Positions 1 to 64,000 of a DNA stretch of 64,000 nucleotides are shown piece by piece. The stretch is from Gracilaria domingensis (lineage: Eukaryota > Rhodophyta > Florideophyceae > Gracilariales > Gracilariaceae), in NCBI GenBank assembly GCA_022539475.1, contig VCMS01000111.1:97188-161187 (forward strand), read 5' to 3'. A model generated the notes under the pieces. It was not told the DNA's origin, searched no databases, and was given only the letters and a program-made list of their open reading frames with translations. A program made the translations under genes and the position numbers. Position 1 is the first letter of the stretch; each line of letters begins with the position of its first letter.

Positions 1-1045
1 CAATGCCAGATACACCTTGCACGCCCTCATATGAGAGCAAAGCAGGAAAACGAACTCAAACGAATTCTGAGCGGGGAAATGGATGCATCTCAAGTCCTAG
101 AAAGTGCTTTGGAAGAATACAGTACCAAGCTGAACTTCTTGAAGACAAGGAGGGCTGTGTTGCATATTCTCTCAGCACTTCTCCCAAGTTACCCCGTCAC
201 CCGCGACGACCATCACACAGAATTTCTCCCGTTGTGCTTGTGGACAAATGATGCGTTTATTGGGCCGGAGTCGCGTCAACACTGGATCTTTCAGAGGACA
301 AACTCGCGGGAGAGGGCGAAGCAATTCACGCGGAAGACGTGGCAGAGGTAGAGCTCAACCCAGCGGAAGCAGCGAATGGAATGAGAGATCAGTGCTGTGT
401 CGTATTTGTGATAAAACCCTCAATCTACCACGAAACGGTGTGCTGGAACCTATCGACAAAGTTTGTCCAATATGCCAGTATCAAGTTGTTGAAGTCACCC
501 TTGCCCCTAGTTCAAGGAAACATACGGTTTGTCCTTTCTGCTTAAATGAACCGCCAAGTGATGTGTCCATTAATCCCGAACGCAAAGAAAGTGAGTTTCG
601 TTGCTTTCATTGCACACAAAGTAATTGCATACTTGCAAAAGGAACACCTGCCAACCTAAGCAACGTTGCGCAATGTCCGAAGTGCAGTAGCTCTTGTGCC
701 GTTCGAGTAGGCCGAGATCCAGCAACAAAATTCATCAAGTGCACCATGTCTCAGACCTGCGACTTTATCTACTGGTTTCCGAATGGGTTAATACGAGACA
801 TTCATGCAGATGGAGGAACGTGTGCATCGTGCAGATCGAAAATCCTTAAGGTAACATGGAAACCAAGAGCCGTACCTCCTGGTATGGAAAATTTTGTAGG
901 GTGTATATGGTGTAACCATACTTGGCCAAGTATGTTGAGTAGTATTGGAGAGGATCGTAGTATTCCACGTCCTCCACACCCTGGAAACCGTCAGACCTTT
1001 GCTTTCACCAGAAGACCAGCACGTGGACGAAGTTTTCGTGGCTAA
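1..1045 (+). CDS. TOP3A: DNA topoisomerase III (alpha type), C-terminal part, 5' truncated by window edge
   Basis: Type IA topoisomerase that, with a RecQ helicase, resolves recombination intermediates. The first ~50 codons, read from base 1, end the catalytic core and show the family signature of a Leu/Met-Arg-Ala plus Glu-rich helix followed by an 'I..G' step (MRAKQENELKRILSGEM). From about 248 a second frame carries an RG-rich stretch (about 290-350) and then at least four Cys-X2-Cys pairs. The final module (CPKC ... YWFPNGLI ... CASC ... VPPGMENFVGCIWC) has the layout of the zinc-finger tail of TOP3-alpha, with the 'W-P' and 'PPG..GC' landmarks. The frame changes between about 150 and 248, by an intron or a frameshift; I could not fix a convincing GT-AG pair. 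The 3' stop is the TAA in the sequence just before 1046. TOP3-beta is the alternative. Confidence 0.68.
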
Positions 1046-1972
1046 TTTTGTGGCATTCTGGTCTCTGATCGATATTCCTCTCAACAAGTTTGGTAACCCT
1101 AGCCTCAAAGCGGCTTGAGGCTCTAATGATGCCGGAATTGTGAATAAGCTTGTCGTGATATCTCTTCTATACAGAGAGTTGGACAGGCATCATTTCGATC
1201 AAGAGTGGCCAATGCCCTTTCCATGTACAAGTTGAGTATCTTCAGCTAATCTACAGGGCGTCTATCTCTTGTTGCTCTTCGCCTGTTGTCTCGATCAGCA
1301 ATCAGTTATCCTGAGGACAAGCTGAGTTAATTTGATTTGTCGGATTCGTGCGCTGCGATTTGGGTTCAGCCACACTTGTTTGTTCGTTCAGCTGGCTCTA
1401 CCCTTGGTACTCATGTGAAGGGTTTCCACAACGATTGCTGAAGTTCCATAGCTGGGATTCATGGTGGGCTTTCACGATGGCTCCTTTTTGATACAATTCA
1501 CAATATCCTTACAACCTTTCAAGGGTAAGAAGATATTTCTAACCTTGCCGAACAGCATTTCAACAATTCCTAAATCAGTTTCACCATTTATGATAGCATC
1601 CAAAGTTCACCGGTAGTAGAGCACTGCAATCATCGTGGACAGGAGAGGAGAGGAATAATTGATGGTTATGGGGAGAGCACATGCTTATTTTCGCATATCC
1701 AAAGTGTTCGCGTTCTTGCAAGCTCTATACAAAGTGGTGTACCTTTGCTCTGATAATGGTGTTTCCATCACTTGGACAATGCGCGGTTCAAGATTTTCTG
1801 TCGTATGCGAGAGAAGTCTGTTGGTCTTCTATCTGTTAGTAGAGTTGCGAAGGGGAAGCAACGTCTCCAACGCCTCCTTCGTTCAGAAGAGGTTATGGTT
1901 TTGTTTCCTCATATCTTTCGATAAGTTTGAGGTCTTGAACATTTCCTGTTGAAAGAAACACTAGCAATATTG
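1046..1972. other. Intergenic, no recognised gene
   Basis: About 0.9 kb between the topoisomerase tail and the protease. A 97-codon open stretch (1659-1952) has no recognisable motif and only moderate coding character. It probably holds the promoter and leader of the downstream protease. Nothing else was seen. Confidence 0.5.
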
Positions 1973-4546
1973 ATGAACGTTTCGGCCGTTTTGGTTCCAA
2001 CCTTTTTTTTACTTGTCTCAACACTTTCTGGATATGTCAATGGCATTCCAACTTTATATCCGGGCTCTATCATTCAGAACTCTACAGTCGGAATGCCCAG
2101 GATCATTGAATTGGACGGAGCCACTGAAGGTGGCCAATTTCTGTTCCAAGTTGATGCCCATCAATTAAGTGCTCTCAAAGGTCAACAGGTACAGAGCTCT
2201 GTTTCAGTTTCCACTTGTTCGGAGAAGTACGATTTAGATACCATTCTTTTGGTCTTTGAAGAAAACCCTCTCGGCGTAGACAATCCGAATAGACTGCGAA
2301 AAATAGCTATGAACGACAACGATTGTGAACTCCAGTCAACTGTAGAGATTCTAACTGCTTCTCTTCCAGTCTATGTTCTCCTAACTGGGTACAGAGGTGC
2401 AGAGGGGGCGTTTGAAGTGCAAGTCAATGCCGTGAAACGTACCTCAGCCGATATTATTCCCTGGGGTTTGGATCGAATTGACCAGAGACGTCTTCCTCTG
2501 GATGGACAATTTTCTATTCTCAGAGGTGGGCACAACGTATTTGTATATGTTTTGGACTCGGGAATACGAACGACGCATAAAGAGTTTGAAAATGGAAAAG
2601 AATCTCCTCGGGCCATCCCTGGAGTTGACATTGTCGATCGGAAGCCTACATTTTCGGATGAAACTGGTCATGGGACTCATGTTGCGGCGATTATCGGCGG
2701 AAGCTCATTTGGCGTGGCGAAGAATGCGACACTTATATCTGTGCGTGTTATTGATCGAAACGGACGTGGATATACGAGTCGTCTCATTGAAGGACTACAA
2801 TGGACCCTTGATGATATTCAGAAGAACAACCGCACACCAGCTGTGGTAGTGATGTCATTGAGTACGAAGTTTTCAGCCTCTTTAAATGACGCGGTCGAAA
2901 AAACAGACAACTTCGGCGTGATTGTCATTACGGCTGCTGGGAACTCAGCGCATGATAGTTGCTTGTTCTCACCAGCTTCAAGCAAGTCATCTATATCTGT
3001 TGGAGCAATGGGAAAAGATGATGTTCGGGCAGAATATTCAAACTTTGGACAATGTCTCGATATATATGCGCCTGGAGAATCCATTACCTCTGCGTGGCAT
3101 ACGGGTGATGAGGCAGAAAAAACACTCTCCGGTACTTCTGCGTCATGTCCTCATGTAGCCGGAACCGTCGCAGTACTGCTTGCAGAGAATCCCTCAATGA
3201 ATCCAGCTGAAATACGATCAGTGCTGTACTCCACTTCTACGTTTTCAGTAGTTGGGAATCACAGCACTGGTACCACCTATAATACTTCCAGCAATCAAAT
3301 GAGCCCCACAGAAAGCAACAGACTAGTATACGTCAGAGCCATTCCCTCTCTACCCACTGATGGAGATCCTAAAGAAGGAACAATGTATATATACGTAATA
3401 TACGCCTTGGCCTCTCCCAGGTCTATGACGGATGCTTGCGATCTTCCGCAGATCAAGAAATCCTCCATTACTGAACTCTTCAAGTCACATGGGATAGCTT
3501 CGTCGATTGGTACGATGGTAAACATCAAGATGTGCTGCACATCCGCTTCCGGTGGTCGCGACGGTTGTGATGTCGAAGGACCTTGGAATGTTACTCGAAT
3601 GATTGTTCGACTTCAAACCGGTGATATTCTTGCCGGTGCCGTGTTTGAGTTTCTTTCTGATTTCACCATGTCGCAAGACAAAACCTTGATGCTAGAGACT
3701 CTACTGAATACCAAGGTCACGCTTCTCGCGGAACCGTGGGTTGTCGACGCTAGAGGGCTGAAATATTGGACTGCTCCAGTGATTATGCAGCCTACGCAGA
3801 CCAAACTCCCTACATCGGTTATAATTTCAATCTCAGTGGCACTGAGTGTGTCCATGTTTCTTGGGTTCTTGGGCTGTGGATACCTGTACCTCAGAAGGAA
3901 GAAAGCTCGCGAGATTGCAAACGAAGAAGCCTTCCAGAGTATGGCAGCAAAGTTTGAAATGTCCAACGGAAGGCAGAGCAATCTGGCTAATATCGAAACG
4001 AGGATTTGTGTCGAGTACCAAAAGGAGGGCCTAAAGCGAACAAACACGGAAGTCAATGAAAACATGTTTAGAAACGCCAATCCAGACTTGGCACTACCAA
4101 CGCCAAGGCAACCACTTGCTTTCTCACCGGCGGGGCCTCAGAGCGTAAGGTCAAACCGGAAACAGAAGACCACCTTATCAAGCTTTTTGGGCGAATGGGG
4201 CCAACAGAGTCACAATACAACCAGAGAAAGAGGAACTGGTTCGTTTTCATTGCGACGTCCATCCTTTGGTCCCAAGATGTTCCCGTCCTTTATTACTAAG
4301 TTGGCTACACCTCGAAGTGCAAGACCTCACATTCGAACATCAACAGGAAGAGAGAGTAACACGCTCACGCGTCATTCAAAGCAGAAAGAAGAGAAGGCCA
4401 GCTCGAATATTGTTCAAAGTATATCTGAACGTGAGAACGATTCTAACATTTGTGATGTACCACTGACTACGCCAAAATCGAAAGTCAGCGGCAAACATGA
4501 TACACAAAATTGTAATACTGTGGATGGGAGCACAAGCGAGAACTAG
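1973..4546 (+). CDS. Subtilisin-like (S8, proteinase K-type) serine protease, type I membrane protein
   Basis: Predicted secretory-pathway endoprotease of 857 residues, counted from the ATG at 1973 (an in-frame TTG lies 24 bases upstream). Residues 1-24 form a hydrophobic signal peptide. Residues ~42-155 form a beta-rich segment with Cys pairs that resembles a PPC-like domain rather than an I9 propeptide. The catalytic triad is clear: Asp195 in YVLDSG, His233 in GHGTHVA and Ser389 in SGTSASCPHVAG, with oxyanion Asn324 in AAGN. A second Cys-rich region follows (~450-600). A single membrane helix at ~615-640 is followed by a RRKK stop-transfer and a ~215-residue basic, Ser-rich cytosolic tail. 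The membrane anchor plus long tail recalls kexin-like or SKI-1-like proteases, but the sequence around the triad is of proteinase K type. The substrate is unknown. Confidence 0.88.
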   Translation: MNVSAVLVPTFFLLVSTLSGYVNGIPTLYPGSIIQNSTVGMPRIIELDGATEGGQFLFQVDAHQLSALKGQQVQSSVSVSTCSEKYDLDTILLVFEENPLGVDNPNRLRKIAMNDNDCELQSTVEILTASLPVYVLLTGYRGAEGAFEVQVNAVKRTSADIIPWGLDRIDQRRLPLDGQFSILRGGHNVFVYVLDSGIRTTHKEFENGKESPRAIPGVDIVDRKPTFSDETGHGTHVAAIIGGSSFGVAKNATLISVRVIDRNGRGYTSRLIEGLQWTLDDIQKNNRTPAVVVMSLSTKFSASLNDAVEKTDNFGVIVITAAGNSAHDSCLFSPASSKSSISVGAMGKDDVRAEYSNFGQCLDIYAPGESITSAWHTGDEAEKTLSGTSASCPHVAGTVAVLLAENPSMNPAEIRSVLYSTSTFSVVGNHSTGTTYNTSSNQMSPTESNRLVYVRAIPSLPTDGDPKEGTMYIYVIYALASPRSMTDACDLPQIKKSSITELFKSHGIASSIGTMVNIKMCCTSASGGRDGCDVEGPWNVTRMIVRLQTGDILAGAVFEFLSDFTMSQDKTLMLETLLNTKVTLLAEPWVVDARGLKYWTAPVIMQPTQTKLPTSVIISISVALSVSMFLGFLGCGYLYLRRKKAREIANEEAFQSMAAKFEMSNGRQSNLANIETRICVEYQKEGLKRTNTEVNENMFRNANPDLALPTPRQPLAFSPAGPQSVRSNRKQKTTLSSFLGEWGQQSHNTTRERGTGSFSLRRPSFGPKMFPSFITKLATPRSARPHIRTSTGRESNTLTRHSKQKEEKASSNIVQSISERENDSNICDVPLTTPKSKVSGKHDTQNCNTVDGSTSEN

Positions 4547-4761
4547 TTGTGAAACAAAACTTTAGGATTGAGCTCTTTGATGTTTAGAAGCCGGTGAAAA
4601 CGCATTCAGGTACAGCTCTGAAGTATCCTGACTGGCCAGGAACTGGCTAGGAACTGGCTATTGTAGTCTGTGTGCTCAGTGCTTTTATGTTAACACCGAT
4701 GTAAACTCTTACCTTGGTATACCCAATGACTGGTCTTCGAATGAATCAGAATTAATATCTC

Positions 4762-5679
4762 TCATACGATAGGCTTCATCCCAGAAACATAGTATGTCCC
4801 GCCGGGCCGCTCGGCTTTCCAGCGGCCATAATTTGCCGCTGGTCCACCGCAAAAATCTGCAGCGATTAGATGAAACCCACATTCTTGAAGATACTTATCT
4901 GGATCAGGGATGCAACTGAGAAAAGCAGGTCCTCTCTTGTTCCTTGGTGGGGTTTTCAGTACAGACGCACAAAAAACACTCCCCGGGGAGCACAATGTGC
5001 CTATCTTCAGAAGCAATTCCTTGACCTGGTCGTCCTTGAAGTAGTACACAACGCCTTCCATAACCCAGATTGTTCTAACATCTTTCGTTTCAAATCCAGC
5101 TTGTAAGAGTTCGTCAACCCATTGCTTGGAAAGCAGACTAGTTCCGATTCTGACAATTGAGCCCGCTCGTAAACGAGGGGCAGGCTGTATACTAGCTATT
5201 CGCTCATCCTTCAAACTAATAACTTCTTCGATATCCACTTCGTAGCATGACACTAGGGACGTGAAGCACTCTAGACGATATGGGCGCATATCCATTCCTG
5301 CTCCGAGCGACACAAGTTGACAAGGTTGCGATCCATTGAGGTTTCTTTCTACAAAATCATCGAAGTACTTCGTACGTATCGCAAGCCGGTTGCTCGAATT
5401 CTTTCCATGAAGGCGTTTCATTATGACGTCCCCTGCCAGAAATTTGGCGTAAATGTCTCGAAAGAGTGCATCCGGTCGTTCCGTTTCTTGAGCTCTTCGC
5501 GAAGCGCAGGTCTCCGCTGAAACTATTATTCGCTCTTGACTTCTATTGTCCCTTTGGTTTTCAAGTCGCAAGGCACTAGAGAACTCTACTCGAATGGAAC
5601 TTGTGAGACGCAGGATTCCGGAAAGTAAGAGACTCCGGCGCTCACAAGGACTTGTGGAAGTCTGCCCTTCGATGTTCAT
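4762..5679 (-). CDS. SAM-dependent methyltransferase, leucine carboxyl methyltransferase (LCMT/PPM1) superfamily
   Basis: 305 residues. The N-terminal ~60 residues are Ser/Arg-rich and could be an organelle transit peptide. A family signature follows: TERPDALFRDIYAKFLAG (~66-83), an RTKYFDD helix (~102-108), and SAM motif I LVSLGAGMDMRPYRL (~122-136) with the following acidic residue in CYEVD. The WVMEGVVYYF strand (~205-214) corresponds to the 'EGl..YL' motif of the TIGR00027/PF04072 family. The substrate cannot be read from the sequence: members include PP2A leucine carboxyl methyltransferase and many O-methyltransferases of unknown role. It lies 332 bases downstream of the ICS-MenD gene on the same strand. 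Neighbourhood with quinone genes is suggestive, but MenG-type ring methylation belongs to a different family, so no pathway role is claimed. Confidence 0.8.
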   Translation of the reverse strand: MNIEGQTSTSPCERRSLLLSGILRLTSSIRVEFSSALRLENQRDNRSQERIIVSAETCASRRAQETERPDALFRDIYAKFLAGDVIMKRLHGKNSSNRLAIRTKYFDDFVERNLNGSQPCQLVSLGAGMDMRPYRLECFTSLVSCYEVDIEEVISLKDERIASIQPAPRLRAGSIVRIGTSLLSKQWVDELLQAGFETKDVRTIWVMEGVVYYFKDDQVKELLLKIGTLCSPGSVFCASVLKTPPRNKRGPAFLSCIPDPDKYLQECGFHLIAADFCGGPAANYGRWKAERPGGTYYVSGMKPIV

Positions 5680-6011
5680 GTTTTTCCCTATGGGGTAAGG
5701 TTCGACACAAATTTGAAATGGGCTGAGCCACGAGATTCATCTTGGTATGTACATATTATATGTGTATATTATATGTCTGTGTACAGTATCATACTGATAG
5801 AGCAGCGTTGCAGTGCGCATCATGTGGTCATTTTTGGAGATGATACGACTACAGTGTATTATGAGAATAAAGTAGGCGAAGTGCCCGCAGCATTAGCTCG
5901 GTAAGATCTAGGCGTATCAGAAAAGGGTTTATGCTCGTCATTCCCGGATTTAACTTAATCCAACAGTGTTGTTAGCGTATCGAGTGTGGTAGCTATTAAG
6001 AAACCCGCACA
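5680..6011. other. Short intergenic region between two minus-strand genes
   Basis: 332 bases that must hold the terminator of the ICS-MenD gene and the promoter of the methyltransferase. An alternating TATATG-type stretch occurs at about 5755-5780. No motif was recognised with confidence. Confidence 0.4.
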
Positions 6012-9000
6012 CTATCTCGTTCGCTGCGTTACAGAGATGATTTTTTCGTCCACGAGTTTCATGATTCTCCTGTGGATAAGAGCATTCTGTCCGTGATCGT
6101 TGGGAACACTGGCTTCTATCACGCGATGCCTTCGTGAACTACGACCTAGTGCCGACTGTAAATCAGAGACGGTCCTGGCATGAATATAGTCAACTCCAAA
6201 CATGGCACAAGCATGTCTAAAGCCAATACCATGGGCAGTATCAAACACCGGTGACAAGACATCCTTATGCTTTGCAATGGGTAACATTGAGAAAATACCT
6301 CCCCCGCCATTGTTGATGACCACCACAGTTACGTTCACCGGAATGTTGTTATCCTCTTCTCGAAGAAGATGAAGTGCATTCAAGTCATGAATCATGGACA
6401 TATCGCCAACTACCACCGTGACATCCATATTCAGCCCGATTCCAAATCCAATACCAGTGCAAAGGAGCCCGTCAATACCACTCGCCCCTCTGTTCGCCGC
6501 TATTCGGAGCCTAGAGCCTTCCGTCCTTGAAGCAGCAAAGCAATCGAAATCCCGGATTGGCATGGAGTTCCCGATGAAGAGCGCAGAAGGAACAGGAAGA
6601 CTTTGAGTGATAATTCGAGCACAACTTGGCTCCATCAACATGCTTTCGTTCTTGACACTAATTGACTCATTCAGGAGCTCGTCCACTGATTCAGATAGAA
6701 GCTTCAACATCCCAGTTTTGGCACTAGCAGACTTTTTGCAGACTTCAGTTTCTTTCAATCCGTTGCTGACAAAGGAACTTTCCGTTTCAAATATCATTCT
6801 CTTAGGGTTGCACTCTTCAACCATTCTTAGAAACATGGGAATACTGCCTTCAATTCTGTGTGTGACAGTGAGTGAGGGGTCTGATGGCCTCAAACTAGGT
6901 GAGACGATGACATGAACAAAATCCTCGTCAGCAACACTGCATTCCCGAATCAGGTTCAGAAGCTTTTTCGATGTAATTCTTTCTCCGAATTGCAACACGG
7001 CCAGGAAAGACATATGGCTTCTTGACTGTGCGGAGCTCATGAGAAGACCTGCATAATGTATGAGGTTTGGAAACTCTCTACTGAAGCGAATACCGCCACA
7101 AATATCAGATATGACCGGCCAGTCCAGGAAGTTGGCAATTTCACAAACCGCCATAGCTTCATCTTCCGTGCGGATAGAACCGGAGCCCCCGGCGATGATG
7201 ATTACGCCATTCTTTTGGTTCTTCAGGTTCCGTAGTATAGAGGAAGAGTCTCGATGAAGAGAGAAGACACTCTGCTGCCTCATACTAGAGACCTTTTCTG
7301 CCGCAAGGTTCTCGGTGCCGTACTTGATGGCCGGGCTTAAAGACTGACGCCAACGTCGGCCAATGGTAGTCAGGTATTCACGATCCCAAGGTTGGTTATC
7401 AGGACTAAGGTTTTCTCGAAACATCATGTTAATATGAACTGGGCCTTTTGGGAACGGTGTATGACCAAGCTCTCTTGAATGAGTGCTGCTACCACTCAAT
7501 CTAACAGCTTGATCAACGTTGCCTAAGATGTACCTCAAAGATACTTCCTCGGTCGGGCATGGAACATCAGTAGACCATATCACATTGGTCCCAAAGATTC
7601 CAACTTGGTCAATAGTTTGGTTAGCTCCCAAATCTCGGAGTTCGGGAGGTCTGTCAGCAGTTAGCAAAATGAGAGGAAGAGAATCGGTAGTTGCCTCAAC
7701 AGCAGCTGGTAACAGATTTGCCACAGCTGTTCCGGAAGTAGTGATCACAGCCGCAGCACGGCTGGTTGCCCGCGCATAGCCTATCGCGAGAAATCCTGCT
7801 CCGCGTTCATCATGGCAAACGAAATATCTTGCGTGCCGTGATGTAACTGCAGCAACAGCAAGTGGAGCAGAACGGGAACCAGGGGCTACGAAGAAAGTGT
7901 CTACGCCATTTCGACACAGCTCTTCTACGCAACACAAAGCCCATAACGAGTTAAGATTTGGAAGCAATCGTAAAGTGGAGGCATCTGAGCACTGTGGTTG
8001 CAAAGGGTTGACTTTCACTGTTTCAGAATCACGAGAAGTACATGAAGGATCTGTCCTATCATTCGGGCAAGGGAGAGAGCTTTTTGACATATGAAGACCA
8101 TGCTCTTCATGTGACGGTCCCTTGTCTATGTCCGTGGACCTTTGATGAACGAAACTTGCCTTTCTCTTGAAGCCGAGTAAATCATCGTTGATCCCGTTGC
8201 GGGGGTACAACTTTTTCGAGCATGCGACACATGGTGGAGTTTGGGCACGATTCATCGAAAAAAGATCCGATAAAGCTGACATCTTCAGCTCTGTTTCGTC
8301 CCATTCCGACTTAATTTCCGAACCAGCAATAATTCCACTTCCAGCATACGCAGTGAGCTCATTGTCCCGCAGGACAGCCGACCTTATAGCGACGCAAAAC
8401 TCGGCTGCTTCGGTCGAAAACCAGCCCAGAGGACCTGCAAAAAGGCCTCGGTCAAACCCTTCGAGCTCACGAATTTCCGCTTGGGTTTTCTCGCGAGGTA
8501 AGCCACAAACCGCTGGAGTGGGGTGCATACGATACAACACATCGTAAACTTTATCGGATACATCTCGAAAAGAGCTAGGAAATCGACCATCAATCTTCGT
8601 TACGAGATGCATGAGACGGGAAAGCTTTCGGACATACGGCCCGCTGGTTTGGATATCAGCTTTGCACTTAGTTAAGATTTCTGTGATATGACGAACAACA
8701 TATCCGTGTTCGTTCATGTTCTTCTTATTCAGGAGCTGCTCTAACTCCTCTGCCTCCTGGTGGTCGGATCCTCTTCGAACAGTCCCGGCAAGTGCCTCGG
8801 TTTTTAGATCACGACCTTCGAGACGGAAAAGCATCTCCGGTGTTCGACTGATGAACGCTTTTCCAATAGACATTTGAAGACAGAACAGATAGGTCCTCTG
8901 CACGTCACATGAGTCCTCAGAAATGCCTTCATTATCGTCACAAGAGTATGAACTGCATATGCTCCGATCTCCATACATATTATCCGTAACAGAGGCCGTA

Positions 9001-9827
9001 TCCGCAAAGCCACGTGAGGTATTTGTGTTCCTCTTCTTATTGGCCTCATCAAGGGCAGCAAGAATGTGTATCGGATCAAGATTTGAAGCGCGATGAAACA
9101 CAAACCTCTTTCTGTGAGTAAGAACAATCTTCTGGTACTCGTTTTGCTCTATGTTGCGTAAAACACGTTCCATCGCGGAATTCCATGAACCGAAACCCGG
9201 TGCATCGAAAGCTTCAACAGCCCTTGGGATTAAGCTCGAATGACGAGCTGTTTGCATGGAGAGGGTGAGCGCTCGTAACTGAGCAAGCGCTGCAAACGTG
9301 TTTGTGCTTCCAGCTGGAGGGTAGTAGTTGATTGCGAGACTAAAATGCCCAACGTCATCACGGTAAAGTTCTACGGCTGGTAAAACATACGTGAATCCAG
9401 AAAATGGTTGCCACCTCGGATCTGTTGTTTGCTCTGCGGAAGGATCAAAACGAGAGGCACCATAGAATTTCATCTGAGGATATTGGGGATTGAGAATGGA
9501 TATCAAGTCAAGATGTGCTTCTTTCGTAAAGTTAGGACCGGATGAAACATAGGCAAATCCGACCGCAGCAGTCTCAAATGAATCGTCACGGCTTCGAAAG
9601 TATAGTTTCTGTGGATGAGGTTGCGCTCTCAGCCATGCAAGGGATACTTGATGACCAAGTTGGATTCGTACCTGTGAGCGAAGGGCTCTCACAGGGGGAA
9701 CGCTAGGATGGGATGAATTCTGGGATGAATTCTCCGTATATTCATGTTGAGAGGATTCAACTGTCTCAAGCCATATAGAAAGCTTCCGAACAGCAGACTG
9801 AAATGGCAGTGCTTCCGAGTATGTCAT
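6012..9827 (-). CDS. PHYLLO: Fused isochorismate synthase (MenF/ICS) - MenD (SEPHCHC synthase), PHYLLO-type bifunctional protein
   Basis: Catalyses the first two committed steps of phylloquinone/menaquinone synthesis: chorismate to isochorismate, then ThDP-dependent 2-oxoglutarate addition. 1271 residues. ICS module ~210-523: EALAGTVRRG (~345), RMHPTPAVCGLP (~433), DRGLFAGPLGW (~459), AYAGSGIIAGS (~494). It carries a Ser/Asp-rich insertion at ~262-310. A low-complexity linker (~524-624) joins the MenD module (~625-1265): FFVAPGSRSAPLA (~645), HDERGAGFLAIGYAR (~672), TTSGTAVANLLPA (~696), and the C-terminal ThDP motif from VGDMSM to NNGGGGIF. It stops at the normal MenD end, so the MenC and MenH modules of plant PHYLLO are absent. 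No clear transit peptide is visible, although the first 50 residues are Ser/Gln-rich. menB lies divergently 1.05 kb away. The enzyme assignment is firm; the location is inferred. Confidence 0.95.
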   Translation of the reverse strand: MTYSEALPFQSAVRKLSIWLETVESSQHEYTENSSQNSSHPSVPPVRALRSQVRIQLGHQVSLAWLRAQPHPQKLYFRSRDDSFETAAVGFAYVSSGPNFTKEAHLDLISILNPQYPQMKFYGASRFDPSAEQTTDPRWQPFSGFTYVLPAVELYRDDVGHFSLAINYYPPAGSTNTFAALAQLRALTLSMQTARHSSLIPRAVEAFDAPGFGSWNSAMERVLRNIEQNEYQKIVLTHRKRFVFHRASNLDPIHILAALDEANKKRNTNTSRGFADTASVTDNMYGDRSICSSYSCDDNEGISEDSCDVQRTYLFCLQMSIGKAFISRTPEMLFRLEGRDLKTEALAGTVRRGSDHQEAEELEQLLNKKNMNEHGYVVRHITEILTKCKADIQTSGPYVRKLSRLMHLVTKIDGRFPSSFRDVSDKVYDVLYRMHPTPAVCGLPREKTQAEIRELEGFDRGLFAGPLGWFSTEAAEFCVAIRSAVLRDNELTAYAGSGIIAGSEIKSEWDETELKMSALSDLFSMNRAQTPPCVACSKKLYPRNGINDDLLGFKRKASFVHQRSTDIDKGPSHEEHGLHMSKSSLPCPNDRTDPSCTSRDSETVKVNPLQPQCSDASTLRLLPNLNSLWALCCVEELCRNGVDTFFVAPGSRSAPLAVAAVTSRHARYFVCHDERGAGFLAIGYARATSRAAAVITTSGTAVANLLPAAVEATTDSLPLILLTADRPPELRDLGANQTIDQVGIFGTNVIWSTDVPCPTEEVSLRYILGNVDQAVRLSGSSTHSRELGHTPFPKGPVHINMMFRENLSPDNQPWDREYLTTIGRRWRQSLSPAIKYGTENLAAEKVSSMRQQSVFSLHRDSSSILRNLKNQKNGVIIIAGGSGSIRTEDEAMAVCEIANFLDWPVISDICGGIRFSREFPNLIHYAGLLMSSAQSRSHMSFLAVLQFGERITSKKLLNLIRECSVADEDFVHVIVSPSLRPSDPSLTVTHRIEGSIPMFLRMVEECNPKRMIFETESSFVSNGLKETEVCKKSASAKTGMLKLLSESVDELLNESISVKNESMLMEPSCARIITQSLPVPSALFIGNSMPIRDFDCFAASRTEGSRLRIAANRGASGIDGLLCTGIGFGIGLNMDVTVVVGDMSMIHDLNALHLLREEDNNIPVNVTVVVINNGGGGIFSMLPIAKHKDVLSPVFDTAHGIGFRHACAMFGVDYIHARTVSDLQSALGRSSRRHRVIEASVPNDHGQNALIHRRIMKLVDEKIISVTQRTR

Positions 9828-10881
9828 TTGAGGACTTCTTCAATGCAGAGCTGAGAAGGAAAGAAACGGACGCAAAAAGTCAGCTTAATCTTTTAAGTAC
9901 AGAGAGCAATGATTTCGTTGGGAACTTCTGCGAAACTGAGTTCTCTGACGAGTGCTGTTGACCTTAAATAGTAGACGCTTTGAGCAGGCCAGCAGTTCCA
10001 CATATGTGCACGCGGTAAATCTTGTACAGGCGGAAGAATCAAAGAACATACACTTATATCCATGAAGTCTGGACGTACAGACAGGTCCAGTGGTTCAACG
10101 GATGAACGCTACCTTTTTAGCAGCTATTCTTCCTTCCTTTAAACCTGATAAAGCAGAATAAGTTCATGGCTGTCATGTATTACAATGTGTGCAGAAACAA
10201 GACAACCAGAAACAAGTGAGAAGTAGATGGGTCCAGACGTTGGTATGATGACAAGCTTAGTTCTGAGTGGCAAGCAGAAGTTGACTCAAGCTGTTGCAGA
10301 CGATGATATTGTAGCGTTTCTCAATCAGCAACGGTGAGCAAGGGATCACGTGAGTCGTCGGTCGACGAAGAAATGTGACTAGACGACAGACTGGAATGCC
10401 GGACTTTCGGATATGTTGCTTTCAGCACAGGCCACATCATCCTTAGAGGCCCAAGTCAGGCCGGAACCGAGCATTGAGGTGATAATACCTCACCATGAGA
10501 GCTCAAAACAAACTTCCCATTACAGTGCATGACGTTATAACGATGCCATTGGCTTTGACGTCTGTAATTCTGCGACACGTACGGGTCCCGTGTTGCCATG
10601 GTTGGCTGGCTGCCAACGTACGCTACCCGTGGTGGGACAAGGGTTCACGGGTGCGAAGCGCGAGATGACGACCTCAAAAGCACATCAAGATAGACGCATC
10701 TCGTAGATACGGCTACAAGCAACATGAAGCCTTTTGACCCCCTTCCCAGGGGGAAATTCATTGTTAGAACTTGAATAGAAGAATGTGTTCGATCGTCCAA
10801 CTTTTCTACTGCAGATGCTAATTCTGTAACAGAATTGTGACGCGCTGTTTCCACAAGCTCTGGCCGAATAGGATCACAACC
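9828..10881. promoter_or_regulatory. Divergent intergenic region between ICS-MenD and menB
   Basis: About 1.05 kb with no convincing gene, flanked by the start codons of two enzymes of the same pathway on opposite strands. The arrangement is compatible with a shared, bidirectional control region. No specific element was identified. Confidence 0.45.
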
Positions 10882-11826
10882 ATGCCCTCGTCCCAGCAAT
10901 TGCCGTTCAAACCGCCTCCGGCTTTGCAGCAACCAACGCCTCTCATCCGATCAGCATGTTCTTGGCAAACCGTGCCGATCGATGCGCTCCCCCACTTGCA
11001 AGACATACGATTCGAAAAGTCCCCTGATGGCATTGCCAAAATCACCATTGTAAGACCCGAAGTACACAATGCCTTCCGCCCGCGCACATTACTAGAAATG
11101 GAGCACGCATTTCGATGTATCAGAGACACACCATCAATCCGTGCAGTGATACTCACTGGCGAGGGGCACCGTGCGTTCTGCTCCGGCGGAGATCAATCTG
11201 CTCGAGGTCATGGCGGATATGTAGGGGCTGATGGAATTCCTCGCTTAGCCGTCCTTGATCTGCATATCATGATGCGCCGTTTACCGAAAGTGGTGATTGC
11301 TATGGTGGCTGGGTATGCAATCGGAGGCGGTCATATTCTGCACATGTTGTGCGATTTGACAATAGCAGCGGAGAACGCCCGTTTTGGACAATCGGGCCCA
11401 AAAGTGGGAAGTTTTGATGGTGGTTACGGAAGTTCTTACATGGCACGCATCGTTGGCCAGAAGAAAGCTCGCGAGATATGGTTCTTATGTCGGCAGTATG
11501 GCGCAGAAGAAGCACTGAAAATGGGATTGGTTAATACTGTTGTGCCTGTGCAAGACCTGGAAATAGAGACGGTCAAATGGTGTCGGGAGATTCTACAAAA
11601 AAGCCCGACCGCAATTGCGTGTTTGAAGGCTGCCTTGAATGCCGACGGCGATGGACATGCGGGCTTGAGTCAGCTGGCCGGTGAAACAACTCGCCTTTTC
11701 TATCAAAGTGACGAAGGAAAGGAGGGAAGGAATGCATTCTTGGAGAAGCGAAACCCCCTTTTCGAAAAGTTTTCCGGAAGTGGTGACGATATGGAACATG
11801 TACAACCACGTCGCGCTCATCTATGA
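10882..11826 (+). CDS. menB: 1,4-dihydroxy-2-naphthoyl-CoA synthase (naphthoate synthase, MenB)
   Basis: Crotonase-fold enzyme that cyclises o-succinylbenzoyl-CoA to DHNA-CoA. 314 residues from the ATG at 10882; a GTG 45 bases upstream is in frame but unlikely to be used in a eukaryote. The family is unmistakable: [13 protein letters not shown] (~58-70), [11 protein letters not shown] (~99-109), [18 protein letters not shown] (~142-159), [18 protein letters not shown] (~169-186, containing the active-site Ser-x-Asp-Gly-Gly segment), and the C-terminal [12 protein letters not shown]. Two features are odd. There is a Pro/Gln-rich N-terminal extension of ~37 residues. A 17-residue C-terminal extension ends in Ala-His-Leu, which fits the PTS1 peroxisomal consensus [SAC][KRH][LM]. 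Plant MenB is peroxisomal (through PTS2), so peroxisomal import is plausible here, though a plastid location is not excluded. Confidence 0.95.
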
Positions 11827-12450
11827 GCGTCCGTGGTTGGCAGTGTTATTAACTGTTTACAAGCAGATCGTTCATCTATAATCTCTCTTGATGGTGTCTC
11901 TTTCGCCGGCTTGTAACTTACAAGTTGTAAGATATCACGAGACTGCAAACACGCTAAAACGAACCACGCGGATCATATCCTGTTCCGCGTAGGGTTTCAT
12001 TTTCGCGATACACTTCTCTCCAACAGAGTTGTTCTACTCGTGTAACCCATTCACGAGGAGCGAGACTGAAAACATGTGGCAGTTGGCAGTTTGAGCGGTC
12101 AAACAACTAGGCACTATGATAACTCACGTACAGGTTAGGTAAGTGTGAGAGAACATTTCTTTCAACAGAAACGTTCTGTAGCACGCCGGAATTAGGCTGT
12201 TACACCCATAAAGAGAGAGAGAGAGAAAGAGAAAGAGAGAGGTTAGGTACTGCAAAAGGCTACGACAGCAACTACAGCAACAGTTGCGAGTGTAATTTAG
12301 CTCTTCGTTTTGCATGTCGTGTTCTTTCCTTGCAATAACAGTGAGTGCATCAGGGACTGCGTGGCGTTCGTGCTGCTTCACAACCTGTGCTTCACTTCCT
12401 TCACCCATCCAACACGAAACCCCTCTCCCCCGCCTGAGATATTCAAAACG
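11827..12450. other. Intergenic with a GA-rich simple repeat
   Basis: About 620 bases downstream of menB with no recognised gene. A purine-rich (GA)n-type microsatellite with AAG interruptions runs from about 12212 to 12241. Confidence 0.5.
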
Positions 12451-13128
12451 ATGATCGACCTCAGGCTCGGAGAAAGATTATTTTCCAGAGCTCCATGTCC
12501 CATGTGTGCGCACTCAAACATTGCCTCCGTTCCACAACTCGACGCTCTCGGGTACCACGCCATGGTTTGTCCAATTGGCGTCGGCTCCACCCGCCGACAT
12601 AATGCACTTCGGGACGCTTTCTATACGTTTCTGAGACGCCCTCCGCTTTGTTTGCACGTCACACGGGAATGGCCTTTTCCATCGCAGCAGCACCTCCCCG
12701 AAAGCCAGCAATGGCGTCTAGATCTTGTCATCGACGACATGCGATTCAGTCCAAAGCCTTGTGGCGTCGATGTTACTGTTGTAAGCCCCAGCAGCAGAAA
12801 CTTTGCGCTGGCGGCATCACGTACAGCAGGAGCGGCGGCTTCGAAGGCGGAAGCTGCCAAATGCGCAAAGTATTCAGCGCTGTGTACGACGAACAACGTC
12901 GAGTTCGCGCCGTTCGCGTTTGATGTCCACGGCGGTCTGGGAGAGTCAGCGAAACAATTCGCCCACCGTATCGCCGAATATGTCAGCGGCGTTCGCGGCA
13001 CAAATCCTATCACCGAATATCACACGTTCATACTCAGCTTGGAGAGAACGGTGCTCCAGTTCACTGCAGCGGCCGTCAACCGACGACGCCTAACGACTGA
13101 CACTGCGTTTTACGGCGTGTCCACTTAG
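12451..13128 (+). pseudogene. Retroelement remnant: C-terminal Cys/His zinc motif plus restriction-like endonuclease-type domain
   Basis: An open frame of ~225 codons after the first ATG; the frame is open further upstream (from about 12310). It begins mid-protein with a zinc-binding arrangement, CPMC ... GYHAMVC ... RRHNALRD (about residues 17-60). A WRLDLVIDDM ... CGVDVTVVSP stretch follows, where spaced acidic residues resemble a PD-(D/E)XK core. A CCHC-type motif with 'RRHN.LRD' followed by such a core is known at the C-terminus of many non-LTR retrotransposon polymerases; no reverse transcriptase domain is present here. An AATAAA lies 25 bases after the stop (about 13153). Read as a 5'-truncated LINE-like copy; a domesticated fragment is the alternative. 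Confidence 0.5.
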
Positions 13129-13610
13129 TGCAACGTGTTCTTAAATCTCATAAATAAAGGTTTCGTTCGTTCTTTACCAAAGAGCGTGAGTCAGTCAATC
13201 CGGATAGTTGTGGGAAAAAGAAATCTAAAGGAAAGGTAACTTATTTCTCGTTTCGAGCATGTCCTATTCCCTGCAAGCGGTCAAGCACAAGAGACGTGCA
13301 TTCCGCTAGTTATGTTTAAGTGCGCAGTGGCAAGAGCGCAATCTCTTTACAGTATCTGCTTCTCGCGAAAAAGAAACAAACATAATAGTTGCCGAACAGA
13401 ATAGAATAGCTCACACACAAGTCAATTCATTGGGTAGATACGAAATGAATGCCATTCACGACACATGCTATGCTCTTATGAAACTCTCCAAAGGAAACAG
13501 AGAAAAAAAGGATGAAGAATTAAGAGGACAATAGGCCGCGCACGGAAGGCAAAAAAATGTAAGTTGAGGAAGAGGTGCTTCGGAAAAGAAGTGAAAGAAA
13601 AGGTTGGTTT
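13129..13610. other. Intergenic, no recognised gene
   Basis: Purine-rich, AT-biased DNA between the retroelement remnant and the 3' end of the minus-strand coiled-coil gene. Apart from an AATAAA at about 13153, nothing was recognised. Confidence 0.4.
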
Positions 13611-14453
13611 CTACTGCTCTATAGCAGGCAGTCCAGGAAGTTTGGTGTTATCACCTTGCATCTGTGCTTCAGCCAGCGCTTTTCTGGTGATACCAGACGG
13701 AAGATCCTGCAGGAAAAAGAAGCGTTTTGGTACCATAGCGGTGGCCAAATACTTTTGAGCGTGAATTAAGAGCATGCGTTCCGAAACACGCACATTCTTC
13801 TTTGGAACGACGGCGCAGTAAACCTCGTTGCCATACTTTGAATCTGGCCGACCAAAGGCGCGACATACACTAATAAGAGGAGAGATGCTAATAGCGCGTT
13901 CAACTTCATCAAGATTGACAGTGACTTTCTTGATAATATACTCGCTGTCTGCGCCGTAGCCGACATCGCCTTCCTTCGTTGCTTCGCGAGCGGCTTGAGG
14001 GATGCCACCGGTTGCCAAGCGCGCGTCCTCGGCAACCTTCCTGGCCTCCTCGAGGGCGGTGGCGGACTCTTGCTCGGCGAGCGAAGCGGCCTGCACGGCG
14101 GCCTCCACCTCGGTCATGTTGACAGCCATGACGAGCGGTTGGGCCAGCACGTTCTGCTCGGCGTGCTTACGCCTTGACTGAGCGTGTTGCAGCTTCTCGC
14201 GCAGTTGCTCCATCTGCTGCTCGTGGTCAGACTTGAGCTGATTCATCATCTGGTGCTGCGATTGTTCGAGGCGAGCTAGGCGATCCAAAATTGCTTGCGC
14301 GCTGGTGTTGGGGGTGGTGGTGGTGTCGACGGTACTGTCGGTCTCGATGGTGTGCGGCGCGAGGTCGTCGGTGAGGTCACTAGCGGTGTCGTCGAGGGCG
14401 TGCTCGACGACAAGCTGGTCGGTTTCGTCGAGCGCGGGCGTGGACACCACCAT
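13611..14453 (-). CDS. Coiled-coil protein ending in a lone AMP-binding C-terminal domain (acyl-CoA synthetase cap)
   Basis: 280 residues from the ATG at 14453; a GTG-initiated extension into the poly-G tract is judged spurious. Residues 1-50 are acidic and Thr-rich. Residues ~52-145 form a strong Gln/Glu/Ala-rich coiled coil. Residues ~181-265 match the mobile C-terminal domain of acyl-adenylate-forming enzymes (PF13193): LDEVERAISISPLISVCRAF, GRPDSKYGNEVYCAVVP and VPKRFFFLQDLPSG. It most resembles the peroxisomal oxalyl-CoA synthetase (AAE3/Pcs60) type. No large N-terminal adenylation domain is present. The catalytic lysine of the usual 'SGK-I-x-R' motif is missing, since the text reads LPSGITRKAL. 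It is therefore probably a non-catalytic, regulatory or scaffolding protein. It is divergent from the IF-3 gene. Confidence 0.78.
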   Translation of the reverse strand: MVVSTPALDETDQLVVEHALDDTASDLTDDLAPHTIETDSTVDTTTTPNTSAQAILDRLARLEQSQHQMMNQLKSDHEQQMEQLREKLQHAQSRRKHAEQNVLAQPLVMAVNMTEVEAAVQAASLAEQESATALEEARKVAEDARLATGGIPQAAREATKEGDVGYGADSEYIIKKVTVNLDEVERAISISPLISVCRAFGRPDSKYGNEVYCAVVPKKNVRVSERMLLIHAQKYLATAMVPKRFFFLQDLPSGITRKALAEAQMQGDNTKLPGLPAIEQ

Positions 14454-14901
14454 GCTGCGAGGCGGGGGGGGGGGGGGGGGGGGCACAGAGGCGGAGGCGA
14501 GGTCAACGCGCGGCGGCGCCGGCGGCGTGCAACGAGGGGCGGGCGCAGGCGGCCGACGGGGGCGCGGCGCGGAGCAAGGCGGGCGGAACTGCTGCGGGCG
14601 AAGCTGCTGCGCTCGAGCGCGGGGGCGGCGCGCGCATGTGTGGACGGCTCGGCGGGCTATAACTCCGCCATCGTCGCTGCGGCGGCACTCGCGACAGCGC
14701 GCCGCGGCACGCGGCCAACGCGATCGCCGCGCGCGGAGCGAAAGTGAACGTTCGGCGCGCGCTTACAGCGGAACGGCACGGCCCGGCCGCTGTAATGGCG
14801 CCGATCGCGAGTCGCGATCGCTCCGCGCGGCGGTCGCCCGGATCAAGGCCGCGCTCCGCACGCGCCGCGGCCGCGGCCGCGCCCGCACGCGGCGGGCGCT
14901 C
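14454..14901. promoter_or_regulatory. GC-rich divergent intergenic region with a 20-G homopolymer
   Basis: Bidirectional upstream region of the coiled-coil gene (minus) and IF-3 (plus). A run of 20 G residues spans 14464-14483, and the rest is CpG-rich. Long open frames here on both strands are compositional artefacts. Confidence 0.5.
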
Positions 14902-15621
14902 ATGGCGGCGGCGCGGCTGGGCGCGCTGCGGCTCTCGCTGGCGCGCGCGTCGCGCGCGGTGGCCAGTCGCGCCGAGGAGCCCGTGCTCAACGAGGCGCTG
15001 CTCAAGTACGCGTCCGTGCGCCTCATCTCCGAGGTCGGCGCGGACCGCGGCCTCATGTCGCCGCAGCTCGCGCTGCGCGAGGCGCGCTCGCAGGGCAAGG
15101 ATCTGCTGCAGATCAGCGTCGTCAGGCCGCCCGATCCCGACTCCGCGCCGCTGCCCATTGTGCGCATCCTGCACTACGCCTCCTTCCAGCAGGAGCAGCG
15201 CAAGAAGCGATATCAGCACCAGAAGGCCACCAAGCAGCGGCAGATGGAGCATCGCAAGCAATCCGTTTTGAAGCAGATTCGATTCACCCCGCTCACGGAC
15301 CGTAACGATATGCGCGTCAAGCTCAAGCACGCGGCCCAGTTTCTTATTGACGGATATCGCGTCAAGATCTACATGCAGTTCAAGAGGGGACAGCGCCCCT
15401 TGCACCAGTCGGCAAAGCAATCGCTCATCAATGCTGCGCTCGCGCTTGCGCCGTTCGGGAACATTCAGGGACTGCAGCCATCGGCTTCTATACAAGATCT
15501 CTTTAAGTCCGACGACGAAGAACAGCAGCCGCCGCAACTCAAGCCTCTGGAGCTTGTGCTGCAGCCTTTGCCGAAAACGCAAAGGGAGAAGCTCACCACG
15601 GAGACGCTTTCACTCCCATAA
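14902..15621 (+). CDS. infC: Organellar translation initiation factor IF-3
   Basis: Bacterial-type IF-3, which binds the small ribosomal subunit and proofreads start-codon selection. 239 residues from the ATG at 14902. Residues 1-25 are Ala/Arg/Leu-rich with no acidic residue, as expected for a mitochondrial presequence (a plastid location is possible). The IF3-N domain (~28-95) includes LMSPQLALREARSQGKDLLQ. A basic helix-like linker follows (KKRYQHQKATKQRQ, ~101-114), then the IF3-C domain (~122-225) with IRFTPLTDRNDMRVKLKHAA and VKIYMQFKRGQRP, where the family has 'v.frGRe'. The acidic, Gln-rich C-terminus (~200-239) is an extension. The 3' end lies only 38 bases from the stop of the convergent p24 gene, so the transcripts must overlap or terminate very tightly. 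Confidence 0.9.
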   Translation: MAAARLGALRLSLARASRAVASRAEEPVLNEALLKYASVRLISEVGADRGLMSPQLALREARSQGKDLLQISVVRPPDPDSAPLPIVRILHYASFQQEQRKKRYQHQKATKQRQMEHRKQSVLKQIRFTPLTDRNDMRVKLKHAAQFLIDGYRVKIYMQFKRGQRPLHQSAKQSLINAALALAPFGNIQGLQPSASIQDLFKSDDEEQQPPQLKPLELVLQPLPKTQREKLTTETLSLP

Positions 15622-15659
15622 ACAAGTTCCCTACCCCCAACATACAGACCAACCAAGAG

Positions 15660-16358
15660 CTACATTAGTTTCTTGGCAGTGAACAACTTTTTGTAATGTA
15701 TGAACTGAGAGTACGACACGGCCACCAATACAATCAGCGCCAGTCCCGCAAAATTCCTCACGCTCACTGCAGTTCGTTGCGTACGCTTGACCAGGCGTCG
15801 CTCACGCATCTGCAGCTCGGCCAAATCCCTCAGAAGAGCCTTGAGCGTTTGGTGCATCTGCTTGAGAGACTGCGTCATACGCGACACGCCGTCCGTAGTG
15901 GCATGCGTACTAGACGACCCGTGCGCCCTATGATCCACCTGCACCCAGAACGTCACAGCTCGTTTGCCGTGCGCCGTGTGCAGCGTCTCGTCCATTGTCA
16001 GCATGACGCATGCGCTGAACGACGCCTTTTGATCGTCCATCTCGTAGCCGTACTCGTCATAGTCCTCATCAGTAAAGTCGTATGAGGGCGTTATGAAGGA
16101 GAACATGGCGTCTTTCGGATCGCCGCTGTGCGACTCGTACACAGTCTTGCCGGTGGTGGTCTTGATCTCGAGCGAAAGCTGTGCCTGTCCTTTCCCGTTC
16201 GCAATTGATCGGTGTCCGAGCACGCGCGCTCCGTACGGCGCCTCGAACTGGAAGCATCGCCGTTCGCGATCATGGATGTAGAATCTGAGCGCGTCGCCGC
16301 AGCAGCAGCAACAAATCAGCGCCACCAGCAACGGCGCGAACGCACCAAACGAAGCCAT
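15660..16358 (-). CDS. p24/TMED (emp24/gp25L) family cargo receptor of the early secretory pathway
   Basis: 232 residues from the ATG at 16358. Residues 1-22 are a signal peptide containing five consecutive Cys. The luminal GOLD domain (~24-140) has the diagnostic RRCFQFEAPYG near its start and FSACVML near its end, with an acidic Asp/Glu/Tyr insert (~95-110). A coiled coil follows (~160-195), then a single membrane helix (~202-222) and a short tail, HYKKLFTAKKLM. The last four residues, KKLM, form a canonical C-terminal KKXX dilysine COPI signal, and a phenylalanine precedes it as in other p24 tails. Topology and tail together make a function in ER-Golgi cargo cycling and vesicle budding secure at family level. 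The delta/alpha/beta/gamma class was not assigned. Confidence 0.92.
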   Translation of the reverse strand: MASFGAFAPLLVALICCCCCGDALRFYIHDRERRCFQFEAPYGARVLGHRSIANGKGQAQLSLEIKTTTGKTVYESHSGDPKDAMFSFITPSYDFTDEDYDEYGYEMDDQKASFSACVMLTMDETLHTAHGKRAVTFWVQVDHRAHGSSSTHATTDGVSRMTQSLKQMHQTLKALLRDLAELQMRERRLVKRTQRTAVSVRNFAGLALIVLVAVSYSQFIHYKKLFTAKKLM

Positions 16359-17079
16359 GTGACTGCAGCCACTCGGCAGAAGCAACACAGAGCCGATGCC
16401 GGACCAGCGCCGCACTCAACGCCATGGGCGCATGTTTGTAGCCGCATGCTGCGCTTCGTCAACAAGGCCTCTGCCTCCACGCTGGTAAGCGCATTGCGCG
16501 CTGGCTGAAGCAGAAGCGAACGCCCAAAGCAGCGCGGCGGTCGGCCCAGCGGCTGGCGGCGGCAAAGCGCCTCCGCAACTTACCGCGGCGCGGCGTACAG
16601 CAGCTGTATGTCGCGCGCCCGCCCGAGCGGCTCGACCGCACCGCAAGCTGCCCGCGTTGTACAAATTCGGTAAAATTTCGGGTGGTCCGTGTGTAGTACA
16701 CACTGTGTACGCGCCAGCGCGCGCCCTCACGTGACGGAACGAGCATCGTCGTCGCTTCTACGCCGCCGATCTCATCTCGATCTTCGTCGCGCCGCCGCGT
16801 GGCGCTCCCAGAACGCCGTTTCCAGCGTCGCGTAGATAATGTTATAGCGCTTCGGGTTTCCGCCGGCGGAGTGCAACTGCGCCTGTTTAAGCTTTGGCAA
16901 CGGCGCTGTGCACGCCTGCCGCCCCCTTGCCCTCCGTGGAGACCCGCTTTCCTCCCGCTTGGGTCCAAGCTTCACGGGTCGCCCCTGCCTCTGCGCTTGC
17001 GTCATTCAACGAACATGAGGAGCCTTGATGTGGATGCCTCAGTCGTAGCTTCTTCCCCAAGTGTCGTGCATTCGTACAA
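16359..17079. promoter_or_regulatory. Divergent intergenic region between the p24 and TIC236 genes
   Basis: About 720 GC-rich bases between two divergent start codons. No gene or named element was recognised. Confidence 0.4.
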
Positions 17080-20000
17080 ATGGCTTGGTTTGTTTGTTTT
17101 GCCGCTTGCAGCGCCACGAGGCCGCGTCCAAACGCCCCAGCGTTCATCGGCGGTTTCATCGCGACTATTCCATGTGGCCCGGACTTTCATCCGCGGACGA
17201 CGTCCCGTGGCATTCGGTCCGTGCATGTGGAGCATGCTCGTGTACCTACCCCTTCTCCTGCCCTTTATCAAAGCTGGCGGAGTCCAAGGTGGTTGTACAT
17301 TCGTCAAGTACAGCTGCTAGCCAATCATTCCCCTGCAAACCCCCCTCCATCACATGCACCACTCTTTCAGCTTCCCAAGTACAAGTTGCTTCGCAGAATA
17401 TCTTATGCTACTAGTTTGTTGACTCTTTTGGGTGCGCTTTGTGTGTCTTACGTGCAACTCAATCTCTATGCTACGCGCAAGGTAACCCAACTTGCTGAAC
17501 AAAGTCTCAACCGCAAGGTCAAAGTCGGTCGAATCGCCCGTTGTAATCCATTTACTGGGGTCATCTTGAAGGACGTTCACATCCTTCCGTCTCAGCGGCA
17601 GCCTACGGCCCCTCTGATTTCGGCCTCCACCTTACAGCTCAAGTTAACTGGATTCGCTACAAGTTTGCTGTGGAGGAAGCCACTGGCTCTTGATGTGTTC
17701 GTTGACCGAGCTCACGTTCAACTCTCGCAGGTCGTCATACCGGGCCCCAAGGGGCTCCCTGTCGCTCAATGGGATCCTGGCAGCTATGACCATCTTCTGA
17801 AAGCTGGCCCACGGGACAAAGAGAGCGAAGATCGTGCAACACAGGCTGTTTCCAAACTGCTTCGATTCGTGCAGCCAGGGAAGCTTTCGGTTCACAACTC
17901 GTTCGTACGCTTTGTACCAGCTGATTTTCTAGATTACGGGCACGGAAGTGAGGCGATTGAAGTCGAGGGTGCGAAAGCCGTTGTAACATTTCCTGCGATT
18001 AGCAGATCGTATGATGGCAAGTTGCCCTTCAGCCTGAATGGTGACTTTCAGGCACATGTGAAAGGAACTCCTGTTGAGGGGGGAACCATCGCCATGAAAT
18101 GCTTTATCAATGGAAACAAACTGCTTTCGATCCAACCTGAAGACGTGGCAGTGACACTCCGAGTGAAGGGAGACGGAGTTCGCGCAGACAGAGTTGCGTC
18201 TTTTCTTAGCCTGCCGTTCCGTGCGGATGCAGGGCGTTGCGCCGCCGACATCAGTATGGACTTTCTCTACAAGTCTGCCTCCCTTGTTCCCATCGTGAAT
18301 GGAGAAGCGTCGCTAGACGATGTTGCCTTGCGATTTCATCCCGATCCCAAGACTCCGGAATTCCACAGCATCAACGGCAAGCTACGGTTCGAGGGCAAGA
18401 CCCTGTTTTTCGAAGGACCGGTGGGCGAGTTAGGCTCTTTACCTTTGACTGTTCTCGGTGACATCCATTTGGAAGACGGATACAACCTCAAGGGCTATGC
18501 GCACCAGATTGACGTGAACAACATATTGGATACTTTTGATGTTGATAAGTTCGTCCCTGTGGAAGGACAGGTCAAAGGAGAGGCTCACATGACTGGTGTT
18601 CTGGAGGAACCAGTTGTGCGTGGCTGGGCGAAAAGCGTTGGGGAATACGCTTCTTTTGATCGACTACCTCTTTCAGATGGCAAGCTAAACTTTGAATGGG
18701 ACGCCATAGCAGGCTTATTGAGCTTCTCGGACATCACTGCGAGTGTAACCGGAGGTGGTAGCGTCGTTGGAGAGGGTACACTGTTCTTTGACATGACCAA
18801 ACCGTCACCATATGGCATTAGTAGAGATGAGCACTCTCCGAGAACTCCCAAGGCCATGTACTGGAATGAAAATGCTGAACAGAACAATGTTCCTCCTCTC
18901 GCACCATTGCCTGAAGATCCTCTAGAGATCGACGACTACGCCCCATTTCGTCCTTACGACTCTATGATGTTCAATTTCAAAGTGTCAGATGTTGATGGCG
19001 GCAATCTTTTGAAATGGTATGGCGGCAAGTATGGCGGAATGGCAACAAAGGCCGTTGGACTGGTGAGTGGTGAAGGAGTGCTTGCTGGACATGCAAAAGA
19101 TGCAAATTGTCGGGTAGTATGGAAATCCACAACACCTCCACCTGAGGTCCTTTTGGACTCGGAAGCCTCCAATTCTGTTTCTAATACATCAACATTGATA
19201 ACAAACACTGCGTCAAAAGGTGCAGAGAAGGACCAGGTGGAGAATAACTCCAGCTCAGCTCGTAGTGTGAGCAAAGATGAAAATGGTGTCGCTCGCACTG
19301 ATGAAGATCAGGTGTCTCCTTTTCCACAGTCAGGGTTTCTCGGAGGGGGGAATTATCGTGGGCTTGTGTACATCAAGCTTGGAGACCCTCCAGAAGCTCG
19401 AAGAGTTAAGGTACGAACAATTGTGGATGGATTTGATGCCCGCCGTGCTGCTTGGGCGGACGACCAATTTCAGGATATCCTTCGGCACACTCCGCTTCTT
19501 GAAGTTGCTGCAGACAGTTACTTCAAAGGCGTTATGTTTCAGAGACCCATACTCCCTGAGGGTGCAACGACAATGCCACGAACACCCCGAATGGAATTGC
19601 TTGGCGCTGATGGTGCTCTCGCAGTGCGAAAGCTGTCGTTGAATAAGGTTGTGTTTCCAGGAGTAATGACCGGATCTTTCTCATTCAGCGCCTCGGACTT
19701 TTCCCTTTCGCTTAAAGAAAGGAATCTAAAGGACTTGAGATTGCCAGAGAGCAGGAATGGGTTTCAAAAACCTCCCGAAAACCGTGATGAACTAACCCTA
19801 TCCGCCTCCCTAAAGGGCAAGGCCTATTTCCAGTTTCGCCTTGGATCGTCTGAAGCAAAGGCGGATATATCGAAGAGCGAACAGGGAGAGCTAGTAGCAA
19901 TGGTTAGTAGCAAGAATCTGAAGCTAGACGACTTCATTGGGAGCAGTAATGAATTCTTGAGCGGTGAAGCTGTGCGAGGAACGGTAGATATGAACATGGA

Positions 20001-22982
20001 CATGAATTTGAGTAGCCGGGTAGGAAAAGGACGAGTGCATATTCGGAATCCTGCGCTGGGTAGGCTAGCATTCACGTCTATAGGAGGTGAAATGCTTTGG
20101 CGCGATCAGAATGTATTCTTACGGAAAGGCATTTTGAAGTACCGCCGCTCTGAATACAGGGTGAACGCTGGATATGAGCTGCCTCTGGGAGAAGGGGGTG
20201 ACTTCAAGTGGAATGTGAACGTCAACGTTCGCAGAGCAAACGTCAAGGATATTGCGCAGCTAGTGCTTTCAGGGAATGCTGTTGCTCGCGCCATGCAATC
20301 GCCAGCGAACAGCTTGGAGCAAAGTCGTATTGTCCATCTAAACGGACCTTTGTGGATTCAGAGGTTATCCCGGTCTCACGAATCGGATGGTAATACATCC
20401 GTTGAATCATGGGAAGTTCCTACAGATGTTTCTTTCTCTGAGCAAGTGGCATACTATCGTCAGATGATGAAAGAACTGGATGCCTCTATTGATCCAAAAC
20501 CGAAGCCAAAGCTACGGAAAAAGAAGTCGTACATGAGAACTCGAGACAGTCCGCTAACGATGGCCGACATACAAGGGGACGTGACGGGAATCATATCTGT
20601 GAAGTATGACTCCCGACTTGGAGAAGTCAGTGATAGCCCTTCAGCCGCAGGGGTGCTTCTTCAAGCTGCTCTCGATCAATTGACAAGGACATCGTTTTCA
20701 TTCAGGCTTGTTGGAGAAGAGTGCAAGATTGCTGACATGCCCATCGATAACATGCAGGCTTCGGGATCGTTTGAGGAAGGGGTACTGGACATGGGAACGA
20801 CGTTGTTTCAAAGCCAGGAACGGTTCGGAGCTGAAATGGGATGTCGAATAACTAGTGCGGGTTCTGTGCAAGCGTCTGCAGTGCTCGACAATGCGCCAGC
20901 GGGTTTGGTGAATCGATACGTTCAAGCGCCTGTTGACATAGACGGGAATTGTAGTGGTCGACTTCAGGTGGAGGGAAACTTGACTAACCCGCGAGCACTT
21001 GGTCGGCTGGTATGGACCAATGCATCGCTGAATGGTAAGGAAGTGCAAGGGGCAAAAACCGACTTGGCATGCGTGAACGGGCGATGCCTCCTCAACGTGA
21101 ATGCCAGAATCGGTGGGTCATCCAGAAGCGCTCGAGACCAGAGCGATGAGGAGCGATTGAACAGCTTGTTCTGGGACGATAGCGTGATGGCAGCTCTCCA
21201 GGATCTGGCGACCAGAACTGGTTCCAAGTTTGAATCTCAGTCGACACAGTCGTCTGTGTCGAAGAGGCAAAATGGGGGAAAGCGAGAGGACGGAGAAGCT
21301 GTGTCCGTGCGCGTGAGTGCGCCAGTGCGATTCTATCTTCGTCGATATGTCCAACGGAAGACGGCGAGCACGTTTTGGTCATTGCTCGAGCCCGTACTTG
21401 GAGGTGCATACCCAATTGATGATGAATGGATTGTTGCAGACGTGAAGGTGAAGAAATATGGCCTGCTGATGCTGAACACCGTGCTACCCGATCTGGGATG
21501 GCAGCGTGGAGATTCAGATATAAACTTGAGACTGTCCGGCACACTGGCGAGACCTGTGATTGAGGGCCGGGTAAGTGTGTACGACGGGGTGGTATGGCCT
21601 TCGATTCTTGGCGAAGCGCTTCACTCCCTACGTGGAGAAGTGTTATTCAACGAAAATGGATTGGTGAGCATAAAATATCTGAATGGAAGATGCGCGGGCA
21701 GGTGGCTGAATGTGAGCGGTGACATGTTCTTGTCGGAAAGCCATCAGGAGGAGGTGGAGGCAGAGTTATCGAGATTACAACAACGTGAGGTGACAAAACG
21801 TAAGACGAGAGCTCCAAGTAGCAGGAAGAGAAGAAGGTCACTGATAGCGAAGATCAATTTTGCAAAAAGTTGTCTCAGCAAGGCATCACGTGGCTTTAAC
21901 GTCGACTTTGGCGACGTTCCGATCAATTTCGAGAACGCGTTGTCGAGCCGGCTGTCCGCGAGAGTTGGGGTGAAGGGAGTGGTGACAAAAGCCGTGCTGG
22001 GAGGCTCGGTGGTATTTTCAGATGGGGAAATTGTGCTGTCTGGTGCTGGTTCTTCGTCAAGAGGTGCGCTGCGTTCGAGCGGTGGCGGCGAGCTTGGCGG
22101 CATGAGGTCCGTGGCCGGAGGGGTGGAGGGCCAAGCAGCGGCAGTGGGAAAGCTGAGTTCCGAGGCGCCGATGAAGGTGGCGCTCGGGGACAAGCTGGCG
22201 ACGCGCAAAGAATCAAATGAAGGTAATATTGAGATACGCAAGCTGGCGGTGGTTCTCGGGAGAGGAATGAAGGTGGTGCAGCCGCTGGTGCTGCGGGTGG
22301 ACGTGTCGGGCAAACTGGAGATCGAGGGCACGACGAGTGCGCCCCGGGCCCGGGGGGAGATCAACTTTGGACGGGGCAGCGTGAACGTGCTGGCGTCCAA
22401 GATGTGGGTGCGGCGTGGGGAGCGGTCGTTCGTGCGGGTGGCCAGCAATGGGAGCTCGGACGCGACGACGATGCAGCTGGCGGTGGAGGACGACGACTAC
22501 ATTGTGCGGGTGGCGGAGTGCGAGCCAGGGGCGTGGATGCAGCACATGACGGTGGAGGACAAGCGCGGCGGGCGGGGGGGGTGGGGGGAGGAGGGGGCGG
22601 AGTGGACGGAGGAGGTGGTGGGCGACGCGCGCGCGGGCGCGCTGGCGCTGCTGCGGCGGGTGGTGGAGAACTACGCGTCGGACGTGCTGAGCGTGGGGGG
22701 GCGCCTGCTGGGCGCGGAGTGGAAGCTGTTCCCGACGACGGTGGGGGAGGGGGGGCGCGCGGCGGGGGGGGGGACGCGCGGCGCGAGCTGGCGGCGGGCG
22801 CGCAGGTGCGCGCGGGCGGCGTGGCGCTGCGCGCGAAGCGCTCGGTGCGCGGCGTGCGCGCGGTGCGCGTGGCGGCGCGGGTGCTGCGTGCGCTCAGCGT
22901 GCACGTGGAGGCGGAGGGCGCGCGCCTGCGCGTGGGCGCCGCGCTGGCGCTGCGCGAGCGCGCCGACGCCGACCCACAGTAG
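17080..22982 (+). CDS. TIC236: TIC236/TamB-type (DUF490) plastid inner-envelope translocon protein; one frame break in a G run
   Basis: Giant beta-taco protein that bridges the plastid inner and outer envelopes in protein import; homologous to bacterial TamB. The N-terminus (from ATG 17080) is Arg/Pro/Ala-rich with MAWFVC and AFIGGF, compatible with a transit peptide. One membrane helix (~106-128) is followed by LNRKVKVGRIARCNPFTG, the conserved post-anchor segment of TamB/TIC236. About 1700 residues of repetitive beta-strand sequence come next. The C-terminal TamB domain includes LGRGMKVVQPL, a 'G.l.v.G....p...G.I....G.v' series and LGAEWKLFP. The frame is open to about 22764, where a run of 10 G (22764-22773) separates it from the frame that continues to a TAG at 22980-22982 with plausible TamB ending. 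Reading on in the first frame gives only Arg/Cys/Pro junk, so a one-base length error or real indel is likely. The product is then ~1967 residues. Confidence 0.88.
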
Positions 22983-23273
22983 CGCCACAACAAACAAAAC
23001 GCGCGCGCGCGCGCGCGCCCCGCGCTGTGCCGCACCCCCCCCCCCCCCCCACTGCTCGACGTACTCTCCCCAATCCCCCACCCCCCCCCCCTTCTTTCCT
23101 CCCACACCCCCCGCCACCACCCCCCCCACCCGCGCCCCCCCACCCAGCCCCTCACCCTGAAGGCCGAACACCCCCACCCCGCGCTGTTCTGTCTCCCCAT
23201 CACGCCGCTCTCCGCCGCGCCTGCATCGTCGCCCGCCCCCGTCGCGGCGCCATGCTGCGCGAAGCGCCCCGCC
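22983..23273. repeat. (CG)n and C-rich simple sequence between TIC236 and the TALE gene
   Basis: 291 bases containing a (CG)n run (about 22998-23016) and several poly-C tracts (about 23033-23150). It presumably serves as terminator of TIC236 and promoter of the TALE gene. Confidence 0.6.
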
Positions 23274-24743
23274 ATGTCGCGCGACGACCGCTACGACCCC
23301 ACGCCCCTCCGTCTGCGCCCACCCTTCCTGCAGTACCCCATCGACGCGCACGAGCCTTACCCTAGCGCGCAGCTCCCCCTTCCCACGCACGACATCATTG
23401 CGCCGCCGCCGCCGCCCGCCGCAGCCGCGCACTACGGCAGGGAGCGCGCGCTGCCCGACTTCCCGCCGCCGCCAGACCATGTGGACGGCGTGGCGCCGCC
23501 GCCGCCGCCGCACGCGCTGCCGCCTGATCCGCCGCCGCCGCCGCCGCCGTTGGGCGCGCACCATGTGCACGCGCTGCCGCATTCGCTGCCGCCCGCCGAC
23601 CATGCGCCGCCGCTGTCGCACGCAATGGCGCAGCCGCTGGGCGTGGGCGATGGCGCGCCGCACCACGGCGGCGCGCTGCCGTCGCACCACGCGCTGCCCA
23701 CGTCGGCGGATCTGGCGCCGCACGCCGTGGGCGCGCCCACGGCGGCCGCGCCGTTCCAGCCCACGGTGGACAGCGCGCTGGGCGCCGAGTACGGCAGCTT
23801 CGCGTCGCTGGCGGCGTCCATCGCACGGCACCCGAGCCTGGTTGTGGTGCTCAAGCGCGTGTTTGCGGCCAGCGGCATGTACCCGTTCGATGCGGACGCG
23901 CAGCTGGCCGACACGCTGCTGAGTGGAGAGAGGAAGTGTGAGTCGGTGCGGCACTGCGCCGAGGTGAGCGGGCTGCCGCGCGCCGTGGCTCAGTTCTCGA
24001 GCGTGGAAGTGTTCATGTCGGCGCTGATCACGGCGCTGTCGGACGTGCGCTGCGGGCTGGGCACGATGGCGAACCCTGCGCTGCGGCAGGCGTTGGACAC
24101 GGTGTGCAGCCGGCAGCGCATGGTGGGCGGCGGCGTGGGCGTCGGCGTGGGCGTCGGCGGCGGCGGCGGCGCGGCGGCGGCTGTTGGCGGCCACCACAGC
24201 GTGTGGCGCGACGAGCGACACATTCAGAAAGGGGTGGGCTCTGGACGCACGCCGCTGTCTGAGAAGGCCAAGGCGGCGCTGGAACGGTGGTTCCACGACA
24301 ACCTGGAGAACCCGTACCCTACGATCGAGCAGAAGCTGGAGCTGGCGCGCGTGTGCTCGATGAGCCTCAACTCGGTGAACAACTGGTTTGGAAACAAGAG
24401 GATGCGAATCAAGAGGAAGATGCTGAACGTGACGAGTGGGGCGTTTGATGGAGGCTCTATCTCTGAGAAGGTGCTGGCGCCGCGATCCAAGTGGAGGGCG
24501 GTGGTGGTGTCTAAGATGAACGGGCGCGCGGGACGGGAGGTGGTGGCTAGCGCTACTGGACGGGCTGGCGGAGGAGGCGGGGGCGGAGGTGGCGGAGGAG
24601 GCGGGACGTTTGGCGCGGAGGAGGGCGCGTTTGGCGCGGGCGCGCGGGGCGCGCCGGGCACTGTGGTGGGGGGGGCGCTGGGCGTGGCGCTGGACGGCAT
24701 GGCGGCGGGCGCGGCGCACGCGGGGCGGCTGGAGAACCTGTGA
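23274..24743 (+). CDS. TALE-class homeodomain transcription factor with PBX-like upstream domain
   Basis: 489 residues. The homeodomain (~322-384) contains NLENPYPTIEQKLELAR, with the three-residue loop extension of TALE proteins, followed by LNSVNNWFGNKRMRIKRK (recognition helix, DNA-contacting Asn). VNNWFGNKR.R.K is the form typical of PBC/PBX-like TALE proteins; KNOX and BEL usually read 'INNWFINQRKR' or similar. A conserved-looking helical block (~167-275, including FASLAASIARHPSLVVVLKR) lies upstream and could be a PBC-homology dimerisation domain. The N-terminal ~160 residues are His/Pro/Ala-rich with poly-Pro tracts. Poly-Gly runs occur at ~285-305 and ~430-445. In green algae and plants, TALE heterodimers control the haploid-diploid transition; the same role here is inference. 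Confidence 0.9.
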   Translation: MSRDDRYDPTPLRLRPPFLQYPIDAHEPYPSAQLPLPTHDIIAPPPPPAAAAHYGRERALPDFPPPPDHVDGVAPPPPPHALPPDPPPPPPPLGAHHVHALPHSLPPADHAPPLSHAMAQPLGVGDGAPHHGGALPSHHALPTSADLAPHAVGAPTAAAPFQPTVDSALGAEYGSFASLAASIARHPSLVVVLKRVFAASGMYPFDADAQLADTLLSGERKCESVRHCAEVSGLPRAVAQFSSVEVFMSALITALSDVRCGLGTMANPALRQALDTVCSRQRMVGGGVGVGVGVGGGGGAAAAVGGHHSVWRDERHIQKGVGSGRTPLSEKAKAALERWFHDNLENPYPTIEQKLELARVCSMSLNSVNNWFGNKRMRIKRKMLNVTSGAFDGGSISEKVLAPRSKWRAVVVSKMNGRAGREVVASATGRAGGGGGGGGGGGGGTFGAEEGAFGAGARGAPGTVVGGALGVALDGMAAGAAHAGRLENL

Positions 24744-25131
24744 GCGCGGCGCGGCGCGTGTTGGGGCGGGTGGGGGGGGGTTGGGGCGTTGGGGGGGGGG
24801 GGGGGTGGTCACCCGGTGGTGGGGTGGTGCACAGGGGGCGGCGGGTCGGGCGCCGAAATCGGGCCCGAGGGCCGATTTGGGCGGCCGTGTGGGGGGGCGC
24901 CTGTTTTGGCCTTTTTTTGTTTTTTTTTTTTATATTTGCTGCGTGCGTGTGCGCCTGCGCGCTTTGTATGTGCTAAGAAGATACGTGCTGGATGCGTTTT
25001 TTGTAAAGCTGAGATGTGTGTGGCGCGGCCCTTGATGGGACGTGGCCTGTTGCTGCTGCTGCGCCGCGCTGCCGCCGCCGTGTGCCGCGCGCGCGTGTGT
25101 GGCGTACCTTCATTCGCGTGTGATTGGCGCG

Positions 25132-25158
25132 CCGCGCGCGCGCGCGCGCGCGCGCGCT
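25132..25158. repeat. (CG)n dinucleotide tract
   Basis: About 27 bases of alternating C and G, able to adopt Z-DNA in principle. Confidence 0.8.
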
Positions 25159-25199
25159 GCTGCGCCGCTGGACTTGCGCGCTGTCGCGATGAGCTGTCT

Positions 25200-25265
25200 G
25201 CCGCCGCGCCGCCGCGCCGCCGCGCCGCCGCGCCGCCGCGCCGCCGCGCCGCCGCGCGCGCGCGC
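25200..25265. repeat. CCG/GCCGCC-type repeat
   Basis: Tandem 8-base CCGCCGCG-like units, running into a GC dinucleotide tract. Confidence 0.8.
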
Positions 25266-25366
25266 GGCGCCTGAATTTTGGCGCGCGCGCATCTCTCGCT
25301 GAAGGTATCTGAAATCTTGTTTTTTTCTTTAAACAAACGACTGCTTCGTTTCCAAATGGCGCGCTG

Positions 25367-25471
25367 TTGCGCTTGGCGCGCGCTTGCGCTTCATCTCGCG
25401 CTTGCGCTTCATCTTGCGCTTGCGCTTGCGCTTGCGCTTGCGCTTGCGCTCGCGCTTGCGCTCGCGCTTGG
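25367..25471. repeat. GCGCTT hexanucleotide repeat, imperfect
   Basis: Roughly 15 copies of a 6-base unit (GCGCTT, with TCATCT and CTCGCG variants). Read as protein on the plus strand it gives an Ala/Leu string, but no gene context supports coding. Confidence 0.8.
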
Positions 25472-28400
25472 CGCGCGCGCGCTGTGTGGCGCTGCGGCGC
25501 GCATGACGTTACGCGCCGCGCCGCGAGTGGCCTCATCACACATGCTTCCATACATGTTTCCTTTCTGTGCTGATTCATTCACGCCGCCGCCGCCGCGCGC
25601 GCGCCGCTTGCCGCGTAGAAAAGGCGCCGCGCGCCGCGCGCCGCGCGCCGCCGCGCCCGCCACCCAATGCGCCGCGCACGCTTGGCCGCCGCCCCCACGT
25701 CCGCGCGACGATTTCTCACCGCGCCGCGCGCCTGTTTGGCGGCGAAGGTAAGCGCGCCTCCAATCATCACGCGCGTGATGATTCATTCGGAAAACCGCGC
25801 GCCACGTATTCTTCTCAGCAAGCATGCGGATGCTTGTCGACAACATTTTAGTGTGCGCTGCGCCTCGCGCTGTCCAAGTGTCAAAGCGCTGCTTGGTACC
25901 ACATTTTTTTTTGGAACTACTACCAGTCGCAAAGCACTGGCTGCGCTGCTGCGCGCGCTGCGGGCGTGTGGGCGCGCTCCTTACGCACAAGCGACGCACA
26001 AACATATCGCATCTCACGTACGGCGCAGATGGTTGGTGAGTCAGGCGCAGTCGCGCCCGCACGCCAACGTCGCATGTTGCCGAGTGCCGTTTCCGTCGGT
26101 ACGGCGTGCAGCGCAGCGCAGCGCAGCGCACCACCACCACCAGCCACTGCGCCTGTCCCCCAAAGTCGCAACTGTGAAGAGAAACCTGTAGCAGTATTCT
26201 CCCCCATTTGCGCGCACTTGCACCGCCAAGTTACGCGTACACCAATCAGTTGCGCGCGTCTGCCCTTGTCCACCACCCTCCTGCAACCTCTCACGCAAAC
26301 CAACCCCAAAACTGCATTGCACTCGACAACACCTGCCATCTAACTTACCAACGCGACTGTTGCCACACTGCACACAGAGTCTGCACCACTTACTACCCTC
26401 CGTTTGTCATCGTCCAAATCGCTCGCGTGCTCTTCATCCACCAAAGCACAGCCACTTATTTTTAGAAGCACGCGCTTTTGGAACCCATTCACACACCATT
26501 TTGATACACAACACCGCCGCCCTGCCAGTGAAACAACTACAACCGTTACTGCGGAGCAACCGCACCGTAGCAGCCGTGAAACCTCCAGCACTTTTTGAGT
26601 CTACAGTTTCATGTGACACTCTTTCACTCACACACTACAACAGTAAGCCGCGCGAAGAATCTCACAACACCACAACCAGCAGCAAACCGTTTGACATTTC
26701 GTGATCGATACTTGTAGCTGTATGCCATCATCCCCCGCAACCTGCGCAGTACCGTGAATAAAACATTTTTTATAATAATAATAACAAAACTCTCTTCGCT
26801 CGTACCGCCAGCGTACTTGCTCTGTTCCGCAACAAAACGTCCAATGGACCCCACTGGGGGGCAACATGCAACGCGGGACAAACCCGCACTTCTCCTCAGT
26901 TTGCTTGCTTCCTTTCCAAGCGAAAGGACGCAGCCAGATTGCCCCCCTCGCAAGACTTTCAAACAAGCTCAACAAACAGCCACAGATGGAGCTGCTCCAA
27001 GTACCCTTCAGTTAATAATGAGATCATCCAAAAATTCAACACTCCAACACAAGCAGAGACCAGCAGCCAACCCTTCTGAACAACTTGTACATTCAGCACA
27101 TCTCTTAACACATGTTGGGGGGCAACGGCGTTAGCTCTAACCCACTACTCTTCATCAATTGCTCTTGTCACAAAGTTTATGGTCAAAATATTCGTCCACT
27201 TCATAATCATAAAGCTAATTTCCTTCACCCTCGTACAACACGTAAACGCTGCGTGCAACTCACCAAAATGATCTAGTTGTACCATCTCTGTTTCTGCTCC
27301 AAGTACAAGTGATTAAAATCAACCACGGGATAGCATTGCTCGCACCACAGCAAACGCAGTACCATCTAGTTTTTAAGTCCCACACTAAACGAGAGCGTAG
27401 CTATAGCACATCAACTCATCTGCGACGCCAGTAATGACTTTTTCTGCAGCTCTTAGTGCTAACAAAACCGTTTGTTGTAACAGCATTCAGCCCTCATTTG
27501 CCCGTTACGCTGCAAAAGTCCCATGAATTACGGTACCCTATGAAACAAAACAATCCGCAAAGGTCAAAGGTTCGTCAGCAACATTCATTTTTTGGCACTA
27601 TTACTGTCGTACAATAGTACAATCATCGTCAGGAATCGTGTCGACGTACCTGAGGGGCTGATATTCTTTCCTCAGGGACCTTTTGGTTCGTTCGAGTGCA
27701 ACGATCGGTTACCAGAAACCAAATCAGGAACGTAAAGAATTTGGTCCAAAATGAAGATTGGTTGACCACGCCGCCGCGACCTATGTGCCATGAGAGCTTC
27801 GGTTCTGGTTGAATATGCGTTCGGTTTCAACCAAAGGGTCTTGGTGGTCCATGGTCCTTCCCGTGGAACCAAACTTGCTTCTTCTGTGAGCACCACGCAA
27901 TTTGTGATGATTTTGATTTTTGAATTATCCTCAATATTTGTCCCAGTGTCATTAAGCCTACACAACACCAGTGGTTGTCATATAAAAACTAGCTTATCAC
28001 AATCTTGTTTCAGGAAGGCATTTAAGATAAAACAGCGCGGATGGTAAAGTAAAGCACTCAAGACAATGTACTCCGGAGCGCCAGTTTAAGCAAATAACCA
28101 GTATTAATGTTACTCAGCAGTTTGCGGGGCTAACTGAACAACATATCTATTTGACTCTTCCCAACCCAGCTCTATCAGTCAGCAGCGGGAGGATCGACTT
28201 GTCCCGAAGGACAAGTAACAATTTATTGTGCTCACATTCTCAGTTATCAGTCAGAAGCCAAATGCAGTGAGTCTACGCTTCTGACTGCTTTCTGTGTCCA
28301 CCAAAAATAATTCAACAATAAATAGGGCTTCATCTGAAGAAGACCACCATATCTTAGGTATCTAATAAACTTAATTTCTCTGTTAAAGTTATGAAAAGTA

Positions 28401-29363
28401 GTGCGCTAATAAGTCCATTGCAGCATTTGTGACCATCATCACACATCAGCGTTCCCACTAATAGATAGCAATTCTGGTTTGGAAAAAAACAAGGACCGCC
28501 GCCAGAAGCTTTCAGAGACTGTCAGACGAGCATCCAAAACTGTTCCTCCCAACTTCCGACGAGAACTCGAAAAGCAAATTTCTAAGAACTGAGCCAAACT
28601 TCAAAAACAAACTCGAATAGATACATTAAAAACTTGTGCCATATTTCGGACACAAGCTCAAAAGCAATTGATAAACTCTGTGTCAATTTCCGGTACAAAC
28701 GCAAACAAACCGGCTGAAGCTCTTCCCAATCTCTAGACATAAGCTCGTAATTTTTTTGAATGATTATTGGTAGGTAATCTTCAAGCGTAGGCAAAAAATT
28801 GGAAAAAAAAGAGAAAAAAAAGGCAAAAAGTATCACAAGACGAAAACGATGAAATTTAAAAAAAGACCCACCACAGTCAGTAATGACAAAAGAAGGGTGT
28901 AAAATGGAACAAGGCGAACAGTTTTTGCTGTTGTTTACGTACTGGTAGAATAGATGACGAATGTTTGAAATAGACCGAAGACAGGATAGCTCTCCCACCA
29001 GTTCGCTTTTACAGGGGCTAGCAAGTCTCAACTTTACCGCTCTCTTCGGCTTAATTTGGAATTGTGGTCTGATTTGGATCAACTCCAATTCAAACTCTGT
29101 CACAGGATAGCGCACCACAAATCATCATCAAAGGGTCCAAGACACCTTGGATTCTGTAAACGTCCTCAAGAAGGATGTGAAATCAGAAGGCATGAACCAA
29201 GAACCAGCTGTGCACTGCATTCAAGTTTACGTAGCGCTCATCTAGAATTTATTCTGACACCGAAAGCCTTGCCGATCCAAAGTCGAAACTGACCATCTTG
29301 CCAATATAAAAAGCGGACAACACAGAATGTTTACCATACATTTTCTTACTTCCACCACCTGCA

Positions 29364-31244
29364 ATGCCGCCTTCTATGCGTAAGCAAACAGCGGCAAACA
29401 AGCGACGAAATATTCGTGACGATCTTTGTACTCAACAACGACGCCACGCTTTGCATCTTCTTCGCCAGCAAAAACGTACCAGTACTATCGTTTCCAATAC
29501 TGGCATTTCAAAGACCACGTTACACCGCATCCGTACGGCTTTGAAAAGCAACTCTCATTCTAAGATCGAGCAGCTTTTGAATCCTGCAAAGCACCGAGCC
29601 GGACAAAAGGCAGTGATTGGAACTGAAGAAAGCAAACTGATCGTCGAACATATGACGCGCGCATCAGACCGAGGTTTTGCGGTCAACGTTGCTACTGCAA
29701 AACACATTATGGGCAGTATAGCAAACGAAGAACGCTCAGGATTTGAATAGGGTTGTCCATCCGATGATGCCGTTCGTGCTTGGAGAGCGCAAAACAGGGA
29801 TATCTTTTTGCGAAAGATAGAGTCGAAACAAGCCGTGAAAATACTAGCCGAGGACCCGAAACACGTTAGAACCTACGCAGATTGCTTGAAAGCCGTTCAG
29901 GAGTTCAATCCATCTATATTTGATAACGGGGACTTTGTTTGGAACCTGGACGAAACAGCCATCGACCCGCAGTTCGGAAAGCGTGTGAAAACGTTCTCCA
30001 GTTCGAGTTCTTCTCACGGTGGTTATCGCGCTGCGTTTGTCGGGAACAAGAGTGGAAGACATGTAACGGCAGTGTTGGCAGTTTCGGCGTCAGGAAAGAA
30101 AGCCCCTCCTATATTCGTAGTTGAGGGAAAAAACGTCATGTCCGGATGGTTCATGGGACTTGACAAGGAGATATTCCATCTCAATGGAGAGCCTCATTCT
30201 CTCTGTTCCGACAAGTGGTTGCCCGGTGACAGCATGGTAGTCGCAACCAAATCCAGTTCTGTCACAAAAGATGTTCTGCCGCTCATCATTGAGCACCTCT
30301 CCAAGTTCATCAGGAAATTTGTTCCGCAGGACACTGCTGTTTTGCTTCTCTTGGATGGGCACTTCTCCCGAAATGGCGCTGCGTGGCTTGAAACCTGTCA
30401 AGCCCACAATATTGAAGTTGTGCAAAGCCCCGCAAATACCACCCATTTCCTGCAACCCATTGATCAGTTCGTGAACAAAAGGTTCAAACAAGCCGTTCGC
30501 GGAATGCGGGATGAACTTATGGATATTGCTCCTTTGCAGCTCAGTTCTATAAGGTTGAAATTGATGCTGGGTGTCTGTGGATGGGAGCGTGTGTCGCATG
30601 ACGACATACAAAATAGTTGGAAGCGTTGTTATTTGTGGCCAATGGACTTTCGCTTTGTCGAAGAATTTGAGCGAAAAGCCGGATGAATCAAGAAGAAGCC
30701 CGTGGTTTCTGTCAGTAGCCTCGCACGCGCTGGGTATAGTCAGCGCAATTGCGATAGTAGCGCATACCAGAAGGTGAAGGAAATCATGGAATCCTCTCTT
30801 GGTCCAGCTTTGGCATTGAACCAGATACTTTGTGTTTTGCAGAGCAAACCAACAACGGCACAGATATTGGGAAAGTATGAGAAGGACATAGAGCCTCCGG
30901 TCTCTACGACTACCCGTAAGAACAGTCGTGTGCTTTCCGCAGGATTATCGGCAAAATACTTGACAGTTCAGGAGCTGATCGAAGCACGAAAGAGTCGCGA
31001 GCGCAACCCTGTGTGTCGAAGTTCGAAGAGAGCAAAGATGAGTTCCTTGAATGATGCATCAACCTCTATGCTAGGCGTCAATGGAACTGCGGCGGACTCT
31101 GGAAACACTGTGCAACGCTTGGTGGAGGAAAAAGACTGTGCAAAGAGTGATGGGGCTGTACGCGCGAAAGACGGTGGTGTGTCTGAGAATGAAGCGCATG
31201 CAGTTATTGCCCTTCGTCAGTTGAGTGGTGAAGGTCCAAATTGA
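29364..31244 (+). pseudogene. Pogo/CENP-B-like (DDE_1) transposase, element 1, with two in-frame stops
   Basis: One continuous plus-strand frame of ~626 codons is broken only by TAG at 29748 and TGA at 30684; no frameshift is needed. The N-terminus (~10-75) is basic and resembles a helix-turn-helix DNA-binding region (TGISKTTLHRI). The DDE_1 catalytic core follows: VWNLDETAI (first Asp), LLLLDGHFSRNG (second Asp) and HFLQPIDQFVNKRFK (third Asp), all three acidic residues present. The C-terminal part after the second stop is Ser/Lys-rich, without a known domain. It is clearly paralogous to the transposase of element 2 at 32364. With two stops it should be inactive unless read through. Terminal inverted repeats and target duplication were not identified, so element ends are unknown. 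Confidence 0.85.
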
Positions 31245-31999
31245 ACCGCCTGACTGTCATTGGTCCTTGTCGTGGACACATTAGGACGCCAATAATATCT
31301 TTAGTAGTATCAGAGTAAAGTGAGCGATGTGCTTTGTTGAAGTTGAAGGAGACTTGGTCGTCTCGATTCAGCTAATTTCTGGATGATAACGACCTACGGA
31401 ACAGCCTGATTTGCAACAGATAGAAAATACGATCCAAATTAGGCCATTGAGAGGGGTAGCTATTCAATGAGAGTATCAAGTCGTATAAATTATTTCTACG
31501 CATTTTTAACTTTTAGGATACTCGTAAGAATTTTTCAGACATCTAATCGCCTTAATAATGCGTTACGAAGTCTGTCTCTTCATTTTCAAGCCTAAGTTTT
31601 TCTCTTGCTGACATCATTTACAGAGCCTTCTAGAATTCGCAAAATAATCTGAAGGTTTTTGAACATTTTTACAAGTTAATTCTAAATATATCCATCCATA
31701 CTAAGATTAAATGTCAAAGAGCGTCTTCGAGACCTTTCTGCAAATTATTTCGTAATTTTTGAGCACTTCATGAACACTCTAGAACGATCATGTGAACCGA
31801 CGCTGAATCTCCGCTAAGCATTTGGACTTCCGAAAGATTGTGTTGTGGATCTCGGGAGTTTGTGAAGGGTCTAAAAGTTTTTAGAGCTAATGGAAGTTGC
31901 CGGTGTGGTCACACAAAAACCACCACGCTGCATGTCCGGTGCTCCACACTGCCCACCGTACACAGTGTACAGTGGGCAGTGTGGAGCTGTGTCACGTAC
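31245..31999. other. AT-rich spacer between the two pogo-like elements
   Basis: No gene recognised. It probably includes the right flank of element 1 and ends in a 47-base palindrome next to the left terminal repeat of element 2. Confidence 0.5.
31942..31988. repeat. 47-base near-perfect palindrome
   Basis: Outer arms of 16 bases (GCTCCACACTGCCCAC and its complement) pair perfectly. Inside them, after one mismatch, GTACAC pairs with GTGTAC. It lies 11 bases outside the left terminal repeat of the element starting at 32000. Confidence 0.85.
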
Positions 32000-32027
32000 C
32001 TTCCTGGTCAAGGCAATGTGAAACACG
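32000..32027 (+). repeat. Left terminal inverted repeat of element 2
   Basis: Starts CCTTCCTGGTCAAGGCAATG. It is complementary to 48704-48731 with one mismatch and is preceded by a TA target duplication. Confidence 0.88.
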
Positions 32028-32363
32028 GGCTAATGCGGAACACCACCGATCAAAAGGCTCCAAAGTGCCAATTATCAACCGTAGTAGCCTTTAAATCTTC
32101 TCAAAAAGCCTAGATAGGATGGCCCACGCTGCCACAAACTAACCGTCAAAGCTATAGACTAAATCAGGCATCTATTACAAGTAAACGCTGTATTATTTAT
32201 CCCTATACTCGTAAAATTACTCCACTATTCTTTAAGGGGCTTGTCATGCTCATTTCAAACCAAAAGCGCGCGGAAATACCGCAAACAGTTTTTGTAAAGC
32301 ACAATACACCACCATGCGTTATAATGTTAACTTTACTGCGCTTGTGTGTGAAACAATCTCCCG

Positions 32364-33100
32364 ATGGTCCCTCCCTCAATTAGGCAACAAAGCTTGAAAA
32401 ACAAGCAAAGAGAAGCAAGAATCGATGCCATGAGAGGTCTAAAAAAGACCGCCATCACACTTATCAAAAATCAGAAGCTCATTAAAACCATTTGCCGCCT
32501 AAGCAATTTATCTATAGGTACAATTTACAGGCTTAAACAGAACGTGATGGAAGCGAAAACGTTAACCCAAGAATACGATGACTCGCTACACGACCCAAAG
32601 GTGAGTCGTAAGACGGTTCCTACATATGCGGAAGAACGACTGATTGTCGACAGGTTGACAAAGGTAGCTTACTAACGGGTGCTCTTGCGGCATGAAAACT
32701 TTGCAGGCAAGTGCCTGCAAAATTGCCAAAAATGGTCGCAATACTTTCCCAAACGGATTGCCATCAGATGACTTGGTCAGAGCATTCCGAGCGCGCCATT
32801 AAGACATAACATTCAGAAAAATGGAGGGAAGAGAAATTGCAAAGATCGCAGCGCAAAATCTCGAACATGGGAAGACATTCGTTGATGCTTTGAAGCTCTG
32901 TCAGAAGAACAATCCTGAAATTTTGGATAACCCCGGTACCGTTTGGAACATGGACGAAATAATGGTAAGCGAAAACTTGTCGGAGACAGACCAAGGTTTT
33001 GTTTTTGCTTCCACTCACCATGGTGGTGTGAAAGGAAAGTGTGACAGTCAAGAAAAGCATTTCACTGCTGTTTTCATTGCGTCGCCATCCGGGCAAACAT
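32364..33100 (+). pseudogene. Element 2 transposase, N-terminal piece
   Basis: Starts with an ATG and a basic helix-turn-helix-like region (LSNLSIGTIYRLKQ) homologous to that of element 1. The frame is broken around 32673-32820 by stops and a frame change. It resumes at about 32821 with the first catalytic Asp (VWNMDEI). It is interrupted at 33100 by a solo LTR, and the other side of the break continues at 33955. Confidence 0.85.
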
Positions 33101-33954
33101 TGTGGTGCAATCCCCCGAGTTGGTAAACAAGAGCCGCGTCGCGGAAAGCACACCGACAGGGTGTTCGGAACCTGCTCTCTATAGAGGTAGATGCAGCACT
33201 AGAACCCTCTGATGGGGCCAGCGCGATGCCGGATGTAAGTCCGGGTGGCCCCGATCTGACCGTGCAGTCAGAGGTGAAGGAGAAGAATCGGCGTAGGTAT
33301 CCGGTTGTTCCAGCGAGCCACAGCGGGTGAAGATATCCAGCCTAACGGTATAGAGTGACAGGGCATCAGCAAACGAGCCGCACTGCAGAGCACTGACTCG
33401 TGATAGACGGGAATAAGTCCCGAGACTAGTGGGCAAAATACTGTATAATAGGGCAGAGAAACGAGAGCCATATGACGGAAATAATAACAAAGAAACAACA
33501 AAAGATGCCGTAACGACGGTCTAGAACTCTTTAGTGGTAAAAGTCGGATGTCTAGCCCGGAATTGTGGCGGCTTGTCCGATTAGGGACGAAAAACGTTCA
33601 CAAGCGGCAAGAAAGCCAGAGCCAGAAGCCTCCTTGAGGTTTACTTCCCGTACAGTGGCGGCAAGTGCCGCCACTTATATACGGCACTTGAAAATATCAA
33701 TTGAAATATCTAACTATCCGGCGATGCCGGCCAATACACTACAGGTGTGCACCCGTGGCAGGCTCGCCACGGCACACCCGCTATCAGGCCAACTTGGCAC
33801 ACGTGTGCAGAAATACTACCCTTCCTAGGCATATCCCAAAAAATGGGCAATCGCCACAATTCCTTCTCATAAATGGGGTGGCGAAGCCGGTAACGGATCA
33901 ACCCTATATGAAAAGCATTAAGGTGCATCCCCACAGAGGGCGTTTTGCTCTACA
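33101..33954. mobile_element. Solo LTR (854 bp) inserted in the element 2 transposase
   Basis: Begins TGTGGTGCAATCCCC and ends TTTTGCTCTACA, closely resembling the termini of the 981-bp LTRs at 34904 and 46980 (TGTAGAGCAAAACCCC ... TTTTGCTCTACA). The flanks are aacat (33096-33100) and gacat (33955-33959), a 5-bp target duplication with one mismatch. Removing the LTR and one duplication (859 bases) restores the transposase frame exactly. A TATATA sequence lies at about 33676. No internal genes are present, so it is read as the product of LTR-LTR recombination. Confidence 0.82.
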
Positions 33955-34903
33955 GACATTGCCACCATTTTTCATCTTTCAGGGTACGAACCAAATGAAT
34001 CGCTGGTGCGACCCTCTCTCGCCAGAAATATTTAAAGATGAATGCGGTGTGCCGCATTGGCTGGCAATTGAAAATTGGCTGCCTGAAGGAAGCTTCGTGG
34101 CTGGCAATGAAAAAGGTTCCTTGACTATGGAGTTCATACCATTCGTCATTGATCACATAGTGCACCACGCGAAAGGCATTGTCGACAAGAAGAAAATTCT
34201 TCTTATGCTAGACGGCCACAAATCTAGGAACGGGTATCTGTGGTTGAAGAAGGCAAAGGCAGCAAACGTTGAGGTCATCATTAGCCCCGCAAACACCTCC
34301 CATTTCTTCCAGGCATACGACCAATCCATTAATAAACGGTACAAAGAGACCGTCCGCGCAACGTATGACTTACTCAACAAGACGGCATTCGTTGACTTCG
34401 GAGAATACGGCATTAAATTCAAATTGGGAACAGCCCGGTATCGGGCTCTGACGAAGAGTGTTGTAGAAGAGGCTTTTGACAAAGTTGGGATGTGGCCCAT
34501 TGACTTCAGGTTTCTCACGTGGACTCAGGCCAAATGGAGAGGAGCATCCTCTTCTGCTTGTCATACAAAGCGACAATCTTAACGTATTGCCGATAAGAAC
34601 AAATGGAATGATGTAATGTCGATTGTTAACAAACGGATGGGTATGTATTACAAAATGGTTTCCGTTCGAGACATTCTTCATCAGTATCAGGGCCGCATTG
34701 CGGACCTTTTGTTGCGCCATACCGCAACCAAGAAGAGCATATGGAAGAATCGAGCGCAACACGTTGACCGCACAACAATCCAAAGGGGTGCGCCAGCAGT
34801 TTACGCTACCCACGGTGAGGTCATTAGGAGACGGGAAGAGCAGGAGAGGAAGGCCAAGGAAGAAGATCTAGAGAAAGCCAAACGCAAGATTGAGGCAGCA
34901 GAA
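33955..34903 (+). pseudogene. Element 2 transposase, middle piece
   Basis: Carries the second and third catalytic acidic residues, in LLMLDGHKSRNG and FFQAYDQSINKRYK, homologous to element 1. An in-frame TAA at 34580 interrupts it. After that the frame continues through a Lys/Glu-rich coiled-coil tail up to the chromovirus insertion at 34904. Confidence 0.85.
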
Positions 34904-35884
34904 TGCAGAGCAAAACCCCAGCGATGGGATCGTCTCTCAAGGCGTTCGAGTCCTTGCTCTCTAGACGAGGTGAACTCAGTGGTGAGCCCTCTGAACACGG
35001 ATAGTGCGGGTGTAAGACCGCCCGTGGTACGGGATATACCTACGGAGGTTGATGGCTGAACGGGCTTGATCCAGGAATCCGGCGAAAAGCGACGGAATGG
35101 TTGAGGAGAGAGGTACCGTAGAGCGGTGTAAGCCCTAGGTAAAAGGGGGAAAAGGAAGGGAGACCAAAGGAGGAAAAGAGAGGAATGCCGCGCCGGGACG
35201 TGCGGCAAGCCGCAACAGACCTGGCGCCGGGAGACGACGATGTGTATTAAGCCCACGAGGCACAACTCTATACAGAGACGGAAACGCTACCAATTGTGGT
35301 GAAAGCAGTACAACTGCACAGTAAAAGAAACAGAAAGTCCGAAGACACGAAATAAATAAGCCCGGAGGCAAAGCCACAATGGTCAGTATTGTCTGAGTGA
35401 TCCCGAGGGATGAATCCAATCCGTACCGTACGCGGTGACCCTCCTGAGGGAGTTGTACACTTCGCGCAGGCGAACTTGGTTCAGAGCCGAACTCGGTTAC
35501 CCTTTACTGAAGGAGGAGGTGACCGGGAGGTCACCTCTTATATCGTAACCGATAAATTAGTTAAACTAAATTAAATAATCTAGTGCACACCTAAGCAGGT
35601 CCATACACGTGGTGCACGTGACAACCCGCGGCAGCGGCCAGTAAAATATCCGACAATCATAACAAGACATGTGTGAACACACCCATTCCTACACACGCGT
35701 ACACGCAACCAATACTCATCTGCGCCACGTCATGGCCGACCCCTCAGGGTGCCATACCGCAATACTGCCAAAACGTATCCCATCCGCGGGCCAATACTCA
35801 TACCTTCCGAGTACCCGGAATCATCCTTATGTGGGGTTTATGAAATCCTTCCCCGTGTACCGGGCGAGCACGTTTTGCTCTACA
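34904..35884 (-). repeat. 3' LTR of the chromovirus (element sense), 981 bp
   Basis: Same length as the copy at 46980-47960, differing at roughly 14 positions seen by eye (about 1.4 %). On the plus strand it begins TGCAGAGCAAAACCCC and ends TTTTGCTCTACA. A CTTATATCG sequence may be the LTR TATA element (about 35536). Confidence 0.92.
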
Positions 35885-35900
35885 TATCCCCCTCCTTAGC
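35885..35900 (-). promoter_or_regulatory. Polypurine tract of the chromovirus
   Basis: On the minus strand the bases immediately upstream of the 3' LTR read AAGGAGGGGGATA. This is a purine run at the position where plus-strand DNA synthesis is primed. Confidence 0.75.
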
Positions 35901-35948
35901 GCAGGAAACATCCGGTTTGCAAGCGGAGACTCATCAGCGAGCGAGTAT

Positions 35949-36923
35949 TTGTGGGTCAAACTCGGAAGAGTGAAACCCAACAGACTGTCCGAAGGTCCGC
36001 TCTCGTGAGAGATGGCAGACCAGTGACAGAGCCCTCTGTACCACCGTAACTCGGTTGTAAGGCCGAAGAGGCAACTGGCTATACCTACAGAGGTGCTAGG
36101 CCACGTCGTGAGGAAACGATGAGAAACTCCAGAAATGGGGTGGTATTGGCAACGATGAAACACGACCAACGACAGGTGTAGTCCCGAGAGGGAAAGCAAC
36201 AGAAAACAACCACCAAACAACACCCACACGCGACGGGTAGGGCCTCCTCGGCACTGTGCCCGCAGCGGGGCGAGATCCTCCAACGGTAATGCACGGGTTT
36301 CCGTAAACACGGCAAAACTCTATACAGAGTCGGATCACTTCGTAATCTAGTCCTATACCTCCTCGGTACGACCCTCAGGTCCCGACATCAACGACAGATG
36401 TTCCTCAAAGGTACCGAGAGGGTAGGACCACCGTAACCAGACGTGGCTATACTCGCGAGAGTGATAACCCACGTAGGCGGTTGGCGCCAGAGCCTCACTA
36501 GTGTAGAGTCCACTCAGGAGAGCGCTACTCGACAAAGAGTTCACTTAGAAGTGCTCGGGTTGACTTTACAAAGGTGCTCGCGACGACGAGGTCGAGCTCA
36601 CCTAAGTAGGTCTAAACTAACTATGTACACGTGGTGCACACCCCCAGGGGTCCGTACACGTGGCTAGCCCAGTGTCAGGCACCTCAGGTGCACTACCTAT
36701 TGTCCCGTAATATGCACACACACGGTGGTGTAGTACACGCGTCCATCTAGCGGTATTGGCCAGCAATGGCAACCCTGATTACAGGTAACTGTGGGAAAGC
36801 CATTCCAAAAGTAACCGCCAAAATTGGGTCCAACTCATAACTCTTCGAGTGCATCCTCGTATCACTCCCCTGAGTATATGAGGCGCATCATCCTGATAAC
36901 CACGCAAATTGCGTTGCTCTACA
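35949..36923. mobile_element. Second solo LTR (~975 bp), nested in the chromovirus
   Basis: Ends GTTGCTCTACA, like the other LTRs, and begins (T)TGTGGGTCAAACTCGG, similar to the other LTR starts. Internal landmarks of the 981-bp LTR ('gagccctctg', 'tatacctac.gagg') recur in the same order, but overall divergence is high, so this is a related family. It is flanked by agtat on both sides (35944-35948 and 36924-36928), a perfect 5-bp duplication. Confidence 0.75.
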
Positions 36924-36944
36924 AGTATATAAGCGCCGTCCACC

Positions 36945-38759
36945 ATGGACATATCCGAGATTCCGGCTCCTCGTCACAACGAGACACACGCGCAAGCGCA
37001 CTCAAGTTCTCTGCACTCAGACGATTCAGTACTTGAAGTTTCCTCCGCGATCGAAGATTCGATGAACCCTCACCAGGGCGACGAGCAGCACTCCCAAGCC
37101 GGGGCTCCGCACGTTTCGGGTCCCGCAACTCCTGCGACAGGATGTCTCGGAGGTTTCGCCTCCGCTCCTCTGCTTCAGAGTCAACATCACACGACTACAA
37201 CGAACCCGGTCGACGTCGCGGCGTGGAATTCCGCTCAGGCGGTGCCCTTGCTGGCGACTCCAGCTGGCTGGATAGCGCGTGAATCGCTCCTTGTTCAAGA
37301 TCCGACTACCGGAAGAAGCTGGGCCTATTCCAGAGCGCCCTGGTTTCACCCGACAGCGGTTCGCAACAGTGCGTTGATGGATTCATAAACCGAGAACGGT
37401 ATGCTGCCTGGCGGCCTACACCGAGATATGGTCAATTCCTGGGATTGGAGACACCGCGTGGCGGTCGCACCTCACGTGTTGTCACGGAAACGGCGCGGCC
37501 GTGGATACAAAACGCTAGATAAAGCGCGCGCGGCTATGGCGCGATTGGCATACTTTCGGAAGGACCGAGCCTCGTTCCCCGAGAGGATTCCCGAGTCATA
37601 CGGGTTCGACCTTTCTCGGTTCCGAACTTACGGAGAGATCAAGTATGGCGCGAACCTCTTGGACTGCCAAGCGGCGGAAAACTTCCCGGAGGCGATGCCG
37701 GCGGACATTCTGCTGTTCAGCAGGCCGGTCCTGCGAGCGGAGTTCCGATATCTACATCGCCCTTCGAGAGAGGGAAGCTTCTTCGACCGACTTCGAAACG
37801 AACGCAAATGGCGATCCCGGTTCGGGTATCTGATTCCACACCAGAACATGGAGGTTGAACGTTTGCGTCCGGACGCACTAGCGGGTCGATTCGCTCCACT
37901 CCCATCGTGGTGGGCTCACTATGAGGTACCACGCGGGTGTTTCCCGGAATTGCCTCCGTGCATCTCCTATGTGGGGTTACGCATGATTGCGAATCCGCAC
38001 TCGGAGTATTGGATGCTCTTCATCGCCGAATAGGCCGCTCGTGTTGCCGCGTTTATGCTATGGGAAGCATACGACCAGAACCGTGTTTGGTATTTGCCTC
38101 CGAGGTTACGGAATGTGATTAAATCACTGGACTTATACACCGCGCTCGGTTCGGACGACAACGTCAGCGAGGTCATCAGCCTTATCGATCTCATCGATTC
38201 CATTGATTGGAGTACCGTTCCGGCGGGAAACGTCCCCAACGGCACTCGTTTGCACTACGACCGTTCGCCAGGGCGAAGACATCTGGGTGCCGGTGACTTC
38301 GTGTATTACGATCCCTGGGAGGGAGTTACCGTCCCGAAGGAGCGGGCTCTCGTCCTACGCAGACTTCCTCGAGTGGTTCCGAGCGATCACCCTATTGGGT
38401 TCATGTTTTCCGACAACTATTACTCCGTAGCAGAGGAGGACGATCCAATGATGGATGATACTGTGGAAGACCCGGCAACGAGAGGTCCGTCGGCGGCTTC
38501 CGCAGGAGTTCCGGTTGCCGGAGGGGCGGCGGCGCCAGTTGCTCCTATCGGTTGGGGCGTGGGCCCTTCGCAGGGGAATATTGACCCTCGCGTGATAGCG
38601 ATGCGCAACCAACTCCTCGGACTTTAGGTGCCGGTTCCACCGGATATGTACGACCTCGGCCAGCTGTAGGCATTGGGCGCGCAGGCTTTCGCGAGTCAGC
38701 CTCCCCAAGCGGGGCCTTCCAACCCTGGAGGTGCCGGTCCTTCGACAGGATGGCAGTGA
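36945..38759 (+). pseudogene. Antisense ORF of the chromovirus, ~605 codons, unrecognised protein
   Basis: Lies opposite to gag-pol, between the chromodomain and the 3' LTR. A single plus-strand frame runs from an ATG in a CCACCATGG context to TGA at 38757. It is broken only by stops at 37386 (TAA), 38031, 38625 and 38667 (all TAG), with no frameshift. The N-terminal ~90 codons are Ser/His/Glu-rich. A basic KRRGRGYK segment and a large Trp/Tyr/Arg-rich globular-looking part follow. The C-terminus is Pro/Gly/Gln-rich. A TATATAA lies 13 bases before the ATG. I recognise no domain; it is not a copy of gag or pol. Antisense frames in this position are known from some plant Ty3/Gypsy elements, without established function. 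Confidence 0.7.
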
Positions 38760-39149
38760 TCCCAACGGTGGGTTCCTTCCATGATGGGCTGTGGTAGGCT
38801 CTGCGACCAACGCACTCCGCAATAGCTAGCGGTACAACTTCTCCTTAGAATAAAATCGACTTCGATATCAGTTCCTTCATAACCGGATTACGGTTCAATG
38901 CCTTTCGCGTACCATCGTTCCAATACGGTTCTCCATTACGCGTGTAGCTTCACGACATGTTCACATGGACCGCTAGACGGTAGTTCGCTTCTTTCCATTA
39001 AATCGGCGTCCGTTAGACGGAAATCCCTCTTTCTTCTTTCATCCCTTCGATACTTCCTTCCGTAGGAACAACCCAAACTTCTTGGTAATACCATCAATTA
39101 CTCTCCCACAAGTGGGCCCGTCGGTTCACCTCGCGGCACAGTAGTACTT

Positions 39150-39383
39150 TCACCCTACCTGGGCTGCGTCGAAGTTTGGAGGTAGCGGTAAGCGCTTGCG
39201 CCGGTAGTAGGCGAGAACCTTCGATCGAGGCAGATGTTCGATCGGCTCGAAAGTATCCTCCTCAGGGGAGTATCCGTACCAACGGACTTGGTATTCAGTG
39301 TCCCCATCGGGGTTCACGACGTGACTCACGATGCGTTCGATAACGAATTCTTGTGGGAACACTTCCCGTTCGCGGGACTCCAT
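39150..39383 (-). CDS. Chromodomain at the C-terminus of the chromovirus integrase
   Basis: ~75 residues with EFVIERIVSHVV, YQVRWYGYSPEEDTFEP and IEHLPRSK: the aromatic cage and W-x-G-Y...W/F-E-P pattern of chromodomains that steer integration to methylated chromatin. It is in the same frame as the integrase frame ending at 40098 but separated from it by stops. Confidence 0.85.
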   Translation of the reverse strand: MESREREVFPQEFVIERIVSHVVNPDGDTEYQVRWYGYSPEEDTFEPIEHLPRSKVLAYYRRKRLPLPPNFDAAQVG

Positions 39384-40097
39384 GGCGTATGGGTCACTCC
39401 TGCTGACTCAGTTTCACCTGGAGAGGTTCTGTAGCTGCCTCAAATCACGCAAGTGAAGCTTTCCAAGCGTTGGAGACGGGCTTACTTCCGCGGTTTTCCA
39501 CGCATGCCGCCGTGGCGGCCGTACTGTAACTTGCGTCCTACGCGTCCTATCCTCGAGCTAGAGAGATAGTTGCAAAGCTCTCGATCAGACGAGTCCAACG
39601 GTATCACGTTATTCGACGAGAGTCGAGAGACTGGCAAACGGTAGTACTTCCGGTTGACGAATCTCCCGGCCTTCACGGGGATAACCGTTTCGGTGACGGA
39701 GGTGCGTACGGCACTCCCTTGGCAGGGCGGCGGTTCACCCGGTCCACGGGGCTTGTGCCAAGAGCTCTGATTGGCTCTACGCCACAGATTGGCGACCAAG
39801 ACAATCCTGCGCGTGCCGTGCTCGGCCATCCGTTCGCGAAAGGTCGCCGACCGCTCATTAGGGCTTTTCACGTTGTAACGTGCGTCGCGTGGCACGCGCC
39901 TGGTTCTGTGGCCTCGTGTCACAAAGATTGCACTTCTTGCAGTCGTGGCGGAGTCCCAAGTCTCCACACGCGATGTGGGTCATACTGTAGAGTGTCGGCT
40001 TCCAAGAAAGCGTTAAAAATCCCACAAGGAAATCCATAATGAGTGGTAGTACTCAGCACAACTCGTTCACGAGGCTTCCCATTTCAGGGTTGCAATG

Positions 40098-42094
40098 CTA
40101 TTCTTCCGCGTGCAGCGGCTGGTCCGCATCAGCGGAAACCGTTTTCACAGTTCGGCTATGCTTCTCAGCGCGGATACGCGAGTTCAAGCGGTTAGAGGTC
40201 CCAGAGAGGGTAGCTGCTTCTGCGGCAGCGTCGCGCCTCTCGCGGGCACGTTCCGTGGTAACGGAGACCGATACGGCGGAGTCCTTACGGTTGGGGTGCG
40301 ACGATGCAACTTTGCCACTAGATTCTCCCACGGGAGCGACTGGATTTTCAGTGTGTATCACATTTCCCGTGGTTGGGGAACCGGGCGACACCGGAGCGTC
40401 AGTGCCATTCGCAGCAGCTGCGGTATCCTCCCCCTCCTTAGGTGGCGCCACGGGCTCCATCAGGAGATGGGATGGGGGGGTTACTCTTGTAAATGCCGGT
40501 GCAGAGTCGTTGGAAGTCTTCCAAGTAGTAGGAAGTTCAGTTCTGTGGTCAGAAGTACCTACTGTAGGTAGATCAATTAATCCTCGATTCGGGTGCGGAA
40601 GAATCGCCGGGCGCGACGGTAGTGTAGCGGCTGTTGACGGTTCTGTCTCCTGTTGAGGATCCCCTGATTGGGTATTGGTTAAGGTGGGCCCGGTGGCGCT
40701 GGGTGGCGTTGGGGCGGGCACAACGCGGTCGCGCGAGATTCGTTCATGACGTCCGTCAATGTCGAGTACGACGGTATCCGGATTGACGGAAATGACGCGA
40801 TATGGTCCATCAGCGATGGGAGAGAGATTATGTCTCTTTTCCTTGTCAGGATTATAATACTCCTTACGAAGGAAGACAAAGCTGTTGGGCTCTACCACCA
40901 CTGGAGTACCGCGAATTCGGCGATCGAAATTACGCTTGTACGTAAGCTGTGCCTTTTCCATGGCCTTCCGGGCTACCGTTACCATCTTGGTTAACCAATT
41001 TTTCCAGGTGTCCTTGTACATCCGTGGTGACGGGAAAGACGCTAGCGTCGGTTGTGATTCGATTGCTACCGGTGGCGGTATCCTCGAAAGAACGAGTTCA
41101 AACGGCGAAAGCTTCGTTACCCGATGCACCTGGGTGTTATACGCGTACGTAATAGCATCGGTGTACAAGTTCCAATCCTTTGGGTGATCCGCAACATAGG
41201 ATCGTAATGCATTAAGCATTGTACGATTAAATCGTTCTACCTGCCCATTACACTGGGGATGATAGGTTTTTGTAAACAAATTCTTGACATCCAAGATACG
41301 GTATACGTCCATAAAGAACTTTGAGGCAAACTGCGAGCCATTGTCTGAAAGCAGATTGACGGGTGGCCCGTAAGTGAAGACCCAATGCGTCACAAATGCT
41401 TGTGCAACTGCTGCTGCAGTGATCCGTTTCAACGGAACCGTTCGCATTAGCTTTGTAAACCTGTCCGTGATAACCAGGAGGTACCTGTGACCGCGTGCGG
41501 TTCGAACTAATTCGCCCAGGATGTCGATAGCGACGACTCTAAAGGAGCGCGGGCTGGAAACAGTGTCATCGACTTCGAATTTTGTCGGAGTTTGACGTTG
41601 TTCTTGGCGCATTCCGTGCATGAACGGCGTACTGCGTAGCAGAAGAATGCCATAGCTGGTTAATAAAAGTCTCTTCGGAGAGTTAGATACAACTTCCTGC
41701 CACCAGGGTGTCCCCCAATCTTTGCATAGTGGGATATATGGAGAACCCTCCATTGTAGGGAGTGTGGAACCACAATTTGAGGGCGTGGTCCAACAATCCT
41801 AACAAGGAATCCCTGATCGTTGGTTAGAAAGGGTATCTGGAATCCCCCGTTGAGTCGGGCCCTTATCTGAGTACAGAAAGGATCCCCGTGTTGTTCACGT
41901 ATTACCTCTTCAGCGGTAATGTGTTCAAAAGAGCCAGGCGGTGGCTCCACCATTTCTGCGGCGAGAATGTCGTCACAGACGTCGTCCGTAATTTCGGAGT
42001 CTTCCTCCCAGTCTTCCACCAAGAAGCATGGTATGTCGTCGTCGTCGACAGGTTCTGCTTCTCCAGACGTTCCTAAGCTGGAAAGCGCATCAGC
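40098..42094 (-). pseudogene. Chromovirus integrase (zinc finger, DDE core, C-terminal domain)
   Basis: An H-H-C-C zinc finger (HISHYAKIGGHPGG ... CTECAKNN) lies at about 41750-41590, interrupted by a TAA at 41660 where the family has the Trp of 'FYWP'. A frame change near 41545 follows. The catalytic core then runs from VAIDILGEL (Asp) through LLSDNGSQFASKFF (Asp) to HPQCNGQVERFNRT (Glu), i.e. D,D35E. The C-terminal part has a GPYRVISV-type motif and a long Pro/Ser/Thr-rich tail ending at 40098. Confidence 0.85.
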
Positions 42095-43678
42095 CTACAT
42101 ATTCAGGGTACCCCATTTGTACCGGACATCAAAATCAAATTCCGATAGACGGAGACGCCAACGCATAAGGCGACCCGACGGCTCGGAGATCTCCATAAGC
42201 CAGCGGAGAGCCGAATGATCCATATGTACCTGAAAATAGGTTCCCGTGAGATAGGGTCTTAAGGTAGACAGCGCCCAAACGACGGCGAGACACTCTTTCT
42301 CAGAAACTGAGTCATTACGCTCATGCACGTTGAATGAACGGGAGCAGTATCCAACTGGACGTTGCTCGCCTTCCTTCGAGACTTGAAACAAGGCACACCC
42401 CACTTGGTGCTCACTGGAATCAGTATCAACTTCATATGGAAGCCATGGAGTGGGCAACGCCAAAATCAGCGGAGACGTAACAGCGTCGATTAACGATGAA
42501 AAGGCGGATGCTTCCGCATCGCCGAATGGTTCCAGTTTAACTGGCTGTCCTTTCCGGAGAAGAGAGTTGAGAGGAGCTGCAGTATCAGCAAAATTCGGGA
42601 CCAACCGACGGTAGACATTACACAAACCGAGAAATGATCGGAGTTCCGTCTGAGTTGTCGGATGTTTCGCTTCCTTCAGCGACTTCACCCTCACCTCGTC
42701 GACCGAGAGTTTCCCTCGGCGGATAATGTGGCCCAGGTATTTCACAGAGTCGGTAAAGAATTCGCATTTCTTGAGCTTGAAGGTAACACCTGCGTCACGC
42801 AGAACCTGCATCACTTCCCTCACTTGGGACATATGTTCATCCATATTGTTGGAAAATACGACAATGTCGTCCAAGTACACAAGACAAGACTTCCACTTGA
42901 ATCTGGCCAACAGAATGTCAATCGCGAGCTGAAACGTAGCGGTAGCATTCGTTAGCCCGAGGGGCATCCGTTTGAAACGGTACAGTCCTTGGTGACATAC
43001 AAACGCGGTCTTGTCGCGATCTTCCTTTCGAATTGGAACCTGCCAGTAACCCCAATTGGCGTCAGGGGCGGTAAATACTCTGGCGCTTCCCAGCGAGTCG
43101 ATGTACTCATCCATCCGTGGAATCGTATACACGTCTTTGACGGTAACGGCGTTAAGTCGCCTGTAATTGGTACAAAAACGCCACGATCCATCCGACTTCG
43201 GAACAAGTACAACGGGCGATGCCCATGACGACTGAGCTGGCTCAATTACGTCGGCTCGTAGCATCTTCTCGACTTGAGACTTTTCTTCTTCCCGCGCGTT
43301 CGGGCATGCCCGATACGGGTGTTGCGCGATTGGGCGAGTATCTGGGAGCAGATCAATACGGTGCTCCGTAATTCCAATTGTTCCAAGGGAATCGTCGCAC
43401 ATGGGAGTAAATTCTCTGAGCATGTCTGGCAACTTCTCGCGATGAGACGCTGGGACATGGTCCAGATTCAACTTCTCTAATTCCTCAACAGGATTCGTCT
43501 GTTCTGTGCCAGGGGGTAGCGCTGCTTTAACCGAAATAAACGCTCGTTCGTGGCCCGAACCAACTAGGTTCACCTCTTCAGTAGCAACTGCTTCCGGTAC
43601 GGCGGAGTTTCCCTTTCTGGAGGAATCCGACGAAACGGAATTTTCAGGACGCACCTCCCCCTCCTTAGCTTCGGGCAC
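42095..43678 (-). CDS. Chromovirus reverse transcriptase and RNase H
   Basis: ~527 codons uninterrupted. RT motifs: SSWASPVVLVPKSDGSWRFC, the FTAPDANWGYWQV block with the first catalytic Asp, FKRMPLGLTNATATFQ and the catalytic SCLVYLDDIVVFS. RNase H motifs: PYEVDTDSSEHQVGCAL, VSEKECLAVVWAL and FQVHMDHSALRWL. The frame ends at a TAG (42095) inside the '..N..ADALS' motif that joins RNase H to integrase, so this is a disabling stop rather than a natural end. There are matches to every Ty3/Gypsy RT block. Confidence 0.9.
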   Translation of the reverse strand: MPEAKEGEVRPENSVSSDSSRKGNSAVPEAVATEEVNLVGSGHERAFISVKAALPPGTEQTNPVEELEKLNLDHVPASHREKLPDMLREFTPMCDDSLGTIGITEHRIDLLPDTRPIAQHPYRACPNAREEEKSQVEKMLRADVIEPAQSSWASPVVLVPKSDGSWRFCTNYRRLNAVTVKDVYTIPRMDEYIDSLGSARVFTAPDANWGYWQVPIRKEDRDKTAFVCHQGLYRFKRMPLGLTNATATFQLAIDILLARFKWKSCLVYLDDIVVFSNNMDEHMSQVREVMQVLRDAGVTFKLKKCEFFTDSVKYLGHIIRRGKLSVDEVRVKSLKEAKHPTTQTELRSFLGLCNVYRRLVPNFADTAAPLNSLLRKGQPVKLEPFGDAEASAFSSLIDAVTSPLILALPTPWLPYEVDTDSSEHQVGCALFQVSKEGEQRPVGYCSRSFNVHERNDSVSEKECLAVVWALSTLRPYLTGTYFQVHMDHSALRWLMEISEPSGRLMRWRLRLSEFDFDVRYKWGTLNM

Positions 43679-44548
43679 ACCAAGAACATCGGACGTTGGG
43701 ACTCTCGTCTGTACGAGCGCCTTCGGATACGGCAGACCCGAACGGCAGACCCGAACCCGGTACCTGGTGTTTGACTAGCCACTGAGTGGTTTTGCCAAAG
43801 TTGGCAACCAGTACCTTGAAAGGTTCATCGGGCTCGATAGAAACAACACCATTAGCTAAAGCGAGCTGTCGCTGATCGTAGAACGATGAAGACGGTTGAA
43901 CTAGTCGAATTCCATGTTGTTTGGAGACGCACTGCACCCACACCTGGGATTCCGGCGGGATTGAAACGGATTTCGCTATGCAAAGCTTTGTCGATTTCGG
44001 ATCCACGTTTGGAACCTCCTGAGCCACGGTAATGGGACGCGCTTCCAGATTGCGCGGCTCAACGGCTTCCGAACGATCGGAATGGTTGTACCGTCTTCTA
44101 TTTCCACGGTTTTCGCCCTTGGGCGTATCGCTTCGACAAAGCGGTCGCAAAAATCACAACCGAGTATAACCGGTGCAGCGAGTGATTCGCAGACAATAAA
44201 TTCAAGTTTCACCACGTAGGTGCCAAGTCTCACTGTGAGAGTTAAGTAACCAACCGTGCGCAACGGGTTGTTGTTCGCGTCAGCGATATCCAAGCCTGGA
44301 CCATAGCGAACGAATTCCTGAAGTGCCGGGGGCACTAACGAAGAGTGAATGAGATTGGGCGTAGCGCCCGTGCCTAACACAGACAGTTGACGAACCATAA
44401 ACTGGTGTGATAAGCCGAGGTAGGCGTAAACCTTATAATTCCTTTTGGCCATCACAAGGACTCTATCCGGGTTACGGAAATTTCGGGACCGTACCCACGG
44501 ACGACGGAGAGCCGTTAAAATCTCTGAGTCCACGTCAGATTGAGCCAT
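43665..44548 (-). pseudogene. Chromovirus aspartic protease region with lost catalytic Asp
   Basis: Starts at an ATG (44548). The protease signature reads SVLGTGATPNLI, where the family has Asp before T/S-G-A; the second hallmark, PVILGCDFCDRF, is intact. The frame then changes near 44070, and again near the start of the RT frame. It lies in the same frame as gag, 117 bases after the gag TAA. Confidence 0.75.
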
Positions 44549-44665
44549 CTTCCTCGTAAGGATCTTTCTTTTTAAGGAAAGTGACCTGGGAGCGAAGCGG
44601 CGGCGCCTCGGGCGTCTCCGACTTTGGCTCAGGAGACGCCCCTCCCGCAGGGGGAACTCCCAAGT

Positions 44666-46772
44666 TTAGTTTTTCTGGACGGGGTTGGCCGGCGACGGCA
44701 AACTCTGCTCAGAGTGGGAAACAGAATTCCCGGGTTCGGGGTTGGTCACAGTTACCTGTTCAGCCTGGTTCCGAGGTTGCTCAGTTCGAACGTTCTGTCC
44801 TGTAACAGGATTGCCAAACTTGGCCCTTTGCTCTTCATAATTCTTACTCGGAACACGAGCACGGTCAGCTGGTGACAAGGACTCATACCACCCGATAATT
44901 TTCGGTAACTCCCGAGCGGGCAACATGCACACAGGTGCAATATGACCGGGTCGGTAACAAATATGACAGATGGTCGTCACCGACTTATCGAAAGATCGAT
45001 TACCATCTGGCGGTCGTTGCGGTTGCGCCTTCACCCATCCTGGGCGTGAGAAACGGCTGGCTTTGGTCGCGCAAGCCAGTGGAGCGGCCTGTACCCGTGT
45101 TACTCGCATATAGAGTGCGGGGTCACCTTCCGAGGTCGGAGTCGACGACGACGGAATGTCAGAAGACCCGTACGAATCGGGAGCACTTCCAACGAAGTGG
45201 ACGTTATCCAGATCGGGGTTCACGGAGTTTCCACGTTCCAAGGAAAGAGATGGAGATGACTCGTTGACGAGCAACGCCATTGAGCGACGGGGTTTCGGCG
45301 GGCGCCGAGCACGGAGGACTTCGCCTTCAGCCTGGGCGTACTGGACCAATTCCAGATACGTAATCTTACGTTTCTCTTTGCGATATCGCGCCACCAAAGC
45401 CTTGATAGAAGGTTCCAACCCATCCACGAACATCGTGCATGTCTCCTGAGCGTAGTACACATTTCCACAGCGATGAAACGCTTTGTTCAGCCGAGTTGAG
45501 TAAACCGTTTCGGTCTCTTCAGTCTTTTGTTTAGTATCTCGCAGAGCGAGCGTTGCGTTGTGAATCGCGCTTCCTGTTGCATAGGACCTCAGGAGGTATT
45601 GAACCGCTTCCGGCCATCAGCTGACACCTCCTTCAGATGCACGGGACGACCCTCGGACCGAGTTAAACTGATCTTCAGCCATCCCTGACAGAAAATAGGG
45701 TAAAACGAGAAACGCTTGCGCCTCGCTCATACCGAGAATGTCGGCTTCCTGCACAAAGCGGGCCAGGAAGTCCAGTACCAGAATTGGATCTTCGCCATCT
45801 AATTTCTTCGTAAAGACGATATTCAGTCTTCTGATGTGGTCCTTCACCTTACCGGTGCTTCACGAGGTGCGACTTGACGATGAATCGTCCAATCGGTAAT
45901 AACGATACGACAACAGCTTTCTGTAGAGAAGATTCGTTGGTTTCAACTCCTTGAGTCCAAGATGACCTATACCTTTCTCGCGAGAGCGAATCACTCCTTG
46001 AGTGGCATATGTCGCCTTCGACTTCGTCCCGCGGGATCTACTCCCATACCGTTCTCGGTCTTCCTCACTGTCCGAAGAACTGGGTGAAGTAGATTTCGCA
46101 GAGCGAACGCTAGAATTCGAACTAGACGAATCCGACTCGTAACGGAGTTCCTTTTTGGATCTTCGATTTCCGTGATACGGGGCTTGGCGTGCCGAGCGCT
46201 TAGAGGCTTCTTCCTTAACATTCTTCGCATCAGATGCGTTATCCATCCGAATGATCTCTTCAAGAGTAGACAACCGAGTGGTTAGGGGATCGATTTCAGT
46301 TCGATGCTCCTGAATAGAGGAATGGTAAGCTTGAACAAAAGCGGCTGGTGCACCCAGACTTTCCAAAATGGAATTCACGTCTTGACGTAGGACACGAATT
46401 TCATTGGTCGGATCTCCGATTTCAGCTTGGTCAAGCTTCCGTCTGAGATACTACAGATCCTCGAACAACGAGTTTTGCGCGAGCTGACTGACACGCAGTT
46501 GAGCCTTGAGGTACGAGTATCCAGGGGTTTCAACTACATCGTCTGGTCTCTCCGTGGCCGGAGTACCCGTAACGGGCGGAGCTCCTGTCGTAGAAGCGGC
46601 CATCGGACCCGACGTGACTGACGAGGCTCTCCGGGGTTCCGGGATCTGTTCATTGTCAGGCGACCTTGCAGGTACGGAGGCGCGAGGACGCGGAGGCCTA
46701 GGTGGAGGCACACCACTTTCTCTGGCCACACCGTTTCCAGAGTTCGGCGCAGGTGGCGCCATACCGGGCCAC
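44666..46772 (-). pseudogene. Chromovirus gag with three in-frame stops
   Basis: A single minus-strand frame from an ATG near 46772 to TAA at 44666, broken by TAG (46451), TGA (45860) and TGA (45617), with no frameshift. The N-terminal part is Pro/Thr-rich. A Ser/Arg-rich region with a coiled coil follows (about 46380-45900). A capsid-like helical segment (about 45840-45400) includes PILVLDFLARFVQEADI. The nucleocapsid end has a CX2CX4HX4C zinc knuckle, CHICYRPGHIAPVC (about 44980-44935). Confidence 0.85.
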
Positions 46773-46958
46773 GGTGTACCGAACTGCGGTAAGGTCAACT
46801 TAAAAACGAGAGGTCTCGATACTCCAAAGAGTAAGTAACGAACAACAAGTAAAACACTCTAGAGAGTCCACAGTTCCACAGCAGCTTCCCAAAAACCAAC
46901 TGATCATTAATCGTAAGACTCCTCGACAAGAACGAGAACGAAAGAAAGATTCCAGCCC

Positions 46959-46977
46959 GTTCTAGGTCGGGACACCA
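46959..46977 (-). promoter_or_regulatory. Putative tRNA primer-binding site of the chromovirus
   Basis: Two bases after the 5' LTR (minus sense) the sequence reads TGGTGTCCCGACCTAGAAC. TGG complements the CCA end of a tRNA. The tRNA was not identified. Confidence 0.6.
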
Positions 46978-46979
46978 CT

Positions 46980-47960
46980 TGTAGAGCAAAACCCCAGCGA
47001 TGGGATCGTCTCTCAAGGCGTTCGAGTCCTTGCCCTCTAGACGAGGTGAACTCAGTGGTGAGCCCTCCGAACACGGATAGTGCGGGTGTAAGACCGCCCG
47101 TGGTACGGGATATACCTACGGAGGTTGATGGCTGAACGGGCCTGATCCAGGAATCCGGCGAAAAGCGACGGAATGGTTGAGGAGGGAGGTACCGTAGAGC
47201 GGTGTAAGCCCTAGGTAAAAGGGGGAAAAGGAAGGGAGACCAAAGGAGGAAAAGAGAGGAATGCCGCGGCGGGACGTGCGGCAAGCCGCAACAGACCTGG
47301 CGCCGGGAGACGACGATGTGTATTAAGCCCACGAGGCACAACTCTATACAGAGACGGAAACGCTACCAATTGTGGTGAAAGCAGTACAACTGCACAGTAG
47401 AAGAAACAGAAAGTCCGAAGACACGAAATAAATAAGCCCGGAGGCAAAGCCACAATGGTCAGTATTGCCTGAGTGATCCCGAGGGATGAATCCAATCCGT
47501 ACCGTACGCAGTGACCCTTCTGAGGGAGTTGTACACTTCGCGCAGGCGAACTTGGTTCAGAGCCGAACTCGGTTACCCTTTACTGAAGGAGGAGGTGACC
47601 GGGAGGTCACCTCTTATATCGTAACCGATAAATTAGTTAAACTAAATTAAATAATCTAGTGCACACCTAAGCAGGTCCATACACGTGGTGCACGTGACAA
47701 CCCGCGGCAGCGGCCAGTAAAATATCCGAAAATCATAACAAGACATGTGTGAACACACCCATTCCTACACACGCGTACACGCGACCAATACTCATCTGCG
47801 CCACGTCATGGCCGACCCCTCAGGGTGCCATACCGCAATACTGCCAAAAAGTATCCCATCCGCGGGCCAATACTCATACCTTCCGAGTACCCGGAATCAT
47901 CCTTATGTGGGGTTTATGAAATCCTTCCCCGTGTACCGGGCGAGCACGTTTTGTTCTACA
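46980..47960 (-). repeat. 5' LTR of the chromovirus (element sense), 981 bp
   Basis: Near-identical partner of 34904-35884. On the plus strand it begins TGTAGAGCAAAACCCC and ends TTTTGTTCTACA. Confidence 0.92.
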
Positions 47961-48475
47961 CAGAAAAGCGTCAGCGCGAGTCGGAGCGAAAGGAAGCAGT
48001 TGCTTTTGAGCGCCAGAAAAAGCAAGAAGAGAAAGCCAAGCTCCGTGCTGAGGCTGCCGTGCTGCGCGAGATCAAAAAGAAAGAAGTAGCGAAGCGCAAA
48101 GCTGCTTCCGCTCTCGAGTGTCAAGGCAAGAAAGACGAACGCGAGCGTAAGGCGTTGCAGCGCAAGAATAAGAAGCAAAGAACTTCTGGTAGTGTTGGTT
48201 CTACTTCAGTTGTGGTGAATGTTCCTTCAGGGGCTTTGTTAAACTCTACCAGCAGCGAAGAGGAGGAGGCGAATACGAAGTTCATCTGTGAAAATACTGG
48301 CGGCATCGAGAAGCAGAGAGAAGCGGTAGTGGTGGACGATCAAAGTACGGAAGAGCGGGCGATTGCATGCAGCCTTCTAGACCTGCAAAACATGCCGAAG
48401 AGCGTCTTGAGCACTCACCATGTCGGCTTGGTGGAGTCCGTAGGGGACCAAGGTGTTTTGGATGACGACAAATGA
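47961..48475 (+). pseudogene. Element 2 transposase, C-terminal piece
   Basis: Resumes the Lys/Glu-rich coiled coil interrupted at 34903 (EKRQRESERKEAVAF...), in the frame predicted by removing the 13,062 inserted bases. It ends at TGA 48473 after a Ser/Glu-rich tail. Confidence 0.82.
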
Positions 48476-48703
48476 GCGTGCTGGGAGCTGGTACCGAAGA
48501 CGGAGACCGTTCCACAATGCCCTGGATTTTGCAAAAACGGAGATGTCGAGAGTGATGAAGAGTCAGCTACGTAGCTCGTTCATCGTAGAATTGTAAGACT
48601 TCATGGTTGGTGTACGTTTAGTACACACACAGACCTACCATTGGGTCAGATTTGTTTTTAAATTGAGGCACGCATATAGCAGCTACTTGCGTTTGTTGAA
48701 AAG

Positions 48704-48731
48704 GTGTTTCACATTGCCCTGACCAGGAAGG
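48704..48731 (-). repeat. Right terminal inverted repeat of element 2
   Basis: Complement of 32000-32027 with one mismatch, followed by a TA duplication. Confidence 0.88.
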
Positions 48732-48733
48732 TA

Positions 48734-50060
48734 TATATTTACTGGCACAGCCGGTGCATTTCAACATTTTCAAAAATATTTGTCTTCTAAGAGTTTGTTA
48801 GAACTCACTTAAATCATCGAAGTATTCGGTACTCTGCTATCAGCTCCCTGGACATATTACCTATGCTGGTAGCCACTTACGTGGAAGTTAAAAAAACGTT
48901 TCCCTATCTGCTTAACTGATACAAAAGGACCATGCGTAATCGCAAGCACACTGTCCGTTACGTTTTGCGCAAGCATCATCAGCGCTTACTTCGTTGTTCC
49001 CAGACACACAGAACTGGCTCAAAAAAAGCCAAATTGGCACGTGTCGTCGAGAGGTGGTCGACACGATAGCGCACCATATCTTGGCATGGTAGCATACCAT
49101 GTCTGATGTACGCCCCGTAGAAGTGCACCTTTCCGCATCTTGTACATGCAACTTTGTAAGTGCTGATGAGACTTTTCTTGAGCAAAAGGCATGTAATGAA
49201 TTACCCACAATTGGAGAACGTAAAATATGTCAAAATAATTCCAAATGGCGTAAAATAGGATTACACCAATACGAGCACGAAAGCTAGATACGCATTCACA
49301 TCTTTACGATATATCTCTTTACTCTACATCTTCGCCAATAAATCCATTTGTTTCTTCGTACTATCGGAGAGCTCATGATTAGTCTCAACGGCTTCAAGCA
49401 TGCACAAACCTGATCCGACACCACCATTATCATAAAGAAAGATATCGCTTTCTTCTTGATTACTTGACTCAATAAAAGACGCTGCTGTATACAAGGCAAG
49501 AACCTCACGCGCCCAAAACGTTGCATGAGACTTATTGATTCCACTCCCTCTCAGACAAGCAACATCTGTCTCTTGCAGATGCTAGTTTTTGGCGAGGGTC
49601 GTCCAGAAAGTGGCAAGGGTCGTCCAGTAAATTTTTTGAAAAAATATCGAGATCAATTATTTCAAAATTTGAAGATAATTGCTTGGGTCGTCCAGAATCG
49701 CTGTGCAGTAAATACTGGTGGGTTTTCCACTCGTGCTAGTTCTTTAGTCGAGGGCTACCTGAACGGTATTTCGCGAAGTCTAGGTTCAGTTTCCATTAAG
49801 GTGCACATTACACGATACCTTCTGCAGAATGATACCCTGCAACGCATGGAATACTGCTGCTAGTACAGATGATGTCTATTATGAAATCATACCGTTTTAT
49901 TCGTATCTATTTTTCTATCGACCGCTTTTGCTAACCACTACTTCGCTATATTGCATGTACCATTTCCCCATGATGAAGCGGGTGTAGGCGCAATCTGCGG
50001 TAGATGCCGCAGAGGGCACCTGCACCAAATTGCGGTATCGGTAGAACACATACGCACTCC
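48734..50060. other. Intergenic, no recognised gene
   Basis: About 1.3 kb of AT-rich sequence. A short minus-strand stretch (about 48979-49185) has CTRCGKVHFYG, with a Cys-x2-Cys pair that could be a transposase scrap, but this is not supported further. Three copies of GGGTCGTCCAG lie at 49596, 49617 and 49685. Confidence 0.45.
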
Positions 50061-50093
50061 GAGAGGATGAGGCGCGAAGCGCCTCATCCTCTC
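50061..50093. repeat. Perfect hairpin, 15-bp stem, 3-base loop
   Basis: GAGAGGATGAGGCGC, loop GAA, then the exact complement. It is directly followed by a second, longer hairpin. Confidence 0.9.
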
Positions 50094-50094
50094 C

Positions 50095-50146
50095 GTTCCT
50101 CATGTAGGGAACCATGCCCAGATGCATGGTTCCCTACTTGAGGAAC
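50095..50146. repeat. Hairpin, 23-bp stem with one mismatch
   Basis: The arm 50095-50117 pairs with 50124-50146 around a 6-base loop (CCAGAT). It sits at the left edge of a repeat array. Confidence 0.9.
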
Positions 50147-51010
50147 CTGCACCTGTAACTCGTGAGCTACGTACGCATCAAAACTCATTTACCTGTATGC
50201 CCAAGCAGAAAGTATCCATAAGTTAGTCAATGCTCGGTTGGATACATTTGAAATGCAATGGAACGTACCATTGATAAACTAAAACAGAAACGTTGCCCTA
50301 GAAAATTCGAGGGACCTAGTAAGCCGCAATAGGAAGAAGAAGAAGGAAAGGGATCGGTTAGATTACCAGCAATCCATTCATCGTAAAACGCGAAAGATGT
50401 CGAAGCGAAAACTCCCGAGCAACGACACCAAGAATGCCCATGCAGCAAACATACCGCAATTCCCCCTAAAAACGTGCACCTGCAACTCGTGAGCAACGTC
50501 CGCATCAAAAGTCATTTACCTGTATACGTAAGCAGAAAGTATCCATAAGTTAGTCAATGCTCCATTGGATACATTTGAAATGCGATGGAACGTACCATTG
50601 ATAGTGCAAAACAGAAACGTTGCGCTAGAAAACTCGACGGACCTAGTAAATCGCAAAAGGAAGAAGAAGAAGAAAAGGGATCGGTTAGACTACCAGCAAT
50701 CCATTCATCGTAAAACGCGAAAGGTGTCGAAGCGAGAACTCACAAGCAACGACACTAAGAATGCCCATGCAGTAAACATACCGCAAGATGCGATAAACGA
50801 GAATGCAGCCTATGTCCCAACCAAGTACCAGAATCGCCTATCCCGAACAGTGAGGCAGGTAAACGACCAATTCCATTTCCTCTTTCAAGATCAAGTTAGT
50901 CAATGCTCCGTTGGATACATTTGAAATGCGATGGAACGTACCATTGATAAAGCAAAACAGAAACGATGCGCTAGAGAAGTCGAGGGACCTAGTAACTCGC
51001 GAAAGTAACC
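50147..51010 (+). repeat. Direct repeat array: two ~325-bp copies and a partial third
   Basis: Copy 1 (about 50148-50460) and copy 2 (about 50475-50790) share a long similar text, starting at GCACCTG(T/C)AACTCGTGAG and including GTTAGTCAATGCTC, GGATACATTTGAAATGC and ATCCATTCATCGTAAAACGC. A partial copy 3 (about 50894-51010) repeats the central ~115 bases. Copies differ by scattered substitutions. A Lys-rich open frame crosses copy 2, but the frame is not conserved between copies. Confidence 0.82.
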
Positions 51011-51280
51011 CAAAGCTTATTTTCTGCCGTGTACATGTCGCAGAGCGCGAAGAGACGTGGTGAGGATTGGTTAGTTTAGAACAAAGATACGTAGAAGGAT
51101 ATGGAAGCACGTACAAAAAGATTGCACGGAAAGACTGCACGGAATACATCCGTGAGATACGGATGATGTCTGCTTTATGGAGGCGTCCATTAGGCGGACA
51201 TGAAGCGTACCTCATTCTCTTCCCCGCACTCTACTTCGAAGCGAGTGCGAGGGCGGAGAAAAGTACGACGGAGCGCCGCT

Positions 51281-51357
51281 CGTGATCCGTGCCATCCACA
51301 TCCTCGCGTTCTACTCCGGCGGAGTAGAACGCGAGGATGTGGATGGCACGGATCACG
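51281..51357. repeat. Perfect 37-bp inverted repeat with 3-base loop
   Basis: The arm 51281-51317 is the exact complement of 51321-51357, with GGC as loop. An RNA from either strand would form a perfect 77-base hairpin. A GGC trinucleotide repeat follows at about 51380-51402. Confidence 0.95.
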
Positions 51358-51688
51358 ACGGTAACGATAGGTCGGACGGCGGAGGCGCGGCGGCGGCGGC
51401 GGAGGGAAGAGATTTATTTTTCTGTGCGAGATTGGACAGGTGTACAGCGTACAACGTTGCGAAACCTCAGGTTTATAACCAGTGGTAGATAATACGAGAA
51501 GTACACCCTTGTGTTGAGGTCGACGTGTACCTACGTTCCTTTTTGAACGAAAGCACGTGATTTAAACTCAAATTATATTCTCCATTCTCAGCTTGACGTC
51601 GATCTTGACTGTCGCCTGACCTCCTTCTCCCCTCCAATGACCTTCTTTTGCCGTCTTTGTCGTCGTTTCTCCTTCATTTCTTCTTCCC

Positions 51689-53328
51689 ATGATCTACTAC
51701 TGTACACATAAGAAGCGTGGGTGCCCGTTCGTTACTCGCCGAGGAGTGCTATCTCTTCAACAGCATGTTAACCGTTGCCCGTTTCGTCTGAAAGCCGCGC
51801 TGGAAGATGAAAATAGGCGGCCCATTCGGAGAAGCAAGCGTCTCAAGCTTTCCGCGCCCGCGCCCGCATCTTCCGAAACGGTCACTGCCCCTTGTCGCCT
51901 TCCCGAGCCTCCGGTGTCCGAGGACAGCGTTGACCCCACTCCGTGCGCCCCTCTCATTCCGGACACTTCGCATTGTGTTTCTCCTTCCCCGGGTCCCGCG
52001 GCATTAGAGCCAGAACACGGAAGCAGTCCACGCCCAGTGCCTTCTGAGGAGGCCCTCGGTGATTTGCATATGGATTATCTCACGGTTTGTCTGGCTTCAG
52101 TAGCTTCCAACCTTGGTCATCGTGAAGCAGACGAGCTAATTGGGCTACTTCGCGACCCGCGATTCTCGCAAAAGCGATTCAACGAGACCATAACAAGTTC
52201 TAAGCGCTGTACAGAACTGAAGAACGCCATTTTCGAACGATACGCCTCAAAAGACGGTTTCAATCGAAGAACTGTCTCGCCAGAAGGATGTAAGTTCAGC
52301 GCCACCCTCTACACGAGAGACCCCCGTTCAGACACTTGTGAAACAGCTCCAGTTGGCTAACAACGAAAACACATTCTTCCACCATATACCTCAGACCCAC
52401 TCCCCGAAAATATCTCACCCCATGTCCGGCTCTCTCGCAAGAGACGCCACCTCGGAACTTAAGGAAATGGTCATGCGCTCTTTGGATAGTAGAATAGTGT
52501 GGTACTCCCAAGAAATAAGTTACAGTGAATCTTTCGTAGGTATTCTGCATGTATACACCGATAAGTCTTCAACAACTCTAAAGCAAACATCGGTTACCGC
52601 CTGTACTCTTCACCTCATATTTCTCAACTTCTCCGACGAGCTACGCCGTAAGCGCATCCGTGATGACCTCACAGTAGTGGCATACTTTCCTACAACACTG
52701 GTACAGGTTTTCGCATCTGAAGCAGACGCAATGCCATTCGTTTCTAGCAAGTCTCTACGCGATTCCAGGATGCACATCCTTCAAGAATCTCTTCGTCAAG
52801 TCCTGTAGCAAATTATACATCTAATGCAAAAAGGTTTTCAGTTCATCGGCGAAGACGCAGTATATCGAGTGTGCCATCCTCAGCAAGTTTTTGTGCGGAT
52901 ATTCTGAGGCTAAGGACATTCTGTCTACTCTTCATAGGAGCCAAACGGAAAGCCCTTGTCATAGATGCAAAGCCCCTCCCTCATCTTTAGGCGGTAATGT
53001 TCTTACGTCATTCACTGGACTCTCCCAAAACCACACTAAAAGCGTCAGAAAGACATACTCAGTTATTCTCGAATATGCAAAGAAAGGCGAAGGAGAAAGA
53101 AACTTACGTCGTACAAGGGAGACGAGATCCAAGTCGGATATTTTTATGCGTTCCAATTCCATATCTCTCATTCTCTCGTCCATCAAAATCGCCTTGACCG
53201 TAAGATTCATCCAGGGGTTATTTCTATGCAGTCTGTTCGAAACAAGGAGAGCTCGCTTCGAACAGTTACGCAACTTGCATCTCGGCATATTGAAACTGAT
53301 TAATATTCCAGAAATCGAGAGACTGTAG
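51689..53328 (+). pseudogene. Plavaka-like DNA transposase, decayed
   Basis: Three plus-strand pieces in different frames. Piece 1 (51689-52360) starts with a zinc finger-like CPFVTRRG ... LQQHVNRCPF, then a basic RRSKRLK patch and Pro/Ser-rich sequence. Piece 2 (about 52320-52808) has ILHVYTDKSSTTL ... LNFSDELRRKRIRDDL ... AYFPTT, the pattern I associate with Plavaka-type transposases ('YaDKT..', 'N....iRrk.s....laylPt'). Piece 3 (52891-53328) starts FLCGYSEAKDIL followed by a CHRCKAPPSSL Cys pair, in the expected order. Frameshifts lie near 52300 and 52850. A GTAAGT at 52290 hints at an intron, but no acceptor restores the frame. Assignment is by remembered family pattern only. Confidence 0.6.
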
Positions 53329-53337
53329 TCAGAGACC

Positions 53338-53382
53338 CTAAGCACTGCAATAGAATCATCATGTTTCTATTGCAGTGCTTAG
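53338..53382. repeat. Hairpin, perfect 18-bp stem, 9-base loop
   Basis: CTAAGCACTGCAATAGAA (53338-53355) pairs exactly with 53365-53382. It is located just after the last Plavaka-like piece. Confidence 0.9.
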
Positions 53383-55004
53383 AGCGGATGATCCGCGTCA
53401 CGTTCATTTCGAACGATACGTACTCAAATCCAGAACTTTACAAACGCAAATCTATCTTCCATGCAATGCAACTTTTCTGTCAGAAGTTTGCCTTTAGATT
53501 TGTCCACGACGAAGAAAGGCAGGTTACTGAATGGAACCTTCACCAAGGCAGATCTCCTTTGAATGATGGAGGCCAAAGCATACAAAGACATTGACATATT
53601 TTTCCTTTCATGATGGAATTCTTTGAAATCTGATGGGGAGCGCAGGACACGGCCCCAATCAGAAAAATTTTCTCTCAGTACTCGGACGTTGCTTGGAATA
53701 ATTATAGGTGCATTAGTGGGCCATGATGTAATGAAAGCTCTATTTCGTCTCTTCGGTGGCAGATTGAAGCCTCCAAATGCTGCTCGACAACGTAGTCGGC
53801 AGCAATTCATAGCTCTGGAAGTGGAACTCTGAAGTTTTATAACGGCTCTTAACAGAAGAAGAACTAACACCTTTGGCAGCATTTTACGGTATCTCCACAA
53901 CACGTCGATTTATATCTTCTCTTGTATTGTTGCTGACAGGCCTTGTTACCGAGAGGCGAAGCGATAGGAGTTCAATATTGGAACTATTGTCATGTGCTAC
54001 AAGCCCAAGCATGCCGGGCTGAAGGGTTCTCATAACTACCATATGTTTTGCTTTCAACTACCACTCTGGTTGCGTTTTTCTTCCATAGATTTTTATACTG
54101 AATGAATTTAGCATATAGGAGCTGCTACAGCCTCCGTTCTCTAAACCTGTGAGGATCATGTAGTAGTTAGCTGATCAAAACTCCATTTGGTTCTTTTAGT
54201 GTTCCGCAGAGAAATCCACTACGACTATAATTCAGGGATTCTATGATCGTTGAAGGCCTTCTTTGCTGTTTACCAGCCCGTCAGAACGAACCAATTAAAT
54301 TTCGATATTAGCGTAAAAAGCCAGAGCCGATGGGCTCATGCTAGACGATATTACCTCGTCTACATCATCGGTGGATTTGTATCTTCACCGAAAACAAGAG
54401 TGGCGAGTATTTTAAGTAGCTACCTACTGTCATCACTCTGTTTATCTGCAGCTCATCCCGGCGCATTACCACTTTCGTGCCTGAAAGTGTTGAGGCGCTT
54501 TCGTAGTTCGTCACCGTGCTGCTCTGAGCAGTGTAAATAGTGTAGTTTGTCAATAAGTACACAACTTGTAGCAAACACATGGTCGTGAGTTTTTTTTACT
54601 AGATGAGCATCATTTGGATACGAAAACTAGTTGAGTCTTGTCTAATGAATGTATATTGTGCTTGCAACAAAAACACTGTGAGTAATGCATCAAACTGTGT
54701 TTTGGGAGGTTTGGAAACGCTGCAAAACGGTTTAAAAATTTGTCTGTGAACAGGTGGTTGTAGTGGATTTAGACTTATGCGAGTAATCGCTCGAATTGTG
54801 CTTTTTAAGAGCTTATAATACTCGAGATATACTCTCATTGATGTATAGCCGGCGTTGTATATACAGCTCTTTTACCTCCCGCCAATCCACGTGGCCAGCA
54901 GCGTTCACGTGTTGGCGGGCAGGTGCACCGTAATGAGTGCGGGAGGTGTGGAGGAAGGTGTTTTGGGAGGTCTCTGCATGGTGCCAAAATATGGCCAGAA
55001 CGTG
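53383..55004. other. Intergenic, no recognised gene
   Basis: About 1.6 kb with short open frames on both strands (longest about 159 codons, 53424-53903 minus) that show no motif I recognise. Probably decayed mobile DNA. Confidence 0.4.
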
Positions 55005-55310
55005 CGCGTGGGCGTGGGGGGGGAGGGGTCGGTTGGGTTAGGGTGGCTACCCTAACACAACCGGACCCCCCCGTCCGCGGGCACGTTTTGGCCGGTTTTC
55101 TAAAAAATGTGCTTTTTTATGCCTGCGGGCGGGGGGGGGTCGGTCGTGTTAGGGTAGGTACCCTAACACGACCGGAACCCCCCGCCCGCGGGCACGTTTT
55201 GGCCGATTTTTTGAAAAATGTACGATTTTATGCCCGCGGGCGGGGGGCTCCGGTCGTGTTAGGGTACCTACCCTAACACGACCGACCCCATCCACCCGCG
55301 GGCACGTTCT
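55005..55310. repeat. Tandem array of three palindromic units, period ~110 bp
   Basis: Palindromes lie at about 55029-55064, 55141-55174 and 55251-55284. The latter two have perfect 16-bp arms (CGGTCGTGTTAGGGTA and complement) around GG or CC. Between them, CCCGCCCGCGGGCA and its complement form a second nested inverted repeat enclosing a variable AT-rich loop with GTTTTGGCC. Confidence 0.88.
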
Positions 55311-55749
55311 CGCCTCATTCTGGTAGCGTCCACAGACCTTCTAAAACACACACCGCACGCAACGCCAGCCAAAACGTAGCGCATGCTGTTCGAGCTGAAG
55401 CGCCTCGCTGACGCGCGCGAGGGCGCGCATTCCCGTGCGCGGCGCACTCCGCGCGCGGCTGTCTCGCGCCGCAGAGCTGTGCGTCGTCGATGTGACGTGG
55501 CGCGCGACGCCTTCCAATGTGCGCATGTTGCGCGCTTCAGTCATTTTATGCGCGCTGTACGTGCAGTACAATTGCGCTAGGCTCCTTCGCGCTCCACCCC
55601 GCGTGCACTTCCGCGTGGGGATCGCTGCCGTTGCCCGTCATCACTGGCACCCTGCCATACCGCCCGTAAACCACGCCCTCCGTTCGCTCACGGACCTCGC
55701 TTCCAGCCTCCCGAACTTTCGCGCGCGCCACTCGTTCACCGTCGCCGCC
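55311..55749. other. CpG-rich sequence upstream of the lectin pseudogene
   Basis: No gene recognised. It is compositionally similar to the upstream regions of the 13-24 kb gene cluster, so it may be the old promoter of the ERGIC-53-like gene. Confidence 0.35.
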
Positions 55750-57353
55750 ATCCCGCCGTAAGTCGTCGTCGACGCCGCGTCTCGCGCCGATTTGCGTGCT
55801 GCTACTGCTGGCTGCCAGAGCCCTCGCGTTGCCGTCGCTGCTGTAGTGACAGCAGCAAAACCCGCAGCTATTCCAGTTTCTCTACCTGGGCGCGGGAGGC
55901 CCGGACCTCTCGTTTCGGCACCCGAACGAGGCCCATCGCCGCCGGTGACCCCGTCTCAGACGGGTTTCAGCTGGGCACGACCATGATCACGCGCAGCCGC
56001 ACCGGTCGCGACGTGGTCCTCCTCATGTCGGCGAGCCAGTCAAATTAAGCGCTGTTCTACAACGACATTGCCACCGATACGCAAAACTTCAACGGCTACT
56101 TCGACGTGGAGTTGGATACCGTGCGCGATTCGCATGACCCTGCCAATGGTATGGACTTCTTCTTTTTGTGGGACCGCCCGAGGTTAGGCTATGCCATGGG
56201 TATTGCGCATACATTTGTGGGGCTTGGCATCATTATCGACACCTTTTCCAACTCTCGAACGCGAAATGTGGCCCATATGTACGTTTATGTGTCGGACGGA
56301 ACCAAGCAATGGAAGCCTGACACCGATGGCGCGGATACCGAGCTTTTCGAGGGCTGCTCGCTTGAGATGAACCACCCGATTCGCGTGTAAGTCCAGCTGC
56401 TCGGTGGCAATCTTCACGTGGGCGTCGCTATGAACCCACGCGCCCCACAACGCTGGCATACGTGCTTCAAGGTTTGGGGTGTGCAGCTGCCATTCTCTGG
56501 TGGTGGCTTCCTCGCACTCCCTGCTGAGACGGCCATTTCTTTGCCAATCATGAGGTCCACGACGCCGTCTTCATTCATGAATCCGCTCAGGTTGCCCACA
56601 CTTATCGATCCGACTACTATTCGCAGCAGTATGGCGCCGGTTCTGCTTCCGGAACTACGGACCGACCACCGTGGTCTGTGACAGCAACAACAGCGGAAAC
56701 AGCATCAACAACAGCAGCAGAGCGATAATTCGCGCGGCTACGTGCCGCCGGCTTCAATGGTAGCTCCAGTGGTGTAGCAATGACAGCACCGCCCCTGCTC
56801 CGCCTCCGCATCGCACCGATCTGAACCCTACCGCGCGCATGCACCGCAGAGAGGACGCCACCTCGTCGATCTCAGGCTCTTCAGACCTGCAGGTGTACGA
56901 GGTGTACAACTCTATGACGTCCATTTTCAAGGGCCTCGGCGACGAGAATGCGCAAGAAAGAAAGCTTCGACTGGAGGGTGTGCGCCAAATCATTGCGCAA
57001 CTCATTCGCGAGATGGAGAAACAAAAGGGCGACATGTGGCAGTTGGTGGCCGTTTTTGAAACCTCTTAAGGCTACTGCAGGCGACTTGTCGCGTGCTTCG
57101 GGCAGGTTTTCTAGCCAGTTGCAAGGCCTTCATAACTCGCGGCGTGCGCTTAAGTAGAAGACGCATAACATTTCTGATTCGCATGATGATCTGAACGAGG
57201 AGTTGGTGGATCATCACGAGAGCATCACCGAGCAGTCTCCTGGCGGAAGTTACCCTTATCATGTTCGTATTCATTCAAGTGCTTTTGAGAGTTGGCGTAT
57301 ACCATGTCAATAAGATGTCGTTGGCCGTGCGGAAAGTGCATCGAATGGTCTAA
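55750..57353 (+). pseudogene. ERGIC-53/LMAN-like L-type lectin, broken
   Basis: Decayed gene for an ER-Golgi mannose-lectin cargo receptor. In order: a signal peptide-like string (PICVLLLLAARALA, about 55787); the start of the lectin domain (DLSFRHPNEA, about 55895); DVVLLMSASQSN; FNGYFDVELD; GMDFFFLWDRPRLGYAMG; VGLGIIIDTFSN; FEGCSLEM; LHVGVAMNP; and CFKVWGVQLPFSGGGF. All fall in L-type lectin order. A stalk-like coiled coil follows (about 56880-57170). At about 57250-57350 a single hydrophobic helix (LIMFVFIQVLLRVGVY) with a short basic tail ends at TAA. At least five stops (for example TAG/TGA at about 55845, TAA at 56046 and 56388) and several frame changes make it non-functional. Confidence 0.8.
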
Positions 57354-57856
57354 CACCACGAGAAAATCTTACTGCCAGCCTTTGGCGACATCATTGGCAC
57401 GTCGAGGGAAACAAGATTATCCTGAAAAGCCGTCACTGATGCACTCTATCGTCGTCATCAGAATGTGGTCGTCGGTTCCGAGTTCAGACCATTAGCTTTC
57501 TGTTCTTCTTTTATACACATGCACCCCGGGTGATGATGCAGAGTTAACGCGCTTTCATTCGGCATGAACAGATGGAACACATGCGTCTGGTGCTCACCCA
57601 AGGTCTCAAGCACAGCATCCCCTAACGAGTAACTACCGACGCGTACACCGCACGCATGTAAAGGCGATTACAACTAGCTTCAGTTGCGTTCAAAACTTAC
57701 TTGGATTACCTAGAATGAGCTAAAAGGGACCGCGCTTCCAAGTGAGTGGCACGCGATTGAGTTATTCATAGTCGTTGGACGGTCACCAGGTAGATACGTA
57801 AACACACAGATTAGCCGAACCTCTTTGCCTAACTGCCTAAGCTCTACTTTTCAACC
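57354..57856. other. Gap between two convergent pseudogenes
   Basis: 500 bases, no gene or motif recognised. Confidence 0.4.
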
Positions 57857-60085
57857 TCAAAAGCCCCAGCCTAAACTATGATCACGAAATGCCAACGCCG
57901 TGCATAGTTTAATTGCAGCGGATCGCACCCAAGGCTCGGAATCTTCGTTCCGAGACCTCTGGATCGCAATTAGCGTGTCTTCTACAATCACACCCTTCAT
58001 TGCCGTAGAATCCTTGGAAACGTTGACCAAGTGATCAAGAATTGTTAACCCACTATTTCTTAGCACTTTATACTTGGGTTCGTGAATGCCGTTTTTGCTG
58101 AGGTTTACTAATCGTTTAATCAATGCCTCAGTGCGCTCCAGGGAGTTTCTAAATTGCAGTTCATGTTTGGAGAAACGTTCGGACAACTTCTCAATGGCTT
58201 GAAGTACAGTTAGTCCGAATGTCCCAATCGTTCTGCATCAGTTCTTCAAACACACACAGCAAATTAAGTACGTGTTCTTCTAGCTTCTCACGCCCGCCAC
58301 CCCTGTGATTGAAGATTGCAGGCACTGAATCGCTGCTTTGCACAATAGCTTTTGCGACTTTCGCGCTTTGTTCCAAGGCATCAACAGCATCTGCATCAGA
58401 CCCAGTTTCCCACACCATCTGTGACACATTTGGTACGCTAGCGTTTACATCCGACGAGTTTGGAGACACGAGCTCTGACAAGTGGTCTCTGACTTTCTCG
58501 TACATGCAAACGGTTTCTCGGATGTTAACCAGCACCTTCCTCGCCGCATCAATTGCTGCAATTCGATAATCCTTCTTCCCTCGATCAAATTCGACAGCAC
58601 AGGCTGCACAACAGCTACGCTCTCTCCGCACGACTCCCACAAAGATGCGCTTGAACAGAAATCTGCCAAAGACCCAATGGCCTCAATTGCAACATGCTGT
58701 CCTTTCCAAATATGACCTGGAAGCACCACTAACAACGTTTTTGCGCTTCGCGACATGTACTGTACATCGACCAATGTCATTTGAAGCGTTCGTGAGGTCC
58801 CCTAGCGTGGCTGCGGCGTTCCTTTTCACGCGGTACTGAGCAGAAGTAGATAGCCGTTGCTCACATATTTCAACAATCGCCTTTGCGTACCAACGAAGCC
58901 CGGCCTGAGTACTTGGCGCACCTTTATTCCAGGCGTCTTTCCAGTTCTTGCTGTCATCCCCTGCGTCGTCGTCTGTTTCAGGGCGCCCCATGTATGCGAA
59001 GGGCCGTATAGAGCTTGCGTGCTGCTGGGTCGTATCGGGCGCCATCCGACACAACCCAGCAGCGAGAGACGAGGCAAGCGCGCGATCCGAGGATACTCCG
59101 ATGTGGCCTTCTTGCTAATTTTGTTTGCAATACTTTGCAACTTCATCGACGCGGCACAACTTTGAACCTCTGCCAGCGGCCTTGCACCATGCCTTTCGAA
59201 GCATTGCGTTGCGCTCCATGCCCGCAGCGCTTGCCGCTGAAAACTGCAGCTTGCAGCATATGGTTCCATGACCACTGCTCTGGATTGCAGAACGCTCGAC
59301 ATCAACCTTGCCGTCGCTGCACGCGTAGGAATTCCCACTCCTACGCGAGCCAATCACGCCAGATTCGGAACCACCTCCGCCGCGATTGTCTCGTCAACTT
59401 GCCCTATGAGCTTTCAAGCGACTCGATCAAAGAGGACGAGGACATACTCGCTGCAGAGACCAGAGCGTTTTGCAGCTCCTCCGGTGAGGCTACATGATAC
59501 TCCGCGTAGTTTAAGATTTGCGGCTCGAGCTCTGTCGCAACGTCCAACAGATTCGCGATCAAATCCGGCACAGACGACCGCAAGGCCGTTCCTCCATGTC
59601 GTGTGATCTCGGACAGAGTCTTTGACACGAGCGCTCTCACCTCCTCGGCGCTGTGTGTGAAGGACGTCATAAGCACAGACAGTACAACGTCAACGGCTTG
59701 AGCCGATTCCTCTTCACCCAAATAGTTTGGATTACGTAGATATATCGAAAGTTCCGAGAGTGCCCTTCCAGTGCCTTGAGCACTCTTTCGCACACTTTCC
59801 TTCATATCATCCATAGCCCTCAGTGTGTAGTACCAGAAATCCTTTAAAGAGTCCTTCACCTCCTCCCATGTGCGGGAGGCAAGAACGTCGCGAAGCGCGG
59901 CGCACACCCGCTCTCCGCGAACGCCATTGCCGGGAAACGATTGACTTGATGCAGTGGTCCGTCACTGCAAGCAAGTTCGCCTTGATCGCCTCGGCCACTG
60001 AGCCGTGACCAGAAGCCTTGACCACGCGAATATAATGAGCGCATAGCAATGCGAACGCTCTATATCGGGTGATGGCAGTACACAT
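57857..60085 (-). pseudogene. ECM29-like proteasome adaptor (HEAT repeat), C-terminal part, broken
   Basis: ECM29 is a ~1800-residue HEAT-repeat protein that tethers to the 26S proteasome; only about the C-terminal 700 residues' worth is visible. Landmarks in order on the minus strand: AEAIKANLLAVTDHC (about 60000); LDR-type YYTLRAMDDMKESVR (about 59820); HSAEEVRALVSKTL; LEPQILNYAEYH (about 59510); ARVGVGIPTRAA (about 59340); WNKGAPSTQAGLRWY (about 58920); LLVVLPGHIWKG (about 58720); and a HEAT-like end (LVNLSKNGIHEPKY, about 58110). 'DDiKESVR', 'LEP..LNY' and the 'G.PG...G.r.Y' block match ECM29 order. The frame shifts at least six times. The N-terminal two thirds are absent upstream of ~60085. 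Confidence 0.75.
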
Positions 60086-63000
60086 ACAAGTGCAGCAGAA
60101 AGACTCCTTTCACGTGCGTCGGCTGTTCGGCGGCGATATGCATTATTCAAGAGGGAACTGCCAGTGGCTGAGAGCGCGTTGGCGGCACTGTTCCAGCGTT
60201 GACCCATGTCTTGAGCCGGACTAAACAGAGCTGCGCTCGTTGGGCTACCAGAGAGCGCGCGACCTGAGCCGTGTGTTCGAGTATGTGCCAACTTGGACCG
60301 CACGCGAGCTGAACTCGAGGAAACACTGCCTTTGAATTTGTCCCCGGGAGCATCACGAACCGGCAGCCGCCGGCTCGCGGCGGTCAGAGACGCGGACGAA
60401 GGTTTCACCACACAATACTTGCTGACCCTTGGGGGGAAGTATAAAAAGGCGATATATTGGAGAGCGCGTCGCAGCAGACGGCGACGAGAAGCGCACAAAT
60501 CTCTCCCAAGGCAGACTGGGGGCAATGAGCGAGAACAAGTCTTGGCGCTCCATGCCGTAGCGCGCGTGCCACTGCTCGGCCCAGCGGGGGGCGCGTTCGA
60601 AGCCAGCAGCACCACCGCCAGCGCGGCTGCAGCAGCCGCTGCTGCGCGGTGCTTAAGCGCGGCTCGCAGCGCGTGCAACGCGTGCCGGCGTCGCCGCCCA
60701 ACAGCACGTGCAGATTGGCGCGGGCAAGCAGCTTGCAAGCTGGCGTGCCGGGCTGGCCGGGGCGAGCTGCTGGCAGCTGTCTAGGCAGCAGCAGCGCAAA
60801 CAGCAGATATGCCGCCATCGGAGCAGCTACGCGGCTAGTGGCGCTCGCAATGCGCTCCGTACACTGGCGATAATGGCGCAAGCGGCGGGGGTGGCTCACC
60901 GCGAGCTAGTGCGGCGTGGCGCGCGAGTTTGCGCGGCGCATCCCGCAAGCGGCGAGTTGCAATGACGCGTGGTGCCTGGCGTTGGAGGCGGCGAGACTTT
61001 TTCGAGTAGTGGCGCGCGTGCGTGTCAGCTAGGAGAAGAATGTTTCAGCCCAGTGGTAGGGCGCGCGTGCGGCACGCCCGGCTCTCACAGCGGGCGGCGG
61101 CGTCGCAGCATGCCGGGCATGAGCGCGCCCAGCGCGGCGGCGGCGAAATGGCGACGAGTCCGCGTTGCCTCAGCGACACGAAAAGCGACAGCGGTGACGT
61201 AGGCTGCCTACTCGGCGGCGGGTGGGCGCGACCGGGCGGCGGGGGCGCCAGCGCGCTCAGCGAATGGAGAAGGAAGCGGCGGGGCGGCTGTGGGGTTCGG
61301 GCAGCAGCAAGCGACGGGGATGCGCAGGCGGCTAGGGTAGAACCCAGCGCGGTGTAGCCGATGGCGCGGCAGCCGCGTCGCGGAGGAGCGTGCGCGCCTT
61401 TGGTGCAGGCAACCCACCGGCACGCGCAGCGGACGGCGTAGAGAGCGTTGTGACCAGCGCCGGAGCGAGGCGCGCCAGGACGTGAGCTAAGAAGAGTAGC
61501 GAATAGAAATAAATGACGTGGAACTGGTCAAATCATAATTGCGTCGTATATCTGGGTAACAATGGAGACGCATATTTCGTCATGCATATCTCTGCTGGCT
61601 GACAACATTTTGTACCAATAACGATCATAAGAATACAATACCGCAAGGCATCCAAATGGGCCACTGTACTGTAAAACGCCCATTATACGGCCAATTGAAA
61701 TCCTATTTTGGAAAATAATTACGGCACTAATCGGCCACAATTTATATTGGTCCCGAAATTTGATGTTCCGATATGGGCGAAGTCTTGAAGAGAGTAAGGA
61801 GCGCCGCGCATGTATGCATGCGGCCGTTGCGTTGGTTTGGGTTCATCAGCGTACCACGCCATGTTCAGCGCCGGATGTCACTCCCGCAGGCCGAGCAATT
61901 CTTCCATGGTCCCTCCGGACCCTACTGCAGGGTTCGGAGCGTGTTTCCTACTTGGGCAGGGTGCAATTTACCTGTGGGGTATGCGAGGTTTTGGGAAAGT
62001 GTTCACTCGATGGACGTCACCGATGTCTTAGATCAGTGTGGTGTGCGCTTCGTTGCAGATGTATGTCTAGTGTCTAAACGGGGCGCTCTGAGCGTTTGTT
62101 ACGCAAGTCTGGAGCGCACGGCGTCGCCAAGAAATTTGTAAGAATAGATGCGCATCAGTCGGTGGTTGCACCGTCCTTAACCACGAACTGGGCAGAATCC
62201 ATACCCAGCTATTGGTGGAGTACGGGGCGATCTCGCCATCTCCGGCCTGTGATGATGCGTCTGTCATGGTCCGACGGTCCGCGTCCAATGCGTGATCGGA
62301 CGGCCAGGATTTCGCGTGTTGAAGCATAATTTGGCAGAATCGTAGGAAAGAGTAAATATTCTTGGGTTGGCCATTGCTACGGGATATACCTGAACATAAG
62401 AGCCTCTGATGGAACAACGAAATTCATGGACGATTGTCGAGAGTATGTATGCTCAGTGGAGTTAGGTCAGATGTGGGCAATCTTTCCAGGATTCGTCGAG
62501 TAACATAGATTTGATGCCTGGCTTAATAGGCGTGGAAGTTGATGTGGCGCGATTCCCATTTGGGCGCCCTTGGGGACCGGACCAATACCAGAGGTGTGTT
62601 CGCGGGGCATCGCATCACTATTGCATAGTGTAGATACGCGTAGTATTGATATTGATGAATACAGTACCAGGTTCACTAATCGGTTCAGGACGCGTGTGGA
62701 AGTTTACGTTCTATCTTCGAGATGTCTGCTTCTAACTGAAACGTAATTTTTCGCGCTTTCTCCAGCTTCTCTCTATGCGGGTCGCGACTCGTTGTCCTCC
62801 GAATCGTTGGACAGCACGTTGCATTCGGAGACGCGTTAGCGTACTGGAGATAGAGACGGAAAGGTGGATCTGTAAATCATTCGGGAAGATGGAGGAAGCG
62901 TTTCCCAAGCCTTGCTGTGGTGGATGCCGTGGGGATGTTTACGGGGTAACCGACAACGGAGTGATGACTGCGTAATCGCGCGATGGAGCAACTGCGAGTT

Positions 63001-64000
63001 GGTGGCAATGAAGCCGAGCCTGAACGCTGCTGCGGGAACAGTAAACCGACAGAAAAGGCAATCATCTCTCAACCAGGGCTAGTTTGGCGAGAGGAAATGA
63101 AACTGTTCTGGGGTGTGATGAGCGCGCTGTCAATGGTTGTGGCGTCCAACGCGCGGGAGGCGGAGGGCCGCGAAGACGGCACCGGGCGATGTGCCGTGAG
63201 TACATGGTCGGGCCTGTAACCTGGAAGCGGCGGGAACGCAACGAGCGGACGAAATCGGTAGGCGACAGCGAGTGATAAGGTGCAGTCGGCGGGGCTCTTC
63301 TCGAGCATAAGAGCGCAAAGTAAATAAATTTTGCTTCTAAGGAGGAGGGTCTAAAGGTGGGGAGCCATGATGGATGAGAAATGAATAGCAGGGTTGGTTG
63401 ACATGAGATGAGTTGCGACTTGCATGCCGACTGGGAGAATAATGGAAAACGCAAACTGGCCGAGCGCAGATTTTGAGAGAGGGTAGCCGGAAAAGAGTGG
63501 AATGGGGTGGTGCGGGAAGTAGAACCTCTTACAAAAACTATGGAGACCCAAGGATTAAACTGCCGAGATTGGAATTCTAAGTATTCCAAAATTTCTTAAT
63601 TTTTTGAGTGCGCAGCCTCGTGCCGACCAAAGCGCCCCTATCGCGCGCCCCAAATAGCCCAAAAACTAGCTTAGTTTCCAAAGGCGAACGACTATATCCA
63701 CTTGACAGTAAGAAACATCCAGGACGAAGCATTGCAATGACTTAGAAACCTGCGTCTCACATTTTTGCGTTCATATGAGATACTAAGGAAGTTGTTAGTA
63801 TAGCTGCATTTTTTGAAGTACACCATCCCCTGTGTAGATTAACCTACGACATAATGGATGACAACATGCCCTAACGGAAAACAAAATTTATTTTGAGCAG
63901 GATTCGCGTAGATTGAGTAGAGGTCCTCCAAAATTGGGAAGTCGTGGAAAAACATAGTCCTGTGAGGTTTGTCTTTTGAGGACTGAGCTGTTTGCTACTG
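60086..64000. other. 3.9 kb to the window end with no recognised gene
   Basis: 60100-61450 is GC-rich, with Ala/Arg-type open frames in all six frames that I treat as compositional. 61450-64000 is of average composition, with no frame above about 175 codons and no motif I recognise. Remnants of mobile elements are possible but not shown. Confidence 0.45.

Follow-up and report, generated by a model that had tools for sequence, protein, structure and literature searches.

A dead antisense gene copy in a chromodomain Ty3/gypsy element of the red alga Gracilaria domingensis and its conserved relatives in at least seven element families

A reading frame of 604 codons that runs against the gag-pol of an LTR retrotransposon raises the question whether it has been a gene and, if so, what kind of protein it encoded. 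Such a frame, here called the antisense additional ORF (aORF), is found in the window, i.e., the whole stretch of 64,000 nucleotides of Gracilaria domingensis DNA that was analysed (contig VCMS01000111.1, positions 97,188 to 161,187). With four in-frame stops, at 37386, 38031, 38625 and 38667, the window copy is dead, and we regard it as very likely that the aORF has been a real protein-coding gene formerly under selection. The fuller reading, which sees in it the dead copy of a selected accessory gene of a chromodomain-carrying Ty3/gypsy lineage and includes a regulatory role, is one that we hold to be probable.

The aORF is situated between pol and the 3' LTR in a chromodomain-carrying Ty3/gypsy element, which is about 13 kb long, spans 34904-47960 and carries gag-pol on the minus strand. 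The features of the element and of the aORF are the following.

34899..34903, unstranded, left target-site duplication CAGAA, 5 bp
34904..35884, minus strand, 3' LTR relative to pol, 981 bp
35885..35899, minus strand, polypurine tract adjoining the 3' LTR, with the same motif at the equivalent place in other families
35950..36923, unstranded, family E solo LTR inserted into the element, 974 bp, 98.5% identical to the LTR of locus L028 and 97.6% to that of L027, AGTAT on both sides
36926..36932, plus strand, TATATAA, starting 19 nt ahead of the aORF ATG
36945..38759, plus strand, aORF of 604 codons with a terminal TGA, a dead family A copy
38849..38854, plus strand, AATAAA, possible poly(A) signal 3' of the aORF, also present in the A and B copies with 3' flank displayed, absent from D and E
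39180..39365, minus strand, chromodomain (PF00385, E 6e-13)
40098..41753, minus strand, integrase frame of 551 codons (PF00665, E 1e-9; Ty3 Gag-Pol, E 5e-20)
42095..43678, minus strand, reverse transcriptase (RT)-RNase H frame of 527 codons (PF00078, E 6e-33; PF17917, E 3e-32; Ty3 RT, E 4e-71)
44666..46378, minus strand, fragmented gag region (44666-45460 and 45860-46378) that includes a CCHC-like motif (Pfam knuckle E 0.056, under the cut-off)
46965..46977, minus strand, candidate primer-binding site, starting TGG two bases from the 5' LTR, with no tRNA matched
46980..47960, minus strand, 5' LTR relative to pol, 981 bp
47961..47965, unstranded, right target-site duplication CAGAA, 5 bp

The class of chromovirus has been assigned from the domains and their order, as the element shows the Ty3-like succession of RT-RNase H and integrase with the chromodomain behind the integrase. 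The closest solved structure is that of Ty3 for both RT (E 4e-71) and integrase (E 5e-20), and of 45 sequences searched, other families included, 34 have a chromodomain match, several of the 45 ending before its position. The gag region, RT-RNase H, integrase and chromodomain are found in separate frames on the minus strand, in agreement with the broken pol of the preliminary description, and the two LTRs differ by 14 mismatches. A frame for a DDE_1 transposase (33701-34582) adjoins the element, and a Glu/Lys/Arg-rich frame stops near the insertion while a similar one picks up again beyond it. Therefore, the retroelement probably sits inside an older DNA transposon.

Several further features have been seen elsewhere in the window. 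A minus-strand frame of 1271 codons (6012-9827) with chorismate-binding and thiamine-pyrophosphate enzyme domains, which we take to be a PHYLLO-like MenF-MenD fusion, stands divergent from a plus-strand frame of the enoyl-CoA hydratase family (10837-11826) that could be MenB, and the two are a possible phylloquinone gene pair. Between 17080 and 24743, a KN homeobox frame stands behind a 2026-codon frame with a TamB domain. At 50144-51008 there are repeats of about 330 bp, in which two copies of 300 bp match at 91% and a part of 116 bp occurs three times. A frame with a cysteine-rich start, starting YYCTHKKRGCPFVTRRG, is present both at 51689-52360 (plus strand) and at another locus of the genome (L041, 586-2034, minus strand), and thus belongs to another repeat family.

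The preliminary description had reported an antisense frame of about 605 codons that contains four stops and no frameshift and is faced by short frames only. This picture has been confirmed in each respect: the frame comprises 604 codons and a TGA with its stops at the positions located above, the alignment to the intact relative L002 is gapless over all 604 codons, and the longest overlapping frame on the opposite strand (ATG, GTG or TTG start) measures 155 codons (38355-38822). Over 36945-38759, the plus-strand frames hold 5 (the terminal one included), 12 and 10 stops, and the minus-strand frames 16, 21 and 18.

The frame had also been said to fill the space from chromodomain to 3' LTR. Its position has stood up, but the space beside the LTR holds a solo LTR of family E that the preliminary description overlooked, inserted 5' of the aORF between the polypurine tract and the ATG. 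The present upstream region of the aORF is therefore not the original one, and family E has been active after the window element inserted. In five other copies (L002, L018, L021, L024 and L027), the aORF ATG was counted by eye to lie 69-80 nt from the LTR end. As for the promoter hint taken earlier from TATATAA and a Kozak context, the motif is present; as a TATA box for the aORF ATG it has been rejected since a distance of 19 nt is too short, leaving the hint weak. TATA-like motifs 10-20 nt before the ATG were also seen in L018, L021 and L024 and recur in several families, E not among them. On the strand of the aORF, the polypurine tract becomes a pyrimidine tract, which in most copies continues with TTAG, 55-70 nt before the ATG, and resembles a splice acceptor, the AG of which is missing in L021; one might speculate about an intron in an antisense 5' leader.

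Intact copies elsewhere, for which a search had been proposed, have been found in large number in the same genome, with the same antisense frame in related elements. Relatives were searched in the Gracilaria domingensis genome contigs (77.9 Mb in 680 contigs), where a 210-residue piece of the aORF gave 1011 candidate places, the best 150 of which were scored, all with E 1e-57 or better; queries from two further families gave the same picture. In an unscored first look, the aORF candidates numbered 1011-1096 depending on the query, compared with about 2300 for integrase, and other pol families may lack the aORF. At least seven aORF families, from A (that of the window) to G, can be told apart by identity and tree. 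Uninterrupted frames of 600-700 codons are common among the matches listed, and 78 of the 93 full-length matches listed for family E at an identity of at least 93% have no stop in a 233-residue core.

The arrangement recurs as well: within this one genome, the aORF of at least seven families lies antisense to pol and downstream of the integrase. This holds for all 20 ten-kb loci inspected (families A-E). Judged by coordinates, among the 150 integrase matches to the window copy at least 118 are followed by an antisense aORF within 9 kb (median 3.3 kb), and among the 47 closest to family D (D/G) at least 34 (median 3.5 kb), copies of F and G being included among the matches so followed; most copies of a family thus carry it. 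For the other 32 and 13, no aORF is among the matches listed, and some of them lie near contig ends. Three such misses were inspected, of which L043 has a broken aORF, L042 about 130 N-terminal residues only, and L041 none. Locus L042 (contig C382) belongs to a set of five similar integrase copies with no aORF listed, the others being on C275, C329 (two) and C181; L042 is the one inspected, and the copy on C181 is close to a contig end. The set is a possible deletion subfamily that has lost the aORF core and yet multiplied. An element of this kind that seems to have multiplied speaks for an aORF that acts in trans or is dispensable, and against a strict need for it in cis.

The aORF has been under purifying selection while the elements multiplied. 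Pairwise dN/dS was determined by the method of Nei and Gojobori, and a ratio near 1 across copies had been named beforehand as speaking against a selected frame. Within families, the ratio reaches 0.27-0.98 in A (60 of 78 pairs shown; mean dN 0.041, mean dS 0.077) and 0.41-1.18 where defined in C, the highest value coming from one pair. As evolution of active elements is here mixed with decay after insertion, the within-family ratios of A and C do not by themselves show selection. Between subfamilies and families, the ratio is well below 1, at 0.13-0.27: 0.13-0.14 between D subfamilies (dS 0.58-0.65), 0.26-0.27 within G (dS 0.32-0.33), 0.13-0.15 for A-B pairs (dS about 1.5) and 0.24 for A-C (dS 1.6), whereas pairs with higher dS (0.15-0.31 where defined), being saturated, were set aside. 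For the same A-B pairs, RT gives 0.10-0.13, and by this yardstick the aORF is conserved about as well as the other element proteins. Its protein evolves faster than RT, since its A-B dN (0.19-0.22) is roughly double the RT value (0.09-0.11). The low ratios between lineages and the retention of related antisense frames bear out the earlier proposal that the frame was under selection until recently.

A count of shared and private variants, for which no dS is needed, was made on 11 family A rows with a flank of 431 bp, excluding L001 (the window), L004 (identical to L003), L007 (partial) and L009 (the same place as L002). Private variants, which have mostly arisen after insertion, reach densities of 168 per kb (ORF) and 142 per kb (flank) and have no significant preference among codon positions (94/97/114, p 0.32). 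Of the shared variants, mostly from before insertion, the ORF has 3.6-fold fewer per kb than the flank (45 vs. 162; Fisher p 9e-12), and those in the ORF favour third positions (23/19/39, p 0.016; flank 24/21/25). The family A copies were best matches or chosen for long open frames and are not a random sample, which can lower the number of stops and indels but should not create a difference between shared and private variants. Consequently, the indel counts (1 in the ORF, 22, partly inherited, in the flank) have not been taken as evidence.

At the family level, the tree of the aORF agrees with that of RT. The two family-level trees are compatible, and the distances over 18 loci are correlated with a Mantel r of 0.86, which none of 2000 permutations reached. 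Inside family A, the window copy compared with the place of L002/L009 shows a dS of 0.09 in the aORF (36945-38759) and of 0.28 in RT (42095-43678), a mismatch that suggests recombination between elements of this family.

The protein was assigned to no recognised family in the preliminary description, and this assessment has held: no entry of Pfam, PDB, PHROGs or NCBIfam passes the threshold. The best Pfam value for pieces of the window, four intact copies and 23 aORF rows is E 0.041, under the cut-off; the PDB gave no match to one aORF sequence and one match at E 0.81 to an aORF profile; PHROGs (two proteins) and NCBIfam (three proteins) gave none. Relatives outside the host genome were sought in viral, bacterial and archaeal contigs, and no relative was found in the viral contigs (aORF alignment and one protein) or in the genome contigs of bacteria and archaea (alignment). 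As far as these sequence comparisons reach, the aORF is new as a protein family, and its host group and its place on a chromodomain element are new for such a gene. Its core, rich in Trp, Tyr and Phe as well as in Arg, was measured in five proteins from five families, where its length is constant at 403-406 residues, and is framed by ends of a disordered type. Where present, the N-terminus is alike in A, C, D and E and carries Pro-Arg or Pro-Cys around residue 10. Most aORF rows share a second Met with Asn or Asp directly behind it, and the C-terminus often reads GPSxxGGAGPSxG. An envelope-like ORF was considered and rejected. The usual transmembrane cut-off for the 19-residue Kyte-Doolittle mean is 1.6, and the highest value in five aORF proteins is 1.54, i.e., there is no clearly transmembrane-like stretch, which makes the aORF unlike an envelope; its orientation is wrong as well.

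By analogy, we favour a regulator over an additional structural protein. The aORF would encode an accessory regulatory protein made from an antisense mRNA, a reading that draws on the same layout in plant antisense additional ORFs with a suspected regulatory role. If such a regulator acted in trans, a subfamily devoid of the core could still multiply.

The strongest competitor, though an unlikely one, is a structural product that is made from the antisense gene and enters the particle or the pre-integration complex. The constant core length, the aromatic and Arg-rich core with disordered-type ends, and a constraint near that of pol would all suit a protein of this kind. However, gag is in its usual place, and in a copy of family E a separate ORF at the gag position has 714 codons and a CCHC-like motif, so that the aORF is unlikely to replace Gag; in this ORF, no Pfam capsid was recognised and the PDB nucleocapsid match is weak (E 0.1). 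Structural genes normally stand on the sense strand, thereby sharing the genomic RNA, whereas the aORF is antisense. Nor has a structural homologue been found, although the models are too poor to judge by: two AlphaFold predictions of the aORF protein have mean pLDDT values of 36 and 48, and a Foldseek search with a low-confidence model gave nothing below E 5.8 in the PDB and E 0.97 in BFVD, where neither matches nor their absence are telling.

A captured host gene, as suggested earlier, or the remnant of another nested element would explain the antisense orientation and the lack of relatives in the libraries searched, but we consider such an origin improbable. Seven families have the aORF in common, and its tree is compatible with that of RT; any capture must therefore predate the split of these families. 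Among the best 150 matches listed, a search confined to the host genome, no host relative of the aORF appears, and the host genome and library searches have lent the suggestion no support. Still harder to sustain is the proposal that the antisense RNA itself is functional, e.g., in silencing of the element, with an incidental reading frame. Antisense RNAs of this type are discussed for plant elements in excerpts of PMC7264820, but the constraint on the aORF acts at the codon level (dN/dS of 0.13-0.27 between subfamilies and families), and its shared variants are in excess at third positions; as the sole function an antisense RNA is thus unlikely, while a role in addition to the protein may exist. 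A chance open frame or artefact, for which the four stops of the window copy might speak, is refuted by conservation, by selection and by a first-order Markov simulation in which the best of six frames had five stops or fewer in 9 of 5000 trials.

The proposed accessory regulator has its closest counterparts among the aORF-3R genes of plant LTR retrotransposons, such as GENE23 of maize Grande and those of rice RIRE2 and bean PvRetro13, and in Boty of the fungus Botrytis, as far as excerpts of PMC7264820 describe them. According to the same excerpts, the plant genes share with that of the alga the place between pol and the 3' LTR and the orientation, occur in most copies of a family, are conserved like other element proteins, and have no clear database relatives (PMC7264820). 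The portions consulted of PMC7264820 and PMC11963269 describe antisense ORFs in flowering plants and one fungal element and give their function as unknown; a regulatory role is suspected for the plant ones, and reports for Grande include a nuclear protein and an antisense transcript, those for Retand weak expression. The algal gene differs in its host group and is likened to the plant genes by layout and description; its element carries a chromodomain. Retand, in contrast, belongs to a non-chromovirus lineage of flowering plants, and its antisense ORFs carry a TRP28 domain (PF04195). At an E limit of 1, none of the 23 aORF rows matched this family, and a search of the host genome with PF04195 gave zero matches, as did the controls in the same search.

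HBZ of HTLV-1 is a bZIP protein; with the same limit of E 1, the 23 aORF rows gave no Pfam match to bZIP. HBZ and related retroviral genes lie antisense near the 3' LTR like the aORF, according to excerpts of PMC11963269 and PMC7264820, and the analogy is one of layout only. Among the titles and abstract beginnings listed from open-licence literature, none describes an antisense ORF of this kind in red algae or chromoviruses. As a tentative extension, which we put forward with less than even confidence, the aORF could be an ancient antisense gene that defines a clade of red algal chromodomain elements; its protein, of a new fold, would act as a regulator in trans and have an origin separate from that of the antisense genes in plant Retand and Grande and in HTLV; antisense regulators at the 3' LTR would then be a recurrent solution of LTR retroelements. 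To the antisense ORFs of LTR retrotransposons, Gracilaria domingensis adds a protein family of its own, with numerous recent copies that have uninterrupted frames and with several diverged families in one compact genome, and with selection seen directly at the protein level the function of such ORFs becomes testable. The kind of gene is known; its protein family, its chromodomain context and its host group are new.
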